DNA from: Alphaproteobacteria bacterium
GTDB taxonomy: Bacteria > Pseudomonadota > Alphaproteobacteria > Micropepsales > Micropepsaceae
Reading direction: 5' to 3'
DNA: 64,000 nucleotides
Assembly (NCBI GenBank): GCA_016792565.1
Contig: JAEUMK010000083.1
Span: 1 to 64,000 of the forward strand
Shown: one piece after another, positions 1 through 64,000 of the stretch
Layout: each line of letters begins with the position of its first letter
Numbering within the stretch: position 1 is the first letter of the stretch
The notes under the pieces: generated by a model
The model's input: only the letters and a program-made list of their open reading frames with translations
The model's database searches: none
Told to the model about the DNA's origin: nothing
Position numbers and translations under genes: made by a program

Positions 1-1
1 G

Positions 2-202
2 CTGGCGATGGCGGATTCCTGGGCGCGGCCCGAGATGCCGCTGACCGGCAACGACGTGCTGGCGGCGGGCGTGCCGAACGGGCCGGAGGTCGGCCGCATC
101 CTGGAGGAGGTCGAGGAATGGTGGATCGATTCCGACTTCACCGACGACAAGTTCTCGCTCATCGAGCGGTTGAAGGCGATCGTGCAGGCGACGGTCTATT
201 GA
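2..202 (+). CDS. cca: CCA tRNA nucleotidyltransferase, C-terminal end (partial)
   Basis: This is the last 66 codons of a gene that begins before the window. The reading frame is open from base 2 to the TGA at 200-202. The visible tail has a GNDVLAAGVPNGPEVG stretch followed by an acidic helix with EEWW. This resembles the C-terminal RNA-binding end of alphaproteobacterial CCA-adding enzymes, which add or repair the CCA end of tRNAs. The catalytic domain is outside the window, so the call rests on the tail alone. The next gene appears to start within its stop codon (TTGA), which suggests translational coupling. Confidence 0.7.
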   Translation: MAMADSWARPEMPLTGNDVLAAGVPNGPEVGRILEEVEEWWIDSDFTDDKFSLIERLKAIVQATVY

Positions 203-732
203 GGCGCCTGGCGGCGGCGGCCGTTCTTTCCGGCGCGCTCGCCGGAGCGGCCGGGGCGGCCCCGCCCGAGGACTGGATCGGCCACTGGACGGGGACCTGC
301 CGCCTCGCCCCGCCGCACGAGGGGCTGGAGAGCTTCCCCGCCTCGCTGACCGTGGCGCCGGGCAGTACGGCGGGGGCGCTGCGCTGGCGGTTGAGCTACG
401 AGACCGGCCAGCGCGACGTGCGCGACTACGAACTGGTGCCGGTGGACGCCGCCAAGGGGCACTACGCCATCGACGAGAAGAACGGGCTGCTGCTGGACGC
501 GGTGCTGTCGGACGGGGTGCTCTACGCGCCGTTCGCGATCGCCGACCGGATGATCGTCGCGACCTATTTCGTCGGCCCGGACGGGGCGATGATCGCCAAC
601 ATGCCGGCCTTCGCGCGCGAGCCGGCGCGCAAGACCTGCCTGACCGGCGCGCCGGAGACCTGCGCAGCCTCGTTCATGCTGGTGCAGACCCAGCACTGCC
701 GGCTGACCAGGGCGGCGATGTCGAAGTTCTGA
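199..732 (+). CDS. Hypothetical exported protein
   Basis: This encodes about 177 residues if it starts at TTG 199, which overlaps the TGA of the preceding gene. I chose this start because it gives a typical signal peptide (MRRLAAAAV then an Ala/Gly-rich core ending AAGAAP near residue 22). The longer in-frame start at 118 would run through the upstream coding region. The mature part contains a WIGHWTGTC segment and several Cys residues (TC, ETCAAS, HC) that could form disulfides in the periplasm. I do not recognise a family. It is probably co-transcribed with the upstream cca-like gene. Confidence 0.6.
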   Translation: MRRLAAAAVLSGALAGAAGAAPPEDWIGHWTGTCRLAPPHEGLESFPASLTVAPGSTAGALRWRLSYETGQRDVRDYELVPVDAAKGHYAIDEKNGLLLDAVLSDGVLYAPFAIADRMIVATYFVGPDGAMIANMPAFAREPARKTCLTGAPETCAASFMLVQTQHCRLTRAAMSKF

Positions 733-780
733 GCAGGGGCGTGCACGCAGGGGTGGTTTGCGGGGCGGCGGGTGCGGACC

Positions 781-830
781 CCCTTCCGCCCTTCGGGCAC
801 CTTCCCCCGGTGGGGGAAGGGGAGGTGGCG
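781..830 (+). repeat. GC-rich intergenic palindromic element
   Basis: This contains a perfect inverted repeat, CCTTCCCCC (800-808), a 3-nt loop and GGGGGAAGG (812-820), preceded by a CCGCCCTTCGGGCACC segment. Sequences of this form (CCTCCGCCCTTCGGGC followed by a C-tract/G-tract hairpin) are commonly scattered between genes in alphaproteobacterial genomes. Only this one copy was noticed in the window. It lies in the 180-bp gap before the ATP-grasp gene and could also act as a weak transcription terminator, although no T-run follows it. Confidence 0.5.
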
Positions 831-912
831 GGGCGGCGGCGCGGGGCGGCTTGTTTCGCACTGCAACAAAGCGCTTGCAGGGTTCGGGATTGTCGTCTTT
901 CATCGTCGCCAG

Positions 913-2442
913 ATGTCGAGCGAAAAAACCGTCCTGTCGCCTGAAGCCGAGGAGCTGCCCGAGGATGACGCGGCGGCGGGCGGGCGTTTCGCCAGGCCCG
1001 GGATCGACGAGCCGTTCGACGCCTATCTGATCGACCACACCTATGACGAGTGCTTCCAGCCCAACCTCTGGTCGCGGCCGCACTACGCCAAGCTGCACGA
1101 ATTGCTGAGCTCGCTGCCCGTCGAGGAAGTCCAGCGCCGCCAGCTCGCCTGCGAGCAGAGCTTCCTGCACCAGGGCATCACCTTCACGGTCTATGGCAAG
1201 GATTCCTCGACCGAGAAGATCATCCCGACCGATCTTCTGCCGCGCATCATCACCGGCGCGGAATGGGCCCGCATCGAGGCCGGCCTGAAGCAGCGCATCG
1301 CGGCGCTCAACCTCTTCCTCGCCGACATCTATGCGGACGGCAAGGCGGTCAGGGACGGGATCGTGCCGGCCGACCTCGTCTATGGCGCCAAGCATTTCCG
1401 CAAGGAGATGGTGGGCGTCGCCGTGCCGCGCGGCGCCTATGTCAGCGTCTGCGGCACCGACCTCATCCGCGACGAGGCCGGCCAGTTCGTGGTGCTGGAG
1501 GACAATCTGCGCGTGCCCTCGGGCGTCAGCTACATGCTGGCCAACCGCGAGGTGGTGCGCCGCGCCTTCCCGGCGCTGTTCCGCGAAAGCCGCGTGCGCC
1601 CCATCGAGCGCTATCCGCAATTGCTGCTGGAGACGCTGCGCTCTCTGGCCCCGCCGGGGCGCGAGAACCCGCGCATCGTGCTGCTGACGCCGGGGGTCTT
1701 CAACTCGGCCTATTACGAGCACACCTTCCTCGCCCGCCAGATGGGCATCGAGCTGGTCGAGGGCCGCGACCTGGTGGTGAGCGACGGGCGGGTCTGCATG
1801 CGCTCGACCGGCGGGCTGGAGCAGGTCGACGTGATCTATCGCCGCCTCGACGACGACTTCATCGATCCGCTGGTCTTCCGCGCCGACTCGGTGCTGGGCG
1901 TGCCCGGCCTCTTCGACTGCTATGCGCGCGGCACGGTGGTGATCGCCAACGCGCTCGGCAACGGCGTCGCCGACGACAAGGCGGTCTATGCCTATGTGCC
2001 GGCGCTCATCAAGTATTTCCTCGGCGAGGAGGCGATCCTGCCGAACGTCGAAACCTATCTGTGCCGCGACCCCAAGCAGCTCGATCACGTGCTCGCCAAT
2101 CTCGACAAGCTGGTCGTCAAGGCGGTCGGCGAGAGCGGCGGCTACGGCATGCTGGTCGGCCCGCACGCGAGCGCCGGCGAGCGCGCCGCGTTCGGCGAGC
2201 TTGTGAAGGCCGATCCCGACAACTACATCGCCCAGCCGACGATCTCGCTGTCGCGCGCGCCGTGCTTCGTCGACGGCAAGTTCGAGTCGCGCCATGTCGA
2301 CCTGCGCCCCTTCATCCTGACCGGCGCGGAGACGGTGGTGGTGCCGGGCGGCCTCACCCGCGTCGCGCTGAGGCGCGGCAGCCTGGTCGTCAATTCCAGC
2401 CAGGGCGGCGGCTCGAAGGACACCTGGGTGTTAAGCGAATGA
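913..2442 (+). CDS. Circularly permuted ATP-grasp protein (CP_ATPgrasp_2 family)
   Basis: This encodes 509 residues from ATG 913; a longer ORF upstream reads through the intergenic repeat and is not used. The protein begins with a variable acidic segment and then FDAYLIDHTYDECFQ. It contains long blocks typical of the circularly permuted ATP-grasp family: an EDNLRVPSGVSYML segment, DVIYRRLDDDFIDPL near the middle and KAVGESGGYGMLVGP near residue 405. Family members are predicted ATP-dependent carboxylate-amine ligases, often encoded with alpha-E and transglutaminase-like proteins. Their products are not well established. The alpha-E gene follows after one base, so the two form one operon. Confidence 0.85.
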   Translation: MSSEKTVLSPEAEELPEDDAAAGGRFARPGIDEPFDAYLIDHTYDECFQPNLWSRPHYAKLHELLSSLPVEEVQRRQLACEQSFLHQGITFTVYGKDSSTEKIIPTDLLPRIITGAEWARIEAGLKQRIAALNLFLADIYADGKAVRDGIVPADLVYGAKHFRKEMVGVAVPRGAYVSVCGTDLIRDEAGQFVVLEDNLRVPSGVSYMLANREVVRRAFPALFRESRVRPIERYPQLLLETLRSLAPPGRENPRIVLLTPGVFNSAYYEHTFLARQMGIELVEGRDLVVSDGRVCMRSTGGLEQVDVIYRRLDDDFIDPLVFRADSVLGVPGLFDCYARGTVVIANALGNGVADDKAVYAYVPALIKYFLGEEAILPNVETYLCRDPKQLDHVLANLDKLVVKAVGESGGYGMLVGPHASAGERAAFGELVKADPDNYIAQPTISLSRAPCFVDGKFESRHVDLRPFILTGAETVVVPGGLTRVALRRGSLVVNSSQGGGSKDTWVLSE

Positions 2443-2443
2443 C

Positions 2444-3403
2444 ATGCTGAGCCGCGTCGCAGACAGCCTCTACTGGATGGCCCGCTACATGGAGCGGGCG
2501 GAGCATTCCGCGCGCCTCCTGCGCGTGCGGCTGGAGGCGATGGTCTCGCAGGGCGACCTGGAATCCTCGGAGGAGTGGCGGCGCATGCTGCACGCGCTCG
2601 CCGACGTGCAGGCGGACGACCCATCAGCCGATCCGCGCGACATCACCTTCCGCGTCGCCTTCGACCGCGCCAATCCCTCGTCGACGCTGCGCTCGCTGAT
2701 GGCGGCGCGCGACAACGCCCGCCAGGTGCGCGAGCAAATCAGCTCGGAGATGTGGGAGCACATCAACCGCGACTACCTGAAGCTGACCGCGATGGATTTC
2801 GACTGGGCGTGGTCCGGCAATCCGGCCCAGACCTTCATCGATATCGGCGACGGCATCTGGATGTTCCAGGGCATCACCCATTCCACGATGCGCCACGGCG
2901 AGGGCTTCGACTTCATCGAGCTGGGCACCTATATCGAGCGCGCCCAGCTGGTGGCGCGGCTGCTGGACGTCTATCTGTCGCCGCCGCAGGAGGACGGGCC
3001 GAAATTCGCCGCCCCCGGCTATTTCGACTGGATCAACCTCCTCAAGCAGTGCACGGGCTTCGAGGCCTACTGCAAGGTCTATACGGCGCAGGTCGCGCCC
3101 CGGAAGATCGCCGAGTTCCTGATCTTCGATCCGGAGTTTCCCCATTCGGTGCGCTTCGCCGTCGACAAGGTGCAGTCGGCGCTGGAGCAGATCGCCCCCG
3201 GCGCGCCGCAGACCCGACGCGCCGCCTGCGCCCGCATGGCCGGGCGGCTGAAGGCGTTCGTCGATTTCAGCTCGATGGACGAAGTGGCGGCCGGCGGCAT
3301 CGCGCCGTTCCTCGCCAGCGTGCTCAAGCAGTGCGAGCAGATCCACGGCGCGGTCTACGAGTCCTACATCTCTTACGGGATCGAGGACCTGTTGAAGGGC
3401 TGA
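2444..3403 (+). CDS. Alpha-E domain protein
   Basis: This encodes 319 residues beginning MLSRVADSLYWMARYMERAEH, the typical N-terminus of the alpha-E (DUF403) family. The rest is predicted to be nearly all helical, with repeats of the ERA(E/Q) type (IERAQLVARLLDVY). Its ATG is one base after the stop of the circularly permuted ATP-grasp gene. The pairing of these two families is widespread in proteobacteria and suggests a shared peptide-modifying or ligase function, which is inferred rather than demonstrated. It ends seven bases before the convergent TPR-glycosyltransferase gene, leaving no room for a terminator between them. Confidence 0.85.
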   Translation: MLSRVADSLYWMARYMERAEHSARLLRVRLEAMVSQGDLESSEEWRRMLHALADVQADDPSADPRDITFRVAFDRANPSSTLRSLMAARDNARQVREQISSEMWEHINRDYLKLTAMDFDWAWSGNPAQTFIDIGDGIWMFQGITHSTMRHGEGFDFIELGTYIERAQLVARLLDVYLSPPQEDGPKFAAPGYFDWINLLKQCTGFEAYCKVYTAQVAPRKIAEFLIFDPEFPHSVRFAVDKVQSALEQIAPGAPQTRRAACARMAGRLKAFVDFSSMDEVAAGGIAPFLASVLKQCEQIHGAVYESYISYGIEDLLKG

Positions 3404-3410
3404 GGGCGGA

Positions 3411-5144
3411 TCAGGCGCCGGCGCGTTCGGCGAGCGCGGCGGCGACCTTGGGAATGACGTCGCTCCAGTCGCCGAACCGTTCCGGCGAGAAGACGCGGCT
3501 GGCGCGGTACCAGGGATAGCGATCGGTGCCGAGCTGCGGCCAGACCGGGCCGGCGGTCAGAAACCAGGTTTCGGTGCCGACCGCGCCCGCCAGCGCCGCC
3601 GCCGCCGTGGGGGCGGAGATCGCGAGGTCGCAGGCCGCCGAGAGCGCGGCCGCGCCGTCGAGATCCTGCTTGAGGTCGAGCCCGCCGATGGAGCGGATCG
3701 CGACGCCGAAGAGCGCCTCGGCCCGGGCGATCTCCCCGGCGGCATCGCCGTATTGCAGGTTCACGAAGACGACGCCCGGCGTCTTGAGGATCGGCGCCCA
3801 GGCGTCGATCGCGCTGAAGTATTTCTGGCGCTGGGCGTTGATCATCATCGAGCGCCAGCAGATGCCGACGACCGGGCGTCCGCCGGCAGCGAGCTCGGCC
3901 CGGCAGGCGGCGACGCGCGCCGGATCGGGCGTCAGGAACGCGGTGCCGGGGAAGCGGGCGAGGTCGCCGCGCAGATGCGGCAGGGCGCTGCCGAGCGGCA
4001 GGATGAAGTCCGGCTTGCCGGCCCACGGCACCAGGCGCAGGTCCTTGGCGTTGTGCGAGGAGACGAAATAGGGCCCGACCTGAACGCCGGGCAGCGAACG
4101 CGCGACGAGCGGAATGAGCCGCGAGTCGACCGCGACCATCAGCCTGCCCTCCGGGCCGACCGCAGCCGCCAGGTCGCCCAGCGTATTGGCGAACATCACC
4201 TCGTCGCCGAGGCCCTGTTCGCCGATCACCAGCAGCGAGCGGCCGGCGAGGTCCTCGCCCTTCCAGAACGGTGCGTCGATGCCGTAGAGCATCGAGCCGC
4301 GATGCTGGTGGTCGTGGCGCACCTCGTAGGCGGCGAAGCCTTCGGCGAGGCGCCCCATGGCGATGAGGCACAAGGCCTTGGCGTGCAGCGTCTCGATGCG
4401 GTCGCGCGGCTCCTGCGGCAGCGCGAGGGCGTGCTCGTAGGCGTCCATCGCCTCGGCGAGAGGGCCGGTGTGGTGGAGACCGTAGCCGAGATTGTGCCAG
4501 GCGCGGCCGAAGCCGGGATCGAGCCTGAGCGCCTCGCGGTAGAATACGGCGGCCTGCTCGAAGTCGCTGAGTTCGACGAGGATCGTGCCCATCGTGTTCC
4601 ACAGCAGCGGCTGTTCCGGCATGCGGTAGATCGCGCTGCGGCAGATCTCGATGGCGTCCTCAAAGCGCGAGGTGTCGCGCAGCACGCCGGCGAGGTTGTT
4701 CCAGCCCATCGGCTGGTCGGGCGCGAGGTCGCAATAGAGGCGGAAGAACTTCTCGGCGACGCCGTTCAGGCCCATGCGCCAGGCGGCGAGGCCGAGATTG
4801 AGATAGAGGTCGGTATCGGCAGGGTCGAGCTGGAAGGCCCGCTCGTACATGCCGATCGCCCGCGACATGTCGCCGAGATTGTCGAGGCTGAGGCCGAGCA
4901 TGTGGAAGGCCTGGCCGCAGGTCGGGTCGGCCTCGGTGGCGTCGATGGCGAGGGTGGCGGCCTTGCCGTAGTCGGCGCGCCGGAAGGCGGCGATCGCCTT
5001 GCGCAGGTGCCTGTGGCAGAGCCGGCGCGCCGCGCTGGCGACGTCGGCGGCGGCGTCCTTCTCGGCACGGGCCAGGAAGGCGGCCCGGGCGCCGACGCCG
5101 GTGGTGCGCGCGCCGAGAGGTTCTGCGGCTTGTTTGGCGGACAT
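3411..5144 (-). CDS. flmG: TPR-glycosyltransferase, FlmG/FlbA-like flagellin modification protein
   Basis: This encodes 577 residues. Residues about 45-280 are tetratricopeptide repeats (for example DPTCGQAFHMLGLSLDNLGD and DPADTDLYLNLGLAAW). Residues about 300-575 are a GT-B-like glycosyltransferase domain with a GEQGLGDEVMF motif. In Caulobacter the FlmG protein of this architecture glycosylates flagellins, and the related flbA lies beside flbT and the flagellin genes. Here the gene is divergent from flbT and heads the flagellin locus, so flagellin is the likely acceptor. A 496-residue paralogue lies at 23998-25488. The start is the only ATG before the repeat region. Confidence 0.75.
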   Translation of the reverse strand: MSAKQAAEPLGARTTGVGARAAFLARAEKDAAADVASAARRLCHRHLRKAIAAFRRADYGKAATLAIDATEADPTCGQAFHMLGLSLDNLGDMSRAIGMYERAFQLDPADTDLYLNLGLAAWRMGLNGVAEKFFRLYCDLAPDQPMGWNNLAGVLRDTSRFEDAIEICRSAIYRMPEQPLLWNTMGTILVELSDFEQAAVFYREALRLDPGFGRAWHNLGYGLHHTGPLAEAMDAYEHALALPQEPRDRIETLHAKALCLIAMGRLAEGFAAYEVRHDHQHRGSMLYGIDAPFWKGEDLAGRSLLVIGEQGLGDEVMFANTLGDLAAAVGPEGRLMVAVDSRLIPLVARSLPGVQVGPYFVSSHNAKDLRLVPWAGKPDFILPLGSALPHLRGDLARFPGTAFLTPDPARVAACRAELAAGGRPVVGICWRSMMINAQRQKYFSAIDAWAPILKTPGVVFVNLQYGDAAGEIARAEALFGVAIRSIGGLDLKQDLDGAAALSAACDLAISAPTAAAALAGAVGTETWFLTAGPVWPQLGTDRYPWYRASRVFSPERFGDWSDVIPKVAAALAERAGA

Positions 5145-5291
5145 CAGCCCCGTTCCTTGGCCCGACCGATCAATCGTTCACCATGGTTAAGGAGTTGTGA
5201 ACCGGCGTCTGCGACTTTTAAGGAATCGTTCGTGAGCCGTTGAGGGGGCCTTAACCGAGCCCGCCTAACGTCGTAGCCGCAGGGAACACAC

Positions 5292-5720
5292 ATGCCGCTC
5301 AAGCTGTCGCTCAAGCCGCACGAGAAATTCGTCGTCAACGGCGCCGTGATGATCAACGGCGACCGCAAGGCCGAAGTCGTGATCCAGAACAAGGCGTCGA
5401 TCCTGCGCGAGAAGGACATCCTTCAGCCGGCCGACGCATCGACGCCGCTGCGCCGCGTCTATTTCCCGATCCAGATGATGTATCTGGAATCGGCCTCGGG
5501 CGGCGAGAATCTCGACACCTACTACGACACGTTCGCGGAGCGGATGGCCGACTTCATGGGCGCCATCTCGAACCCCGACGTCATGGCCGCCTGCGTCGCG
5601 ATCAGCCGCGATGTCCTGGGCGGACAGTACTATCGCGCGTTGATGACGTGCCGCAGGCTCTTCGAATACGAGCAGGAAAGACTGAACTATGTCCCTGACG
5701 GCGTACCAGCACACGCTTAA
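5292..5720 (+). CDS. flbT: Flagellar biosynthesis repressor FlbT
   Basis: This encodes 142 residues, the usual length for FlbT, starting MPLKLSLKPHEKFVVNGAV and containing the FPIQMMYLE segment typical of the family. In Caulobacter, FlbT acts after transcription: it associates with the 5' untranslated region of flagellin mRNA and lowers its stability until the hook is complete. An AGGGA ribosome site lies at 5281-5285. The gene overlaps flaF by 32 bases, so the two opposing regulators are translationally linked. The hairpins in the flagellin leaders downstream are candidate FlbT targets. Confidence 0.93.
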   Translation: MPLKLSLKPHEKFVVNGAVMINGDRKAEVVIQNKASILREKDILQPADASTPLRRVYFPIQMMYLESASGGENLDTYYDTFAERMADFMGAISNPDVMAACVAISRDVLGGQYYRALMTCRRLFEYEQERLNYVPDGVPAHA

Positions 5721-6051
5721 GGCCACCGAGAGCCCGCGCGACGTCGAGTATCGCCTGTTCGGTCAGGTGACGCGGGCGCTGCTCGACATCGCGCCCCTGC
5801 CGCGCACCGATCCCAAGGTGATCGATGCGATCGACTGGAACCGGCGCCTGTGGTCGGCGATGGCGCTGGACTGCGCCAACAACGACAACGCCATGCCGCC
5901 CCAGATCAGGGCCGGCGTCATCTCGCTGTCGATGTTCGTGGCGCGCTATTCCAGCCAGGTGATGACCCAGTCGATGCCGGTCGATCCGCTGATCGACATC
6001 AACCGCACCATCATGCAGGGCCTGGCGGCCCGCGCCGCCGCCGCCGCCTGA
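5689..6051 (+). CDS. flaF: Flagellar biosynthesis regulator FlaF
   Basis: This encodes 120 residues beginning MSLTAYQHTLKATESPRDVE, with the conserved RALWxA-type central helix seen here as NRRLWSAMALDCANNDNAMP. FlaF promotes flagellin synthesis and secretion in alphaproteobacteria, opposing FlbT. It overlaps the end of flbT and is followed by a 218-bp gap that holds a palindromic operator and the sigma-54 promoter of the first flagellin. The length and sequence are ordinary for the family. Confidence 0.93.
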   Translation: MSLTAYQHTLKATESPRDVEYRLFGQVTRALLDIAPLPRTDPKVIDAIDWNRRLWSAMALDCANNDNAMPPQIRAGVISLSMFVARYSSQVMTQSMPVDPLIDINRTIMQGLAARAAAAA

Positions 6052-6107
6052 TCTCCGGCACGCGAACGAGCGCCGCCGGCGCATTCCTGCCGGGCCAGGC
6101 CCGCCAA

Positions 6108-6122
6108 CGGCAAGACTTGCCG
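6108..6122. promoter_or_regulatory. FlbD/ftr-like palindrome upstream of flagellin 1
   Basis: CGGCA-AGACT-TGCCG is a perfect 5-5-5 palindrome centred about 95 bp upstream of the start site predicted from the sigma-54 promoter at 6184-6198. The same word occurs before flgF, flgI, fliL and flgB in this window. In Caulobacter, FlbD binds ftr elements about 100 bp from sigma-54 flagellar promoters. The assignment to FlbD is inferred. A looser copy, CGGCG-N6-TGCCG, lies at 6077-6092. Confidence 0.6.
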
Positions 6123-6183
6123 AGCCGTCCCGAGGGGCGGAAAAAAGTCACAATCAAATCAGCACGTTAGAGTCCGTCGCCGA

Positions 6184-6198
6184 TGGCATGTCCGTTGC
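6184..6198 (+). promoter_or_regulatory. Sigma-54 promoter of flagellin 1
   Basis: TGGCATG-TCCG-TTGC has the GG and GC dinucleotides separated by exactly 10 bp, as sigma-54 requires. It lies 71 bp before the flagellin ATG. The predicted start site near 6210 places the first leader hairpin at the very 5' end of the transcript. Confidence 0.8.
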
Positions 6199-6210
6199 GA
6201 CCCCGACGCT

Positions 6211-6261
6211 GGGCAAAACGCCTGCGAGCAAAAAGCTCGTCGAGACTCCAGCCAGAACGGA
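6211..6261 (+). promoter_or_regulatory. Flagellin 1 leader: tandem small hairpins
   Basis: Hairpin A is GGGC-AAAAC-GCCT (6211-6223, closed by one G-T pair). Hairpin B is CGAGC-AAAAA-GCTCG (6225-6239). They are followed by CCAGAACGGA at 6252-6261, eight bases before the ATG. The same order, spacing and loop type occur in the leader of flagellin 2. The position at the predicted mRNA 5' end and the neighbouring flbT suggest a post-transcriptional control element, which is an inference. Confidence 0.6.
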
Positions 6262-6269
6262 CGGAAACC

Positions 6270-7091
6270 ATGCTGAGCGTGAACACCAATGTGGGGGCGA
6301 TGATCGCCCTCCAGAACCTGAACAAGACCAACGCCGAGATGAACCAGACCCAGAACCGCATCAATACGGGCCTGAGCGTGGCGACCGCCAAGGATAACGG
6401 CGGCATCTACGCGATCGCCCAGAGCATGCGGGGCGACGTCGGCGCGTTGAGCGCCGTGGGTCAGAGCCTCAACCGCGCAAAGAGCATCGTCGACGTCGCT
6501 CTGGCAGCGGGCGAGGCCATCTCGGACCTGATCGTGCAGATGAAGGAAAAGGCGGTGTCCGCCGCGGACCTGTCGCAAGACACGGTCAGCCGGTCGGCCT
6601 TGAACGAGGATTTCATGGCGTTGCGCAAGCAGATTGCGTCGATCGTCTCGAACGCCGCGTTCAACAACGTCAACATCATCAACAATACGACGACCCGGCT
6701 CGAGACGCTTGCGTCCGCGTCGGGGTCGAGGCTGACGGTCCTGGGCGAGAACCTGTCGTTGAGCGGGGCGATCGTAACGATCTCCTCGACTGCCCAGATC
6801 AACACCCAGTCTGCTGCCTCGACGATGATGGCGACGGTGAACACCTCCCTGACCAACCTCAACCGCGCGCTGGCGCGGCTGGGCACGGGGGCCAAACGCC
6901 TGGAACTCCAGGAGGTCTTCGTATCCAAGCTGTCGGATAGTCTGAAGGCCGGCATCGGCAATCTCGTCGACGCCGACCTCGCCGTCGAAAGCGCGCGTCT
7001 CCAGTCGCTGCAGGTCAAGCAACAGCTGGGGGTGCAGGCCCTGAGCATCGCGAACAGCTCGCCGCGGATCATCTCGTCGCTGTTCCAGTAA
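6270..7091 (+). CDS. Flagellin (first of three)
   Basis: This encodes 273 residues starting MLSVNTNVGAMIALQNL, the conserved flagellin D0/D1 N-terminus. It ends with the matching C-terminal helix (NLVDADLAVESARLQSLQVK...ISSLFQ). There is almost no variable middle domain, so the length matches the short Caulobacter-type flagellins. ATG 6270 is chosen because it restores the standard N-terminus; the upstream extension in frame covers the promoter and leader. The protein is exported by the flagellar apparatus and forms filament. It is Ser/Thr-rich in the centre, where O-linked sugars could be attached. Confidence 0.93.
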   Translation: MLSVNTNVGAMIALQNLNKTNAEMNQTQNRINTGLSVATAKDNGGIYAIAQSMRGDVGALSAVGQSLNRAKSIVDVALAAGEAISDLIVQMKEKAVSAADLSQDTVSRSALNEDFMALRKQIASIVSNAAFNNVNIINNTTTRLETLASASGSRLTVLGENLSLSGAIVTISSTAQINTQSAASTMMATVNTSLTNLNRALARLGTGAKRLELQEVFVSKLSDSLKAGIGNLVDADLAVESARLQSLQVKQQLGVQALSIANSSPRIISSLFQ

Positions 7092-7122
7092 CCGGGCTTC
7101 AGGTTCAAGCCACGAGAAGGAG

Positions 7123-7148
7123 AGGGGCGGCCGCAGGGCCGCCCCTTT
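7123..7148 (+). terminator. Rho-independent terminator after flagellin 1
   Basis: The stem GGGGCGGCC (7124-7132), loop GCAG and GGCCGCCCC (7137-7145) are extended by one A-T pair and followed by TTTCTATT. It separates flagellin 1 from the independently promoted flagellin 2. Confidence 0.8.
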
Positions 7149-7177
7149 CTATTGATCCGCCTGCGGAAGAAATTGCC

Positions 7178-7255
7178 GGGCAGTTTCTTCCCCCGCGGCA
7201 GAATGTGCCCGCACCGTACGGCGCGCCGGGCAGGTCCTGCCTGCAGAATGTGCCG
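7178..7255. promoter_or_regulatory. Cluster of four FlbD/ftr-like half-palindromic sites upstream of flagellin 2
   Basis: Four 15-bp words fit the CGGCA-N5-TGCCG pattern with one to three mismatches: GGGCA-GTTTC-TTCCC (7178-7192), CGGCA-GAATG-TGCCC (7196-7210), GGGCA-GGTCC-TGCCT (7228-7242) and CTGCA-GAATG-TGCCG (7241-7255). The last two overlap slightly. The cluster lies about 70-145 bp upstream of the predicted transcription start, where sigma-54 enhancer proteins bind. FlbD as the binder is inferred. Confidence 0.5.
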
Positions 7256-7298
7256 CAAAGCCGAGTCTGAGCGTGGTGAACGGAAATTAATGCCGGGC

Positions 7299-7313
7299 TG
7301 GCACGCCGCCTGC
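7299..7313 (+). promoter_or_regulatory. Sigma-54 promoter of flagellin 2
   Basis: TGGCACG-CCGC-CTGC matches the sigma-54 consensus with GG-N10-GC spacing. The predicted start near 7325 coincides with the beginning of the first leader hairpin. Confidence 0.85.
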
Positions 7314-7326
7314 GTCAGGGGCGTGG

Positions 7327-7374
7327 GGGCAAAACGCCCTTCGAGCAGAACGCTCGTCACATATCCAGAACGGA
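7327..7374 (+). promoter_or_regulatory. Flagellin 2 leader: tandem small hairpins
   Basis: Hairpin A is GGGC-AAAAC-GCCC (7327-7339). Hairpin B is CGAGC-AGAAC-GCTCG (7342-7356). CCAGAACGGA follows at 7365-7374, nine bases before the ATG. The stems are the same as in the flagellin 1 leader, while the surrounding bases differ. This argues for selection on the structures. Confidence 0.65.
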
Positions 7375-7383
7375 GATGCCAAA

Positions 7384-8208
7384 ATGGCTCTTGGTGTAAA
7401 CACCAATGTCGGCGCGATGGTCGCGCTGCAGAACCTCTCGAAGACCAATCGCGAACTGGAAGTCACCCAGGGTCGCATCAACACCGGCCTCGCCGTCGCG
7501 GGCGCCAAGGACAATGGCGGCATCTACGCCATCGCCCAGGCGATGCGTTCGGACGTCGCCTCGCTCGGCGCCGTGGGGCAGAGCCTCGGCCGCGCCAAGA
7601 GCGTCGTCGACGTGGCGCTGGCCGCCGGCGAGTCGATCTCCGACCTGCTGGTCCAGATGAAGGAAAAGGCGGTCGCCGCCGCCGACGCCTCCACCGACAC
7701 GACCGCCCGCTCGGCGCTCAACGAAGACTTCGTCGCCCTGCGCAAGCAGATCAGCTCGATCGTCTCGAACGCCGCGTTCAACGGCGTCAACCTGATCAAC
7801 ACGGGCACCGGCTTCCAGTCCCTGGCAAGCGCCGACGGTTCGTCGAAGATCTCGGTCAACGCCGAGAACCTGTCGCTCGGCGGCTCGATCATCACGATCG
7901 CGGCGTCCGGCCAGGTGAACACGCAGTCGGCCGCCTCGACCATGCTGTCGACCGTCAACACCTCGCTGACCAACGCCAACCGCGCGCTCGCGCGCCTCGG
8001 CTCGGTCTCCAAGCGTCTCGACACCCAGATGGAGTTCAACTCCAAGGTGTCGGATGCGCTGAAGGCCGGCATCGGCAACCTGGTCGACGCCGACCTCTCG
8101 GTCGAGTCGGCGCGTCTGCAGTCCCTGCAGGTCAAGCAGCAGCTCGGCCTCCAGGCGCTGTCGATCGCCAACGGCGCGCCGCAGACGGTCCTGAGCCTGT
8201 TCCGCTAA
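7384..8208 (+). CDS. Flagellin (second of three)
   Basis: This encodes 274 residues starting MALGVNTNVGAMVALQNL and ending LQALSIANGAPQTVLSLFR. It is closely similar to flagellin 1 through the D0/D1 helices, including NLVDADLSVESARLQSLQVKQ. It has no inserted D2/D3 domain. It has the most elaborate upstream region of the three (four operator-like sites, a near-consensus sigma-54 promoter and a two-hairpin leader), which suggests it may be the most strongly expressed flagellin; this is inferred. The flaG-like gene downstream is probably read from the same promoter. Confidence 0.94.
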   Translation: MALGVNTNVGAMVALQNLSKTNRELEVTQGRINTGLAVAGAKDNGGIYAIAQAMRSDVASLGAVGQSLGRAKSVVDVALAAGESISDLLVQMKEKAVAAADASTDTTARSALNEDFVALRKQISSIVSNAAFNGVNLINTGTGFQSLASADGSSKISVNAENLSLGGSIITIAASGQVNTQSAASTMLSTVNTSLTNANRALARLGSVSKRLDTQMEFNSKVSDALKAGIGNLVDADLSVESARLQSLQVKQQLGLQALSIANGAPQTVLSLFR

Positions 8209-8215
8209 GCGGGAA

Positions 8216-8242
8216 GGCGCCGGCCGCAGCGCGGCCGGCGCC
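8216..8242 (+). terminator. Strong hairpin after flagellin 2
   Basis: A perfect 12-bp stem, GGCGCCGGCCGC (8216-8227) with GCGGCCGGCGCC (8231-8242), closes on a 3-nt loop. It is followed only by ATCCTCGCT, a poor T-run. It may therefore stabilise the flagellin mRNA 3' end or attenuate transcription into the flaG-like gene. Confidence 0.6.
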
Positions 8243-8287
8243 ATCCTCGCTTGACGGACGGCCCGACCTCTCTAGGAGGGCAAAGGC

Positions 8288-8635
8288 ATGATCGAGGCTA
8301 TTCAGGGCGTCACCGCACTGCCCCAGGTGGGCGGCGACCGGACGAAGTCCGGCGGCGGCACGCCTGCGCCTGCCCGATCCCAGGCCGCCTCCGAGGGAAT
8401 CCCGCACAGGACCCTTGAGGCCGTCGAACACGCGCTCAAGACGCTCGATCCGCCCCTGATGGGAAAGAACGAACGGCTGAGCATCGTGCGCGACGAAGAG
8501 ACCGGAACCTTCATCTACCGCTCCGTCGACCGGCAGACCGGCGAAATCGTCAATCAGTGGCCGGCCGAGAGCATGCTGCAATTCAAAGCCTATATCCGCG
8601 AGACGACCGGTCTGGTCGTCGACCGGCAGGTCTGA
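8288..8635 (+). CDS. flaG: FlaG-family protein
   Basis: This encodes 115 residues. The N-terminal 45 residues are low-complexity. The rest matches the FlaG fold pattern, with RLSIVRDEETGTFIYRSVDR followed by GEIVNQWPAESMLQF, where FlaG proteins have V-D-x-x-T-G-E-I-(I/V)-R-Q-I-P. FlaG influences filament length in several bacteria, but its mechanism is unclear. A strong AGGAGG ribosome site lies at 8274-8279, eight bases before the ATG. It sits between flagellins 2 and 3 and is followed by its own terminator. Confidence 0.8.
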   Translation: MIEAIQGVTALPQVGGDRTKSGGGTPAPARSQAASEGIPHRTLEAVEHALKTLDPPLMGKNERLSIVRDEETGTFIYRSVDRQTGEIVNQWPAESMLQFKAYIRETTGLVVDRQV

Positions 8636-8659
8636 CAAAGAGCAGTTCACGCTGAGACT

Positions 8660-8689
8660 GGCCCGGGAGCGATCCCGGGCCTCTTCTTT
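8660..8689 (+). terminator. Rho-independent terminator after flaG
   Basis: The stem GGCCCGGGA (8660-8668), loop GCGA and TCCCGGGCC (8673-8681) are followed by TCTTCTTT. It isolates flagellin 3, which has its own promoter. Confidence 0.85.
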
Positions 8690-8703
8690 GCCCGTTCTTT
8701 GCC

Positions 8704-8718
8704 CGGCAAAATCGGCCG
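8704..8718. promoter_or_regulatory. FlbD/ftr-like site upstream of flagellin 3
   Basis: CGGCA-AAATC-GGCCG differs from the perfect palindrome at one base. It is centred about 125 bp before the predicted start site of flagellin 3. It is weaker than the sites at flgF, flgI and flagellin 1. Confidence 0.4.
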
Positions 8719-8809
8719 CCGAGGTGAAAGCCCTGCCGGGCGGACCGGCCGCGGCGCGAAGCTCCCAAAAATAATCCAATAAAATCATTTGGTTGCGAGC
8801 ACGCCCCGG

Positions 8810-8824
8810 TGGCCTGCCGCTTGC
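8810..8824 (+). promoter_or_regulatory. Sigma-54 promoter of flagellin 3
   Basis: TGGCCTG-CCGC-TTGC has correct GG-N10-GC spacing. The predicted start is near 8836. A hairpin, GCCGC-CGAAC-GCGGC (8841-8855), begins five bases later. The second hairpin and the CCAGAACGGA box of the other two leaders are absent here. Confidence 0.75.
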
Positions 8825-8879
8825 TCTGTGCGCGGTACTGGCCGCCGAACGCGGCGCCTGTCGAGCGTGGAGAATCCGG

Positions 8880-9713
8880 ATGGCCCTGTCGGTCAACACC
8901 AATGTCGCCGCGATGGTGGCGCTGCAGAATCTGAACGCGACGACGCGCGGGCTGGAGGTGACGCAAAACCGCGTCTCCACGGGCCTGAAGGTCATGGGCG
9001 CCAAGGACAACAGCGCCGTCTACGCGATCGCGCAGGGGATGCGCGCCGACATCGGGGCGATGACCGCGGTCACGGCCAGCCTCAACCGCGCCAAGAGCAT
9101 CACCGACGTCGCGCTGGCGGCCGGCGAGTCGATTTCCGACCTCCTGGTGCAGATGAAGGAAAAGGCGATCGCCGCCAACGACGCCTCGATCGACACCAAC
9201 GCCCGCGCCGCGCTCAACGAGGACTTTCGCTCGCTGCGCAGCCAGATCTCGACGATCGTCCAGAACGCCAAGTTCGACGGCTCGAACCTCATCAACGGCT
9301 CGGTGACGACCGGCATCGAGATGCTGGCCGACGCCGACGCGACCAGCGCCATCACGCTGACGCCGGAGAACATGTCGGTCAGCGGCTCGATCATCACGCT
9401 GACCTCTTCCACGGCGCTGACCACCCTGGCCGCCTCGTCGACGGCGCTCGCGCTCGTCAATGCCAGCCTCCAGAACGTCAACAGCGCGCTGGCGCGGCTG
9501 GGGTCGGTGGGCAAGAAGGTCGACGCCCATCTGGTCTTCGTCGGCAAGCTGTCCGATGCGCTTGTCGGCGGCGTCGGCAATCTGGTGGATGCCGACATGG
9601 CGATCGAAAGCGCCCGATTGCAGGCCTTGCAGATCAAGCAGCAGCTCGGCGCCCAGGCGGTCTCGATCGCCAACTCGGCGCCGCAGATCGTGCTGTCGCT
9701 GTTCCAGGGATAG
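8880..9713 (+). CDS. Flagellin (third of three, divergent)
   Basis: This encodes 277 residues starting MALSVNTNVAAMVALQNL and ending VSIANSAPQIVLSLFQG. ATG 8880 gives the standard N-terminus; the longer in-frame ORF runs back through the promoter. It differs from the other two in the first conserved loop (NRVSTGLKVMGAKDNSAVYAIAQGM rather than RINTGL...GGIYAIAQ) and in its central segment. It also has a simpler leader. In Caulobacter, multiple flagellins occupy different parts of the filament, and this copy may play such a role. That placement is inferred. Confidence 0.93.
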   Translation: MALSVNTNVAAMVALQNLNATTRGLEVTQNRVSTGLKVMGAKDNSAVYAIAQGMRADIGAMTAVTASLNRAKSITDVALAAGESISDLLVQMKEKAIAANDASIDTNARAALNEDFRSLRSQISTIVQNAKFDGSNLINGSVTTGIEMLADADATSAITLTPENMSVSGSIITLTSSTALTTLAASSTALALVNASLQNVNSALARLGSVGKKVDAHLVFVGKLSDALVGGVGNLVDADMAIESARLQALQIKQQLGAQAVSIANSAPQIVLSLFQG

Positions 9714-9742
9714 CGGCGCCTTTTCGCCGCTTGTCGTGCGCG

Positions 9743-9780
9743 CGGCCGCCGGCCCCACCCGGCGGCCGTTGCGTTTTTTT
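9743..9780 (+). terminator. Rho-independent terminator after flagellin 3
   Basis: A 10-bp stem (CGGCCGCCGG 9743-9752, loop CCCCAC, CCGGCGGCCG 9759-9768) is followed by TTGCG and a run of seven T at 9774-9780. It closes the flagellin block before the convergent pseC gene. Confidence 0.88.
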
Positions 9781-9796
9781 GAATTCCGTATTCCGG

Positions 9797-11005
9797 CTAG
9801 CCGGCGAGCGCCGCCGTCAGGGCGGCCGCAACGCGCGCCACGTCGCCCTCGGTCATCGCCGCGAAGAGCGGCAGCGAGAGGCAGCGGGCGTAGTAGGCGT
9901 CGGCGCCCGGCAGATCGAGCTCGGGATAGCGCGCGGCATAGTAGGGCTGGCGATGCACGGGGATGTAGTGGACCTGGCTGCCAATGCCGGCCTCGGCGAG
10001 GCGGCGCATCAGCGCCGCGCGGTCGATTCCCGCCGCGGCGAAATCGATCCGCGCGACGCAGAGATGCCAGGCCGCCATGCCGTGCGCCGGTTCCTCGACG
10101 AGCCGCAGTACCGGGGCGAGGGGAGCCAGCGCCTCGCGGTAGAGCGCCATCAGGCGGCGGCGCTGGCCGACGAAGCGCTGGAGCTTCCTCAGCTGGGAGA
10201 GCCCGAGGGCGCAAAGTATGTCGGGCGCGCGGTAGTTGAAGCCGGGTTCGCGCAGTTCATAGAACCAGGGATTGGGCGCGCCGTCGGCGCCGCGCGAGTC
10301 CGCCAGCGTGAAGGCGTCCGGCTCGCGCACCAGGCCATGGCTGCGGTCGCGGCGCATCGCCGCCGCGAGGGCGGCATCGCTGGCGGTGATCGCGCCGCCC
10401 TCGCCCATGGCGATCGTCTTGACCGGATGGAAGCTGAAGCAGGCCAGGTCGCTGTGGGCGCAGGCGCCGACCGGGCTCGCCGCCGGCCCTTGCGTGCCGC
10501 CGATAGCATGGCAGGCGTCCTCGACGATCCAGAGGCCCCAATTGCGCGCGATTTCGGCGATGCCGGCCATGTCGCACGAAGCGCCGTTGAGGTGGACCGG
10601 AAAGGCGGCACGGACCGAGGGCGGCGCGCGGCGAAGGGCGGCGAGGAGCGTCTCCGGCGTCATCAGCCCGGTTTCGGGATCGACGTCGGCGAAGACCACC
10701 TCGGCGTCGCAATATCGCACCGCGTTGGCGGTCGCGACGAAGGTGACGGAGGGTACGACCGCCGACTGGCAGCGGTCGAGCCGGATGGCGCGGGCCGCCA
10801 GATGCAGCGCCGCCGTTCCGTTGGCGCAGACGACCGCTTCGGCCGCACCCGTCGCCGCGGCGAGGGCGCTTTCGAACTGCTGCACCAGCGGACCGGTCGT
10901 GAGCATGGGCGAGAGCAGCGCTTCGCGCACGGCGTCGAGATCGTCTTCCTCGATGACCTGGCGGCCGTAGGGCAGGAAGCCCTGCACGTCGCCGGCCGCC
11001 TTCAC
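9797..11005 (-). CDS. pseC: UDP-4-amino-4,6-dideoxy-N-acetyl-beta-L-altrosamine transaminase PseC
   Basis: This encodes 402 residues from a GTG that overlaps the stop of pseB (GTGA); no ATG start is available near this point. It is a PLP-dependent DegT/DnrJ-type aminotransferase. The PLP lysine is K196 in SFHPVKT, with the VEDACHAIGG motif at 161-170. PseC converts the PseB product to the 4-amino sugar in the second step of CMP-pseudaminic acid synthesis in the cytoplasm. It ends in the gap after the flagellin terminator, so it is the last gene of the minus-strand sugar operon. Confidence 0.88.
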   Translation of the reverse strand: MKAAGDVQGFLPYGRQVIEEDDLDAVREALLSPMLTTGPLVQQFESALAAATGAAEAVVCANGTAALHLAARAIRLDRCQSAVVPSVTFVATANAVRYCDAEVVFADVDPETGLMTPETLLAALRRAPPSVRAAFPVHLNGASCDMAGIAEIARNWGLWIVEDACHAIGGTQGPAASPVGACAHSDLACFSFHPVKTIAMGEGGAITASDAALAAAMRRDRSHGLVREPDAFTLADSRGADGAPNPWFYELREPGFNYRAPDILCALGLSQLRKLQRFVGQRRRLMALYREALAPLAPVLRLVEEPAHGMAAWHLCVARIDFAAAGIDRAALMRRLAEAGIGSQVHYIPVHRQPYYAARYPELDLPGADAYYARCLSLPLFAAMTEGDVARVAAALTAALAG

Positions 11006-12108
11006 GGGAAGGCGTCCGTCAGAAGGGACTGAAGACCGCGCGCGTCGAGGGCATCGACGTTCCTGTCGCTGGCGTAGCAGAAGCCGTCCGCCACCTCGCG
11101 CGCCCCGGCGGCGGCGTATTCGGCGCGCAGCGTGCCCCAGGAGGGCAGGATCACGTAGCGGTCGTTCATCTCCAGCGTCTGGCGGGCGACATCCTCGGGG
11201 ATCATCACCTCGTGCAGCTTCTCGCCGGGGCGGATGCCGATGATGCGCTGGGGCATGCCAGGCGCCATCATCTCGGCGAGCTCCGTCATCTTGAGGCTGG
11301 GGATCTTGGGCACATAGATCTCGCCGCCGCGCATCATCGACATGGACGAGAGGACGAGATTCACGCCCTGGGGCAGGGTGATCCAGAACCGCGTCATGCG
11401 ATCGTCGGTGATGGGAAGGTCGGCGGCGCCCTCGGCGATCATCTTCTCGAACATCGGCACGACCGAGCCGCGCGAGCCGATGACATTGCCGTAGCGCACG
11501 ACCGAGAAGCGCGTGCCGTCGGAGCCGGCCAGATGGTTGGCGGCGACGAAGATCTTGTCGGAGGCGAGCTTGGTGGCGCCGTAGAGATTGACCGGATTGG
11601 CGGCCTTGTCGGTGGAGAGCGCCAGCACCTTCTTGACGCCCCGCGACAGCGCCGCGTGGACGACGTTCTCGGCGCCCAGGATGTTGGTGTGCACGCATTC
11701 GAGCGGATTGTACTCGGCGATCGGCACCTGCTTCATCGCGGCGGCATGGACGACATAGTCGACGTCGCGCATCGCCATCTCCAGGCGGTCGCGGCTGCGC
11801 ACGTCGCCGATGAAGAAGCGCATGAAGGGATAGCGCTCCTGCGGGAAGACCTGCGCCATCTCGAACTGCTTGAGCTCGTCGCGGCTGAAGATGATAAGCC
11901 GGCGCGGCTTGAACTCGGCGATGACGTGGCGCACGAAGGCCTGGCCGAACGAGCCGGTGCCCCCGGTGACGAGCACGGTCCTGTCGTTGAGGTCGATCGA
12001 GGGATTGCGGAAATCGCGCCGCGCGATCCACGACATCAGCCGCCCATAGGCCGGCGAGACGCCGGGCGCCGGGGGGCTGACTGAGACGGTCTTCAGGGAA
12101 GCGGTCAT
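11002..12108 (-). CDS. pseB: UDP-N-acetylglucosamine 4,6-dehydratase (inverting) PseB
   Basis: This encodes 368 residues. It has a Rossmann motif GGTGSFG at 49-55 and the PseB/FlaA1 catalytic set: T166, D167, K168 in LSTDKAA, then Y176 and K180. PseB dehydrates and epimerises UDP-GlcNAc in the first step of pseudaminic acid synthesis. Typical PseB proteins lack the first 40 residues seen here. An internal ATG at 12036 (residue 25) would shorten the extension, so the start is uncertain. A CtrA-like box at 12160-12174 lies upstream. It is coupled to pseC by a 4-base overlap. Confidence 0.9.
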   Translation of the reverse strand: MTASLKTVSVSPPAPGVSPAYGRLMSWIARRDFRNPSIDLNDRTVLVTGGTGSFGQAFVRHVIAEFKPRRLIIFSRDELKQFEMAQVFPQERYPFMRFFIGDVRSRDRLEMAMRDVDYVVHAAAMKQVPIAEYNPLECVHTNILGAENVVHAALSRGVKKVLALSTDKAANPVNLYGATKLASDKIFVAANHLAGSDGTRFSVVRYGNVIGSRGSVVPMFEKMIAEGAADLPITDDRMTRFWITLPQGVNLVLSSMSMMRGGEIYVPKIPSLKMTELAEMMAPGMPQRIIGIRPGEKLHEVMIPEDVARQTLEMNDRYVILPSWGTLRAEYAAAGAREVADGFCYASDRNVDALDARGLQSLLTDAFP

Positions 12109-12159
12109 GGTCCTCGGGCGGTCAGGCGCAAATCGATCCGCAGGGTGCGGCAGGTCGCG

Positions 12160-12174
12160 TTAACAAGCGTTTAC
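12160..12174. promoter_or_regulatory. CtrA-like box upstream of pseB
   Basis: TTAA-CAAGCGT-TTAC fits TTAA-N7-TTAA with one mismatch and lies 52 bp before the pseB ATG. It overlaps the stop codon of the preceding gene, so it may be fortuitous. If real, it would tie sugar synthesis to the flagellar cell-cycle programme. Confidence 0.35.
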
Positions 12175-14151
12175 CCTGCCGATCTCCAGCGCATAGCGGA
12201 CGCGTCGGGTCGGCGAGGGCAGATCGGGGCGGCGCGTCTCGTCCATCTCCAGCGCCGAGAGCATCATGCGGCAGAAGGTCTGGCCGTGCAGCGTGCGGTG
12301 CTCGACGAGGCCGATGACGGCGGCGGAGGCGAGATCTGCGGTGAGGCGGATGGCGTTGACGCCGTCATCGAGGGCGAGGAGCCCCTCGGTCATGCCGACC
12401 CCGGCGCGGCACGAGATGAGGAACGAAACCGCCGCGCCGAGATCGACGGCGTGGCCCCACAGGGCGAAGCGTTCGAGGTCGCGGCCGCCATTGTGGGCCG
12501 CATAGGCGAGGTTCGGCAGGTCGAAGGCGTCGCTCTTCAGCGTCACATGGGCGAGGCGGAGCGAGCCCTTGCCCCAGTGCGGCCAGCGGAAGGTGAGATC
12601 GGTCTCGACGCGGGGGGCGTCCGGCGCGATGCGTAGCGTCTTTTCGATGGGGCCGAGCGGCGTCTCGATACGGGCGCTGACGACGATTCCGCCGTCCGGA
12701 CCGGAGGCCATCAGGGGGGCGCAGCGTTCGAGGTCGGTGACCTTGGGCTCGCCGGGGCCCTCGAAGACGCAATTGCCGGTGTACCAGTCGGCCGAGAGCG
12801 CGATGTCGTCGATCTCGCCATGGGCGAGGCCGCCGATCAGAGGGCGCTCGTTCGGGCGGCCCATGGCGGCGATGGCGAGGCCGCGGCGCTTGTCGAGGAC
12901 GAGGCGGAGCGACGGCGTCTCGATGAGGATGTGGCGGACATCCTGCTCGATGGCGGGCGTCGGACCCGTTGCGGCGATCCGGGTCGCCTTTCGCGGTTGC
13001 GGGGCCGGCAGGCGGGCAAGGAAGGCATCGAGTTCGGCGCGGAAGGCGGTCCAGCGCTTCCCGGTGATGTGGGTGCGGAAGTCGCTCGACCACAGGCGGC
13101 AGAGCGTGCGCCAGTCCTCGTCTGGGGAGTCCGGCCCCAAGGCGCGAAAGGCCTGGTGGCAGAGCGTGTTGACGGCGAGGTCGTCGCGGCCGGACGAGGC
13201 CCAGCGGGTGAGATTGTATTTGGGCTGCTTCTTCACCGGCACCGGGTTGGAGGGCGCCTCCAGCACCAGATCGTTGCCGGCATTGCCGCCCTGCGCGGCC
13301 TTCAGCGCGTCGCCGGGGAGCGCCAGCACGACGCCCCGCGCGGCGAGCGCCTTGAGGCCCTCGCCGACCCGCCGCCACTCGCCGATCGTCACCTGCTCTT
13401 CGGTGGCGAAGCGGCCGGGACGGAAGTCGAAGCACTCGGCGTCGTTGGTGTAGAGCGCCAGCACGCGATCGACCGGTCCGCGATGGCCGGCGACGAAATC
13501 GACATAGGCGTCGAGGTCGATATCGCCATGGGCGAGGCGCTGGAGCTTCTGGAAGGCGATGGTGTTGGACCACAGGAGATCGATGCAGCTGCCGTCCGCG
13601 CCGAGGGCGCGCTGGGGATGGTAGCGCCAGTGGCGGTTCCATTCCGGATGGTGGGCGGCGCAATCGTCCCAGTCCATGACGAGGGCGCGATAGCCCGCCT
13701 CGCGGTAGAGCGGCACGAGGCCGCCCGACCAGGCCTGCTCGTTGACGAGCGCGAGGTCGGGATCGACGTCGAGCAGGCGGCGATAGACATCTCGGCCGAG
13801 CGTCAGGTTCTTCAGGACCGCCTGCCAGGGCATCAGCGGGCCGATCGCCTGAGCATAGCCCGAGCCGACGAATTCGGCGCGGCCGGCGACGATGAGGCGC
13901 TTCAGCCGCGCGATCCATTCGGGGTCTATGTCCTCGATGAGTTCGAGGGTCAGGCCGGTCGCCTCGATGCCGAGCGGGATGCCGGCGTCGGCGAGGTCGA
14001 GCAAGGGATGGTAGCAGCGGGCGATGACGGCGGGGCGCTGTTCTTCCTCGATCGAGGAGAACATCAGATTGAGATGGAACAGCGCGTAGCCGGTGAGCGT
14101 CGCGGTGCGGCGCGGACGGACCGGGCGCGAGAGCGGTTCGACGAGGCTCAT
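12160..14151 (-). CDS. GH57-like glycoside hydrolase family protein
   Basis: This encodes 663 residues from the ATG that overlaps the stop of the upstream ATP-grasp gene (ATGA). The N-terminal 300 residues resemble the beta/alpha barrel of GH57 enzymes: ALFHLNLMFSSIE at the start, LVNEQAWSGG around E138 (a candidate nucleophile) and VMDWDD at 159-163. The C-terminal 300 residues look like a beta-rich domain. GH57 members act on alpha-glucans or alpha-galactosides, but the substrate here is unknown. Its place among sugar-biosynthesis genes suggests trimming or transfer on a modified glycan. Confidence 0.6.
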   Translation of the reverse strand: MSLVEPLSRPVRPRRTATLTGYALFHLNLMFSSIEEEQRPAVIARCYHPLLDLADAGIPLGIEATGLTLELIEDIDPEWIARLKRLIVAGRAEFVGSGYAQAIGPLMPWQAVLKNLTLGRDVYRRLLDVDPDLALVNEQAWSGGLVPLYREAGYRALVMDWDDCAAHHPEWNRHWRYHPQRALGADGSCIDLLWSNTIAFQKLQRLAHGDIDLDAYVDFVAGHRGPVDRVLALYTNDAECFDFRPGRFATEEQVTIGEWRRVGEGLKALAARGVVLALPGDALKAAQGGNAGNDLVLEAPSNPVPVKKQPKYNLTRWASSGRDDLAVNTLCHQAFRALGPDSPDEDWRTLCRLWSSDFRTHITGKRWTAFRAELDAFLARLPAPQPRKATRIAATGPTPAIEQDVRHILIETPSLRLVLDKRRGLAIAAMGRPNERPLIGGLAHGEIDDIALSADWYTGNCVFEGPGEPKVTDLERCAPLMASGPDGGIVVSARIETPLGPIEKTLRIAPDAPRVETDLTFRWPHWGKGSLRLAHVTLKSDAFDLPNLAYAAHNGGRDLERFALWGHAVDLGAAVSFLISCRAGVGMTEGLLALDDGVNAIRLTADLASAAVIGLVEHRTLHGQTFCRMMLSALEMDETRRPDLPSPTRRVRYALEIGRVNAC

Positions 14152-15380
14152 GCGGCGGCCTCGGCGCGGCAATCGAAGCGGATGGCAGCGACGGCGCGGG
14201 CGGCGTTGGCGCGGGCCTCCGCCAGCGTCGCGCCAGTGGCGAGCACCATCGCGGCGCGCGCGGCGCTGGAGGTGGCGGGCGGGATGACGTCGCCGGGGGC
14301 CTTGCTGAGGGTCAGTTCGAGGATGCCGGGCAGGGCGCGCGCGTCGTCCGCGCCGTTGATCGCGGCGATGCGCCCGGCGTGCGGAAAGACATAGCGCTGC
14401 ACGATCGGCCGTTCGAAGCGCGGCGTCAGGTCGGCCGGCGCGACGGGCTCGCCGAGCGCCAGCTTCATCACCGCGCCGACGAAATCGACGCCGGTCGAGA
14501 GCGGGATCTCGCGGGTGCAGAAATAGCCGCCCGAGAGGCGCGCGGCGATTTCGATAACATGCGCCTTGCCGTCGTGGACGACCATGTCGCCCTTGTAGTT
14601 GTGCTGCGCAATACCGAGGGCGCGGGCGGCGGCGGTGACGGTCGCCTCGACGTCGGCGCGGATGGCGGGCGCGACATGGCTGGGCAGGTCGCCGCCATTC
14701 TCGACGAACCACGGGGCGAAGCGATCGAGGAACTCGTAATTGCGGTCGCTGAAGCCCGGCGTGTAGCCGATGCCGTCCAGCAGGATCGACTCGGTCGAGA
14801 TCTGCGGCCCGGCGAGATAGGCCTCGACCATGACGCGACCGGTGGGGGACTGGGCCTTCGCCTCGGCATAGGCGGTTTCGGCGTCGCGCCCGGCGTTCAT
14901 GCGCTGCACGCCGCGTCCGCCGCGGCTGTCGACCGGCTTCACCACCAGATCGCGGCCGCGTTCGAGCAGCGCCAGCTGAAGGTCGGCGGCGTCGCGCAGC
15001 GGCGCATACCAGGGGATCGGAACGCCGTGCGCCTTGAGGCGGTCCTTCATGGCGAGCTTGTCCATCGCCAGATGGGCCGTTTCGGGGGAGAGGCCCCTGA
15101 GGCCGAGGCGCTGCGCCACGGCGGCGACGGTGTGGGGCACGTCGGCGCCCATGCAGATGACGCCGTCGATGGGGCGGACCGTGGCGGCGTAGCGCGCGGC
15201 GGCCTCGGCGGTGCCTTCGGCGTCGTAGGTCGAGACGACGAGACGGCCGTCGGCGAGCGCGAAGCCCGGCGCGTGCGGATCGCCGTCGCTGACGACGACA
15301 TGGTATCCGAGCTCGCGCGCGCGGGCGATGCCGTGGGTCGCCTCGATGCCGCCGCAGACGATGAGGATCGCCTTGCGCAT
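14148..15380 (-). CDS. ATP-grasp domain protein
   Basis: This encodes 410 residues. It has an N-terminal nucleotide-binding-like fold starting MRKAILIVCGGIEATHGIARA and a central ATP-grasp region with DLVVKPVDSRGGRGVQRM (the ATP-binding glycine loop). IEIAARLSGGYF is the metal/ATP-binding segment near residue 275. Such proteins (PurK- or biotin-carboxylase-like) join a carboxylate to an amine or thiol using ATP. The substrate is not evident. The start codon shares one base with the SDR stop (TGATG) and the end overlaps the GH57-like gene, so the three are co-translated. Confidence 0.75.
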   Translation of the reverse strand: MRKAILIVCGGIEATHGIARARELGYHVVVSDGDPHAPGFALADGRLVVSTYDAEGTAEAAARYAATVRPIDGVICMGADVPHTVAAVAQRLGLRGLSPETAHLAMDKLAMKDRLKAHGVPIPWYAPLRDAADLQLALLERGRDLVVKPVDSRGGRGVQRMNAGRDAETAYAEAKAQSPTGRVMVEAYLAGPQISTESILLDGIGYTPGFSDRNYEFLDRFAPWFVENGGDLPSHVAPAIRADVEATVTAAARALGIAQHNYKGDMVVHDGKAHVIEIAARLSGGYFCTREIPLSTGVDFVGAVMKLALGEPVAPADLTPRFERPIVQRYVFPHAGRIAAINGADDARALPGILELTLSKAPGDVIPPATSSAARAAMVLATGATLAEARANAARAVAAIRFDCRAEAAA

Positions 15381-16135
15381 CAGAAATAGAGCCCCCCGTT
15401 CACGTTGAGCGTCTGCGCCGTGATGTAGGACGCGGCGTCGGAGGCGAGGAAGGCGACCGCGTCGGCGACCTCGGCGGTGGTGCCGAGGCGCTTGAGCACG
15501 ATGTTCTGCGCCGCCTGCTGCACACTGGCGGCGGCCATGCCGGCGGCCGCCATGTCGGAGGCGATAAGGCCGGCGGCGACGACGTTGGAGCGCACGCCCT
15601 TGTCCGCGCCGAAGCGGGCGATCACCTGGGCGAGCGAGATGAGGCCGGCCTTCGAGGCCGCGTAGTGCGCGGTCCGCGGGCCGCCATACTGGCCGCTGAC
15701 CGAGCCGATATGGACGATCGAACCGCCGCCCGCCGCCGCGAGGCGCGGCAGAGCGAGCTGGCTGCAGACGAAGGGGCCCTTGAGGTTGACGGCGAGGATC
15801 TCGTCCCAGTCCGCGTCGCTCACCTTGTCGAAATCGGTCGGCTTGTTGATGCCGGCATTGTTGACGAGGACGCGCAAGGGGCCGAGTTCGCCTTCGGTAC
15901 GGTCGAGCGCGGCGGCGATGGCGGCGCGGTCGGTCACTTCCATCCGTGCGGCGAGCGCCCGGCCGCCGCGTTCGCAGATGAGGCGCACGACCTCGTTCGC
16001 CTCGGTTTCATTGCTGCGATAGGCGATGGCGACGGCGGCCCCGCCCTCAGCCAGACGCAGCGCGATGGCGCGGCCGATGCCGCGTCCGCCCCCGGTGACG
16101 AGGGCGGCGCGGCCGGCGAGATCGAGATCAGCCAT
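15380..16135 (-). CDS. Short-chain dehydrogenase/reductase
   Basis: This encodes 251 residues and is a classical SDR: cofactor loop TGGGRGIG at 14-21, NNAG at 92-95, and the catalytic S145, Y158 and K162 (YAASK). R40 after the second strand suggests NADPH use. It is FabG-like in sequence, but its position between a transketolase and an ATP-grasp gene suggests it acts on a sugar keto group made by this operon. It overlaps the transketolase C-terminal gene by 8 bases. Confidence 0.85.
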   Translation of the reverse strand: MADLDLAGRAALVTGGGRGIGRAIALRLAEGGAAVAIAYRSNETEANEVVRLICERGGRALAARMEVTDRAAIAAALDRTEGELGPLRVLVNNAGINKPTDFDKVSDADWDEILAVNLKGPFVCSQLALPRLAAAGGGSIVHIGSVSGQYGGPRTAHYAASKAGLISLAQVIARFGADKGVRSNVVAAGLIASDMAAAGMAAASVQQAAQNIVLKRLGTTAEVADAVAFLASDAASYITAQTLNVNGGLYF

Positions 16136-17093
16136 GACGCTTGCGCTTCAGTGCGCGCTTCGCGGCGGCGGCGATGTGGGGGGCGGTGAGGCGGTACTTC
16201 TCCGCCAGCTCGTCCGGCTCGCCGGATTCGCCGAAGACGTCTTCGAGGCCGACGAACTCGACCGGACAGGGCCGGGCGCGGACCAGCGCCTCGGCGACCG
16301 CACCGCCGAGGCCGCCGATGGTGTTGTGATCCTCGGCGGTGACGATGGCTCCGGTCTCCTCGGCGCAACGCGCGACGAGATCGGCGTCGATGGGCTTGAT
16401 CGTCGCCATGTTGACGACGCGGGCGGAGATGTTCTCGGCGGCGAGCAGCTTCGCCGCTTCGAGCGCGCGGGCGACCTCGACGCCGCAGGCGATGAGGGTC
16501 ACGTCGTGACCGTCGCGCAGGATGTGGCCCTTGCCGATGCGGAAGACATGGCCATTGGCATACACGGAGCACGCCGGGCTTCGGCCGGTGCGCATATAGA
16601 CGGGTCCGTCGAAATCGACGGCGGCTTGGGTCGCCAGCGCCATCTCGTGCGGGTCGGCGGGCGAGAGGACGGTCATGCCGGGAATGGCGCGGAAGGCGGC
16701 GAGGTCTTCCAGCGCCTGGGCCGAGCCGCCATCCGGGCCGACATCGAGGCCGGGATGCGAGGCGACGATCTTCACGTTGCGCTTGGCGTAGGCGATGGAG
16801 AGGCGCGCCTGCTCCACCGCGCGCAGGCAGAAGACCGCGAAGGTGGTGACGACGGGGATGAGGCCGGTCGCCGCCATGCCGCCCGCCACCGCCATCATGT
16901 TCTGCTCGGCGATGCCGAACTGGAAGAAGCGCGAGGGATGCGCCTTGCGGAAGTGGTGCAGGCCGGTGCCGCCGGCGATGTCGGCGTCGAGGGCGACGAG
17001 GCGCTCGCGCGTCTCGGCGAGGGTGGCGAGCGCCTTGCCGAAGGCTTCGCGCAACGAGTCGCCGGAGGCGGCGATGAGGGATGGGGCGCTCAT
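16128..17093 (-). CDS. Transketolase-like, C-terminal subunit
   Basis: This encodes 321 residues covering the pyrimidine-binding domain and the C-terminal domain of a split transketolase. The catalytic glutamate is E63 in FGIAEQNM, and the C-terminal domain begins near residue 195. With the adjacent N-terminal subunit it should form a thiamine-diphosphate enzyme that moves two-carbon ketol units. Split transketolases occur in archaea and in specialised bacterial sugar operons. It starts one base after the stop of the N-terminal subunit gene. Confidence 0.88.
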   Translation of the reverse strand: MSAPSLIAASGDSLREAFGKALATLAETRERLVALDADIAGGTGLHHFRKAHPSRFFQFGIAEQNMMAVAGGMAATGLIPVVTTFAVFCLRAVEQARLSIAYAKRNVKIVASHPGLDVGPDGGSAQALEDLAAFRAIPGMTVLSPADPHEMALATQAAVDFDGPVYMRTGRSPACSVYANGHVFRIGKGHILRDGHDVTLIACGVEVARALEAAKLLAAENISARVVNMATIKPIDADLVARCAEETGAIVTAEDHNTIGGLGGAVAEALVRARPCPVEFVGLEDVFGESGEPDELAEKYRLTAPHIAAAAKRALKRKRHG

Positions 17094-17094
17094 G

Positions 17095-17979
17095 TCAGGC
17101 CATCCATGTCGCGATGTCGGTTTCGGTCGCGCCGAGTTCGGCCAGCGCCTGGCGGGTTTCGTCGGGCTTCATCTTCACGCTGCCGTGCCAGAGCGGGCGG
17201 TCCTCCATATAGGAGACGCCCTTGCCCTTGATCGTGTGGGCGATGACGATGGTCGGGCGGTCGTGCGTGGCGGCGGCCTCCGCAAGCGCCGCGAGGATGG
17301 CGGCGCGGTCGTGGCCGTCGATCTCGATGGCGTGCCAGCCGAAGGCTCGCCACTTCGCGGCGAAGGGCTCCAGCCCCATGATGTTGGCGTTGCGGTCGTC
17401 GGATTGGAGCTTGTTGTAGTCGACGATGGCGCAGAGATTGGAGAGGCCGTGATGGGCGGCGCACATCGCGCCCTCCCAGACCTCGCCTTCCTGGCATTCA
17501 CCGTCGCCGAGCATCGCATAGACGCGCGCGGCGACGTATTGGTGGCGCAGCCCCAGCGCCATGCCGATGGCGACCGAGAAGCCCTGGCCGAGCGAGCCGG
17601 TGCTGGTCTCGCTCAAGGGAAGATCGAGGACGTGCGGGTGGCCCTGCGACGCGGTGCCGATGCGCCGCAGCGCGAGCGGCACCGCGTCGGCGACATAGCC
17701 CATCGCCGCCCAGACGGCGTAGAGCGCGGGCGCGGCGTGGCCCTTCGAGAGGACGAAGCGGTCGCGGGCCGGATCGTCCGCCGTACCGCCGGGAATGTTG
17801 AGTTCGGCACCGTAGAGGACGGCGAGAAGATCGGCCGCCGAGAGCGCACCGCCGGGATGGCCGGAGCCGGCACGATAGATGCCGGCGATCGCCAATTGCC
17901 GCGTTCGCGCGGCGATCGCCGCGAGACGTGCGTGGACGCGATCCTGATCCTGGCGGGCGGCGAGAGAGATGGCGGACAT
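17095..17979 (-). CDS. Transketolase-like, N-terminal (thiamine-diphosphate) subunit
   Basis: This encodes 294 residues. It has the thiamine-diphosphate/metal motif GDG at 158-160 through N189 (GDGECQEGE...VDYNKLQ), plus H41 in GSGHPGG and H81 in SKGHAAPALY, as in transketolase. ATG 17979 is the first start after the intergenic TTAA-rich stretch. Being separate from primary metabolism genes and inside a flagellin-sugar island, it is unlikely to be the pentose-phosphate enzyme. It more likely builds or rearranges an unusual sugar skeleton, although the donor and acceptor are unknown. Confidence 0.88.
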   Translation of the reverse strand: MSAISLAARQDQDRVHARLAAIAARTRQLAIAGIYRAGSGHPGGALSAADLLAVLYGAELNIPGGTADDPARDRFVLSKGHAAPALYAVWAAMGYVADAVPLALRRIGTASQGHPHVLDLPLSETSTGSLGQGFSVAIGMALGLRHQYVAARVYAMLGDGECQEGEVWEGAMCAAHHGLSNLCAIVDYNKLQSDDRNANIMGLEPFAAKWRAFGWHAIEIDGHDRAAILAALAEAAATHDRPTIVIAHTIKGKGVSYMEDRPLWHGSVKMKPDETRQALAELGATETDIATWMA

Positions 17980-18044
17980 GAGGCGGGCCCAGAGGTTGCG
18001 CCGCGCACTATCGTTAACGGCGGTTACCGCCGCGTTAATGTCGA

Positions 18045-19196
18045 TTAACGGGCGAAGGCGGCGAGACCGGCGGCGGCGATGCGGTCGAGATCGCCTTCGG
18101 CGAAGGGGACGGGGTTTTCCTTCGCCAGAGTCGTGTCGCGCGCGGCGGTCGCCAGCAGCGCCTTGGCCGAAGGCTGGCGCGCGGCGAAGGCGGTACGGAT
18201 GAGATCGTCGTGTCCCAGCGCCGCGAAGGCGCCCTCCCAGGCGGCGATGAAGCGCGCGACGCTCCACGGCGCGCCGTCGGGCGCGGCGCCGTCGAGGGCG
18301 TGCATCAGCGGCGCGACATGGGGGCGGACCGCATCGGCATAGCTTTCGAGCGCCGGGCGCAGGAAGACGCGCAGGGTGAGCGGATGGGCGAGCGGCGATT
18401 GCGCGGCAAGCGACTCGCCCAGCGAATGGACGAGGCCGGTGCGGACGTTCGAGATCGCAACGCCCGCCATGGCCGAGGCTTCCATGAGCGCGAGCAGCGT
18501 CGCGCCGCCCGGCTCTGCGCCCGCGGCGAGGGTGGGCAGGGCAGCGAGGATGCGCGGCAGGAAGCCCTGCGCGAGCGCGCCGGTGAACGGGCTGCGCTCG
18601 CCGCGCGCGATGTGCGTTTCCCACAGATGCATCGCCGCGTCGAAGGCGCCGAGCAGAAGGCGCGGCGCGCCGGAGCCTTGCAGCAGCAAGGGATCGAGCA
18701 GCGTCAGGTCGGGGACGATCGACCACGAGCGGGTCGAAACCTTGATGCCTGTCACGGGGTCGGCGGCGATGAAGAAGCGGCTGGTCTCCGACCCCGAGCC
18801 GGCGGTCGTCGGCGCGGCGACGAGCTGCGGCAGGATCGCGCCGCGCGGCCGGTCGCGGATGTCGAGCGTGCCGAAGCGCAATTGCGCGGCGACCGCCTTG
18901 GCGGCGTCGATGGTCGCGCCGCCGCCGAGCGCCAGGATCGCGGCGGGCGGCGTGGCGGCGATGTCCTCGGCAATGGCAGCGATGTCGTCGCGGTTCGGCT
19001 CGCGGGCGACCAGCGCGTGCGGACCGCCGGCGCGGCGCACGAGCGGATGACCGGCGAAGGCGCGATCGGCGACGACGGCGAGGCCGCCGGTCCCGCGCTC
19101 GGCAAGCCAGGTCTCAAGCACGCCCTCGCCGGCGAGGATGCGGCCGGGCCAGTGGAAACCCTTGCGCGCCGCCGTATTGAAGAAGCGCTCGTTCAT
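18045..19196 (-). CDS. Iron-containing alcohol dehydrogenase family protein
   Basis: This encodes 383 residues from the ATG that overlaps the stop of the FkbM gene (ATGA); a longer in-frame ORF starts at 19229. It has the family features ALGGGATIDAAKAVA (nucleotide loop), PTTAGSGSETS and a DAAMHLWET metal-ligand-like segment. One typical later His cluster appears as LVHSLGESLA. Members reduce or oxidise alcohols, including sugar-derived ones, and related folds include dehydroquinate synthase. It lies 65 bp upstream of the split transketolase genes, so these probably act in one pathway. Confidence 0.8.
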   Translation of the reverse strand: MNERFFNTAARKGFHWPGRILAGEGVLETWLAERGTGGLAVVADRAFAGHPLVRRAGGPHALVAREPNRDDIAAIAEDIAATPPAAILALGGGATIDAAKAVAAQLRFGTLDIRDRPRGAILPQLVAAPTTAGSGSETSRFFIAADPVTGIKVSTRSWSIVPDLTLLDPLLLQGSGAPRLLLGAFDAAMHLWETHIARGERSPFTGALAQGFLPRILAALPTLAAGAEPGGATLLALMEASAMAGVAISNVRTGLVHSLGESLAAQSPLAHPLTLRVFLRPALESYADAVRPHVAPLMHALDGAAPDGAPWSVARFIAAWEGAFAALGHDDLIRTAFAARQPSAKALLATAARDTTLAKENPVPFAEGDLDRIAAAGLAAFAR

Positions 19197-20314
19197 CGCC
19201 GCGCGTCGTGGACGCAGAAGAGCTCGCACTCATAGGCGGCGGCCGGATGGTGGCCGACATGGATGCGATAGCCGGGGCAGAGCGCATCGAGCAGTGCCGG
19301 AATCGTCCACAGATGCTCGGGCGCGTGATAGGCGGCGATGGCGAGGCCGGGCTTGTCGCGGTTGAGGATGGCGCGCGCGCCCTCCAGCGCGGCGGGGTCA
19401 TGACCCTCGATGTCGATCTTGATGAAGTCGACGCGATCGTGTGCGAAGAGGCGGTCGAGCGTCTCGATGCGAATCTGGGCGCGCGCGCCTGGCTTGCCGC
19501 GCAGCGTGGCGCGTGCATCGACGCCCTCGTTCTCGCTGTCGATCTCCGCCGACATGGGCGCGGCCCCGGCCCCGAACGGCACGGCGGCGATGCGGCCGCC
19601 GAAGGGATGCGTTGCGATGGTCGCTTCCAGCGCCGCGCGGTTCTGCGGCAACGGCTCCAGCGCCGAGACGCGCGCTTCGCCGCCGAGGCGCTTCAGATAG
19701 GCGACGGCGGAGTCGCCGTCATAGGCCCCGACATCGACGATGTGGTCGCCCGCGAACGGCCCGACGCCCTCGTAGTCGTAGAAGCCCTTGAGCTTCGGGT
19801 TCCGGGCGAGGCGCAGCGGGTCCATCGTCCAGCGATAGGCGATGAGCGCCTCGACATAGGCGCGCGAGGCTTCGTCGGCGAGGCGGGCGGGGAGGCCGGC
19901 GAGCGCTTCTTCCGCGCCGGCGAAGGCTGCGGCCCCGAAATGGCCGGCGAACATCGGCGAGACGAAGGGAAAGACCGCCTCCGCCGGAATACCCAGGTCG
20001 CGCAACTGGGCGGCGATTTCGACCTGATAGACCGAGGCGATGACGATGGCGGTCGTGCCGTCGATCATCGCCGGAAGCGCGGCAGGGGCGACGACCGGCG
20101 CGCCGCGGAAGATCGTGCCCTGCTTCGCCGCGCCGTTGTCGGCGAAGGCGGCGAGCGCGATGCCGTAGCGGGTGAGGATTTTCTCGACCTCGACGGCGCT
20201 CGCACCCGCGCCGAAGAGGATAGCGCGCCTGAAAGGGGCGAGCGCCCCGATGCCGCGCGGCGCGCCGTAGCGCGCAAGACCGGCGGCCGGGCCGCGCTTC
20301 GCGGCGGCGCTCAT
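19193..20314 (-). CDS. FkbM-family methyltransferase with N-terminal nucleotide-binding-like domain
   Basis: This encodes 373 residues. Residues about 30-120 form a Rossmann-like segment (AILFGAGASAVEVEKIL) similar to PglD-type N-terminal domains. Residues about 185-360 are the FkbM methyltransferase, with SAM motif HIVDVGAYDGDSA at 191-203 and VDFIKIDIEGHD. FkbM enzymes O-methylate sugars and polyketides. It is joined to both neighbours by 4-base ATGA overlaps. Methylation of a flagellar sugar is the simplest reading of the context. Confidence 0.8.
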   Translation of the reverse strand: MSAAAKRGPAAGLARYGAPRGIGALAPFRRAILFGAGASAVEVEKILTRYGIALAAFADNGAAKQGTIFRGAPVVAPAALPAMIDGTTAIVIASVYQVEIAAQLRDLGIPAEAVFPFVSPMFAGHFGAAAFAGAEEALAGLPARLADEASRAYVEALIAYRWTMDPLRLARNPKLKGFYDYEGVGPFAGDHIVDVGAYDGDSAVAYLKRLGGEARVSALEPLPQNRAALEATIATHPFGGRIAAVPFGAGAAPMSAEIDSENEGVDARATLRGKPGARAQIRIETLDRLFAHDRVDFIKIDIEGHDPAALEGARAILNRDKPGLAIAAYHAPEHLWTIPALLDALCPGYRIHVGHHPAAAYECELFCVHDARR

Positions 20315-21255
20315 GGCTTCACCGCGACCACCGTCGCCTCGCGGCCGAGACCGGCCGCGGCGAGCGCGCCGTAGAGGCGGCGGCGCACCTCGCCGATGCC
20401 GGCGGCTTCGAAGGCGAGGTCGAAGTTCATCCGCTTGGCGTGGCAGGCCCGGCCGAGCGCGGCGTCGGCGACATAGTCGTCGCCCATCAGCAGGAAGGCC
20501 TCCATCGGGAAGCTGGTGAGGCGCTCGACCGGGCGCAGGCCCAGCCGGACGAGGAGCGCTTCGAGGCTGTCGAAATCGAAGTAGTTGAGGTGGTGCGGCG
20601 GGGCGATCCACCATGGCGCATGGCCGCGCCCGTCGCGCGCGGCGATCTGGAGCGGCGAGAAATCGTTGGGCACGGTGAGGCAGAGAACGCCGCCGGACTT
20701 CAGCAGATCGCAGGCGATGCGGAGTGCGCCGATGGGATCGGCGAGATGCTCCAGCACATTGGTCGCGGCCACGGCGTCGGCCTCGGGCAGGCCGTGCGCG
20801 GCGGCGTCCGCCAGCGTGCGATTGTAGACGGTGAGACCGCGTCCTTGCGCGAAGGCGGCGGCCTGGCGCGAGGGCTCGATGCCGATGGCGGTCCAGCCCT
20901 TGGCCGTCGCGGCGTCGAGAAAGAAGCCCGGCCCCGAGCCGAACTCGATCAGCGTTCCCGGGCCGCGGCCGAGGGCGCGGGCGATGGCGTCGAGTCGGTC
21001 GTCCTGAACGAGTTGGGCCCAGCCCTGGTCGGCGCCCGCGTCGGCGAGATAGGTCGGTTTGGCGTCGCGGTAATAGGCCTCGGCGTATTCGGCTTCGAGC
21101 GCTGCTGGGTCGGGCAGCGGCACGGCGTGACGGAAGCCGCAGGCGCGGCAGGCGATGATGTCCATGCCGTTGGCGCGGCCGTGGACCGGGCCGCCATGGC
21201 CCTGCCAGACGATCTCTTCCTTCGGGTGCGCGTCCTCGCGCAGCGCGGCGCTCAT
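20311..21255 (-). CDS. Class I SAM-dependent methyltransferase
   Basis: This encodes 314 residues and is the first gene of the minus-strand sugar operon. It begins with a short region carrying IACRACGF (a CxxC pair), then has SAM motif I LIEFGSGPGFFLDAA near residue 102 and NVLEHLADP typical of Methyltransf_23-type enzymes. The layout is like sugar C- or N-methyltransferases, although the zinc-site region has only one CxxC. It overlaps the FkbM gene. The 102-bp gap to the divergent neuB-like gene must hold promoters for both directions. Confidence 0.8.
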   Translation of the reverse strand: MSAALREDAHPKEEIVWQGHGGPVHGRANGMDIIACRACGFRHAVPLPDPAALEAEYAEAYYRDAKPTYLADAGADQGWAQLVQDDRLDAIARALGRGPGTLIEFGSGPGFFLDAATAKGWTAIGIEPSRQAAAFAQGRGLTVYNRTLADAAAHGLPEADAVAATNVLEHLADPIGALRIACDLLKSGGVLCLTVPNDFSPLQIAARDGRGHAPWWIAPPHHLNYFDFDSLEALLVRLGLRPVERLTSFPMEAFLLMGDDYVADAALGRACHAKRMNFDLAFEAAGIGEVRRRLYGALAAAGLGREATVVAVKP

Positions 21256-21357
21256 GCCTCACTCCGTTTTCCCCATTCGCGCGCCGGCCGCTTGAGAATT
21301 CGTTAACGCAACGCGCCGATGCTCATCTTTCGTTGACCATAAGTCTGCACCCGCCCC

Positions 21358-22215
21358 ATGCCGGTCCATTTCTGCGCCGAAGTCTCGTCCAATCACGGGA
21401 GCGACCTTGAGCGCTGTCTCGCCTTTGTGGATGCCGCCGCCGAGGCGGGCTGCGATTCGGTGAAGTTCCAGCTCTTCCGCGTGAGGGAGCTGTTCGCGCC
21501 GGAAATCCTGGCGCGCAGCGAGAAGCACCGGGCGCGCGAGCAATGGGAGCTGCCGGCGGACCTGCTGGAGCCTATCGCGGCGCACTGCGCGGTACGGGGC
21601 GTCGAGTTCGCCTGCACCCCCTTCTATCTGGAGGCGGTCGCCGCGCTTCTGCCCTACGTCGCCTTCTACAAGATCGCCTCCTACGAGCTGTTGTGGGACG
21701 ACCTGCTGGCGGCCTGCGCGGCGACCGGCAAGCCCGTCGTGCTGTCGACCGGCATGGCGACGCTGCCGGAGATCGTGCACGCCGTCTCGGTGCTGCGCGG
21801 CGCGGGTGCGTCCTCGATCCGCCTGCTGCACACGGTCTCGGCCTATCCGACGCCGCCGGCGGAGGCCAATCTCGCCTCCATCGACATCATCCGCCGCGCC
21901 ACCGGCTGTCCGGTCGGCTGGTCGGACCACACGGTCAGCCCCGGCGTGCTGCACCGGGCGATCCATCGCTGGGGCGCGGGCTTCGTCGAGTTCCACATCG
22001 ACCTGGACGAGACGGGGGCGGAGTATGCGAGCGGCCATTGCTGGCTGCCGGGCCAGATATCCGAAGTCATCAAGGCGGTGCGCGAGGGCGAGGCGGCGGA
22101 CGGCTCGGGCCTGAAAACCGCCGCGCCCTCGGAACTTGCCGACCGTGACTGGCGCGCCGACCCGCTGGACGGGCTGCGGCCGCTGCGCCATGTCCGGGCA
22201 GGGTGGACGCCATGA
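21358..22215 (+). CDS. NeuB-family nonulosonate synthase-like protein without SAF domain
   Basis: This encodes 285 residues and matches the TIM-barrel condensing domain of NeuB/PseI/LegI proteins: FCAEVSSNHG at the start, AGCDSVKFQLF, YKIASYELLWDD, STGMATLPEI and GWSDHTVSPG. These enzymes condense phosphoenolpyruvate with a hexosamine to give a nine-carbon acid. Typical members have about 340-350 residues with a C-terminal SAF domain, which is missing here. The protein ends ADRDWRADPLDGLRPL. The ATG of the next gene overlaps its TGA. It may have altered substrate range or be a smaller subfamily. Confidence 0.8.
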   Translation: MPVHFCAEVSSNHGSDLERCLAFVDAAAEAGCDSVKFQLFRVRELFAPEILARSEKHRAREQWELPADLLEPIAAHCAVRGVEFACTPFYLEAVAALLPYVAFYKIASYELLWDDLLAACAATGKPVVLSTGMATLPEIVHAVSVLRGAGASSIRLLHTVSAYPTPPAEANLASIDIIRRATGCPVGWSDHTVSPGVLHRAIHRWGAGFVEFHIDLDETGAEYASGHCWLPGQISEVIKAVREGEAADGSGLKTAAPSELADRDWRADPLDGLRPLRHVRAGWTP

Positions 22216-24020
22216 CGGCCCCGCGCATCGCGGCGATCGTCCAGGCGCGCATGTCGTCGTCGCGCCTGCCGGGCAAGTCGCTGACAAAGATCGCCGGTCG
22301 GCCGCTGATCTGGCATGTCGTGCACCGGCTGAAAGCGTCGCGGCGGATCAGTGAGATCGTGCTGGCGACGACGGTCAACCCGGCCGATGACGTGCTCGCC
22401 GACTGGGCGGCGACCGAGGGCGTCGCCTGCGTGCGCGGATCCGAGGACGACGTGCTCGGCCGCTTCGCGCTGGCGGCGGAAGCCTGCGATCCCGACATCA
22501 TCGTACGGGTCAACGCCGACGCGCCGCTGATCGACGCGGCTTTCGTCGATGCGATGATCGACGCCATGATCGCCGAAGACGCCGACTTCGTGATGCTGGC
22601 GCCGGGCGCGCGGGCGCTGCACGACGGCGTCGACCCGATGAGCCGCAGGGCGCTCAACCTGATGCTCGCAGAGGCGCGCGAAGACCCGGTAGCGCGCGAG
22701 CATGTCACCGGCTGGCTGAAGCTGAATTCCCACCGCATCAAGGTCGCTCGCATGACGCCCGATCCCGCCTACGATTTCGAAGGCGCGCGCCTCTCCGTCG
22801 ACACGCCGGCCGACGCGGCCTTCATCGAGGCGGTCTACGACCGGCTGAAGGCGCAGGCGGGCGAGGCCTCGCTGACCGATCTGATCGCCCTGCTGCGGCG
22901 CGACACGGCGCTGCTCGCGATCAACGGCCATGTCCGCCAGAAGGCGGCGACGCAGACGGCGGGCACGGTGGTGATCCGCTGCGACGGCGGGCATGCGCTT
23001 GGGCTGGGGCATGTGCGGCGCTGCCTGCAACTCGCCGCGGCGCTGCGCGATGGTGCGGGCTTGGGCGTCGTCTTCGCGACGATGGGCGAGACGGACGCGA
23101 TGGCGCAGGTGCGCGCGGCAGGCTTCCGGGTGATCGAGAAGCCGGCGGCGGCGGGCGAGCGCGACTGGATCGCCGCCGTGCTGCACGAGACGGGCGCGGC
23201 GGCACTCATTCTCGACATCCGCACGGACTTGTCCGAGGCCGAGGTGCGGAGCCTGCGCGACACGGCCGGACTGATCGTCGTGCTTGACGACGGCTCGCCG
23301 CGCCGGCTGGCGGCGCACCTGGCGGTCTATCCGCCGGTGCCCCAGACGCGGGCGCTGGCCTGGCCGAACGGCGAGACGGATCTCTGCATCGGTTGGGGCT
23401 GGGCGGTGATGGGCGGCGCGGTCTGGCGCGGCGCGCGGCCTCTGGAGTCGGGCCGCGCGACGTTGCGCGTGATGGTCGCGATGGGCGGCAGCGATCCGCA
23501 AGGCCTGACGCAGCGGGCGGTCAAGGCGGTGGCCGCGGCAGGCCGACGGGTGACGCCGGTCGTGGCGATCGGTCCGGCGGTGCCGTTTCCCGAAGGCGTG
23601 GCCGATGCCTGTCAGGCGGCGGCCCCGGACGCCGAAATCCTGTTCGCGCCTCCCTCGCTGATGGAGGTGGCGGCGACCTGCGATCTCGCGGTCATCGCCT
23701 ATGGCGTCACCGCCTTCGAGTGCGCGCATGTCGGTACGCCGGCGATCTATCTCGGGCTCACCGCCGATCACGCCGCCTCGGCGCAGGGTTTCGACGACGC
23801 CGGGATCGGCATCAATCTCGGCGTCGCTTCGGCGCTGAACGAGCGCAAGATCGCCGATGCGGTGCTGGGACTCGCGGCCGACGGCGAGCGGCGGCGGGCG
23901 ATGGCGGCGGCCGGGCGGCTGGCGATCGACGGGCGGGGCGCGGAGCGTCTGGCGCAGGAGATCGCGCGCCGGGTCGAGGCGACGGCGTCGGCGGCGATCA
24001 GCCGCGCGAAAGCAGGCTGA
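22212..24020 (+). CDS. Fusion of SpsF/NeuA-type cytidylyltransferase and PseG-like protein
   Basis: This encodes 602 residues from the ATG overlapping the neuB-like stop. Residues 1-240 are a nucleotidyltransferase (IVQARMSSSRLPGKSL and VNADAPLIDAAFVD), as in CMP-sugar synthetases of the SpsF/PseF type. Residues about 255-590 resemble PseG, the UDP-sugar hydrolase or GT-B-like enzyme (GHALGLGHVRRCLQLA and MVAMGGSDPQGLT). In the pseudaminic acid pathway PseG removes UDP and PseF activates the product with CMP, so one polypeptide could cover both steps. It ends within the convergent TPR gene. Confidence 0.82.
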   Translation: MTAPRIAAIVQARMSSSRLPGKSLTKIAGRPLIWHVVHRLKASRRISEIVLATTVNPADDVLADWAATEGVACVRGSEDDVLGRFALAAEACDPDIIVRVNADAPLIDAAFVDAMIDAMIAEDADFVMLAPGARALHDGVDPMSRRALNLMLAEAREDPVAREHVTGWLKLNSHRIKVARMTPDPAYDFEGARLSVDTPADAAFIEAVYDRLKAQAGEASLTDLIALLRRDTALLAINGHVRQKAATQTAGTVVIRCDGGHALGLGHVRRCLQLAAALRDGAGLGVVFATMGETDAMAQVRAAGFRVIEKPAAAGERDWIAAVLHETGAAALILDIRTDLSEAEVRSLRDTAGLIVVLDDGSPRRLAAHLAVYPPVPQTRALAWPNGETDLCIGWGWAVMGGAVWRGARPLESGRATLRVMVAMGGSDPQGLTQRAVKAVAAAGRRVTPVVAIGPAVPFPEGVADACQAAAPDAEILFAPPSLMEVAATCDLAVIAYGVTAFECAHVGTPAIYLGLTADHAASAQGFDDAGIGINLGVASALNERKIADAVLGLAADGERRRAMAAAGRLAIDGRGAERLAQEIARRVEATASAAISRAKAG

Positions 24021-25488
24021 GGGTTTTCTCGAAGACCTGACGCCATTGGCCGGCATGCTCGGGCGTCACGCAGACGACCGAAGGCATGAACGGCTCGCGG
24101 TCCGCGCCGAGACTGGTCCACGAGCGGTAGTGCAGCACCTTGTAGGTCGGGACGCCGAGCGCGCCGCTGATGGAGGCAACGGCGGTGGGTGCGGAGACGA
24201 CGCCGTCGAGGACCGAGAGCATCGCCGCGGTGCGGTCGAGCTCGTCGCGCTGGTCGAGCGCCGGCGGAAGATGCAACGTCTTGCCGGACAGGCCTTCCAG
24301 CGTCGCGATCTCGCCGGGCTCCGCGCCGTACTGGGCGACGACGACCGAGGCATCGAGCTTGCCGACGAATTGGGCCCAGCGGGCGAGCGGAGCGTATTGG
24401 CTGTCGCGGAGGCCGCCCTTGAGGCCGGAGCGCCAGGAGATGCCGATGGCGGGCTTGGGACCCAGCGTCTCGCGCCAGGCGCGCCAGCGCGCCGCTTCGG
24501 CGGCATCGGGCTTGAGGAAGGGAAGGGGTGCGGCAGGCTTGCCGCCGCACATCAGGGGCAGGCTGCCCAGTTCGATTGACAGCGCCGCGCCATGGTTCCA
24601 GCCATTGTCGGTGCTGAGCGCGACGCCCTCGCGCCGCACGGTCTGCGCCCCGACCGTGACGGCGGGGAGCGAGCGGGCGAGAAGGGCCGCGAGGCGCGGA
24701 TCGCATTCGAGAGCGAGCGGACCGCCGGCGAGCATCTGGGGCAGGAAGGCAGCGAAGGCGATCTGGTCGCCGACGCCCTGTTCGGTCATCACGAGGAGCG
24801 GGCGGCCGTTGCGCGCTTCGCCCTGCCAGCGCGGCGGCGCGTTCCGGCGCTCGATGGCGCGGCCGGGAATCTTCAGCCGCCACTCATAGTCGCGCCAGCC
24901 GGCCTCGACGTCGCCCTTTGAAAGCAGAGCCAGCGCACGGTTGACGCGCAGCTGGGCGTTTCCAGGCGCGCGGCGCACCGCCTCGTCGTAGAGCGCCAGC
25001 GCTTCGGTGATGCCGCCGGCATCGAAGACGAGGTCGGCGAGATTGCCGCGCGCCTCGACCGAGTCGGGATTGAGGCGCAGGGCCTCGCGATAGAAGGTCT
25101 CGGCGTTGTCGACGTCGCCGGTCTCGCGCACCGCATTGCCGAGCGCCAGCCAAAGGCCCATGTGCTCGGGCGCCCGGGCGAGCGCGTCGCGCAACGATTC
25201 GACGGCGTCGCCATGGCGCATCATCGCCGTCAGAGCGCGCGACAGGGCGATCGTCGCTTCGTGCCGTTCCGGAGCGACGCGCAGTGTCTCCTCGAAGAAG
25301 CGGGCGGCGGCCTGGTGCAGGCCGATCCGCGCGGCCGCCTCGCCCAGCGCGAAGAGGACGGCGGGGTCTTCGGGGTTTCCCGCCAGCGCCCGCTCCAGTG
25401 CTGCGATGGCGTCGGTGTGTCGGCCGGCCTCGAGGGCGGCGATTCCCTGATCGTAGTGGCGCATGGCGGAGGGTGAAGCGGTGGCCAT
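23998..25488 (-). CDS. TPR-glycosyltransferase, second FlmG-like paralogue
   Basis: This encodes 496 residues. TPR units occupy about residues 5-200 (DPAVLFALGEAAARIGLHQAAARFFEE and later repeats). A GT-B-like domain follows, with MTEQGVGDQIAF matching the GEQGLGDEVMF motif of the protein at 3411-5144. In both, the C-terminal half carries GISWRS or GICWRS and a SAPTA segment, so they are paralogues. It sits at the end of the sugar island and overlaps the fusion gene by 23 bases in convergent orientation. It probably transfers the island's sugar to flagellin, but the acceptor could differ. Confidence 0.75.
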   Translation of the reverse strand: MATASPSAMRHYDQGIAALEAGRHTDAIAALERALAGNPEDPAVLFALGEAAARIGLHQAAARFFEETLRVAPERHEATIALSRALTAMMRHGDAVESLRDALARAPEHMGLWLALGNAVRETGDVDNAETFYREALRLNPDSVEARGNLADLVFDAGGITEALALYDEAVRRAPGNAQLRVNRALALLSKGDVEAGWRDYEWRLKIPGRAIERRNAPPRWQGEARNGRPLLVMTEQGVGDQIAFAAFLPQMLAGGPLALECDPRLAALLARSLPAVTVGAQTVRREGVALSTDNGWNHGAALSIELGSLPLMCGGKPAAPLPFLKPDAAEAARWRAWRETLGPKPAIGISWRSGLKGGLRDSQYAPLARWAQFVGKLDASVVVAQYGAEPGEIATLEGLSGKTLHLPPALDQRDELDRTAAMLSVLDGVVSAPTAVASISGALGVPTYKVLHYRSWTSLGADREPFMPSVVCVTPEHAGQWRQVFEKTLSLLSRG

Positions 25489-25510
25489 GACCCATCCTCG
25501 CCCGGGCCGA

Positions 25511-25525
25511 TTAACGATGCGTTAA
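25511..25525. promoter_or_regulatory. CtrA-type box between the TPR-glycosyltransferase and the flaEY-like gene
   Basis: TTAA-CGATGCG-TTAA is an exact TTAA-N7-TTAA match. It lies in the divergent gap, 104 bp before the flaEY-like start and 23 bp before the TPR gene start, so it could serve either direction. Confidence 0.6.
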
Positions 25526-25563
25526 TCATGGTAAATCACGGCCCGGCCTTCAGTCCCTCTTAA

Positions 25564-25620
25564 CCCCGCAAGAGGCATCTTGCGGGGAGGCGCGCGAAAG
25601 GGTTCCCGCGCCTGCGGAGG
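25564..25620 (+). promoter_or_regulatory. Leader hairpins and ribosome site of the flaEY-like gene
   Basis: A perfect 10-bp stem, CCCCGCAAGA (25564-25573), loop GGCA and TCTTGCGGGG (25578-25587), is followed by a second stem GGCGCG/CGCGCC (25589-25594, 25607-25612). GGAGG at 25616-25620 lies eight bases before TTG 25629 but 23 before the first ATG. This favours the TTG start. A structured leader of this kind may control translation. Confidence 0.55.
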
Positions 25621-25628
25621 CGGATTCC

Positions 25629-28340
25629 TTGGCCATCGTCCCGATGGACCTCAGCGTGCTGATCGGCTTCACGGGGTACACGAGCTCGGCGCTCGCGGCC
25701 ACGCGGGCCTCGCGCGCGGCAGCGGCCCGGGAGGACGGCTCGTCGCCGGCGGTCAAGGTGGACGTGAAGACGCCCTGGGACGCGTCCAACTCGATCAGCG
25801 ATACCGCCCGGCTGGTCAAGGCGATGCAAGCCGACGGCCTGGTCGACGAGACCGACAGCGCCTTCAACAAGCCGGGCGTGCCGGCCGACTACAAGAAGCT
25901 GTTCGCGCTCTACAAGGGGCTCGCGACGCTGCAGACATTGGCCAACGCGGCCGCGGACAAGAACGCGCCGGCCGGCACGCTGGCCGGACTGAACACGCGT
26001 TTCCAGAGCGGATTCTCGGAGGTCATGTCCTATGCGTCGGGGCTTGAGCTCGATACGCTGACGCTCCTGACCGGCGCCAAGCAGAGCGCCGCGAAGACGG
26101 CGGCGAGCGTGGCGCGGCCGGGTTCGGTCTTTACGACGCGGACCGTCGTGCAGGGCGACGTCCAGGCGCCGATGACCGGGCTCGAGAACGCTGCGCCCTT
26201 CACGATCAACGTCAAGCGCGGCTCGACGACGACCGCCGTCGCCGTCGATCTCGCGGACATGACCCAGCCGCGCAATCTCGGCAACGTCATCGCCTTCATC
26301 AACGGCAAGCTGGCGGATGCCGGGATCCAGACGCGCCTTCAGCGGCTGGACGTGACGCCCGAGGACACCAACAAGAAGGACAACGTGACGCCGCCCAAGC
26401 AGTTCGCGGTGCGCATCAACGGCTACTCCAGCGAGACGGTCAGCTTCGAGCCGAGCGCGCCCTCGACCGCGCTCTACATGGCCAACCAGGGCAAGACGTC
26501 GGCCGAACTGCGCAAGCTGTCGGTCGACGGCGCGGCGCCGACGACGGTTTTCCGCAGCGCCATCGCGGCGGCGGACGGCGACATCAGCGTGCGGCAGTCG
26601 GCCGTCGATGGCGACGGCAATGTCTTCGTGCTGGGCACCACGAGCGCCGATCTCGGCAGCCAGCTGAACCAGTCGTCCAGCGACGTGATGCTGCGCAAGT
26701 ACGATTCGGCCGGCAATCTGCTGTGGTCGAAGCTCCTGGGCGCGACCAGCGAGGCGGACGGTCTCGGCCTTGCCGTCGACAGCAAGGGCGCGGCGGTCAT
26801 CGCCGGCCAGATCAGCGGGAAGCTCGACGCCGCCGTCGCGTCAGGAGGCAAGGACAGCCTTGTCGTCAAGATCAGCGCGGCCGGCGAGGAGATCTTCGCC
26901 CGTCAGTTCGGCTCGGCGCTGAACGACGGCGCCGCCGCCGTCGCGGTCGGCCCGGACGATGCGATCTATGTCGGCGGCCAGACGAGCGGCCGCATGGTTG
27001 GCGCTGCGGCTTCGGTGGGCGGCGCGGATGCCTATGTGATGAAGTTCGATGCGGCGGGCGGCCGGATCTATACGCGCCAGTTCGGCACCACGGGCGAGGA
27101 CAAGGTCGCGGCCCTGGCGATCGACGGCAACGGCGACCTGATCGTCGCCTCCACCGAAAGCGGACAGGGCGTGGTGCGCAAGTTCGCGACCGCCGATGCG
27201 ACCAGCGCGGCGGTATGGAGCGAGACGCTGGGCGATCTGTCGGGCGGCGGCTCGATCACCGGGCTCGCCGTGGAGAGCGGTGCGGTCTATCTCGCCGGCT
27301 CGACCGCCAATGCGGCGCTGACCGGCAGCGGCGCTTCGGTCGGCACGGCCCATAGCGGCGGCATGGACGGCTATGTCTTCAAGCTGGACGATGCGGGGGC
27401 GAGCGCCAGCGCCGCCTTCGTCAGCTATCTGGGCAGCGGCGCATCCGACAAGATCAACGGGCTCGCGGTCTCCAATGGGCGCATCTTCGTCGCGGGCGAG
27501 ACCAAGGGCGCGCTGCCCGGCGCGAACCTGACGCTGGCCAACGCGACCAACGCCTTTGCGGCGGAGCTGGACGCGAACGGTGCGCCGGTCTGGGCCTCGC
27601 AGTTCGGCGTGACGTCGGGCGAGGGCTACGGGCGGGGGCTCGCCGTCGACCCCGGCGGGGCTTCGGCGCTCGATGCGCTCGGGTTGCCGACAGGCCCGGT
27701 CTTCACCGGGCAGACCCGCACCCTGACGGCGCAGACGACGGCGCGTGCAGGCGACTATTTCACGATCCAGGTCGGCGAACTGACGGCGCGGCGGATCACC
27801 ATCGCAGCCGGCGAGACCACGACGACCCTGGTGCGCAAGCTGAACGCCGTGCTGCAGCTCAGCGGCAAGGCCAGCATCGTGCGCACCGGTACCGGCGAGC
27901 AGATCAAGATCGAGCCGAAGGAAGGCCAGTCGGTGACGCTGAAGGCTGGGGCCGGCCATCTCGATGCGCTGGCCGGGCTCGGCCTGTCGGCCGGGCGCTA
28001 CGTGAAGGCCGCCTCGGATGCGGAGGCCAATGCGGACAGCGACGAGCTGCCGACCTATGCGCTCGGTCTCAAGGCGTCCTACTCCCTGGCGACGACGGAG
28101 AGCGCCGTGACGGCGCGCAGCGCGATCGTCGCGGCGATGGCGTCCATCCGCACGGCCTATCGCGAACTCACGATGGACCCGGAGACCAAGAAGCTGCTGG
28201 CCGAGAACAAGGAAAGCGCCAAGGGCAGGACCGGCGGGGCGGTGCCCGCCTATCTGCAGACCCAGCTCGCCAACTACAATTCAGGTCTCCAGCGTCTGCT
28301 GGCGGGATCCTCCAGCTCTTCCTCCGGCTCTCTGCTTTAG
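25629..28340 (+). CDS. FlaEY-like flagellar protein with SBBP/beta-propeller repeats
   Basis: This encodes 903 residues from TTG 25629 (the ribosome-site spacing supports this; ATG 25644 is the alternative). Residues about 330-670 carry repeated beta-propeller-type units such as GNVFVLGTTSADLG, DDAIYVGGQTSGRM and GRIFVAGETKG. The flanks are helical and flagellin-like in composition, and there is no signal peptide. Caulobacter FlaEY, needed for normal filament, has this repeat type and is encoded with flagellar genes. The similarity is judged from architecture and context, so the name is tentative. It overlaps the convergent cytochrome gene by four bases. Confidence 0.6.
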   Translation: MAIVPMDLSVLIGFTGYTSSALAATRASRAAAAREDGSSPAVKVDVKTPWDASNSISDTARLVKAMQADGLVDETDSAFNKPGVPADYKKLFALYKGLATLQTLANAAADKNAPAGTLAGLNTRFQSGFSEVMSYASGLELDTLTLLTGAKQSAAKTAASVARPGSVFTTRTVVQGDVQAPMTGLENAAPFTINVKRGSTTTAVAVDLADMTQPRNLGNVIAFINGKLADAGIQTRLQRLDVTPEDTNKKDNVTPPKQFAVRINGYSSETVSFEPSAPSTALYMANQGKTSAELRKLSVDGAAPTTVFRSAIAAADGDISVRQSAVDGDGNVFVLGTTSADLGSQLNQSSSDVMLRKYDSAGNLLWSKLLGATSEADGLGLAVDSKGAAVIAGQISGKLDAAVASGGKDSLVVKISAAGEEIFARQFGSALNDGAAAVAVGPDDAIYVGGQTSGRMVGAAASVGGADAYVMKFDAAGGRIYTRQFGTTGEDKVAALAIDGNGDLIVASTESGQGVVRKFATADATSAAVWSETLGDLSGGGSITGLAVESGAVYLAGSTANAALTGSGASVGTAHSGGMDGYVFKLDDAGASASAAFVSYLGSGASDKINGLAVSNGRIFVAGETKGALPGANLTLANATNAFAAELDANGAPVWASQFGVTSGEGYGRGLAVDPGGASALDALGLPTGPVFTGQTRTLTAQTTARAGDYFTIQVGELTARRITIAAGETTTTLVRKLNAVLQLSGKASIVRTGTGEQIKIEPKEGQSVTLKAGAGHLDALAGLGLSAGRYVKAASDAEANADSDELPTYALGLKASYSLATTESAVTARSAIVAAMASIRTAYRELTMDPETKKLLAENKESAKGRTGGAVPAYLQTQLANYNSGLQRLLAGSSSSSSGSLL

Positions 28341-28858
28341 GGCGCCGCGGCGACCTCCGGAAACACGACCGGCTGATAGGGCGCGGACGGCGTCTCGTTC
28401 CAGCCGACAGGGGCGACCTCGGCGTCGTTGCGGAGCGGCGGCAGCGACTTCAGGAAGGCGGCGACCGCATAGGCGTCTTCGTCGGTGAGCGCCGCATAGG
28501 ACATCCAGGGCATGGCGGGCGCGAGCACGCGCCCGTCGGGACGCTCGCCGGTCCGCAGCGCGGTGACGATCTCGGCCTGCGACCATGTCCCGAGCCCGGT
28601 CACCTCGTCCGGCGTCAGGTTGGCGCCCCAGAAGTAGCCAAGACCCGGAATGGCGAAGCCGACATCGCTGCCGCCGAGATAGCGGCTGAAGTCCGGCTTG
28701 CCCAGAAAGGTGCCGGGGGTGTGGCAGGCCGAGCAATCCATGATGCCCACCAGGTATTTGCCCCGGGCGATCTCGGCGTCGGTCGCGGGCTCGGCGGCGG
28801 AGGCCGCGGACGCGGCGAGCGCGGCGGCAAGTGTGGCCGCCAGACTTTGACGAATCAT
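28337..28858 (-). CDS. Class I cytochrome c, exported
   Basis: This encodes 173 residues from ATG 28858; an upstream in-frame ATG at 28963 would bury the signal peptide. The signal peptide MIRQSLAATLAAALAASA is followed by haem-binding C42-S-A-C45-H46. A candidate axial Met lies in APAMPWMSY near residue 110. The protein is a single-haem periplasmic electron carrier, similar to cytochromes paired with dehydrogenases. It has no obvious link to flagella and is an insertion between the flaEY-like gene and flbY. Confidence 0.85.
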   Translation of the reverse strand: MIRQSLAATLAAALAASAASAAEPATDAEIARGKYLVGIMDCSACHTPGTFLGKPDFSRYLGGSDVGFAIPGLGYFWGANLTPDEVTGLGTWSQAEIVTALRTGERPDGRVLAPAMPWMSYAALTDEDAYAVAAFLKSLPPLRNDAEVAPVGWNETPSAPYQPVVFPEVAAAP

Positions 28859-29007
28859 AGCAAGGTCTTCCCAGTCTGTTCTGCGAAGGCGGACGGCTTT
28901 CTTGCCGCCGCCGTGATCGTGCAGATACAGACGGACGCGCCGTCGTTCTGTGACCGCAGCCACGAAGTGCGGGCGGCGCGACGCCTGTGTGACGGCTGTC
29001 GCGGTCT

Positions 29008-29430
29008 TCAGATCTTCTGGTTGATGGCGATGGGGGCGGCGCCCGGACGGCCATAGGTCGTGCCCGATGCGCCGTAGACGGTCTTGGGCGTCCGCTGGCG
29101 TGCGGCCTCGTCGGCGACGGCCTTGACGATGCCTTCGGAGACCCGGCGGACGCGGGCGATCAGGCGCTGGTGACGATCGAGCGCGGCATTGAAGGCGGCG
29201 GTCTCGTCGCGCAGCTGACGCAGACGTTCCGGACCGGCCTTCCTGACGCTGGCCGGATCGGACTTCGCCGCCTGCATCTCGCGCGCATAGAGCAGCGCCA
29301 GGCGGGTGCGCTCGTCCTCGAGCGCGGCGAGGCGCTGGGGCTGGCGTGCTTCGATCAGCGCGATCTCCTGCTCCACCAGGCCGGACAGGCGGCGGGTCAG
29401 GTCGAGGATCAGATCGAGGCGGTCGGACAT
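29008..29430 (-). CDS. flbY: FlbY/FlgN-like flagellar protein
   Basis: This encodes 140 residues, mostly a long helical hairpin (MSDRLDLILDLTRRLSGLVEQEIALIE...), with a short polar tail ending AINQKI. Size, helix content and position directly after cheL match the Caulobacter FlbY protein and FlgN-type export chaperones, which hold hook-associated proteins in the cytoplasm. Sequence identity to FlgN is normally low, so the context carries much of the weight. It starts two bases after the cheL stop. Confidence 0.7.
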   Translation of the reverse strand: MSDRLDLILDLTRRLSGLVEQEIALIEARQPQRLAALEDERTRLALLYAREMQAAKSDPASVRKAGPERLRQLRDETAAFNAALDRHQRLIARVRRVSEGIVKAVADEAARQRTPKTVYGASGTTYGRPGAAPIAINQKI

Positions 29431-29432
29431 CG

Positions 29433-29792
29433 CTAACGCCTCATGCTGGCGGCGGCGTTCTGGACGGGGCTGGCGATCGGCTCGTCGCGCAGGCCCTGCA
29501 TGCGCAGCATCTCGCCATAGACGGCATCGGAAATGCCGATGCCGCCGGCCTTGGAGATCTCCTTGCCGACCTCCTGGATCATCAACGAGCGGAAGACGGA
29601 CTCGCCCTGGCCGCCCCCGAACATCCCGTCGGTCTTCAGGCCCTGGAACATCGGTTCCATCATCTGCGCCACGAAGACGGACTCGAAGTCCTCGGCCGCG
29701 TTGCGCGCGGCGTCGCGCTGGCGGGTCTGCAGCGGCGTGCCGAGCGAGGCGAGCGGCTTGACCTCGACCGGGGCGACAGCGAGCGACATCAC
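29433..29792 (-). CDS. cheL: Rod-binding protein, FlgJ N-terminal type (CheL)
   Basis: This encodes 119 residues and contains the FlgJ rod-binding domain: RNAAEDFESVFVAQMMEPMF and GGGQGESVFRSLMIQEVGKEISKAGGIGI. It lacks the muramidase half of enterobacterial FlgJ, as is usual in alphaproteobacteria, where it is called CheL. It guides rod assembly in the periplasm. The start is GTG 29792 overlapping the flgI stop (GTGA) or ATG 29789 just after it. Confidence 0.88.
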   Translation of the reverse strand: MMSLAVAPVEVKPLASLGTPLQTRQRDAARNAAEDFESVFVAQMMEPMFQGLKTDGMFGGGQGESVFRSLMIQEVGKEISKAGGIGISDAVYGEMLRMQGLRDEPIASPVQNAAASMRR

Positions 29793-30916
29793 ATCACCTC
29801 GATTTCGGCCTGGAGGGCGCCCGCCGCCTTGATCGCCTGGAGGATGGCGATCATGTCGCGCGGTCCGATGCCCAGCGCGTTCAGGCCGTCGACCAGCGAC
29901 TGAAGGCTGACGTTGTCCTCGACGATGGCGAGTTTGCGGTCGGCGCCGTCATCGACGGTGACGTCGCTGCGCGGCACGACAACGGTTTCGCCGTTCTCCG
30001 AAAGCGCGTTCGGCTGGCTGACCTGCGGCGATTCGGTGATCTTGATGGTCAGGTTGCCCTGGGCGATCGCGATGCGGCTGACGCGGACCTCGGCGCCCAT
30101 GACGATGATGCCGGACTCCTCGTCGATGACGATCTTGGCGGGCTGGTCGGGGTCGACCCGGAGCTGCTCGATCTCGGTCAGCAGGGCGACGACGTCGCCC
30201 GGGCCGCGCTGCGGAATGACGAGTTCGACGGTGGCGGGATTGGTGGCGATCGCCGCGCCGGCGCCCAGCATCCGGTTGATGGCGTCCTGGATGCGCTTGG
30301 CGGTAGTGAAGTCGGGATTGCGCAGCGACAGGCGCATGCGCTCCAGCGTCGCCAGTTCGAACGGCACTTCGCGTTCGACGATGGCGCCCGAGGCGATGCG
30401 GCCGCTGGTCGGCACGCCGCGCTCGATGGAGGCGGCCGCGCCTTCGGCCTTGAAGCCGCCGACAGCGATCGGGCCCTGGCCGACGGCGTAGATCTCGCCG
30501 TCGGCGGCGAGCAGGGGGGTGACGAGCAGCGTGCCGCCCTGGAGGCTCTTGGCGTCGCCCAGCGCGCTGACGTTGATGTCGATGCGCGAGCCCTGGCCGG
30601 CGAAGGCAGGCAGGCTGGCGGTCACCATCACGGCGGCGACGTTCTTGGTGTTCAGCGTGGCGCCGCGCGTGTTGACGCCGAGACGCTCCAGCATCGACTG
30701 GACGGACTGGAGGGTGAAGGGCGAATTGCGCAGCGAGTCGCCGGTTCCGTTCAGACCGACCACCAGGCCGTAGCCCACCAGCATATTGTCGCGCACACCT
30801 TCGACGTCGGCGAGGTCCTTGATGCGCGAAAAGGCGAACGCGCCCGGACCAGCCAGCGGCGCGAGCGCCATGGCGAGGGCGGCGAGGGTCGCAATCAGGC
30901 GGCGGAACGGCTTCAT
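29789..30916 (-). CDS. flgI: Flagellar P-ring protein FlgI
   Basis: This encodes 375 residues from ATG 30916, which begins a clear signal peptide (MKPFRRLIATLAAL, cut near GAFAFSRIKDLADVEG). The ATG at 30961 would add 15 residues before it. The body is typical of FlgI throughout: RDNMLVGYGLVVGLNGTGDSL and SLQSLVDGLNALGIGPRDMIAIL at the end. It forms the periplasmic P ring around the rod. Upstream lie a sigma-54 promoter and a perfect palindrome shared with divergent fliX. It is followed by overlapping cheL and then flbY. Confidence 0.95.
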   Translation of the reverse strand: MKPFRRLIATLAALAMALAPLAGPGAFAFSRIKDLADVEGVRDNMLVGYGLVVGLNGTGDSLRNSPFTLQSVQSMLERLGVNTRGATLNTKNVAAVMVTASLPAFAGQGSRIDINVSALGDAKSLQGGTLLVTPLLAADGEIYAVGQGPIAVGGFKAEGAAASIERGVPTSGRIASGAIVEREVPFELATLERMRLSLRNPDFTTAKRIQDAINRMLGAGAAIATNPATVELVIPQRGPGDVVALLTEIEQLRVDPDQPAKIVIDEESGIIVMGAEVRVSRIAIAQGNLTIKITESPQVSQPNALSENGETVVVPRSDVTVDDGADRKLAIVEDNVSLQSLVDGLNALGIGPRDMIAILQAIKAAGALQAEIEVM

Positions 30917-30961
30917 GGTTCGCGGCTTTCGGCACGGGCATTCTTGCCCGCCTGCCGCCAT

Positions 30962-30976
30962 GCGAAGGCCGTGCCA
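30962..30976 (-). promoter_or_regulatory. Sigma-54 promoter of flgI-cheL-flbY
   Basis: Read on the minus strand the sequence is TGGCACG-GCCT-TCGC. GG and GC are 10 bp apart, and there is one deviation at the -12 element (TCGC for TTGC). It lies 46 bp before the flgI ATG. Confidence 0.7.
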
Positions 30977-31037
30977 AGGTTAACCGGCCGATTTCCGCGG
31001 CTTTTCAGAGCGTTGCCGGCGACGAACCGTCCGCCGG

Positions 31038-31052
31038 CGGCAATATCTGCCG
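31038..31052. promoter_or_regulatory. FlbD/ftr-like palindrome between flgI and fliX
   Basis: CGGCA-ATATC-TGCCG is a perfect palindrome. It is centred about 95 bp upstream of the predicted flgI start, the same distance as at flagellin 1 and flgF. It also lies 16 bp before the CtrA-like box of fliX, so one site could act on both promoters. Confidence 0.65.
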
Positions 31053-31067
31053 GGTCGTCAACGATTG

Positions 31068-31082
31068 TTAGGAGACTGTTAA
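31068..31082 (+). promoter_or_regulatory. CtrA-like box of fliX
   Basis: TTAG-GAGACTG-TTAA matches TTAA-N7-TTAA with one mismatch and lies 56 bp before the fliX ATG. This is a position expected for the -35 region of a CtrA-activated promoter. Caulobacter fliX is a CtrA-controlled gene. Confidence 0.5.
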
Positions 31083-31137
31083 CGATGCGAGGCGAGTTTA
31101 GGCGCACCGCAATGTTGCCAAAGGCCGGCCGCGCCCC

Positions 31138-31554
31138 ATGCGTATCGAAGGACCCCGTCGTCCCGACCAGATCGCCAAGTCAGCGCCGTCGAAGACCGGC
31201 GGGGCGGGGGCGTCGTTCTCGGTCGAGCAGCCGGCCTCGGCACGCGCCGCCGCGTCGGCCGCCGCCACGCTGCAGGTCGCCGCGCTCGATGCCCTGCTCG
31301 CGCTGCAGGAGGCCGCCGAACCGCTGACCGGCCGCCGCCGGGCCGTACGCCGGGCGAACGACATGCTGGACCTGCTGGACGACATCAAGATCGGGCTGCT
31401 GGCCGGAACGATTCCGCGCCAGACCCTGCGCCGTCTGACAGCGCTGGTCGCCGAGCGGCGCGAGGACTTCAACGAACCTGGCCTCCAGGGGGTCCTCGAC
31501 GAGATCGACCTGCGCGCCCAGGTCGAACTGGCCAAGCTCGACTACGCCTCCTGA
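31138..31554 (+). CDS. fliX: Flagellar assembly regulator FliX
   Basis: This encodes 138 residues beginning MRIEGPRRPDQIA. It has a low-complexity middle and the conserved C-terminal half LDALLALQEA...RRANDMLDLLDDIKIGLLAGTIPRQTL. In Caulobacter, FliX couples completion of the early basal body to FlbD activity, turning on sigma-54-dependent late genes. The divergent pairing with flgI is the Caulobacter arrangement and supports the FlbD interpretation of the palindromes here. Confidence 0.92.
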   Translation: MRIEGPRRPDQIAKSAPSKTGGAGASFSVEQPASARAAASAAATLQVAALDALLALQEAAEPLTGRRRAVRRANDMLDLLDDIKIGLLAGTIPRQTLRRLTALVAERREDFNEPGLQGVLDEIDLRAQVELAKLDYAS

Positions 31555-31600
31555 GGCTGTCCGGGGCCCGGCCGTCGCCAAACCGTCGCTTTAGCCCCGG

Positions 31601-31629
31601 TTGTGCCGCAATGCCTGCCTAGCTATACA
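31601..31629 (+). promoter_or_regulatory. Possible sigma-70 promoter of dksA
   Basis: TTGTGC (31601-31606) and TATACA (31624-31629) are 17 bp apart, about 50 bp before the dksA ATG. No terminator was found after fliX, so some read-through is also likely. Confidence 0.45.
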
Positions 31630-31678
31630 GCGGCCCGCGGAGCCTTGCTCCGCCGCTTAAGGGGAGGGTTCGCAGCGC

Positions 31679-32095
31679 ATGGGTATTGTGTTGCCGGCCG
31701 ACTATCGGCCGTCCGACGACGAGCCGTTCATGAATGAGCGCCAACGGGAGTATTTCCGGCGCAAACTCAAGGACTGGAAAGAGGACATCCGCAAGGAGAG
31801 CCGCGAGACTGTGGCCAGCCTGCAGGAGGAAACCGTTCAGCACGCCGACCTGACCGACCGCGCTTCGCACGAATCAGACCGCGCCCTGGAGCTGCGGACG
31901 CGCGATCGCCAGCGCAAGCTGATCGCCAAGATCGACGCGGCCCTGCGCCGCATCGACGACGGCACCTACGGCTTCTGCGAGGATACCGGCGAGCCGATCT
32001 CGCTGCGCCGGCTGGATGCCCGCCCGATCGCGACCTTGTCGATCGAGGCCCAGGAGCGCCACGAACGGCGCGAGAAGGTCTACCGGGACGAGTGA
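31679..32095 (+). CDS. dksA: RNA polymerase-binding protein DksA
   Basis: This encodes 138 residues. It has the coiled-coil region (residues about 20-85, with NERQREYFRRKLKDWKEDI) and the C-terminal globular part YGFCEDTGEPISLRRLDARPIATLSIEAQERHE. DksA binds the RNA polymerase secondary channel and acts with ppGpp. Only one cysteine of the classical four-cysteine zinc site is present, as in several alphaproteobacterial DksA proteins that do not need zinc. It sits between fliX and flgH, as in Caulobacter. Confidence 0.93.
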   Translation: MGIVLPADYRPSDDEPFMNERQREYFRRKLKDWKEDIRKESRETVASLQEETVQHADLTDRASHESDRALELRTRDRQRKLIAKIDAALRRIDDGTYGFCEDTGEPISLRRLDARPIATLSIEAQERHERREKVYRDE

Positions 32096-32115
32096 GTTCC
32101 GATCGCTCACAAGTC

Positions 32116-32146
32116 GGAGGCCGGGGTCGCCCCCGGCCTCCTGTCT
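32116..32146 (+). terminator. Rho-independent terminator after dksA
   Basis: An 11-bp stem, GGAGGCCGGGG (32116-32126), loop TCGC and CCCCGGCCTCC (32131-32141) are followed by TGTCTT. It lies between convergent dksA and flgH. Confidence 0.85.
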
Positions 32147-32237
32147 TCCCTGATTGCCGGAAGCGCTTGGCGCGCCCCTCAGCCCCCACCTCAGGGCAGG
32201 CTCGCCGGAGGGACGGCGATCCGAAGCGCCGACGGTC

Positions 32238-32981
32238 TCAGAACGGCCAGATGACGTCGATCAGCTGCTGGCCGTAGCGCGGCTGCTGAACGTCGGTGAT
32301 CTGGCCGCGGCCGCCATAGGAAATCCGGGCCTCGGCGATCTGGGTGTGATTGATCGTGTTGTCGTTCGCGATGTCCTCGGGCCGCACGATGCCGCCGAGC
32401 AGCAGCTCGCGCACCTCATAGTTCACGCGCACTTCCTGGCGTCCCTGGATGACCAGATTGCCGTTCGGCATGACCTGCGTGACGACCGCCGCGATGGTCA
32501 GGTTGATCTGCTCGTTGCGGTCGACGCTGCCGGTGCCGCGGCTGGAGCTGTCGGAGCTCATGCTGAGCAGGCTGGAGGGATCGACCGCATCGGGCAAGAC
32601 GCCGCCGTAGTTGCTCTCGAAGCCGAGCAGGTTCGGCAGCCCCGACTCCTCGGAGTTCGTGCGCCCGCGCGAGGAGGTGTTGGCGACCTTCGCCTTGTCG
32701 TCGATCTGGATGTTGACGGTCAGGATGTCGCCGATGCGCTGGGCGCGCTGGTCCTTGAAGAACGTCCGGTTGCCAGGCCTCCAGAGCGAGTTCGGCTCGT
32801 AGGCGATTTGCTGTGGCGCCGGCATCGGCATCGAGACCGGCACGTAGTCGGGCGACAGGGTCGGGTCGCGCACCGGCGTCAGGTCGGGCGCCTTGCCGAT
32901 CTGGCTGAGACGGTCGGCGGTGGTGCAAGCGCCCAGCAGGGCGACGGAAGCGCAGAGAAGGGCGAGACGGACAGGACGCAT
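32238..32981 (-). CDS. flgH: Flagellar L-ring protein FlgH
   Basis: This encodes 247 residues and is a lipoprotein with lipobox LLGAC, making C19 the acylated residue. Typical FlgH blocks follow: NSLWRPGNRTFFKDQRAQRIGDILTV, VTQVMPNGNLVIQGRQEVRVN, and the C-terminal DVQQPRYGQQLIDVIWPF. It forms the outer-membrane L ring. It is the last gene of the flgF-flgG-flgA-flgH operon, 17 bp after flgA, and is convergent with dksA. Confidence 0.96.
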   Translation of the reverse strand: MRPVRLALLCASVALLGACTTADRLSQIGKAPDLTPVRDPTLSPDYVPVSMPMPAPQQIAYEPNSLWRPGNRTFFKDQRAQRIGDILTVNIQIDDKAKVANTSSRGRTNSEESGLPNLLGFESNYGGVLPDAVDPSSLLSMSSDSSSRGTGSVDRNEQINLTIAAVVTQVMPNGNLVIQGRQEVRVNYEVRELLLGGIVRPEDIANDNTINHTQIAEARISYGGRGQITDVQQPRYGQQLIDVIWPF

Positions 32982-32998
32982 TTCTTTTCCCCTGATCT

Positions 32999-33676
32999 TC
33001 AGTTCAGCGCGACGTCTTGCGGCGAGACAGTGACCGCACCGGCGCCGGTGATGACGGCTTCGATCTGCTTGTGAGACTGGACATTGACGACCGGCACGGT
33101 GTCGCCGAGCCCGCCGTTCGCCATCGCCTTGCCGCGGGCCGTCAGTTCGACGCCGGGAACACGGTAGACGACTGTGACCGCGTCGCCCTTGCGGACCACG
33201 ACGGGCTTCTCGAAGTCGCCCTCGCGCAGAGCTAGGCCGGCGCGGAGCTGGCGCCGGGCGCTGAAGCCGACGACGTCGTCTGAGTCGGTGAGGGCGCCGC
33301 GCGCCAGGCGAGACTGGGCGATGCGGGTCAGGATGACGTCCTCGGCGTTGGCGATCTCGCCGGCTCTGAGGGTGCGCGTCAGCACCGGCACATCGACGCC
33401 CGGCTCGACCTTGCCCTGAAGGCCAAAGAGGCGGCCGCTGGCCAGCTTGATCTGGACGACGAAGCGTCCCGAAGCCGCGTCGTAGCGGGCCGAGGCGACG
33501 GCGAGGGTTTCGGGATCGATGCCCGACGGGACCCGGCCGACGATCGAGACAGCCGCATCGCCCGGTGCGCCTTCGGCGATGAGGGCGTCGAGCAGGGCCT
33601 CTTCCATCGTCAGCGCCGCTGCCGGCGCGGCGGCGCCGACCAGAAGCGCGGCGGCGAAGATCAGTTTGCGGATCAT
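32999..33676 (-). CDS. flgA: Flagellar P-ring assembly chaperone FlgA
   Basis: This encodes 225 residues with a signal peptide (MIRKLIFAAALLVGAAAP). The C-terminal SAF-type domain includes LARGALTDSDDVVG, LRAGLALREGDFEKP and a PVVNVQSHKQIEAVITG ending. FlgA assists polymerisation of FlgI in the periplasm. It starts three bases after flgG and is ordinary in length for the family in alphaproteobacteria. Confidence 0.93.
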   Translation of the reverse strand: MIRKLIFAAALLVGAAAPAAALTMEEALLDALIAEGAPGDAAVSIVGRVPSGIDPETLAVASARYDAASGRFVVQIKLASGRLFGLQGKVEPGVDVPVLTRTLRAGEIANAEDVILTRIAQSRLARGALTDSDDVVGFSARRQLRAGLALREGDFEKPVVVRKGDAVTVVYRVPGVELTARGKAMANGGLGDTVPVVNVQSHKQIEAVITGAGAVTVSPQDVALN

Positions 33677-33679
33677 GGC

Positions 33680-34468
33680 CTAGCCCCTCAGCCGCGAGGT
33701 CATGGACATCATCTCGTCGGACGCCGAGATGACCTTGGAGTTCATCTCGTAGGCCCGCTGGGCGGTGATGAGGCTGGTGATCTCGGCCACCGGATTGACG
33801 TTGGCCGTCTCGAGGAAGCCCTGCATCAGCGTGCCGTAGCCCGCCGAGCCCGGCGTGCCGACGATCGCCGAGCCGCTGGCGGCGGTTTCGAGGAAGAGAT
33901 TGTCGCCGGTCGCTTCCAGGCCGCCTTCGTTGACGAAGATGGCGAGATCGAGCTGGCCGACCTGCTGGGGCGCGGACTGGCCGGGGAGGCGGACGGTCAC
34001 CTGGCCCTGCTGGCTGATCGAGATATCGGATGCGTCCTGCGGAATCGTGATGCCGGGCTGGACTGTGAATCCGTCGGGGGTGACGATCTGGCCCTCGGCC
34101 GAGCGGCCGAGCGCGCCAGCCCGCGTATAGGCTTCCTCGCCGCTCGGCAGCTGGACACGGAAATAGCCGCGACCCTGGACGGCCACGTCATAGGGATTTT
34201 CGGTGAAGTTGAGATTGCCCTGCTCGGTGATGCGGTAGATCGCCGCCGGCTTCACGCCGAGGCCGATCTGGATGCCGTAGGGAACGACGGTGCCTGTGGT
34301 CGATGTCGTCGCGCCGGGTCGCTCGAGGTTCTGGTAAAGAAGATCCTGGAACTCCGCCCGCTGCGCCTTGTAGCCGGTGGTGTTCATGTTGGCGATGTTG
34401 TTCGAGATGACCTCGACATTGAGCTGCTGGGCCAGCATGCCGGTGGCAGCGATGTTCATCGAGCGCAT
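33680..34468 (-). CDS. flgG: Flagellar distal rod protein FlgG
   Basis: This encodes 262 residues. It has the rod/hook N-terminal motif [36 protein letters not shown] and the C-terminal helix NVNPVAEITSLITAQRAYEMNSKVISASDEM. The length is typical of FlgG. It forms the distal rod and is exported through the flagellar apparatus. It lies 23 bp after flgF, whose sigma-54 promoter probably drives it. Confidence 0.96.
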   Translation of the reverse strand: MRSMNIAATGMLAQQLNVEVISNNIANMNTTGYKAQRAEFQDLLYQNLERPGATTSTTGTVVPYGIQIGLGVKPAAIYRITEQGNLNFTENPYDVAVQGRGYFRVQLPSGEEAYTRAGALGRSAEGQIVTPDGFTVQPGITIPQDASDISISQQGQVTVRLPGQSAPQQVGQLDLAIFVNEGGLEATGDNLFLETAASGSAIVGTPGSAGYGTLMQGFLETANVNPVAEITSLITAQRAYEMNSKVISASDEMMSMTSRLRG

Positions 34469-34491
34469 GGGTCAGTTCCCTCTCGCGGCCA

Positions 34492-35235
34492 TCAGGCGCG
34501 CACTTCGCCGAGCTTCTGGACCGCGCGGCGGCTCAGTTCCTCGCCGGCGTTCAGAAGTTCGGTCGAGCTCTGGTAGGAGCGCAGCGTCTCCATCATCCGC
34601 ACCATCTCGACGACGGGCTGGACGTTGGACTGTTCGAGCATCCCCTGGGCGACGACGTTGCCGGCGACGGGGATGGGCGTGTCGTCGGTCTCCCACAGCG
34701 AGTTGCCGATGAGCTTGAGCGCTTGCGGATTCTCGAAGCCGACGACCTGGAGCTTGTTGCGGATGCCCTGCTCGGTCGAGATCGTGCCGTCGCGGGCGAT
34801 GAGAATCTGGGTCTCCTCCGGCGTGAACACGATCTCGGCGCCGCCGTCGTCGAGCACCGGGTGGCCGGACGAGTTGACGAGCCGCCCCGTGTCGTCGAGA
34901 CCGAGATTGCCGTTGCGCGTGTAGCGGGTACCGCCAGGCGTGGAGACTGCGAAGAAGCCATCGCCTTCGATGGCGACGTCGAACTTGTTGCCGGTGGTGG
35001 TGAGGACGCCGCTGGACATGTCGTGGACGGCCAGGGCATCGCGGACGAAGGAGAGCTGTTCCTTGCTGCTTCCCAACTCGCCCTGGACGTCGACTTCGAC
35101 AAGATATTCCTCGAACACCGGACTCTCGCGCTTGAATCCCGTCGTGTTCATGTTCGCGATGTTGTTCGCGATCACTTCCATGGTGCGCCGCGCGACCATC
35201 TGGTTCGACAGGCTGAGCAGCAGCGCGTTGTCCAC
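34492..35235 (-). CDS. flgF: Flagellar proximal rod protein FlgF
   Basis: This encodes 247 residues from GTG 35235. I prefer this start because an AAGGAG ribosome site lies nine bases upstream and because the protein then begins [12 protein letters not shown], as FlgF does. The ATG at 35331 would start upstream of the sigma-54 promoter's transcript. It contains [15 protein letters not shown] and the C-terminal [21 protein letters not shown]. It is the first gene of the flgF-G-A-H operon. Confidence 0.94.
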
Positions 35236-35308
35236 GGTCGGCGACTCCTTTCGATTCGCGAGGCCGGCCAAGCGCACCGGCAAGGGCTTTTGCCCCGCTC
35301 CCGCTTCC

Positions 35309-35323
35309 GCAAGACCCGTGCCA
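35309..35323 (-). promoter_or_regulatory. Sigma-54 promoter of flgF-G-A-H
   Basis: On the minus strand TGGCACG-GGTC-TTGC is a near-perfect sigma-54 promoter with 10-bp GG-GC spacing, 74 bp before the flgF GTG. Confidence 0.88.
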
Positions 35324-35375
35324 GGGCGCAAGCTGTTGATTTCATTGGCCGGCTGGCGAAGGCGATGGGGCGGTG

Positions 35376-35390
35376 CGGCAACATCTGCCG
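35376..35390. promoter_or_regulatory. FlbD/ftr-like palindrome upstream of flgF
   Basis: CGGCA-ACATC-TGCCG is a perfect palindrome centred about 85 bp upstream of the predicted flgF start. It lies in the divergent gap before aqpZ, 63 bp from the aqpZ ATG. Confidence 0.65.
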
Positions 35391-35452
35391 TGCGCGGCGG
35401 TCAGATCCCCGCTAGCATCGACCGACCACAGGCGTGGTTCAGGGGGAAACAC

Positions 35453-36157
35453 ATGTCACTAGCGCGCAAATTGTCGGCCGAGTTCCTGGGCACCTTCGTT
35501 CTGGTCTTCGGCGGCTGCGGGTCGGCCGTCCTGGCGGCGCAGTTCGGCGACACGAATCTCGGCATCGCCTTCGCGGGTGTCAGCCTGGCCTTCGGCCTGA
35601 CAGTGCTGACGATGGCCTATGCGGTCGGACATATTTCCGGCGGGCACTTCAATCCCGCGGTAACGCTGGGGCTGGTCGCCGCCGGGCGGGCGAACCCGCT
35701 GGATGCGGGTCCCTACATCCTGTCGCAGGTGGCCGGCGGTTTGGCAGCCGGCGCGGTGCTCTACTTCATCGCCTCGGGCGCTCCCGGCTTCGCGGCGGGC
35801 GGTTTTGCGTCCAATGGCTACGGCGATCTGTCGCCCGGCAAGTACTCTCTGGAGGCGGCGGCGGCGATCGAGTTCGTTCTCACCGCGGTCTTCCTGATCG
35901 TCATCGTGGGGTCGACCAGCGCCAAGGCACCGGCCGGTTTCGCGCCCATCGCGATCGGTCTGGCGCTGACGCTGATCCATCTGATTTCGATTCCGGTGAC
36001 CAACACCTCGGTCAACCCTGCGCGCTCCACCGGCGTAGCGTTGTTCGCCGAGACGGCAGCGCTCGGCCAACTCTGGCTGTTCTGGGTCGCGCCGATCGCC
36101 GGTGCGATCGTCGGCGGCCTGATCGGGCGCTTTCTGAACGCGCCCGCCGACGAGTGA
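35453..36157 (+). CDS. aqpZ: Aquaporin Z
   Basis: This encodes 234 residues from ATG 35453. It has six predicted membrane helices and two pore motifs: N67-P-A in GHFNPAVT and NPA in SVNPARS near residue 188. [23 protein letters not shown] is the typical AqpZ N-terminus. It conducts water across the inner membrane. It is not a flagellar gene but lies between the divergent flgF operon and the fliL operon, with flagellar-type operator palindromes on both sides. Confidence 0.94.
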
Positions 36158-36163
36158 GAGGCC

Positions 36164-36178
36164 CGGCAATTTCTGCCG
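36164..36178. promoter_or_regulatory. FlbD/ftr-like palindrome upstream of fliL
   Basis: CGGCA-ATTTC-TGCCG is a perfect palindrome (17 bp with the flanking C and G). It lies five bases before the CtrA-like box of the fliL operon and six bases after the aqpZ stop. Confidence 0.62.
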
Positions 36179-36182
36179 GTCC

Positions 36183-36197
36183 CTAACGGGCCGTTAA
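36183..36197 (+). promoter_or_regulatory. CtrA-like box of the fliL-fliM operon
   Basis: CTAA-CGGGCCG-TTAA matches TTAA-N7-TTAA with one mismatch, 73 bp before the fliL ATG. No sigma-54 element is present here, consistent with an early (class II) operon. Confidence 0.55.
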
Positions 36198-36269
36198 CCA
36201 TCGGCCACCTAGCGTGATCCAGAAGACGGCGCGGACTTGGTGTCCGCGTCGTCGCATGGGATCGCGGCG

Positions 36270-36797
36270 ATGGCCAAGGCCAAGGAAAAAGCTCCGGACG
36301 CAGAGGCGGACGCCGCCGCCGAAGGCGGCGAGGCGCCGCCCAAGAAGAAGCGCAGTCTCGTCAAGATGGGGCTGTTCTTCGGCCTTCCAGTCCTTCTGGC
36401 GCTGGGGGCGGCCGCCTATTTCTTCCTGCTGTCGGGCGGTGAGGAGGTTGCCGAGGGCGAGGACGGCGCGGCGCATGCCGAGGCCGCACCGCCGCCGGTC
36501 TTCGTCGACCTTCCCGACATGCTGGTCAACCTGACGGCAGCCGGCGGCGAGCGGGCGGTGCTGAAACTGGTGGTGGCCCTCGAAGTCGCAGATGCCGAAG
36601 CGGCGGCCAAGATCGATCCGGTCATGCCGCGCGTGATCGACAATTTCCAGGTCTTCCTGCGCGAGTTGCGGGTCGAGGACCTGAGCGGTTCAGCCGGCAT
36701 GTTCCGCCTGAAGGAGGAACTGGTCCGCCGCGTCAACCTGGCGGTCGCGCCAGCCCATGTCGAGGACGTGCTCTTCAAGGAAATGCTGATCCAATGA
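36270..36797 (+). CDS. fliL: Flagellar basal body-associated protein FliL
   Basis: This encodes 175 residues from ATG 36270; an in-frame TTG at 36237 is an alternative. It has a charged cytoplasmic N-terminus, one membrane helix (MGLFFGLPVLLALGAAAYFF, about residues 33-52) and a periplasmic C-terminal domain with FVDLPDMLVNLTAAGGERAVLKLVVALEV. FliL associates with the stator around the basal body. Its stop overlaps the fliM start (ATGA). Confidence 0.9.
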   Translation: MAKAKEKAPDAEADAAAEGGEAPPKKKRSLVKMGLFFGLPVLLALGAAAYFFLLSGGEEVAEGEDGAAHAEAAPPPVFVDLPDMLVNLTAAGGERAVLKLVVALEVADAEAAAKIDPVMPRVIDNFQVFLRELRVEDLSGSAGMFRLKEELVRRVNLAVAPAHVEDVLFKEMLIQ

Positions 36798-37843
36798 GCG
36801 CTGGCGACGATTCTCCCGACTGGGACGCCGCGCTCGCCGACGGCGGCGCCGGCAGCGAGCCGCTGCAGTCGGACCGCGTCCTGAACCAGGACGAGATCGA
36901 CAGCCTGCTCGGCTTCGATGCGATGACCGACGATGGCGGCGACCGGACGGGTATCCGGGCCATCGTCAACTCGGCGCTCGTGTCCTACGAGCGGTTGCCG
37001 ATGCTGGAGATCGTCTTCGACCGCCTGGTGCGGCTGATGACGACCTCGCTGCGCAATTTCACGTCCGACAACGTCGAGGTCAGTCTCGACAACATCTCTT
37101 CGATCCGCTTCGGCGACTATCTGAACTCGATTCCGCTACCGGCAATTCTCGCTGTCTTCCGGGCTCATGAGCTCGACAATTTCGGCCTCTTCACGATCGA
37201 GTCGAACCTGATCTATTCGATTGTCGACGTCCTCCTGGGCGGGCGTCGCGGGACCGCTGCGATGCGTATCGAGGGCCGGCCCTACACGACGATCGAGCGC
37301 ACCCTTGTCCAGCGCATGATCGAAGTCGTCATGCACGACATGCAGATGGCCTTCGAGCCGCTGAGCAAGGTCACCTTCGAGCTGGACCGGCTGGAGACCA
37401 ATCCCCGCTTCGCCGCGATCGCGCGGCCGGCCAACGCCGCCATCCTGGTGAAGCTGCGCGTCGACATGGAGGATCGCGGCGGCCGCATCGAACTGCTGCT
37501 GCCCTATTCGACGCTGGAGCCGATCCGCAAGCTGCTGCTGCAGCAGTTCATGGGCGAGAAATTCGGGCGAGACTCGATCTGGGAAAGCCACCTCGCCACG
37601 GAACTGTGGGCGACGCGGGTGCAGATCGACGCCGTGCTGGACGAGCAGACGATGAGCCTGCGCGAAGTGATGAACTTCCAGGTCGGGCAGACGCTGATGC
37701 TCAATGCCTCGCCGGACTCGCCCATCGAGCTGAGGTGCGGCGGCATTCCCCTGGTGAAGGGGCATATCGGGCGCGTAGGCCCGTTCGTGGCCGTCAAGGT
37801 CGATCGCACGTTGCGCCGACCGTCCGCCGCGATCCCATTGTGA
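36794..37843 (+). CDS. fliM: Flagellar motor switch protein FliM
   Basis: This encodes 349 residues. It has an acidic N-terminus followed by VLNQDEIDSLLGF, then the central CheC-like domain (LPMLEIVFDRLVRLMTTSLRNFTSDNVEV) and a C-terminal FliN-like domain (DEQTMSLREVMNFQVGQTLML...GHIGRVGPFVAVKV). FliM is part of the C-ring switch that binds CheY and sets rotation direction. It is translationally coupled to fliL. Confidence 0.95.
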   Translation: MSAGDDSPDWDAALADGGAGSEPLQSDRVLNQDEIDSLLGFDAMTDDGGDRTGIRAIVNSALVSYERLPMLEIVFDRLVRLMTTSLRNFTSDNVEVSLDNISSIRFGDYLNSIPLPAILAVFRAHELDNFGLFTIESNLIYSIVDVLLGGRRGTAAMRIEGRPYTTIERTLVQRMIEVVMHDMQMAFEPLSKVTFELDRLETNPRFAAIARPANAAILVKLRVDMEDRGGRIELLLPYSTLEPIRKLLLQQFMGEKFGRDSIWESHLATELWATRVQIDAVLDEQTMSLREVMNFQVGQTLMLNASPDSPIELRCGGIPLVKGHIGRVGPFVAVKVDRTLRRPSAAIPL

Positions 37844-37850
37844 GGCCGAC

Positions 37851-38240
37851 ATGACGATCGAACTGGCTGTCAATCTCCTGGTGGCGGGCCTGCTCGCGGC
37901 GGCGATCGTCTGGGCGGTCATTCTCGACCGCCGGCTGCGCGACCTGCGCTCGGGCAGGGACGGGGTGAAGCAGGCGGTGCTGGATCTGGCCGGGGCCGCG
38001 TCGCGCGCCGAATCGGCGGTTGCGGCGCTGCGCCAGGCGGCGGAACGTTCGGGGGTCGAACTGGCATCGCAGCAGGCCAAGGCGCGCGCCGCGGCCGACG
38101 AACTGACACTGCTTGTCGGCGCGGCGGAAGGCCTCGCCGATCGTCTGGTCGTCCGGGCCTCGCCCGTACGGACAGCGCCGCGCCCTGCCGAGCCGGCGCG
38201 CGCGGCCGCGTCGATGCGCGAACTGCGCGGGGCACGATGA
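37851..38240 (+). CDS. Flagellar-operon accessory membrane protein (DUF6468-like)
   Basis: This encodes 129 residues. One N-terminal membrane helix (NLLVAGLLAAAIVWAVIL) is followed by a helical, Ala/Arg-rich cytoplasmic or periplasmic tail likely to form a coiled coil. A small protein of this layout is regularly found between fliM and motE in alphaproteobacteria. Its function is not known. It starts seven bases after fliM and overlaps motE by four, so it belongs to this operon. Confidence 0.65.
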   Translation: MTIELAVNLLVAGLLAAAIVWAVILDRRLRDLRSGRDGVKQAVLDLAGAASRAESAVAALRQAAERSGVELASQQAKARAAADELTLLVGAAEGLADRLVVRASPVRTAPRPAEPARAAASMRELRGAR

Positions 38241-39004
38241 CGGCTTCCCCGGCCCGGCGCCAGATGCGCCTCCTGCCTGCCGCGGCTCTTGCGCTGACGC
38301 TGCTGCTCGCGCTGAAGCTGGCGGGGTTCGGGAGCGAAGTGGCCGCCGTGCTGGGACCGCGCGCGGCGATGGCCGAGACCGACGCGCCGGCGGAGGAGCA
38401 TGGACCGGCAGAGGCAGGGCATGATGCCGCGGCGCCATCCGACGCGTCGCACGATGCCACGCCGCCGGGGGAGGACCCGGCCGGCGCCGGCCCGACGGCG
38501 TCGGAGGCCGACGTCCTGGAAAGCCTGGCCACGCGGCGCGAGCAACTCGATGCGCGCGAGCGCGATCTCGACATGCGGGAGAAGTTGATCGCCGCCGCCG
38601 AGAAGCGGGTCGAGGAGCGGATCGTCGAACTCAAGGCAATCGAGGCCAATATCGAGGCCATGTTCGGCAAGCGCGACGAACAGGAAGAAGCGCAGCTCGC
38701 AAGCCTGGTGAAGACCTACGAGGCGATGAAGCCTGCCGGTGCGGCGCAGATTTTCAACACGCTCGAGATCAACGTCTTGCTGGATGTGCTGAGCCGGATC
38801 AAGCCCGCCAAGGCAGCGCCGATACTCGCGGCCATGAATCCCGAGCGCGCGCAGGAGGTCACCGTCGAACTGGCGCGGCGCTACAAGCTGCCCGAACAGG
38901 CCGCGACGGTTCCAGCCGCCGCGGCGCCGGCCGAGAGCGAACCGCCCGCGCCCGTAGAGGCCGCGCCGGCCGATGATGCGCCGGCTGCGGCGCCAGAGGG
39001 ATAG
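38237..39004 (+). CDS. motE: Flagellar protein MotE (MgtE N-domain-like)
   Basis: This encodes 255 residues. A membrane anchor or signal segment (LLPAAALALTLLLALKLAGF) is followed by an acidic spacer, a long coiled coil (about residues 95-150, RREQLDARERDLDMREKLIAAAEKRVEER) and a domain similar to the MgtE intracellular N domain (MKPAGAAQIFNTLEINVLLDVLSRIKPAKAAPILAAMNPERA). In rhizobia, MotE chaperones the stator-associated MotC in the periplasm. The Pro/Ala-rich tail is low-complexity. Confidence 0.82.
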   Translation: MTASPARRQMRLLPAAALALTLLLALKLAGFGSEVAAVLGPRAAMAETDAPAEEHGPAEAGHDAAAPSDASHDATPPGEDPAGAGPTASEADVLESLATRREQLDARERDLDMREKLIAAAEKRVEERIVELKAIEANIEAMFGKRDEQEEAQLASLVKTYEAMKPAGAAQIFNTLEINVLLDVLSRIKPAKAAPILAAMNPERAQEVTVELARRYKLPEQAATVPAAAAPAESEPPAPVEAAPADDAPAAAPEG

Positions 39005-39007
39005 GCG

Positions 39008-42000
39008 ATGGGACCCGGAGTCCTGCGCATCGCACTGCTTGCGGCGGCCCTGTCGGCCGCCGCACCCGCGTTCGCGCAGGACGCCGCACCGTCTCCGGCG
39101 GCGACGCCGGCCGCCGCTCCCGTGCCGCCGCCTGCGGCCGCGGCGCCCAGAAGCGGCCCCGAGACCATCCGCGTCAGCGCCGACACATCAAAGGGCTTTG
39201 CCAGGATCTCCTTCCTGTGGTCGCGCGCGGTCGCCTACGACGCCTCGATCTCGGACGGAATCCTGATCGTCCGCTTCGAGAGGCCGTTCCGCCTGCCGCC
39301 GGATCAGGTGAAGTTGCCTCTGGATTCCTATGTCTCCGTCATCAAGCTCGATCCCGACGGCCGCACCCTGAAGATGTCGCTGACGCGCAAGGCGCGTCTG
39401 CACACCAGCGCCGATGGCCCGCTGGTCGGCGTCGATCTGCTGCCGGCATCCTTTGCCGGCGAACCGGACGATGTCGTCGACCCCTCAGTCAAACCGGCGC
39501 CCAAGGGCCCGGTCGAAGCCAAGTTGAAGATTGCGGTCGAGCAGGATCGCACGCGTCTGATCTTCGAGTGGGGCGAGGCCATCGACTACGAGGCGACCGT
39601 TTCCGAGGGCAAGGTCAACGCCGTGTTCGCGCGCGGCGGGTCGATCGACGTGTCGCGGCTTCAGAAGAACCCCCCGGCTTTCGTCAAAGGCGCCTCGGCG
39701 AGCGGAGGCGACGACAAGATCGTCCTCGAGATCAAGGTCGATCCGGGCTCGAAAGTCGAGCATCGGCGGGATGGCACGAGAACCATCTTCGAGGTGATGG
39801 CGCCAACCAACGACAAGGACGGCGAGACCGAGATCGTCGTGCCCGAGGAGATCGTGGCGGCTGCCGAAGCAGCGCCCGCCGACGGCGATGCGGCAGCCCC
39901 AGCGCCGGACGGTGCGACGGCCGAGCCCGCGCCGGCCGAGCCCGGGCCTGAGGAGCCGGCGTTGAAGCCCGGCTCTGACGGCGCTGCCGTTGCTGGGGAG
40001 CCCCCCGCGGAAGCCGAAGCACATGCGGATGGCGGCGGCGAATCCGGCCACGCAGAGGACAGCGAGGCGGCTCACGGGCCGTCCGACGACTCGACACACG
40101 GCGCGGAACACGAGGCGGCGGAGGCCGAAGCGCTCCCGGCGGCGCCGCCGCCTTTCGCCGCACGAAGAGCGCGCAACGACATCGACATGGTCCTGCCGGT
40201 TCTCGCAAACCGGCCGGTCGCCATGTTCAAGCGCGGCGTCTACGCATACATCGTGATGCCGGCCGGCGTGACGATCGACGCCGAGGCGATCCTCAAGGAC
40301 AACAAGGATATCGTCGAGGCAGCGGCTGTGCGTCAGGACGGCGGTGCGACGATCCTCGAGATCAAGCTCTCCGGCACGCATGCCTTGACCGCCGGACAGC
40401 GCGGTGGCGCCTGGACCGCGACGCTATCGCCCGACCCTCTGCAGCCGCCCCGCCCGGTCGCGCTCCTGCGCGACGCCCGCACGGTCGGCCCGGCCAAGGT
40501 GCGGGCAACGATCACCGGCGCCGCCCCTCCCGTCGAACTCGCCGATCCGACAAGCGGCGAGCGGCTGATCGTCGTAGCGGCCTCCGGCGAGCCGCAGGGT
40601 CTCATCGGGGCGCGCACCTATGTCGAGTTCGCAGCGGATACCACGGCGCAGGGTCTCTTGATCCGGCCGTTCGCGGACGATTTGACGGTCACTCCCGGCG
40701 AGCACGATGTGGTCATCGCCAGCCCGGGCGGGCTGACGCTGTCGGCCGGAACCGTGTCGGACTATGCGCCCGAACGGGAGGCGATCGGCGACATGGCGCG
40801 TCCGGCCGCCATGGAGTTCGAAGCCTGGGCGGGCGAGGGGAGTTTTCTCGACGAGCGCAGCAGGCTGGTGAACGCCATCGACCCCGAGGGCTCGAATGTC
40901 GAGCATGCGCGGCTCGATCTCGCGCGATTCTATCTGGCGCGCGACCTGGGCGCGGAAGCGCTCGGCATGCTGCAGCTGATGGTGGGCGACGCTGAGGCGA
41001 TCGTCGGCGATCCGGCCTTCCGGGCCTTGCGCGGCGTCGCGCTTCTCCTGCTCGACCGGCCCGAGCAGGCGATGGACGATCTGAGCGTCGCCAGCCTCGA
41101 CGATGATCCGGCGGCGCAGCTGTTCCGGGCCGTCGGTCATGCCGAACTGCGCAATTGGGGCGCGGCGCGCGACGCGGCGGTAGCCGGCGAAACCGTCATC
41201 TCCTCCTTCCGTCCCGACTGGCAGGGCCGATTCCTGGTCGCCGGCGCGCGCGGCGCGGTGGAGACGAACGCGATCGACATCGCCGAACGCATGCTCGCGG
41301 CAGTCCCCAAGGATGGATTGCCGCGCGGTGTCGCACTGGAAGCCGTGCTGTTGCGAGGCGAACTGGCGCAGCGCCTGAAGCGCGACGCCGAAGCGATGCG
41401 CCTGTTCGCCGAGGTGCGCGAGTCCGGGTACCGGCCGCTCGTCGTCCGGGCGACACTGGCCGAGATCCTGCTGAAGGAGCAGAACGGCGAGATGAAGCCG
41501 CCGGAAGCGATCAAGGCGCTGGGCGATCTGCGCTGGCAGTGGCGCGGCGATGCGCTGGAGCTGACGGTCCTGCACCGGCTCGGAAGCCTTCAAATCGCCG
41601 CCGGCGACTATCGCAATGGTCTCCAGACGATGCGGGCCGCGGTTCTGGGCTTTCCCGCCGAAGAGGAATCGCGCCGGATCGGCATGGAAATGGCGACGGT
41701 GTTCGAGGACCTCTTCCTGCGCGGCAAGGCCGATGCCCTGCCGCCCATCCAGGCGCTCGGACTCTATTACGACTTCAAGGAGCTGACGCCGATCGGCGCG
41801 ATGGGCGACGAGATGGTGCGACGGCTCGCCGACCGCCTGATCGCCGTCGACCTTCTCGAGCAGGCGGCCGAACTGCTGCAACATCAGGTCGATCGTCGGT
41901 TGGACGGGGTCGCCAAGGCCCAGATCGCGGCCAAGCTGGCGGCGGTCTATCTGATGGACCGCAAGCCCGAGCGGGCGCTCGCCGCGTTGCGAACCTCCGC

Positions 42001-42508
42001 CCAGACGCGGCTTCCGGACGATCTCGCCGCCCAGCGCCGGCTGTTGGCCGGGCGGGCGCTGAGCGATCTCAAGCAGTACGAGGCTGCGCTGGAATCGTTC
42101 GAGCAGGACGACACGCCGGAAGCGCGCCGCCTGCGGGCCGACGTCCTGTGGGCGGCTTCACGGTGGGCCGAAACGGCGGTCGCCGTCGAGGTGCTGATCG
42201 GCCATCGCGAGAAGAACCCGCGTCCGCTGGATGCCGGCGAGCGCTATGACGTCATGCGCGCGGCAATCGCCTATACGATGGCCGACGACAAGGCGGGCCT
42301 TGATGGACTGCGACGCCGGTTCGTGGTGCTGATGGCCGATGCGCCGGAGGCTGCCGCCTTCGAAGTCATCACGCGGGCCGTCGATCCTTCCGGCGTCGCC
42401 TTCCGCGATACGGCCAAGGCGATCGCCACGACCGACACGCTCGACGCCTTCCTCCAGAGTCTCGGCCTCGGCCGTCCGGCTCCCGGCACGGCCGCGAACG
42501 GCGGCTAG
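39008..42508 (+). CDS. Large exported repeat-containing protein of the flagellar operon
   Basis: This encodes 1166 residues. It has a signal peptide (cut near AFAQD), AMIN-like beta segments (RISFLWSRAVAYDASISDGILIVRFERPF and a second copy RLIFEWGEAIDYEATV), then an acidic Pro/Ala/Glu-rich linker at about 277-384. A third beta domain follows, and from about residue 620 to the end it is helical with TPR-like repeats. It is probably periplasmic. Similar large proteins follow motE in other alphaproteobacteria, and some affect motility. The exact role is not established. It starts three bases after motE. Confidence 0.65.
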   Translation: MGPGVLRIALLAAALSAAAPAFAQDAAPSPAATPAAAPVPPPAAAAPRSGPETIRVSADTSKGFARISFLWSRAVAYDASISDGILIVRFERPFRLPPDQVKLPLDSYVSVIKLDPDGRTLKMSLTRKARLHTSADGPLVGVDLLPASFAGEPDDVVDPSVKPAPKGPVEAKLKIAVEQDRTRLIFEWGEAIDYEATVSEGKVNAVFARGGSIDVSRLQKNPPAFVKGASASGGDDKIVLEIKVDPGSKVEHRRDGTRTIFEVMAPTNDKDGETEIVVPEEIVAAAEAAPADGDAAAPAPDGATAEPAPAEPGPEEPALKPGSDGAAVAGEPPAEAEAHADGGGESGHAEDSEAAHGPSDDSTHGAEHEAAEAEALPAAPPPFAARRARNDIDMVLPVLANRPVAMFKRGVYAYIVMPAGVTIDAEAILKDNKDIVEAAAVRQDGGATILEIKLSGTHALTAGQRGGAWTATLSPDPLQPPRPVALLRDARTVGPAKVRATITGAAPPVELADPTSGERLIVVAASGEPQGLIGARTYVEFAADTTAQGLLIRPFADDLTVTPGEHDVVIASPGGLTLSAGTVSDYAPEREAIGDMARPAAMEFEAWAGEGSFLDERSRLVNAIDPEGSNVEHARLDLARFYLARDLGAEALGMLQLMVGDAEAIVGDPAFRALRGVALLLLDRPEQAMDDLSVASLDDDPAAQLFRAVGHAELRNWGAARDAAVAGETVISSFRPDWQGRFLVAGARGAVETNAIDIAERMLAAVPKDGLPRGVALEAVLLRGELAQRLKRDAEAMRLFAEVRESGYRPLVVRATLAEILLKEQNGEMKPPEAIKALGDLRWQWRGDALELTVLHRLGSLQIAAGDYRNGLQTMRAAVLGFPAEEESRRIGMEMATVFEDLFLRGKADALPPIQALGLYYDFKELTPIGAMGDEMVRRLADRLIAVDLLEQAAELLQHQVDRRLDGVAKAQIAAKLAAVYLMDRKPERALAALRTSAQTRLPDDLAAQRRLLAGRALSDLKQYEAALESFEQDDTPEARRLRADVLWAASRWAETAVAVEVLIGHREKNPRPLDAGERYDVMRAAIAYTMADDKAGLDGLRRRFVVLMADAPEAAAFEVITRAVDPSGVAFRDTAKAIATTDTLDAFLQSLGLGRPAPGTAANGG

Positions 42509-43278
42509 AAATTCACGCGCCGCGAGATCGCGCCGTCGACCAGCAGATTGACGCCGGTCGTGAAGGACGACGCCGGACTGGCCAGAAACACGGTCGCATT
42601 GGCGATATCCTGCGGCGTCGCCATCCGGCCCATGGGATTGCGGGCCATCGACTGCTTGAACATGTCGGGCATCGAATTTTCGATCATCTGCCAGACTCCG
42701 CCTTCGAAATAGACGGTTCCCGGCGAAACGACGTTCACGCGAACGTGCCGGGCTGCGTATTGCCGGGCCAGGCCCTTGGCATAGTGGATGAGCGCCGCCT
42801 TGACCGGCCCGTAGGAACCGCCGCTGTCGGCCTCGGCCGCCGAGACCGACGAGATCATGACAAAGGCGGCATCGCCTGTGGCTGCGGCGGCTTTCTCAAG
42901 ATAGGGCCTTGCGGCATCGAAGGCGGCGACCGCGCCGCCGAGCACGTCGAGCCGGAAGTTCGCCATCCACGCGGCTTCGTCATTGCCCTGGGCCATGGCG
43001 CCGGCGTTCGAGACGAGGATGTCGATGCCGCCGAGTTCCTCCGCCGTGTCGGCGATCCAGGCACGCAGGGCGCTCGCGTCGGCGATGTCGACGGCGCCGC
43101 CGGCCGCCCTGACGCCCTTGGTCTTCAGCGCCGCGACGGCGTCCTCGACCTGCGCGGCGTTGCGGGCGCAGATCGCGACATCGGCGCCTTCCGCCGCGAA
43201 CGTGTCGGCGATCGCCCGTCCGATGCCGCGCGTGCCGCCCAGGACGACGGCCTTCTTGCCCTTGAGGTGGAGATCCAT
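42505..43278 (-). CDS. Short-chain dehydrogenase/reductase
   Basis: This encodes 257 residues and is a classical SDR, with cofactor loop GGTRGIG at 14-20, NAG at 91-93 and catalytic S143, Y156, K160. The segment after the catalytic site (YFEGGVWQMIENSMPDMF) is like SDRs acting on acyl or steroid-type substrates, but the substrate cannot be read from the sequence. It lies between flagellar operons without any evident flagellar link and overlaps the preceding gene by four bases in convergent orientation. Confidence 0.85.
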   Translation of the reverse strand: MDLHLKGKKAVVLGGTRGIGRAIADTFAAEGADVAICARNAAQVEDAVAALKTKGVRAAGGAVDIADASALRAWIADTAEELGGIDILVSNAGAMAQGNDEAAWMANFRLDVLGGAVAAFDAARPYLEKAAAATGDAAFVMISSVSAAEADSGGSYGPVKAALIHYAKGLARQYAARHVRVNVVSPGTVYFEGGVWQMIENSMPDMFKQSMARNPMGRMATPQDIANATVFLASPASSFTTGVNLLVDGAISRRVNF

Positions 43279-43346
43279 GGCGCTCTTCCCTTTTCGACTT
43301 CCGGCCGGACTCTAGGGATGGCCGGAGGGAAGTCGAGCCCGGATCG

Positions 43347-44078
43347 CTATAGACCGTAGCTGGCGGCGAGGCTGCCCACGATCAGTCTCCAGCCGTCGAC
43401 GAGCACGAAGAAGATCAGCTTGAACGGCAGCGAGATCGTCACCGGCGGCAGCATCATCATGCCCATCGACATCAGCAGCGACGAGACCACGAGATCGATG
43501 ATGAGAAACGGCAGGAAGATCATGAAGCCGATCTCGAAGGCCCGCCGGAGTTCGCTGATCATGAAGGCCGGGACCAGAACGTTGAGCGGCGTCTCCGCCG
43601 CGGTGGCCGGCGGCGGAATCTTGGCGAGGTCGAAGAACATCGCCAGATCGTCCTGTCGCGTGTGGGTCAGCATGAACGCGGCGATGGGTGCGGCGGCGCG
43701 ATTGAAGCCGTCTTCCAGCGTCACCTCGTCGTTCATCATGGGCCGGACTCCCTGCTCCCAGGACTGCTGCAGCGGGTTCGCCATGATGAAGGCGGTGAGA
43801 AAGAGCGCGAGGCTGACGATGACCGCGTTGGGCGGACTCTGCTGCAAGCCGATCGCGGTGCGCAGCAGTGAAAGGACGACGACGATCCGCACGAAACTCG
43901 ACGCCATGATGAGGATCGAGGGGGCGACCGAAAGAAGGGTAACGAGGAGGACCAGCTGGACGATGCGGCCGGTCAGGCCGTCGCCCGCCCCGAAATCGAG
44001 CGTTACCGACTGCGCGGCAGCGGCGCCCGCCAGGCCCGCGAGGCAGAGGGTGAGCGCGAGCCAGCGGCGGCGCGTCAT
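43347..44078 (-). CDS. fliP: Flagellar export protein FliP
   Basis: This encodes 243 residues from the ATG overlapping the fliO stop (ATGA). It has a cleavable signal peptide (MTRRRWLALTLCLAGLAG), then the FliP core: GRIVQLVLLVTLLSVAPSILIM, TAFIMANPLQQSWEQGVRPMM and FEIGFMIFLPFLIIDLVVSS. It forms the export gate of the flagellar type III system with FliQ and FliR in the inner membrane. It is the second gene of a fliO-fliP unit divergent from flgB. Confidence 0.95.
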   Translation of the reverse strand: MTRRRWLALTLCLAGLAGAAAAQSVTLDFGAGDGLTGRIVQLVLLVTLLSVAPSILIMASSFVRIVVVLSLLRTAIGLQQSPPNAVIVSLALFLTAFIMANPLQQSWEQGVRPMMNDEVTLEDGFNRAAAPIAAFMLTHTRQDDLAMFFDLAKIPPPATAAETPLNVLVPAFMISELRRAFEIGFMIFLPFLIIDLVVSSLLMSMGMMMLPPVTISLPFKLIFFVLVDGWRLIVGSLAASYGL

Positions 44079-44359
44079 GTCGCCCGTCCGGGGCCGGCCG
44101 CAATGCCGGTTTCCACGACCGTCTCGCCGGCCGCCGACAGGATGACCAGGTGTTCCACGTCGTCGCGCCTGAGAAGGACGAGCTGACGCCGGGCGTCGAG
44201 GGTACGCGCCTCGACCACGGACAGGCGTCGCGGCTGGCCCGCAGCCGGCGCGGCGAGGCCGCCGAAGCCGAAGCGCCGCATCGCCCAGGCCGCCAGAAGC
44301 ACGAGCCCCAGAACCGCGCCGAGGGCGGCCGCCAGCCGAATGAGGGCGTCGATGTCCAT
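44075..44359 (-). CDS. fliO: Flagellar biosynthesis protein FliO
   Basis: This encodes 94 residues from ATG 44359 (a longer frame begins at 44413 within the promoter region). An N-terminal membrane helix (LIRLAAALGAVLGLVLLAAWAM) is followed by the small cytoplasmic domain RRLSVVEARTLDARRQLVLLRRDDVEHLVIL, which is characteristic of FliO. It assists assembly of the FliP ring. It overlaps fliP by four bases. Confidence 0.9.
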   Translation of the reverse strand: MDIDALIRLAAALGAVLGLVLLAAWAMRRFGFGGLAAPAAGQPRRLSVVEARTLDARRQLVLLRRDDVEHLVILSAAGETVVETGIAAGPGRAT

Positions 44360-44415
44360 GGCTCCCCGCGCGCGGCGCAGCGCCGCCTTCCGGAGGCACA
44401 CTTGGTTAATCACGG

Positions 44416-44430
44416 TTAATGACGCGTTAA
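44416..44430. promoter_or_regulatory. CtrA-type box, fliO side
   Basis: TTAA-TGACGCG-TTAA is an exact TTAA-N7-TTAA match, 57 bp upstream of the fliO ATG. Further TTAA words at 44406-44409 and 44437-44440 are spaced by six bases on either side. Confidence 0.65.
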
Positions 44431-44459
44431 GGCAGGTTAACGGAGCGGATTCATCTGTC

Positions 44460-44474
44460 TTAAGGGTCGATTAA
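44460..44474. promoter_or_regulatory. CtrA-type box, flgB side
   Basis: TTAA-GGGTCGA-TTAA is an exact match, 64 bp before the flgB ATG. If it occupies the -35 position, the start site would fall near 44505. Confidence 0.65.
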
Positions 44475-44481
44475 CCGCCCC

Positions 44482-44496
44482 CGGCACATTCTGCCG
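44482..44496. promoter_or_regulatory. FlbD/ftr-like palindrome in the flgB promoter
   Basis: CGGCA-CATTC-TGCCG is perfect (17 bp with flanks) and lies directly downstream of the CtrA box, where the -10 region would be. Caulobacter FlbD represses the fliF operon from such a position. Confidence 0.62.
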
Positions 44497-44537
44497 GTTA
44501 ATGGCGCGTCAACCATAGCGCGCCGGGGAAAGCGCCG

Positions 44538-44939
44538 ATGGACATCACCAAGCTGCCCCTGTTCGAGACCATGCGCGAGCGACTGTCGTTCCTGACGGCG
44601 CGCCAGACCGTGCTGGCCGAAAACGTCGCGAACTCCAACACGCCGGGCTACGAGGCGAAGGACGTCGAGGCGCCCGACTTTGCGGCGATAGCAGCCGGGG
44701 AGATGATGCCCGGGCTCAAGGTCACCGACGCGCGCCACATCGCGATGTCGCCGTCAGGGACGGGCGGATTCCGCGTCCGCTCGATGGCGGGCGCCGAGTC
44801 CACACCCAACGGCAACTCGGTCAATCTCGAGGACCAGATGATGCAGGTGTCGGCGGTCCAGATGGACTACTCGACGGTCACGCAGCTCTACCGCAAGGCG
44901 CTGAACATGATCCGTCTCGCCGCTGGCGGGCAACGGTAA
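44538..44939 (+). CDS. flgB: Flagellar rod protein FlgB
   Basis: This encodes 133 residues beginning MDITKLPLFETMRERLSFLTARQTVLAENVANSNTPGYEAKD, the FlgB rod motif. It ends with VSAVQMDYSTVTQLYRKALNMIRLA. It is part of the proximal rod and is exported by the flagellar type III system. It is the first gene of a flgB-flgC-fliE-fliQ-fliR-flhB operon behind the CtrA-type promoter region. Confidence 0.95.
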   Translation: MDITKLPLFETMRERLSFLTARQTVLAENVANSNTPGYEAKDVEAPDFAAIAAGEMMPGLKVTDARHIAMSPSGTGGFRVRSMAGAESTPNGNSVNLEDQMMQVSAVQMDYSTVTQLYRKALNMIRLAAGGQR

Positions 44940-44951
44940 GGAGGGCGAACC

Positions 44952-45365
44952 ATGGACATCACCAAGTCGATGGCGACAGCAGCGAGCGGCATGCGGGTGC
45001 AGAGCGATCGCATGCGGGTGATCGCCGAGAACGTCGCCAATGCCAGTTCAACCGCCGCCGGCGCCGACGGGCAGCCCTATCGCCGCCAGATTCTGACCTT
45101 TCGCGAGGCGGTCGATGAGGCGACCGGGGCCAGTGTGGTCGAGGTCGCCAAGGTGGCCCGCGACTCCTCGGATTTCCGCCTGCAGTACAACCCGGGCCAT
45201 CCGGCGGCGAACGAGCAGGGCTATGTGACGATGCCCAACGTCAACTCGCTGATCGAGATGACCGACATGCGCGAGGCGCAACGGGCCTATGAGGCGAACC
45301 TGAACGTGATCGACGCGGCCAGAACCATGATGGCCCGCACGCTCGATCTGTTGCGCCGCGGTTGA
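44952..45365 (+). CDS. flgC: Flagellar rod protein FlgC
   Basis: This encodes 137 residues, starting MDITKSMATAASGMRVQSDRMRVIAENVANASST and ending NSLIEMTDMREAQRAYEANLNVIDAARTMMARTLDLL, as expected for FlgC. An AAGGAGG ribosome site overlaps the end of flgB. It is a proximal rod component, exported without a signal peptide. Confidence 0.96.
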   Translation: MDITKSMATAASGMRVQSDRMRVIAENVANASSTAAGADGQPYRRQILTFREAVDEATGASVVEVAKVARDSSDFRLQYNPGHPAANEQGYVTMPNVNSLIEMTDMREAQRAYEANLNVIDAARTMMARTLDLLRRG

Positions 45366-45376
45366 GGGGCTAGACG

Positions 45377-45682
45377 ATGGCGATCGATATCTCGACTGCG
45401 CTGCGGGCCTACTCGGCAACGCCCAGGCCGGAAGCGGCAACCGGCGCCCCGGCAGCGGCCGAAGCGGGCGGCTTCGGCGAGATGCTGTCCGCCACGATGG
45501 AGGATGTCGTCAAGACGACCAGGGCCGGCGAGGCGGCCATGAGCGCCGGCGCGGCCGGCAAGGCCGAGCTGGTCGACATCGTGACGGCCGTCGCCAATGC
45601 CGAGACGACGCTGGAGACCGTCATCTCGCTGCGCGACCGGGTGATCACCGCCTACCAGGAAATCATGCGGATGCCGATCTGA
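45377..45682 (+). CDS. fliE: Flagellar hook-basal body protein FliE
   Basis: This encodes 101 residues. It has a variable Ala-rich N-terminus, then FGEMLSATMEDVVKTTRAGEAAM and the conserved C-terminal VDIVTAVANAETTLETVISLRDRVITAYQEIMRMPI. FliE joins the MS ring to the rod. It starts 11 bp after flgC in the same operon. Confidence 0.95.
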   Translation: MAIDISTALRAYSATPRPEAATGAPAAAEAGGFGEMLSATMEDVVKTTRAGEAAMSAGAAGKAELVDIVTAVANAETTLETVISLRDRVITAYQEIMRMPI

Positions 45683-45720
45683 CCGGCGCCTGCACTTAGC
45701 AAGGCCAGAAGGGCCATGAC

Positions 45721-45984
45721 ATGACAGGCGCAGAAGCGCTCGATATCGCCCGAATCTCGATCTGGACCCTGTTGCTGGTCGCAGGTCCCGTCATGCTGGT
45801 CGCGCTTGCCGTCGGGACGTTCATCGGTGTGATGCAGGCGCTCACCCAGGTGCAGGAAGCGACCATCGTCTTCGTACCCAAGATCATCGCCGTGTTTCTC
45901 GTCCTGCTGCTGATGATGCCCTTCATGGCGCAGCAGATGAGTTCCTACATGACGGACATCTTCACCCGCATCGGCACGCCCTAG
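45721..45984 (+). CDS. fliQ: Flagellar export protein FliQ
   Basis: This encodes 87 residues with two membrane helices (ISIWTLLLVAGPVMLVALAVGTFIG and IIAVFLVLLLMMPFMAQQM) joined by the short loop VMQALTQVQEATIVFVPK, which is the FliQ signature. It is part of the FliPQR export gate. It starts 38 bp after fliE. Confidence 0.95.
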   Translation: MTGAEALDIARISIWTLLLVAGPVMLVALAVGTFIGVMQALTQVQEATIVFVPKIIAVFLVLLLMMPFMAQQMSSYMTDIFTRIGTP

Positions 45985-46001
45985 GCGAGCGGCGGCGGCG
46001 C

Positions 46002-46775
46002 ATGCCCGGCCTCCCCATACTCGACACCCTGCTGCCGCAGCAGATCTTCGCGTTTCTGCTGATCTTCGCCCGGCTTGGCGCGCTGCTGATGGTCTTCCCC
46101 GGCATCGGCGAGGGGTTCGTCAGCACGCGCTTCCGGCTTGGACTCGCGCTCGCCGTCTCGTTTCTTCTGATGGGGCCGCTAGCCGGGCGGCTGCCTGCGC
46201 TGCCGGCCGATGGCGGCGCGCTGTTCCTGCTGATCGCCACGGAGTCGCTTGTCGGTCTCGCGGTCGGACTTTCGGCGCGGCTTTTGCTCACCTCGCTTAA
46301 CGTCGCCGGCAACGTGATCGCCCTTCAGACCGGCCTCGGCTTCGCGGTCGCCGTCGATCCGACGCAAGGCGCCCAGGGCGCCATCCTGTCGACCTTCCTG
46401 GTGACGATGGGGATCCTGATGATCTTCATCACCGGCACCCATGCGATCCTGTTCGACGGCATCTTCCGCTCCTACGACCTGTTTCCGCCCGGCGACCTGC
46501 CGCCGGTCGCAGGATTCCTGGAGCTGGTGGTGCGCTTCGTCTCGGCGAGCTTTCTTCTGGGCATCGAGATGTCGGCGCCGTTCCTCGTTCTCAGCCTCGT
46601 CTTCTATGCGGGCCTGGGCGTCGTCTCCAAGATGATGCCGCAGTTCCAAGTGTTCTTCATCTCGATGCCGCTGTCGATCATGGGCGGATTCGGCCTGCTG
46701 ATGCTGCTGATCGGGCTGATGATGCAGATATTCCTCGACCGCTTCGCGGACTCCTTCTCTGGCTTGGTGCGCTGA
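46002..46775 (+). CDS. fliR: Flagellar export protein FliR
   Basis: This encodes 257 residues, all membrane helices, with characteristic FliR segments: QQIFAFLLIFARLGALLMVFPGIGE, FAVAVDPTQGAQ, GTHAILFDGIF and LGVVSKMMPQFQVFFISMPLSI. It completes the FliPQR gate and contacts FlhB, whose gene follows after three bases. Confidence 0.95.
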   Translation: MPGLPILDTLLPQQIFAFLLIFARLGALLMVFPGIGEGFVSTRFRLGLALAVSFLLMGPLAGRLPALPADGGALFLLIATESLVGLAVGLSARLLLTSLNVAGNVIALQTGLGFAVAVDPTQGAQGAILSTFLVTMGILMIFITGTHAILFDGIFRSYDLFPPGDLPPVAGFLELVVRFVSASFLLGIEMSAPFLVLSLVFYAGLGVVSKMMPQFQVFFISMPLSIMGGFGLLMLLIGLMMQIFLDRFADSFSGLVR

Positions 46776-46778
46776 CCG

Positions 46779-47846
46779 ATGGCCGACGAGAACGATCCCG
46801 CACAACGCACGGAAGATCCGACCCAGAAGCGGCTTCAGGACGCGCGCGAGCGCGGCGACGTTCCGCGCAGCCAGGATGTCGTCACTTTCGCCACGCTGAG
46901 CGCGGCGACCTTCGCCGTCGTCGTTTGGGGCGGCGAGGCGGGCTCGGCCTTCATGGATCGCTTCACGGCCTTTTTGGCGGCGCCGGAAGCGATGGATGTG
47001 TCGGCGGGCGGCATCCTGGGGCTGGCGTGGCATGCCGCCGGGGCGCTCGCGGTGATCCTCGGCGTGCCGTTTCTTCTGATGCTGGTTGCGGCGGTCGCCG
47101 GCAACCTGATCCAGGCGCCGCTCCTCTTCACCGGCGAACGGATGAAGCTCGACATCACCAAGCTGTCGCCGGGCAAGGGGTTCTCGCGCCTCTTCGGCGG
47201 CGAGGCGCTGGTCAATTTCTTCAAAGGCCTCGTCAAGGTGATCTGCGCCGGGGCGGCCGCGGTCTGGGCGGTCTGGCCCGACCACATGGCGGTTGCCAGT
47301 CTGGTCGATGCCGACCCGCGGGCGACCGGTGCTGCGACGCTGTCGATGACCACGCGGATGCTCGGCGCCGTCCTCGTCGTGGTGGCGATCTTCGCAGCGA
47401 TCGACTGGTTCTGGCAGCGCATGGCGTTCATGCGCCGGATGCGCATGAGCAAGCAGGAAATCCGCGATGAGATGAAGCAGTCCGAAGGCGATCCGCTGGT
47501 CAAGATGAAGATCCGGCAGGTCCGCATGGAGCGCGGCCGCAAGCGCATGATGGCGGCTGTGCCGACCGCGACGGTGGTGGTTACGAACCCGACGCACTAC
47601 GCTGTAGCGCTGAAATACGAGTCGGGCGCCATGTCGGCGCCGAAATGCGTGGCCAAGGGGGTCGATGCGCTGGCGTTGCGTATTCGCGAACTTGCCGCAG
47701 AGAACAAGGTGCCGGTGATCGAAAATCCGCCTCTTGCGCGCGCTCTCTATGCCGCGGTCGACGTGGACGGCGAGATACCGGCGGAGCACTACAAGGCGGT
47801 CGCCCAGATCATCGGGTTCATCATGCGTCAACGATCGCGGTCGTAA
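46779..47846 (+). CDS. flhB: Flagellar export switch protein FlhB
   Basis: This encodes 355 residues. The N-terminus ENDPAQRTEDPTQKRLQDARERGDVPRS is the FlhB hallmark. Four membrane helices and a cytoplasmic domain follow, with the autocleavage site N270-P271-T272-H273 in VVTNPTHYAVALKY. Cleavage switches export from rod/hook to filament substrates. It is the last flagellar gene of the operon; cckA begins 45 bp later. Confidence 0.96.
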   Translation: MADENDPAQRTEDPTQKRLQDARERGDVPRSQDVVTFATLSAATFAVVVWGGEAGSAFMDRFTAFLAAPEAMDVSAGGILGLAWHAAGALAVILGVPFLLMLVAAVAGNLIQAPLLFTGERMKLDITKLSPGKGFSRLFGGEALVNFFKGLVKVICAGAAAVWAVWPDHMAVASLVDADPRATGAATLSMTTRMLGAVLVVVAIFAAIDWFWQRMAFMRRMRMSKQEIRDEMKQSEGDPLVKMKIRQVRMERGRKRMMAAVPTATVVVTNPTHYAVALKYESGAMSAPKCVAKGVDALALRIRELAAENKVPVIENPPLARALYAAVDVDGEIPAEHYKAVAQIIGFIMRQRSRS

Positions 47847-47891
47847 CGTAGCCGAATCAAAAGAGTCCTGGGCGTATCAAGAGACGGACGA

Positions 47892-50147
47892 ATGGCGGCG
47901 GAACACGGCATTCCCAGCGAGCATCCCGGCGCGGCCGAGACGGCGCGCGAGACCCGGCCGCGGCGCGAAGAGCGCCCGTATGGCGGGCGTGCGGCGCTGA
48001 CCCTTTCGGCGTTCTGCCTCGGTATCGCCTTCGCCGCCGCGGTGCTTGCCGTGGTCTATCATCGCGAGGCAGGGTTCGCGGGGCTCGCTCTGCTGATCGG
48101 CCTGACGGTCTCGGGGATCGGCGTGCTGACGGCGATCGCCATGCGCCGTCCGAATGCCGGCGCGCGGGACCGGCGGGCGCGCATGCTGGCCTCCGCCTTC
48201 GAAGGATTCACCGACCCGCTGGCCGTCACCCGGGCGGACGGAACGGTCGTCTTCGCCAATCTCTCGTATCGCGACATGTGCGGCGGCAAGGCCTCGCGCG
48301 TGCTGCCGCCGGAACTGGCGATCCGGCCCGACTCCGACATGTCGGGACGGCTCTACCGCTTGGCTCGCGCCGCCACCGAAGGCGGCTCGGCGACAGCCGA
48401 TATCCGCACCACCGAAGGCGGCGTCGCGCACTGGCGGCGCGTTTCGGTCGAGAACATGGCGCGCGGCAGCAGCGAACAGCGTCTCAACCTCTGGCGCTTC
48501 CATCCCTTGGCAGACGTCACCAGCCGCGAGCTGCCGGCCAGCGGCGCGGACATCGTGCAGCTGCCCGAGCGGAACGCCGACGGGCCTTCCGCCGCCGCCG
48601 CAACCACGACTGACAGCCGCCAGGATGCCTTCGCCGATCTCTTCGCCGCCGCGCCGGTGGCCATGGCCCTCGTCCGACCCGACGGAACGATCGATGCCGC
48701 CAATGCCGAGTTCGCGCGTTTCGTGAAGGCTGCCGATGCCGAAGGCCTGAAGGGAACGCCGCTCGCCGCCCTGGTCGCGGCGCCCGATCGCTCGGAGGCC
48801 GAACGGATCGTGCGCGTCGCCGCCGAGCGCGGCGAAGGGGCGACGACCGCAGAAGTGACGTTCGAGGCGGGCGGCGCGGCGCAGATCCATGCCCTGCCGG
48901 TCAAGCGCCAGGACGGCGCCGCCGATGCCGTGGCCGTCCACGTCGTCGACATGACGAACCTCAAATCCATCGAGATGCAGTTCCTGCAGGCTCAGAAGAT
49001 GCAGGCCGTGGGCAAGCTGGCGGGCGGAGTCGCGCACGACTTCAACAACATCCTGACCGCAATGAACGGCTACGCCGACCTTCTGCTCCTGCGGCACAAG
49101 GCGGGCGATCCTTCCTTCGCCGACCTGATGCAGATCAGGAACTCGGGCAACCGCGCTGCACGGCTGGTCAGGCACCTGCTCGCATTCTCGCGCCAGCAGA
49201 CGCTGACGCCCAAGGTCTATCCGGCCTCCGACCTGATCGCGGACCTGTCGGAAATCCTCAAGCGGCTGCTGACCGAACGGATCAAGCTGGCGCACGATTT
49301 CGGACGCGACCTCTGGCCGGTACGGGTCGACCAGGCCCAGTTCGACAACATGATCATCAACCTCGGCGTCAACGCGCGCGACGCCATGCCCGATGGCGGG
49401 ACACTGACGCTGCGCACGCGAAACGTGACCGAGGCGGAATCCAAGGAGCAGGGCTATTCCATCCTGACGCCCGGCGACTACGTGCTCATCGAGGTCGCCG
49501 ACACCGGCACCGGCATCGCGCCGGAAAACATCGCCAAGATCTTCGAGCCGTTCTTCACGACCAAGGAAGCCGGACACGGCACCGGGCTCGGCCTCGCCAG
49601 CGTCTACGGCTTCGTGAAGCAGTCGGGCGGCTTCGTGTTCCCTGACTCCGAACTCGGGAAGGGCACGACCTTCAAGATCTACCTGCCGCGCTATGTCGCG
49701 ACGCCCGAGCAGGAAAAGGCCGACAAGGAAGCGGACGAAGCCGCAAAGGCCGCGCCGACACGCGATCTCACCGGCATGGGAACCATCCTCTTGGTCGAGG
49801 ACGACGATTCCGTCCGCAGCCTCACCGCCAGAGCGCTCGAGATGCGCGGCTACGAGGTGCTGAAGGCGAGCGGTGGCGAGGAAGCGCTCGATATCGTCCG
49901 CGCCTTCGACAAGCGCATTCACTTGATGATCAGCGATGTCGTGATGCCCGGCATGGACGGGCCGGAAGTCGCCCGCATCGCCCGCACCATCCGGCAGGAC
50001 ATGCGGGTCATCTTCATGTCGGGCTATGCGGAGGATTCCTTCCGCAAGCAGGCCGAGACCGACGGGGCGGTCCACTTCCTGCCCAAGCCGTTCCCGCTCC
50101 AGGAACTGGCGGCCAAGGTCAAGGACGTGATGTCGGCGCCCGACTGA
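47892..50147 (+). CDS. cckA: Hybrid histidine kinase CckA
   Basis: This encodes 751 residues. Two membrane helices (about 35-57 and 62-83) are followed by two PAS-like regions (about 97-205 and 244-355). The kinase domain has the phosphorylated H382 in [24 protein letters not shown]494 in the ATP-binding N-box, and DTGTGI and HGTGLGLA. A receiver domain carries D682 in [11 protein letters not shown]. CckA phosphorylates CtrA through ChpT, and can reverse the flow, in alphaproteobacteria. Placement behind flhB links it physically to the flagellar genes whose promoters carry CtrA boxes. Confidence 0.92.
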
Positions 50148-50287
50148 AGGCCGGCTCGCGCCGCCTTCTCAAGACGAGCGGTCGTCGCCGGCCTCGATCG
50201 CGCCGGTCCTGTGCAAGAATGGGCCAGCTTGCGCCGGAGCTGGTGGAATGCCCACTCTCCCACCCCAATATGTTGACGTGGCGGCGA

Positions 50288-50328
50288 GAACGGAGAAGAA
50301 CAAAAAAGAACACTTGCAGAACAGGAAC
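50288..50328. promoter_or_regulatory. SOS box region of recA (GTTC/GAAC array)
   Basis: GAAC at 50308-50311 and 50319-50322 are separated by seven bases (ACTTGCA). On the other strand this is GTTC-N7-GTTC, the alphaproteobacterial LexA site. Three further GAAC words at 50288, 50298 and 50325 extend it into a five-unit array upstream of recA. Confidence 0.75.
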
Positions 50329-50388
50329 AAACAGGGCACAGTCGATTCATTGCTCGCGGTCAAGCCGCATGAAATAAGGATCGCCCCG

Positions 50389-51468
<1,080 letters not shown>

Positions 51469-51523
51469 CATTCCCCGATCCGGGCGCCCCGCAGAGCGCC
51501 TCCCCGTTGCAGGAATGCCATGG

Positions 51524-51557
51524 CGGCCCCGGAGTTTCCGGGGCCGTCGTCTTTTTT
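51524..51557 (+). terminator. Rho-independent terminator after recA
   Basis: A 10-bp stem, CGGCCCCGGA (51524-51533), loop GTT and TCCGGGGCCG (51537-51546), is followed by TCGTC and six T. Confidence 0.88.
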
Positions 51558-51616
51558 GGCGTCTTCCCGGCGGCCGGCGCTTTGCGCTGCAGCATTCCAG
51601 CCCTTAGATAGGCGCC

Positions 51617-54277
51617 ATGACGATCAGCCTGACCGATATCCGCTCCGCTTTCCTCGGCCACTTCGCGCGCCAGGGCCACGAAGTCGTCCCGTCGGCGCCG
51701 CTGGTGCCGCGCAACGATCCGACCCTGATGTTCGTGAACGCGGGCATGGTGCCCTTCAAGAACGTGTTCACGGGAGCCGAAACACGGGCCAATCCCCGCG
51801 CCGCCTCATCGCAGAAGTGCGTCCGCGCCGGGGGCAAGCACAACGATCTTGACAATGTCGGCTATACCGCCCGGCACCACACCTTCTTCGAGATGCTGGG
51901 CAATTTCTCGTTCGGCGACTACTTCAAGGAGCAGGCGATCCACTTCGCCTGGGACCTGGTGTCTCGCGAGTTTGCGCTGCCGAAGGACCGCCTGCTCGTG
52001 ACGGTCTATTCCCAGGACGAGGATGCGGCGCTTCTCTGGAAGAAGATCGCCGGATTCGGCGACGATCGGATCATCCGCATTCCGACCAGCGACAATTTCT
52101 GGTCGATGGGCGACACCGGCCCCTGCGGCCCCTGCTCGGAAATCTTCTACGACTACGGAGACAGCGTCGCCGGCGGCCCGCCGGGCAGCGCTGACCAGGA
52201 TGGCGACCGGTTCGTCGAGTTCTGGAACCTCGTCTTCATGCAGTACGAGCAATTGCCCGGCGGCGAGCGCGTCCCCCTGCCCAAGCCGTCGATCGACACC
52301 GGCATGGGGCTGGAGCGGATCGCCTCCGTGCTCCAGGGCAAGACGTCGAACTATGACACGGACCTCTTCCGCGCGCTGATCGAAGCATCCGCCTCGCTGA
52401 CTGGGGTTGCGGCCGACGGCGCCCAGGCGGCCAGCCACCGGGTGATTTCCGACCATCTGCGCGCGGCGTCGTTCCTGATCGCCGATGGGGTCATGCCCTC
52501 GAACGAGGGGCGGGGCTACGTCCTGCGCCGGATCATGCGGCGCGCCATGCGGCATGCGCATCTGCTTGGCGCCCGGGACCCGCTGATGCACCGTCTGGTT
52601 CCGGCGCTGGTCGCCCAGATGGGCGCCGCCTACGGCGAACTCGTCCGCGCCGAAGGCCTGATCTCCGAGACGCTGCGGCTTGAGGAGATCCGCTTTCGGC
52701 AGACGCTGGAGCGCGGCTTGCGCCTGTTGGACGACGCGATCGGCGAGATGCGCGGCATCGAACTGCCGGGCGACATCGCCTTTCGCCTCTACGACACGTT
52801 CGGATTTCCGCTCGACCTGACCCAGGACGCGCTGCGCGCCCGCAACCTGACGGTCGATCTCGCGGGTTTCGACGCCGCGATGGCGGCGCAGAAGGCGGCC
52901 GCCCGAGCGGCGTGGGCCGGATCGGGCGAAGCGGCGACCGAGGCCGTCTGGTTCGCGATCCGCGACCGCGAGGGCGCAACGGAGTTCCTTGGCTACGATG
53001 CCGACGCGGCGCAGGGCCGTATCGTCGCGCTGGTCAAGGACGGCGCCGAGACGGACAGCCTGTCGGCCGGCGAGGAGGGAGCGGTTCTCGTCAACCAGAC
53101 GCCGTTCTACGGCGAAAGCGGCGGCCAGTCCGGCGACACCGGAACGATCACCGTGGGCGGCGCCCGGTTTGTCGTCTCCGATACCCAGAAAAGGCTGGGC
53201 GCCCTGCATGTCCATCTCGGACGCGTCGAGACCGGGGCATTGCGGACCGGCGACGAGGCGACGCTGGCGATCGATGCGGATCGCCGCCGCACGACAAGGG
53301 CCAATCACTCCGCGACGCACCTGCTGCACGAGGCGCTGCGCCGGACGCTGGGCGGCCATGTTTCGCAGAAGGGATCGCTCGTCGCGCACGACCGTCTGCG
53401 GTTCGACTTCAGCCACAACAAGGCGATGGCGCCGTCCGAGATCGCCGCCGTCGAAGCCGAGGTCAATCGCGTCATTCGCGACAACCATGCCGTTTCGACG
53501 CGGCTGATGACTCCCGATGAGGCGATCGCGGCGGGCGCGCTCGCCCTTTTCGGCGAAAAATACGGCGACGAGGTGCGCGTATTGTCGATGCCGAGCGCCA
53601 ACGACAATGACGGCCGCATCTTCTCCGTCGAACTTTGCGGCGGCACGCATGTCGCGCGGCTCGGCGACATCGCACTCTTCAAGATCGTCTCGGAGAGTGC
53701 CGTATCGTCGGGGGTGCGACGCGTCGAGGCGCTGACCGGCGAGGCGGCGCGGTTGTGGCTCGAAGCCCAGGCCGGGATCGCCCGCGAGGCGGCCGCGGCG
53801 ATCAAGGCGGCGCCGGCCGAACTCATCGAGCGGGTTTCGGCGCTGGCAGACGAGCGCCGCCGCCTGGAGCGCGAACTCGCCGAGGTGAAGAAGAAGCTGG
53901 CGCTCGCCGGGCCGGCCGCCTCGGGCGGCGACGAGATCGAGACCATCGGCGCCGCGAAGGCGATCCTAAAAGTAGTCTCCGGCGTGCCGGCCAAGGACCT
54001 GAAGGGCCTCGCCGATGAGGCGAAGGCCAAGGTCGGCTCGGGCGTCGTTGCCTTCGTGACCGACGACGGCGGCAAGGCGTCGATCGTGGTCGGCGTGACC
54101 GCCGATCTGATCGGCACCTTCGATGCCGTTGCGCTGGTCAGGGCCGCCAACGAAAAGCTGGGCGGCAAGGGCGGCGGCGGCCGGCCCGACATGGCCCAGG
54201 CCGGCGGTCCCGATCCCGGCAAGGCGGACGAGGCGCTTCAGGCGATCCGGGGCGCGCTCCAGTCCGCCGCAGCCTGA
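51617..54277 (+). CDS. alaS: Alanyl-tRNA synthetase
   Basis: This encodes 886 residues, normal for AlaS. The N-terminal aminoacylation domain begins [25 protein letters not shown], with the class II motif region [23 protein letters not shown]. The editing domain has [11 protein letters not shown] around residue 564 and CGGTH around residue 674, which bind zinc. The C-terminal DHHA1-like domain ends after [16 protein letters not shown]. It charges tRNA-Ala. It has no unusual features. Confidence 0.97.
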
Positions 54278-54287
54278 GCGGGGGTAC

Positions 54288-56012
54288 ATGGCAGGCGCAG
54301 AGGCGGTCGCCCAGTTCAAGGACGCGATGGTCTTTCTTGCCGCGGCCGGGATCGGCGTGCCGCTGCTCCAGCGCCTGAAGGTCAATCCGATCCTCGGCTT
54401 CATGCTGGCGGGGATGGCGTTCGGCCCTTACGGCCTCGGCCAGTTCGCGGCGCAGTATCCCTGGCTCGGCTGGGTGACGATCAACGACGCGGCGAGCTTC
54501 GAGGGATTGGGCGAAGTCGGCGTCATCTTCCTGCTCTTCACCATCGGCCTCGACGTTTCCTTCGCACGGCTGTGGACGCTGCGCCGCCTCGTCTTCGGCC
54601 TCGGCTCGGCGCAGGTCGCGGCGAGCGCGATCGTCCTCGGCGGTGCGCTGACGGCCGCCGGCCTGACCTTCTGGCCGGCCATCGTGGCCGGTCTCGGGCT
54701 TGCACTCTCTTCGACGGCGATCGTGGTCCAGTTGCTGGTGAGCCGGCACCGCTTCGCGACGCCCGAGGGACAGACGACCTTTGCGGTTCTCCTCCTACAG
54801 GATCTGACCGTCGTGCCGATCCTCTTTCTGGTCGGCGCCCTCAGCGCGCCGCCCGGCGAGACAATGACCGAGCAGGTCCTGAACACCGTCCTTTATGGCG
54901 CGCTGGCCGTGGCGCTTCTTCTGCTGGCCGGCCGCTTCGTCGTTCCGCTGGCGATGCGGGCCGCCGCCCGGGTCGGCAACCACGAGGTCTTCATTGCCGT
55001 CGTCCTGCTGGTCGCGCTGGCGAGCGCTGGCGCTACCGGCGCGGCCGGCCTGCCGACCTCGCTGGGGGCGTTCGTCGCCGGCGCGATGCTGGCGGAAGGC
55101 GCCTTCAAGCATCAGGTCGAAGCGGATATCGAGCCGTTCAAAGGCCTGCTGCTGGGTCTGTTCTTCGTCTGGATCGGCATGTCGATCGACCTCGCCTTCG
55201 TGTGGTCGAATATCGGCGAAATCCTGATCGGGCTTGTCGCGCTCGTGGTCATCAAGGCAGTCGTCCTGCTCGGCCTTGGGGCCTTGTTCAGGGTGCCGTT
55301 GCCGGTTTCGCTCCAGGCCTCGTTCCTGCTTGCCCATGGCGGCGAGTTCGCGCTGATCCTGCTGACCGCTGCGGCCGGGGCACAGCTGTTGAACCATGAC
55401 GACGCGCAGACCCTGATTGCGGTCGTCGTGCTGTCGATGACACTCACCACGCCACTGGACGAGATCGGCCGCCGGCTGGGCGGCTTTGCGGAAGGTCGCC
55501 GCGCCGAGCGGCCCAGACTGCAGACGTCCGACAAGGACGGCGCGGTCATTATCGGCGGCTATGGCCGCGTCGGCCAGACGATCGCGCAGGTTCTCGATGC
55601 CGAAAGCGTGCCCTGGATGGCGCTTGATGCCGATCCGGCCCTGGTGGCCCGGGCGCGCTCGAACGGCACACCGGTCTTCTTCGGCGACGCGACGCGCAAG
55701 GAGGTGCTGCTGCGCGCCGGCGCGAACCGCGCACCGGCCTTCGTGGTGACGCTCGACAACGCCCAGCTCGCAGAACGCATGGTGCGCGCGATCCACGACG
55801 AATGGCCCGACACGCCGCTCATGGCGCGCGCCAAGGACTGGAAGCATGCCGACCATCTGCGCCGCCTGGGGGTCGATGACGTCATTCCGGAGGCGGTCGA
55901 AGGCAGTCTCCAGCTTGCCGCACATGTCCTCCAAGGCCTCGGCTTCGACGAGGAACTGGTCACCGCGCGCATCGCCGAGGAGCGCGAACGCTCGAAGATC
56001 AATCACGACTAG
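54288..56012 (+). CDS. CPA2-family monovalent cation:proton antiporter (KefB/C-like)
   Basis: This encodes 574 residues from ATG 54288. About 12 membrane helices (residues 10-395) carry family motifs such as NPILGFMLAGMAFGPYGLG and GLGLALSSTAIVVQLL. A cytoplasmic TrkA-N domain from about residue 418 has IIGGYGRVGQTIAQVL as its nucleotide-binding loop. It probably exports K+ or Na+ in exchange for H+ and may be gated by NAD(H) or glutathione adducts as in Kef systems. The glutathione site cannot be confirmed by eye. It starts 10 bp after alaS. Confidence 0.9.
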   Translation: MAGAEAVAQFKDAMVFLAAAGIGVPLLQRLKVNPILGFMLAGMAFGPYGLGQFAAQYPWLGWVTINDAASFEGLGEVGVIFLLFTIGLDVSFARLWTLRRLVFGLGSAQVAASAIVLGGALTAAGLTFWPAIVAGLGLALSSTAIVVQLLVSRHRFATPEGQTTFAVLLLQDLTVVPILFLVGALSAPPGETMTEQVLNTVLYGALAVALLLLAGRFVVPLAMRAAARVGNHEVFIAVVLLVALASAGATGAAGLPTSLGAFVAGAMLAEGAFKHQVEADIEPFKGLLLGLFFVWIGMSIDLAFVWSNIGEILIGLVALVVIKAVVLLGLGALFRVPLPVSLQASFLLAHGGEFALILLTAAAGAQLLNHDDAQTLIAVVVLSMTLTTPLDEIGRRLGGFAEGRRAERPRLQTSDKDGAVIIGGYGRVGQTIAQVLDAESVPWMALDADPALVARARSNGTPVFFGDATRKEVLLRAGANRAPAFVVTLDNAQLAERMVRAIHDEWPDTPLMARAKDWKHADHLRRLGVDDVIPEAVEGSLQLAAHVLQGLGFDEELVTARIAEERERSKINHD

Positions 56013-56032
56013 GGCGCGCCGGCACCGAACCG

Positions 56033-56062
56033 AAAAGGCCCGCCGGAGAGGCGGGCCGTCTC
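56033..56062. terminator. Bidirectional terminator between the antiporter and icd
   Basis: The stem GGCCCGCC (56037-56044), loop GGAGA and GGCGGGCC (56050-56057) are flanked by AAAA on the left and GTCTCT on the right. It serves two convergent genes. Confidence 0.7.
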
Positions 56063-56082
56063 TGTGGCGCGGCGGCGCGACG

Positions 56083-57294
56083 TCAGGCCAGAGCGGCGGC
56101 GAGGTTGTCGGCGACCTTGTCGAGGAAGCCCTCGGTCGTCAGCCACTTCTGATCGGGCCCGACGAGGACCGCGAGGTCCTTGGTCATGAAGCCGGATTCG
56201 ACGGTATCGACGCAGACCTTCTCCAGCGCTTCGGCGAAGTTGTCGAGCGCTTCGTTGGCGTCCAGCTTGGCGCGGTGCTTGAGGCCGCGCGTCCAGGCGA
56301 AGATCGAGGCGATCGAATTGGTCGAGGTCTTCTCGCCCTTCTGGTGGGCGCGGTAGTGGCGCGTCACGGTGCCGTGCGCGGCTTCGGCAAGCACCGTCTT
56401 GCCATCGGGCGTCAGCAGCACCGAGGTCATCAGGCCAAGCGAGCCGAAGCCCTGGGCCACGATGTCGGACTGGACGTCGCCGTCGTAGTTCTTGCAGGCC
56501 CAGACATAGCCGCCCGACCATTTCAGCGCCGCCGCCACCATGTCGTCGATCAGGCGGTGCTCGTAGGTCAGCTTGCGCTTGTCGAACTCGGCCTTGAACT
56601 CGGCGTCGAAGACCTCCTGGAAGATGTCCTTGAAGCGCCCGTCATAGGCCTTGAGGATCGTGTTCTTGGTCGACAGATAGACCGGGTAGTCGCGGCTGAG
56701 GCCGTAGTTGAACGAGGCGCGCGCGAAGTCTCGGATCGAATCGTCGAGGTTGTACATCGCCAGGGCGACGCCCGGGCCCTTGAAGTCGTAGACCTCGTGC
56801 TCGATCGTCTTGCCGTCGGCGCCCTTGAACGTGATGGTCAGTTTGCCGGGGCCGGGCACCTTGAAGTCGGTGGCGCGATACTGGTCGCCGAAGGCATGGC
56901 GGCCGACGACGATCGGCTGCGTCCAGCCGGGCACGAGGCGCGGCACGTTCGAGCAGATGATCGGCTCGCGGAAGATGACGCCGCCCAGGATGTTGCGGAT
57001 CGTGCCGTTGGGCGACTTCCACATCTTCTTCAGCTTGAACTCGGCGACGCGTGCCTCGTCCGGCGTGATGGTGGCGCATTTGACCCCGACGCCGTGCTTC
57101 GCGATCGCCTCGGCCGCATCGACCGTCACCCGATCCTCGGTCGCGTCGCGGTTCTCGACGCTGAGGTCGTAGACCTCGATCGGCACGTCGAGGAAGGGAA
57201 GGATCAGCTTCTCCTTGATGAGCGCCCAGATGATGCGGGTCATCTCGTCGCCGTCCAGGTCGACGACGGGGTTGGCGACTTTGATCTTGGCCAT
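56083..57294 (-). CDS. icd: NADP-dependent isocitrate dehydrogenase, dimeric eukaryotic type
   Basis: This encodes 403 residues from ATG 57294 ([23 protein letters not shown]); an upstream ATG adds ten residues that are not conserved in type. It has the isocitrate- and metal-binding blocks of the homodimeric NADP enzymes: [14 protein letters not shown]-like segment (here [26 protein letters not shown]), GGVIFREPI, and [24 protein letters not shown]. It oxidises isocitrate to 2-oxoglutarate in the citric acid cycle. Confidence 0.97.
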
Positions 57295-57386
57295 GGGGAT
57301 CCTTTCAGGCGGGCGGGCGAGCAATCGGTTTGCCGGAATGCGGGGCAGGGTATAACAGCGCGCCGCCGCGTGCGTGAAGGACTGAA

Positions 57387-58232
57387 ATGAACCCTCTTCC
57401 CCCCGAGATTCCGGCCCCTGCCGTCATCCTGGCCGACCCGCAGCTGGGCGAGAATATCGGCGCGGTGGCGCGGGCCATGGCGAATTTCGGGCTCGGCGAC
57501 CTGCGCCTGGTCCGGCCGCGGGATGGCTGGCCGAACGCCCGGGCCTATGCGGTCTCGTCCGGGGCGACGTGGATCCTCGACGGCGTGCGGGTCTTCGACA
57601 CGGTGGCCGAGGCGCTTGCCGGGCTGACGCTGGTCGTCGCCACGACGGCGCGCGACCGGGAGATGGCCAAGGAGGTGCTGACGCCGCCCGAAGCCGCAAG
57701 ACGCCTGCGCCTGCGCGCCGGGACAGGGGCGCCGACCGGGCTGCTGTTCGGCTCGGAGCGGGCAGGTCTCGTCAACGAGGATGTCGTGCTCGCCGACGCC
57801 GTGCTGACCGTGCCGACCGATTCCCGCTTCTCGTCCATGAACATCGCCCAGGCGGCGCTGCTGGTGTTCTACGAGTGGTTCAGGCACGCCGACGAAACGC
57901 CGCCCGCCAGCCTCGACCTCGGGCGCTTCGATCTGGCGACAAAGGACGAGCTGATCGGCTTTTTCGAGCAGATCGAGCACGAGCTGGACGAGGCGGGGTT
58001 CCTGTTTCCGCCGTCCAAGCGCCCGGCGATGGTACGCAACATGCGCAATATCTGGCAGCGGGCGCAGCTGTCGCAGCAGGACGTGCGGACCATGCGCGGG
58101 ATCGTCACCGCGCTGGTCCATCGCCCGCACGCCAGGCGCAATGCCGAGCGGGCGGCGGCCAGGGCCGCCGCGCTGGGACCGGAGGACGAGGGCATGACGG
58201 AACGGCCGTCAGGGACAGGGGACGGGACATGA
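57387..58232 (+). CDS. trmJ: TrmJ-like tRNA/rRNA methyltransferase (SPOUT)
   Basis: This encodes 281 residues. The SPOUT fold shows [23 protein letters not shown] near the start, [15 protein letters not shown] and [22 protein letters not shown], which form the knotted SAM site. The C-terminal helical extension ends in a polar tail. TrmJ 2'-O-methylates position 32 of tRNAs; the exact target here is inferred from similarity. Its stop overlaps the start of the carbonic-anhydrase-like gene (ATGA). Confidence 0.88.
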
Positions 58233-58816
58233 GCGGGCCGACGCTTGGGCCGGACGTCAGGCTGAACGCGCCGGCCTTCATCCATCCCTCGGCCGCGCTC
58301 TACGGCGACGTGACGATAGAGGCCGGGGCCAGCATCTGGCCGAACGTCGTCATGCGCGCCGAGATGTACCGGATCGTGATCGGCCCCAACACCAACGTTC
58401 AGGACTTCGCGATGGTGCATGTCGGCGACGGCGCCGACACGATCGTCGGCGCGAACTGCTCCATCACCCACCATGTGACGCTGCATGGTTGCACGATCGG
58501 CGACAATTGCCTCATCGGCATCGGGGCGACGATCATGGACGGCTGCACGATCGGCGAGAATTCGATCGTCGCGGGCGGCGCGTTCCTAAAGGAGCGCACG
58601 ATCGTGCCACCCAACTCGATCGTGATGGGCGCTCCGGCCAAGGTCACGCGGACCCGCAACAACGCCCTCGCCAACGCCTTCAACGCCTTCATGTACCGCA
58701 GGAACGGCGAGGCCTATGCGCGCGGCGACTACCGCTATTGGTCCTCGGAGGCCTTCCGGGCCGAAGCCGAGATCGAGAAACGGCGCCTGGCGGCGCTGTT
58801 CGGCGCGGGAGCTTAG
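58229..58816 (+). CDS. Gamma-carbonic-anhydrase-like hexapeptide protein
   Basis: This encodes 195 residues. A left-handed beta-helix is built from hexapeptide repeats (SIWPNVVMRAEMYRIVIGPNTNVQDFAMVHVG). Zinc-ligand histidines appear in MVHVGDG and SITHHVTLHG, matching the gamma-class carbonic anhydrase/PaaY group. The C-terminal helix caps the trimer. Many members have weak or no carbonic anhydrase activity, so the enzyme function is uncertain. It is the second gene of the trmJ operon. Confidence 0.85.
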   Translation: MSGPTLGPDVRLNAPAFIHPSAALYGDVTIEAGASIWPNVVMRAEMYRIVIGPNTNVQDFAMVHVGDGADTIVGANCSITHHVTLHGCTIGDNCLIGIGATIMDGCTIGENSIVAGGAFLKERTIVPPNSIVMGAPAKVTRTRNNALANAFNAFMYRRNGEAYARGDYRYWSSEAFRAEAEIEKRRLAALFGAGA

Positions 58817-58841
58817 TCCCGCGCCTCCGGCCGGTCCGGCC

Positions 58842-59369
58842 CTAGAGCGGGCGGACCGAGCTGACGGTCGCCTTGAAGATGTCCTTCACCTTGTCGAAAT
58901 TCTCGACCGGCGAGTAGCAGCCCGCATTCACCAGGCGGCCGGGAAGGACGAAGACGCCCATCACGGCCTTGACGTCGATGGGCGCAAAAGCGCCGGCCTT
59001 CATGGTCAGCGTGGCCAGCTGAAGATACTTGCCGTCGATCGGCAGGGACTCGGCCTGGTCGACGACGACCAGAGCGGCGTCGACACCCAGGATGTTGGCC
59101 CAGCCCGCGGTATCCATCGGGGCCGACATTTCGGCATTGATGACATCCTGGGTCATGCCGACCAGGCCCGGCATGTCCGGCGACTGGGCATTGCAGACGA
59201 CCAGGCCGAGTTCCGGCGGCGACTGGACGGCGTGAATGCCCTGATCCTGCGGCGGCATGGCGGTCCAGCCTTCAGGGAAGTCGATGGTGAACCGGCCGGC
59301 CGGGTCCTGGAAGGCCATGAGGCCCAGAGCGAAGGCGGAGACGGCAGCGAGGCGTGCAAAGGACGGCAT
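58842..59369 (-). CDS. Hypothetical exported protein
   Basis: This encodes 175 residues from ATG 59369; the in-frame upstream start at 59552 lies across the rpsD promoter. The signal peptide MPSFARLAAVSAFALGLMAF is followed by a compact domain with GRFTIDFPEGWTAMPPQD, a pattern seen in small periplasmic proteins with a PsbP/Mog1-like fold. Two cysteines (VVCNAQ and NAGCYS) may pair. Function unknown. It is convergent with the carbonic-anhydrase-like gene and divergent from rpsD. Confidence 0.6.
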   Translation of the reverse strand: MPSFARLAAVSAFALGLMAFQDPAGRFTIDFPEGWTAMPPQDQGIHAVQSPPELGLVVCNAQSPDMPGLVGMTQDVINAEMSAPMDTAGWANILGVDAALVVVDQAESLPIDGKYLQLATLTMKAGAFAPIDVKAVMGVFVLPGRLVNAGCYSPVENFDKVKDIFKATVSSVRPL

Positions 59370-59451
59370 TGAAGTGATTCCGAGCGGTTGACGCCGCAAC
59401 CTAGCGCAACTCGGCAGCTGGCGGTGCCGCGTCGTTTCGCCGCTTCCAACC

Positions 59452-59479
59452 TTGACTTGGGGCTGACGATCCGTATGGT
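59452..59479 (+). promoter_or_regulatory. Sigma-70 promoter of rpsD
   Basis: TTGACT (59452-59457) and TATGGT (59474-59479) are 16 bp apart, giving a leader of roughly 125 nt before rpsD. Confidence 0.6.
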
Positions 59480-59610
59480 CCGCCGCCTTCGCCGGGGTCA
59501 GGCCCGGCCGAGGAACACCCGCGACGGTCAAGGATCGTCTGTCGGCCCCCACAAGGGGCAGAGGAGGGGCGTTTTCCGAACCTGACGACGATTGTTATTG
59601 GGAAACCGCA

Positions 59611-60228
59611 ATGAGCAAGCGCCTTGAGGCGAAACACAAGATTTCGCGACGCATCGGCCAGAACCTGTGGGGCACGTCGAAGAGCCCCACCAACAAGCGC
59701 GAATCCGGCCCCGGCCAGCACGGTGCGCGCCGCAAGAACAAGATCTCGGACTTCGGCGTCCAGCTGCGCGCCAAGCAGACCCTGAAGGGCTATTACGGCA
59801 ACATCACCGAGCGCCAGTTCCGCAAGATCTTCGCCGAGGCGAACCGCCTGCGCGGCGACACCGGCGAGAACATGATCGGCCTGCTGGAGCGCCGCCTCGA
59901 CGCCGCGGTCTATCGCGCCAAGCTGGCGCCGACGCCGTTCGCGGCGCGCCAGATCGTCAGCCACGGCCATGTGAAGGTGAACGGCAAGCGCCTCAACGTC
60001 TCCTCGGCGCTGCTGAAGCCCGGCGACGTGATCGAGCTGTCGGAGAAGGCCCGCAACATGGCGGTCGTCCTCGCCGCGGCCCAGTCGCCCGAGCGCGACG
60101 TGCCGGACTATTTCGAGGTCGATCACCACAAGGGAATCGCCAAGCTGGTGCGCACGCCCAAGCTGGCCGAGGTGCCCTATCCGGTGCAGATGAACCCGAA
60201 CCTGATCATCGAGTTCTACTCGCGCTGA
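59611..60228 (+). CDS. rpsD: 30S ribosomal protein S4
   Basis: This encodes 205 residues, starting [21 protein letters not shown]. The S4 RNA-binding domain is around residues 93-155 ([42 protein letters not shown]). The tail [16 protein letters not shown] is characteristic. S4 nucleates assembly of the 30S subunit. It is a lone gene with its own promoter and terminator, outside the alpha operon, as is usual in alphaproteobacteria. The zinc-type cysteines of some S4 proteins are absent. Confidence 0.97.
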
Positions 60229-60254
60229 TCCCGGCGACAGCCGCGCATACAAAG

Positions 60255-60288
60255 ACGCCCGCGCCGATGGCGCGGGCGTTTTCGTTTC
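60255..60288. terminator. Terminator after rpsD
   Basis: An 11-bp perfect stem, ACGCCCGCGCC (60255-60265), loop GAT and GGCGCGGGCGT (60269-60279), is followed by TTTCGTTT. It lies 16 bp before the end of the convergent DUF3828-like gene. Confidence 0.88.
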
Positions 60289-60303
60289 CGCGTGGGGCCC
60301 GCG

Positions 60304-60801
60304 TCAAGGTGCGGCGGCGGTTCCCGAGGCGATCATCTGGCGCAGGCTGACGCCGTCGGCGGCGATGTCCTCGATCTGCCAGACGTCCGGCGCCGAGAGC
60401 GACAGCGTCAGGACGACCTTGCGCGGCTGGCCGGCGATCTGGAAGTCGGCCTCCACCGTCGCCGAGGCCGCGGTCTGGGCGGTGGTCTTGGTGGCGACCT
60501 CCTTGGTGTCCCAGTCCTGGGCCATCATGAAGACGTCGGCATCGACGATCGGCTCGGGCGAGTTGAAGGTGCTCTTGTAGAGCGCGAGCAGGTCGGCCGA
60601 GAAGTAGTTGAGGATCAGCGAGTCCGTCTGGGCGCGGCCGAACTCGGGGCTGACGGATTCCGATTCCAGCTTGGTCTGATAGAGGCTCAGCACGAAGATG
60701 TCGGGGGCCGGCGGGTTCGGGGGCGGCAGGACGTCGGCGGCGGCGCGCCCCGACAGCGCAAGGCCGAGCGACAGCGCACAGGCCCAGACAATCATCTTCA
60801 T
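60304..60801 (-). CDS. Exported DUF3828-like protein
   Basis: This encodes 165 residues from ATG 60801, giving the signal peptide MKMIVWACALSLGLALSG cut near GRAAADV. The mature part has LILNYFSADLLALYKS, MMAQDWD and a C-terminal WQIEDIAADGVSLRQMI, resembling DUF3828 periplasmic proteins. No enzymatic residues can be assigned. Its role is unknown. It lies downstream of grxD on the same strand with an 85-bp gap. Confidence 0.65.
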   Translation of the reverse strand: MKMIVWACALSLGLALSGRAAADVLPPPNPPAPDIFVLSLYQTKLESESVSPEFGRAQTDSLILNYFSADLLALYKSTFNSPEPIVDADVFMMAQDWDTKEVATKTTAQTAASATVEADFQIAGQPRKVVLTLSLSAPDVWQIEDIAADGVSLRQMIASGTAAAP

Positions 60802-60886
60802 CGGCAGTCTCCCAGAACGAACACGGCCGCGCCGAAGGCGCGGCCGCAGCACATTAGCCCAATCCGGGACGGCGGCGATTGCGGCG

Positions 60887-61225
60887 TTACGCCGCCTGCT
60901 CCAGCTTCACGCCCTTCTCGTCCAGGAAGGCGCGCAGCTCGCCCGTCTCGAACATCTCCCGCACGATGTCGCAGCCGCCGACGAACTCGCCCTTCACATA
61001 GAGCTGGGGGATCGTCGGCCAGTTGGTGAACTCCTTGATGCCGTTGCGGATTTCGGGGTCCGCCAGCACGTTCACGTCGGCGAAGTCGACGCCGATATGG
61101 CCGAGGATCTTGGCAACGGTCGCCGAGAAGCCGCATTGCGGGAAGGACTGGGTGCCCTTCATGAACAGCACCACGTCGCTCGAATCGACCAGCGACTGGA
61201 TGCGCTCGAAAACCGGATTGCTCAT
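60887..61225 (-). CDS. grxD: Monothiol glutaredoxin, Grx4 family
   Basis: This encodes 112 residues. The monothiol active site CGFS starts at C31 in [10 protein letters not shown], followed by [20 protein letters not shown] for glutathione binding. Grx4-type proteins carry a shared [2Fe-2S] cluster and work with BolA in iron-sulfur trafficking. The bolA gene lies 94 bp upstream on the same strand, the usual alphaproteobacterial purL-bolA-grxD neighbourhood. Confidence 0.95.
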
Positions 61226-61319
61226 GGGCCGCGCCCTTCCTCGAAACGAAGTTGCGCCGGCGTGGGCGCGATTGGCAGAGAGTTAGGGTGGGTGGCCGGG
61301 CCGGTCAAGGCGCGGCCGG

Positions 61320-61553
61320 TCATTTGGGAACGGCGGTGGTGAGGGCGAGGGCGTGCAGTTCGCCGCCCATCCGCCCGCCCAGCGCCTCGAACACCATCTT
61401 GTGCTGGGCGACCCGCGTCTTGCCCGCGAAGGCGGGCGAGACGACGTGGGCGGCGTAGTGGTCGCCGTCGCCTGCCAGGTCGGTGATCGTGACCTCGGCG
61501 TCCGGCAATGCGGTCCTGATGAGGCGTTCGATATCGGCGGCGTTCATGGGCAT
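61320..61553 (-). CDS. bolA: BolA-family protein
   Basis: This encodes 77 residues (a second in-frame ATG at 61547 would remove two). The BolA/IbaG fold is evident in DGDHYAAHVVSPAFAGKTRVAQHKMVFEALGGRMGGELHALAL, with the conserved VxQH segment. It partners with monothiol glutaredoxin encoded next to it. The start at 61553 or 61547 cannot be separated by sequence alone. Confidence 0.93.
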   Translation of the reverse strand: MPMNAADIERLIRTALPDAEVTITDLAGDGDHYAAHVVSPAFAGKTRVAQHKMVFEALGGRMGGELHALALTTAVPK

Positions 61554-61639
61554 GGCGGAACCGTGATCCTGGAGGCCGTCCCAATATAGGGACGGCCAGC
61601 CCGCGGTTCCATATCCGCCCCGGCCGCGCCGGGCCGCGT

Positions 61640-62161
61640 CTACTTCGCGGCGACCGCGGCGAAGTCGATCTGTTCGAAGACCGAGCGCATGATGGGCTTG
61701 AGCGTGTCGCCGAAGACCGGGGTCACCGAGACGAAGCGCGAGGGGCTGACGATCATCACGTACTGGGCCCTTGTGACGACGGGCGAGGTGAAGCTCAGCG
61801 CGTCCTTGCCGGCGATCTGGTTGACCTCGGCGGCGGCCTTGTTGCGCTCCTTGGGCTCGTCCAGCATTTTCTGGAACTTCTCGACCTCGGCATTGGAGAA
61901 GGTGATCTCCACCGAGAAGCTGTCGGTCGTCGGCGCCGTGTAGGTGATCGAGACGACGGACTTGTCGTCGCCGGTGGTCAGTACCGGCGCCGCCGCGGTG
62001 AAGCCCTTGGGCGCCTTGGGCAGCAGGGGCACGAATTCCTGCAGCCTCGCCTGCTCGACCTTGGCTTCCTGGACCGCCGAGGCGGACGAGCCGCCCTCGC
62101 CGCAGGCGGCCAGCGGCAGGCTGAGCAGGGCGGCGGCGAATAGGATACGGACAGGCTTCAT
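61640..62161 (-). CDS. Hypothetical lipoprotein
   Basis: This encodes 173 residues from ATG 62161, giving a lipoprotein signal with lipobox LAAC and acylated C20. The mature protein has GFTAAAPVLTTGDDKSVVSITYT and an alpha/beta pattern without recognisable catalytic residues. It lies between purL and bolA on the same strand. Function unknown; it may be an envelope protein that shares the purL transcript. Confidence 0.6.
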   Translation of the reverse strand: MKPVRILFAAALLSLPLAACGEGGSSASAVQEAKVEQARLQEFVPLLPKAPKGFTAAAPVLTTGDDKSVVSITYTAPTTDSFSVEITFSNAEVEKFQKMLDEPKERNKAAAEVNQIAGKDALSFTSPVVTRAQYVMIVSPSRFVSVTPVFGDTLKPIMRSVFEQIDFAAVAAK

Positions 62162-62255
62162 GACATTCCCCCAGACGATCGCTTCCATCGATCTTGTGGG
62201 AATATTATCCGATAAGGCGGCCTTTGTCGAGAGCGTTTCCGCCGGGGCGGCGCGA

Positions 62256-64000
<1,745 letters not shown>

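Follow-up and report, generated by a model that had tools for sequence, protein, structure and literature searches.

A covarying ARAA-loop hairpin element in structural flagellin leaders, a candidate FlbT target in Alphaproteobacteria

At the Bacillus hag leader, through a CsrA-FliW partner switch, flagellin secretion relieves the translational repression of flagellin mRNA. Among Alphaproteobacteria, an action of FlbT on the flagellin 5' untranslated region (5'UTR) was reportedly described by Anderson and Gober in 2000; the pairing of this protein with a flagellin 5'UTR is known in outline and has been since that year. FlbT acts on the fljK 5'UTR in Caulobacter, and reviews have it binding the flagellin 5'UTR, while giving no recognised motif and calling the mechanism unsettled (PMC4347634, PMC3930126). 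In Brucella an activating role has been reported for it (PMC4347634), and the sign of the regulation may differ between lineages. A divergent regulatory flagellin, FljJ, is described (PMC7591256, citing Ardissone et al. 2020) as binding FlbT and co-repressing the structural flagellins until it is secreted. Finally, an alphaproteobacterial motif of flagellar name, flg-Rhizobiales (RF01736), comprises three stem-loops (PMC2864571, PMC3765529).

The window considered here (the whole 64-kb stretch of DNA that was analysed) contains three flagellin genes, each preceded by a sigma-54-like promoter (Table 1). An earlier note, made from the letters alone, had placed flbT upstream of them, and the Pfam match confirms this; the gene is present in a single copy in the organism's own genome. 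Several neighbouring features may be recorded. The letters GGGGCGGCC..GGCCGCCCC with a T-rich run behind them, 3' of fla1, are a likely intrinsic terminator. The protein encoded divergently from the adjoining flbT has Pfam TPR matches in its N-terminal half and, by eye, a glycosyltransferase-like C-terminal part, and resembles the flagellin glycosyltransferase FlmG. Beyond fla3 lies a run of genes in which an aminotransferase, a sugar-nucleotide dehydratase, an ATP-grasp protein and a short-chain dehydrogenase can be made out by eye, which suggests a nonulosonic (pseudaminic) acid cluster for flagellin glycosylation.

Table 1. Features of the flagellin locus, in coordinates of the window
Feature	Position	Strand	Basis or remark
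TPR protein	3411-5144	-	Divergent from flbT
flbT	5292..5720	+	PF07378, E=1.6e-43; proposed binder of the leader element
flaF	5689..6051	+	PF07309, E=5.7e-31; flagellin secretion chaperone / regulator
Sigma-54-like promoter of fla1, TGGCATGTCCGTTGCG	6184..6199	+	Sequence, spacing against relatives; predicted +1 ~6210
Whole element, fla1 leader	6211-6261
fla1 hairpin 1, GGGC-AAAAC-GCCT	6211..6223	+	Sequence, fold, covariance model, covariation
fla1 hairpin 2, CGAGC-AAAAA-GCTCG	6225..6239	+	Sequence, fold, covariance model, covariation
fla1 element 3, CCAGAACGGA, CC-AGAAC-GGA	6252..6261	+	Overlaps ribosome-binding region; ATG 6270
fla1, structural-type flagellin	6270..7091	+	Pfam Flagellin_N/C; tree
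GGGGCGGCC..GGCCGCCCC and T-rich run, likely terminator	~7124-7150	+	3' of fla1
Sigma-54-like promoter of fla2, TGGCACGCCGCCTGCG	7299..7314	+	Sequence, spacing against relatives; predicted +1 ~7325
Whole element, fla2 leader	7325-7374
fla2 hairpin 1, core GGGC-AAAAC-GCCC at 7327-7339, extendable from 7325	7325..7339	+	Sequence, fold, covariance model, covariation
fla2 hairpin 2, CGAGC-AGAAC-GCTCG	7342..7356	+	Sequence, fold, covariance model, covariation
fla2 element 3, CCAGAACGGA, CC-AGAAC-GGA	7365..7374	+	Sequence, covariation; ATG 7384
fla2, structural-type flagellin	7384..8208	+	Pfam; tree
flaG	8288-8635		Between fla2 and fla3
Sigma-54-like promoter of fla3, TGGCCTGCCGCTTGCT	8810..8825	+	Sequence; predicted +1 ~8836
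GCCGC-CGAAC-GCGGC before fla3	8841..8855	+	Letters present; not a member of the element
fla3, third flagellin, FljJ-type paralogue clade	8880..9713	+	Tree
Putative nonulosonic acid gene run	9797-16135	-	By eye

The leaders of fla1 and fla2 share a two-hairpin design, as the earlier note had proposed, and the design is present in the sequence, in the predicted folds and in relatives. Both folds contain the two mini-hairpins and are more stable than those of shuffled sequences (z -2.3 and -2.8, respectively). A covariance-model search of the whole genome returned these two leaders as its only strong matches, at 65.3 and 56.2 bits; a third match in the same genome (22.3 bits, C28), considered as a further target, was rejected, not being a leader. 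The sigma-54-like sites predict transcription starts that coincide with the beginning of the element (near 6210 and 7325), so that hairpin 1 would be 5'-terminal, in agreement with the earlier proposal. Element 3 (CCAGAACGG) is possibly a third mini-hairpin, lying over the ribosome-binding region, with just two base pairs, a possibility that the earlier note had passed over. As for the repeated loop, the recurrence of ARAA holds good, while the ARAAC pentaloop first suggested is too narrow a description, many relatives having an ARAA tetraloop; the repeated unit is ARAA, in loops of four or five bases.

The element reaches far beyond the 64-kb window, across related bacteria. We collected 251 distinct flagellin leaders from relatives in the same family, from Caulobacter, Brevundimonas, Asticcacaulis, Maricaulis and Oceanicaulis, and from other named genomes (198 of structural type, 53 of fla3 type), and counted ARAA hairpins within the last 80 nt of each, with expectations derived from dinucleotide shuffles. 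At least one such hairpin is found in 176 of the 198 structural leaders (27 expected) and at least two in 125 (1.4 expected); among the fla3-type leaders the corresponding figures are 20 and 3 of 53. The pattern CCAGAAYGG precedes the start in 144/198 structural leaders as against 3/53 of fla3 type, this strict form being missing from about one in four of the structural leaders among close relatives. A sigma-54 site is recognisable in 134 leaders; in 116 of them the first ARAA hairpin begins at -2 to +3 relative to the predicted +1, and the 5'UTR, measured from these predicted start sites, is mostly 58-71 nt long.

Compensatory changes in the stems, which the earlier note had named beforehand as a test, were found strongly above controls. 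We built a covariance model from 14 leaders, and it identifies 142 places in 86 loci. In the alignment of its matches 97.3% of stem cells are paired, compared to 78.4% after shuffling, with 226 double-sided changes against 52 and a covariation score of 0.433 against 0.144 (at most 0.071 for slid partners). Since this alignment is itself fitted to the model, a second test was anchored on the loop motif alone: at stem positions 2-4 outward from the loop, 88-90% of cases are paired, while re-dealing the 3' arms gives 52-73%. A fixed loop on a freely varying stem is the signature of an RNA-binding protein that reads the loop, and the variable stems, fixed loop and presence of G-U pairs point to recognition as RNA. 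The same data bear on whether the inverted repeats are instead bound as DNA by a transcription factor, the sigma-54 activator FlbD for example. That they adjoin sigma-54 promoters would suit such a role, yet a DNA palindrome is expected to conserve its arms, whereas here the arms vary with compensation and tolerate G-U pairs around a fixed centre; we consider this explanation very improbable and rejected it on the compensated arms and fixed centre.

To compare the distribution of the element with that of FlbT, 387 genomes were sampled evenly across the Alphaproteobacteria; 141 of them encode FlbT, 206 encode a flagellin and 20 have a model match at E ≤ 0.01. FlbT is encoded in all 20 model-positive genomes; among those with a flagellin, matches occur in 20/114 FlbT-positive genomes and in 0/92 FlbT-negative ones. 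Across the class, 22 of 24 matches directly precede a flagellin start. Having been trained on near relatives, the model is too strict for other FlbT-positive families, and the element is weaker or altered in distant groups, since only 20 of the 114 genomes with both flagellin and FlbT pass the threshold. Leaders of those other FlbT-positive families have ARAA hairpins in 45/98 cases (9.2 expected) and, close to the start, YYAGAA in 44/98 (2.9 expected), compared to 3/39 (1.8 expected) and 1/39 (1.9 expected), respectively, in FlbT-negative leaders. Flagellated genomes without FlbT are thus without the element. Shared ancestry inflates these co-occurrence figures and they are therefore counted as support, not proof. 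With this tracking of FlbT by the element, the fla1 and fla2 leaders stand as candidate FlbT targets, as first proposed; the part of the proposal that concerned fla3 is not supported.

The remaining two class-wide matches (L243 and L244, from one lineage) lie before a small open frame around 240 nt upstream of flbT, an arrangement that could represent FlbT autoregulation.

This distribution also helps in weighing two further explanations. The hairpins might be mRNA-stability elements that protect the leader against 5'-end-dependent decay without any protein dedicated to binding the loops, and the location of hairpin 1 at the predicted 5' end is indeed the usual place of stabilising 5' hairpins. 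Stability, however, requires no particular loop, yet ARAA is fixed while the stems vary; the same loop is present in element 3, whose two base pairs would stabilise little; and flagellated genomes lacking FlbT lack the element. We regard stability as unlikely to be the explanation, although such a function may exist alongside a regulatory one, the two not being exclusive. Alternatively, some other RNA-binding factor (Hfq-, ProQ- or ribosomal-protein-like, for example) might read the ARAA loops, FlbT acting indirectly. Several RNA-binding proteins could plausibly target A-rich loops, but a widespread general factor fails to explain why the element occurs only alongside FlbT, or why it is absent from FlbT-negative flagellated genomes, and this explanation seems to us a poor prospect.

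FlbT and CsrA are near-exclusive in flagellated Alphaproteobacteria: among the 206 flagellin-positive genomes of the class survey, 114 encode FlbT, 65 encode CsrA and 3 encode both (odds ratio 0.013, uncorrected for ancestry). Mini-hairpins of GGA type are found in 8/25 leaders from CsrA-positive, FlbT-negative genomes (0.3 expected) and in 2/198 leaders of the FlbT set (2.6 expected). Some leaders from CsrA genomes have the same layout as those described here, for example GGCC-AGGAA-GGCT and then, over the ribosome-binding site, CTCC-AGGAC-GGAG; in L323, CTCC-AGGAC-GGAG is the last mini-hairpin and covers that site. CsrA and FlbT thus appear to belong to alternative systems with operators of parallel design, the loops being AGGAN in the first and ARAAN in the second. 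It might be asked whether the hairpins of fla1 and fla2 are themselves CsrA/RsmA sites, given their CsrA-type layout and the ACGGA within element 3. The GGA-type counts argue against this, as do the loops, which hold ARAA rather than GGA, and a csrA gene was not found in the organism's own genome; the idea is scarcely credible and was dismissed on the absent csrA and the ARAA loops.

More generally, leaders L298-L337, from FlbT-negative genomes, include CsrA-like mini-hairpins with AGGAN or AGGTN loops in genomes that are CsrA-positive (L320, L323, L328 and L329, for instance), and some have a second such hairpin over the ribosome-binding site. In one genome with both regulators (G245), csrA adjoins a flagellin whose leader, L251, CCAGGATGGGAG, contains a CsrA-like site, while flbT is on another contig, near other flagellins.

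The near-exclusion raises the question of whether FlbT could be a descendant of CsrA, its N-domain a divergent CsrA to which a helical part has been joined, with the recognition code changed from AGGAN to ARAAN within the same layout, hence the exclusion. We consider such a descent possible but doubtful. Homology of the FlbT N-domain to CsrA is likewise suggestive only, and tentatively put forward. A 172-sequence FlbT profile compared by hhalign with alphaproteobacterial CsrA aligns over 38 columns of the CsrA core (E=1.2e-4, score 24.5), a score that none of 300 column-permuted profiles attained, while one of about 60 windows of unrelated real proteins scores 22.9. The alphaproteobacterial profile was, however, chosen after the first tests, making these p-values optimistic; the match to a profile of all CsrA is weaker, and the first comparisons, with gammaproteobacterial CsrA profiles, were not significant (E 0.1-0.97). 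The alignment sets FlbT invariants K8, E11 and L38-R39 opposite R7, E10 and the R44 region of CsrA. An AlphaFold model of FlbT (pLDDT 91.5) has five short strands (residues 3-7, 12-15, 18-21, 27-31 and 37-39) followed by helices, the predicted strands having the number and order of those in CsrA. The Pfam CsrA family matches 4/59 FlbT N-domains weakly (best E 0.016), with Sm_like doing about equally well. A PDB sequence search with FlbT gave nothing significant. Foldseek searches of the PDB with the FlbT model and its N-domain also gave nothing significant, and no CsrA; they work chain by chain and could miss a closed monomer, CsrA being a strand-swapped dimer.

The third flagellin gene is different. 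The earlier note had regarded the inverted repeat near its predicted +1 as related to the hairpins of fla1 and fla2, but this relationship is not supported: the hairpin is absent from the predicted fold (z +0.95), its loop departs from ARAA and is unconserved among the nearest fla3 orthologues, and there is no CCAGAAYGG element in the fla3 leader. In a tree of 71 flagellins fla3 falls in a distinct clade of 17 rows (support 100/100), which includes divergent paralogues from Caulobacter, Phenylobacterium, Asticcacaulis and Maricaulis relatives; CCAGAAYGG is found in 0/17 of the leaders of this clade. The FljJ-type paralogues of Caulobacter loci have 54-56% identity to other flagellins. Because it belongs to this clade of divergent paralogues, and because of the role reported for FljJ (PMC7591256), fla3 is a candidate co-repressor, putatively one of FljJ type without an operator on its own mRNA.

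Its architecture and covariation having been observed, along with a distribution that matches that of FlbT, we propose, with a probability of around 0.7, that the element is a cis-acting translational operator in structural flagellin 5'UTRs, read by FlbT together with an FljJ-type flagellin. Such an operator would consist of two mini-hairpins of 4-6 bp with ARAA(N) loops, the first at the 5' end of the mRNA, and a third ARAA site (CC-AGAAY-GG) over the ribosome-binding region. FlbT and the secreted FljJ-type flagellin (candidate fla3) would bind the two or three repeated loops cooperatively, and the bound FlbT would cover the ribosome-binding region, repressing translation and/or destabilising the mRNA or exposing it to decay, until the co-repressor has been exported by the hook-basal body. 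Since the full element is absent from it, the fla3 mRNA would escape repression. The ARAA hairpins are probably the grip by which FlbT, as repressor, blocks the filament protein until the base of the flagellum is built.

A defined ARAA-loop operator in many genera makes the FlbT target directly testable by loop swaps, allows FlbT targets to be found by search and offers an explanation of how the mRNA of an FljJ-type co-repressor could escape repression. The near-exclusion of FlbT and CsrA, together with their matching layouts, suggests that flagellum assembly has one translational checkpoint, which was rebuilt with another RNA-binding protein at its centre.

We found no description of the defined covarying operator, of its range or of its absence from the FljJ-type clade, although part of this, the motif included, may be described by Anderson and Gober (2000), Ferooz (2011) and Ardissone (2020, Dev Cell). 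Rfam has no family for the element. RF01736 has 141 positions; neither its covariance model nor the others of Rfam matched the present leaders at E up to 5, or any of 20 flagellin/FlbT loci, and a class search with RF01736 was likewise without a match, its controls being silent too. The Bacillus hag system differs in that the regulator pair here would be FlbT and FljJ, and in the RNA loop. CsrA/RsmA-type flagellin leaders share the repeated mini-hairpins with five-base loops, the last over the ribosome-binding site, but have AGGAN loops and CsrA as regulator where the present leaders have ARAAN and, putatively, FlbT. There is likewise a resemblance to fljK of Caulobacter crescentus, also a sigma-54 flagellin gene accompanied by FlbT, FlaF and a divergent FljJ-type paralogue, and Caulobacter structural flagellin leaders (L112, L131 and L138) carry the same hairpin element; the difference is that FlbT is a regulator of fljK there, whereas in the present organism its function is inferred.

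Follow-up and report, generated by a model that had tools for sequence, protein, structure and literature searches.

The C-terminal SAF (antifreeze-like) domain of Neisseria meningitidis NeuB caps the active site of the partner subunit, and Arg314 is the sole SAF residue to contribute directly to that site (PMC6795526). The solved NeuB chains of this organism (1xuu, 4ipi) and the PseI chain of Campylobacter jejuni (8h2c) have 333-351 residues and include this domain. The closest studied case to the protein described here is SfmA (SO_3261) of Shewanella oneidensis MR-1, published in 2013, a 290-aa NeuB-domain protein required for flagellin modification and encoded in an operon of the same type as ours; the putative operon, sfmABCDE, also specifies a TPP enzyme, an SDR, a methyltransferase, and an ATP-grasp protein (PMC3765264). 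Deleting sfmA left flagellin near its unmodified mass and the cells non-motile; deleting sfmE, the ATP-grasp gene, lowered flagellin mass slightly less, and swimming was retained (PMC3765264). The S. oneidensis glycan combines a 274-Da Pse-like unit with an O-methylated part of 236, 250, or 264 Da, and its NMR signals are consistent with beta-pseudaminic acid; clear PseH, PseG, PseI, and PseF orthologues were reported missing, and, in the authors' view, assembly of the modification precedes its transfer (PMC3765264). Subtracting the formulae published there gives C11H20O7, free of nitrogen, for the 264-Da outer part. Our literature search, which covered mainly freely available papers, found no paper describing a NeuB without SAF; no mention of the lacking domain was found in PMC3765264, and PMC7371886 and PMC13317340 yielded nothing useful.

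The window, i.e., the whole 64,000-nucleotide stretch analyzed, contains on its forward strand an ATG-initiated reading frame for a 285-aa protein (Table 1) whose sole Pfam domain is NeuB (PF03102; residues 24-252, E 3e-55). The score of 187.7 bits against a gathering score of 22.1 places the protein in the NeuB family. No Pfam match to SAF was found in the 285 residues, so that the two-domain NeuB/PseI architecture is absent; 30 of the 42 proteins in the comparison set for this domain matched SAF. The full profile alignment ends at residue 263, and the 22 residues beyond it leave no room for SAF, a domain of 63 positions, which also speaks against a SAF domain that is present but divergent. 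The protein comprises a barrel (~1-248), a helix (257-265), and then the tail motif W265-R266-A-D268-P269-L-D271-G272-L-R274-P275. The stop codon (TGA, 22213-22215) overlaps the start codon of the downstream gene (ATG, 22212-22214) in the tetranucleotide ATGA. The original prediction of a 285-residue NeuB barrel without SAF, followed by a gene starting inside its stop codon with no frame-shifted SAF sequence downstream, was thus borne out.

Table 1. Position, strand, and basis of assignment of the SAF-less synthase gene and its neighbors in the window
Feature	Coordinates	Strand	Basis or remark
PseC	9797..11029	-	TIGR03588 450 bits, above NCBIfam cut-off; start not fixed
PseB	11002..12036	-	TIGR03589 503 bits, above NCBIfam cut-off; start not fixed
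GH57-like protein, ~650 aa, conserved in SAF-less loci	12160..14142	-	start not fixed
ATP-grasp ligase with LAL_C2 domain (SfmE-like)	14148..15380	-	domain search
SDR reductase (SfmC-like)	15380..16135	-	domain search
Transketolase C-terminal subunit	16128..17093	-	domain search
Transketolase N-terminal subunit	17095..18012	-	start not fixed
Iron-containing alcohol dehydrogenase family protein	18045..19229	-	domain search
FkbM-family methyltransferase	19193..20290	-	start not fixed
SAM-dependent methyltransferase	20311..21255	-	domain search
SAF-less NeuB-family synthase (SfmA-like)	21358..22215	+	ORF, Pfam, structure prediction
Fused cytidylyltransferase (CTP_transf_3) and PseG-like domain	22212..24020	+	alternative GTG start 22203

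A SAF domain could in principle come from elsewhere, either from another protein acting in trans or through a mixed dimer with a SAF-bearing NeuB. A six-frame search of the whole source genome gave two SAF matches, FlgA (window positions 32999-33676) and CpaB (on another contig, L001), both named by NCBIfam models above cut-off; since these are the only matches, no frame-shifted or stand-alone SAF protein was found in this genome, and the 285-aa protein is also its only PF03102 protein. When 10 genomes whose single NeuB belongs to the clade described below were searched in the same way, 26 SAF-containing places were located, all with another defining domain (10 CpaB/RcpC, nine FlgA, six galactarate/altronate dehydratase, and one DRL oxidoreductase), so that 26 of 26 belong to other families. 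A complementing partner was sought in the source genome and these 10 genomes and none was found. One arrangement favors the trans option: a gammaproteobacterial bin encodes, immediately upstream of its SAF-less NeuB, a long NeuB whose C-terminus is divergent (L069, about 9000-10850; L150 denotes this region too). We nevertheless consider supply in trans very improbable. In 10 of 24 additional clade-bearing genomes, including that of Shewanella marisflavi, there was no further PF03102 match; the remaining 14 had two to five, the second one in G071 being below cut-off.

The barrel active site is largely intact. Nine of the 11 N. meningitidis barrel active-site residues listed in PMC6795526 align to an identical residue, and each of the nine is kept in 99-100% of 81 SAF-less proteins. 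The Asn184 position is Ser in 81/81 SAF-less proteins, and Asn74 is matched by Ser where the alignment is loose; the 11-residue comparison excludes Phe288 and Arg314, which fall past the end of the alignment. The AlphaFold2 model had a mean pLDDT of 96.9, with the tail predicted to be ordered. Foldseek and VIA grouped it with NeuB, PseI, SpsE, and 6ncs, with DAHP and KDO8P synthases ranking lower. It shares the barrel fold of C. jejuni PseI (VIA Z 31.1) and N. meningitidis NeuB (Z 30.7-31.0), along with most of their barrel active-site residues, at ~25% identity. The top VIA match was 6ncs, N-acetylneuraminic acid synthetase of Leptospira borgpetersenii (Z 32.5, rmsd 4.6, 264 residues aligned, 29% identity), whose solved chain—as distinct from its gene—has 285 residues, without room for a full SAF domain; flagellin glycosylation occurs in Leptospira (PMC13144727). 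The expected reading is that the window protein is a working PEP-condensing enzyme. Because the clade lacks SAF Arg314, it must either replace this residue or manage without it.

The short length, judged by sequence comparison, is not a sequencing truncation, because orthologues share the same end point and the same tail motif. Apart from the window protein, this holds for 20/20 full-length orthologues from the same class (61-84% identity), which were collected by searching related genomes with the whole protein and hence were unselected for the tail; two matches cut by contig ends (L025, L026) were left out of the count. A contig scan with two peptide patterns gave 313 relatives, of which the best 80 were kept. 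All 80 were 280-297 aa long with no SAF domain, and 78 matched the tail pattern, their C-termini lying 7-21 residues beyond it, although one of the scan patterns contained WRADPxDG, which biases the set in part toward the tail; L079 and L097 have Thr instead of Ala in the pattern. The clade tail consensus is W-R-x-D-P-x-D-G-x-R-P, and W265, R266, D268, P269, D271, G272, R274, P275, and R280 were invariant in 81 aligned clade proteins. In the same 81 proteins, segment 263-275 ranked second in conservation among 273 13-residue windows. Record titles place relatives in Pseudomonadota, Bacteroidota (a Chitinophagaceae bin), Chlorobiaceae, desulfobacterial and Geobacteraceae bins, Firmicutes, Verrucomicrobia, Actinobacteria, Nitrospinota, Nitrospirae, and Gemmatimonadetes; most of these records are metagenome bins, so an individual label could be mistaken. 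Within the window's class, 10 of 385 sampled genomes had a clade member at E <= 1e-60.

Alignment of the tail to the SAF active-site loop with hhalign gave a weak score of 14.0 (shuffle mean 8.2, with 2/100 column shuffles as high) and set the SAF Arg position on Asp268, where there is no arginine; an earlier multiple alignment had instead pointed to Arg274-Pro275 as the counterpart of the SAF arginine. Given the weak score and the Asp268 placement, we make no claim that the tail is a vestige of SAF in which the catalytic arginine is retained. VIA alignments with the N. meningitidis chains had rmsd values of 2.1-2.2 across residues 1-248, and only those with 6ncs and 8h2c (rmsd 4.6 and 3.9) reached residue 278. 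These alignments are suggestive, and only that, of a tail positioned over the active site.

A quick-search tree of 71 proteins, built on columns with at least 60% occupancy (which should exclude the SAF part), put 29/29 rows of the SAF-less clade on one branch (SH-aLRT 100, stem length 2.16), as expected from the proposal of a distinct SAF-less subfamily; the deep forks were weakly supported, and the clade's neighbor in the tree is a long-branch row. That absence of SAF by itself marks this subfamily was sustained only in part, since eight other short NeuB proteins (L144-L149, L154, L163) grouped on a separate branch (support 80) nested among the SAF-bearing proteins. Absence of SAF is therefore, on these sequences, not unique to the clade, and it arose, or persisted, at least twice. 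Like the clade, the second group ends before the SAF position; unlike the clade, it has no W-R-x-D-P tail in the C-termini compared. The eight loci had no ATP-grasp, GH57, ThDP, or methyltransferase neighbors, five SDR neighbors, and one CMP-transferase neighbor.

The link to the sfm system runs through a S. marisflavi homologue (L111), which lies in the SAF-less clade and whose operon has the gene order of the S. oneidensis sfm operon; it is via this gene order and the protein sizes that SO_3261 itself is tied to the clade. The L111 operon is followed by GH57-like and cytidylyltransferase genes, and upstream are genes for FlgT and an MptE-like protein, MptE being the domain of Maf proteins. 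A gene for a B12-binding radical SAM protein (L111, 19371-20807, forward strand) also comes after the S. marisflavi operon. The window protein shares a single branch with the Shewanella homologue and has the length (280-297 aa) and tail motif of the clade, and the window contains the characteristic neighbors of SfmA-like members, i.e., a ThDP enzyme, an SDR, a methyltransferase, and an ATP-grasp ligase. The Shewanella ThDP enzyme is of the acetolactate-synthase type, whereas that in the window is a split transketolase. As the SAF-less branch has a studied member, its kind is already known.

Gene neighborhoods were counted for the 47 clade loci with at least 9 kb on both sides (33 of the 80, with shorter flanks, were excluded) and for 20 SAF-bearing control loci from the same phylum, which were top-scoring NeuB matches rather than a random draw. 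In raw counts that ignore kinship among loci, clade loci exceeded SAF-bearing ones for neighboring genes encoding ATP-grasp (43/47 vs 0/20), GH57-like (39/47 vs 0/20), CMP-transferase (42/47 vs 1/20), methyltransferase (36/47 vs 0/20), SDR (39/47 vs 4/20), PseG (33/47 vs 1/20), and PseB (31/47 vs 8/20) proteins; PseC was the reverse (24/47 vs 17/20). The original prediction had tied SAF-less members to transketolase islands. A transketolase neighbor was indeed present at 30/47 clade loci vs 1/20, but 9/47 (vs 0/20) carried an acetolactate-synthase-type ThDP enzyme instead, and for any ThDP enzyme the counts were 39/47 vs 1/20. We conclude that the SAF-less NeuB branch is real and widespread, with a tail and a set of neighboring genes of its own.

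Three consecutive flagellin-like genes (6273-9713, forward strand), two of which were scanned by NCBIfam, adjoin the sugar island in the window. TPR-repeat proteins (3411-5144 and 23998-25488, both on the reverse strand) flank it; as a guess, these two may be FlmG-like flagellin glycosyltransferases.

Might the window protein be an ordinary pseudaminic acid synthase acting on the usual diacetamido sugar, with a dispensable SAF lid and neighbors that act afterwards? The conserved barrel active site would suit such an enzyme, and the second short NeuB branch and the 285-residue 6ncs chain suggest that a SAF-free form may be viable. On the other hand, the protein scores below the NCBIfam equivalog cut-offs for both PseI (TIGR03586, 142.2 of 340.25 bits) and N-acetylneuraminate synthase (TIGR03569, 159.5 of 399.65 bits), its clade has a long stem, and linkage to ATP-grasp and ThDP genes is strong. 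PseH, moreover, had no match in the source genome at E <= 0.001, in a search whose control matched 13/14 control genomes, only one of them above cut-off. These features make an ordinary synthase unlikely.

The SAF-less NeuB is the only nonulosonate synthase candidate found in a genome with PseB, PseC, a CMP-transferase/PseG-like protein, and flagellin, because it is the only PF03102 protein there. We therefore predict that it is probably the PEP-dependent, pseudaminic-type nonulosonate synthase in a flagellin glycan pathway of the SfmA type and represents a NeuB subfamily that has no SAF lid. In such a pathway, PseB and PseC, assigned by family, would make a UDP-4-amino sugar; the ThDP enzyme and SDR would build a polyhydroxy acid, the methyltransferases would O-methylate it, and the ATP-grasp ligase would join it to the 4-amine of the sugar, replacing PseH. 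From their families, the PseG domain would release the sugar, the SAF-less NeuB would use its conserved barrel site to condense it with PEP, and the fused CMP-transferase would activate the condensation product. If the acceptor carries a bulky acyl group, the full SAF lid of a partner subunit would obstruct it, and the invariant W-R-x-D-P-x-D-G-x-R-P tail may take over the remainder of the lid's job. The different or larger substrate suggested in the original prediction is plausible given the gene neighborhood and the published Shewanella mass data; both the bulky acceptor and the role of the tail as a minimal lid are our inference. The partial effect of the sfmE deletion means that acylation may not be required before the NeuB step, and counts against its being obligatory there. 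As for acyl groups elsewhere, the Treponema denticola glycan has a mass of 450.2 (PMC9481697). Subtracting 274.1 leaves 176.1, which fits C7H12O5 and serves as a lead only; a literature search turned up no paper that identifies the acyl group in this species.

The SAF-less enzyme might instead make the nitrogen-free acyl chain, by condensing PEP with an aldehyde to a 2-oxo-3-deoxy acid, which would then be reduced by the SDR, methylated by a methyltransferase, and attached by the ATP-grasp ligase. The genes for these three enzymes do keep it company, the C11H20O7 outer part could come from a reduced PEP aldol product, and sfmA to sfmE lie in one putative operon (PMC3765264). Weighing against this role are the absence of another PF03102 protein from the source genome and 10/24 others, where PseB, PseC, PseG-like, and CMP-transferase proteins would be left in need of a core synthase, and the S. 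oneidensis NMR signals that fit beta-pseudaminic acid (PMC3765264). We regard it as quite improbable. Returning to the predicted nonulosonate synthase, a broader proposal is that the clade represents a separate nonulosonate route in many phyla, in which an ATP-grasp ligase loads a ThDP/SDR/methyltransferase-derived acid onto the amino sugar before extension, and the resulting bulky sugar is accepted by a NeuB that has a short replacement in place of the lid; this we put forward tentatively, as a possibility rather than an expectation.

If these interpretations are correct, the NeuB active site works without the SAF lid, and the role of the lid becomes directly testable. Loss of the lid would then identify a widespread branch, from whose genes acyl-decorated flagellar sugars could be predicted, and the tail motif together with ATP-grasp and ThDP neighbors would provide a genome-level marker for glycans that are known from few mass-spectrometry studies.
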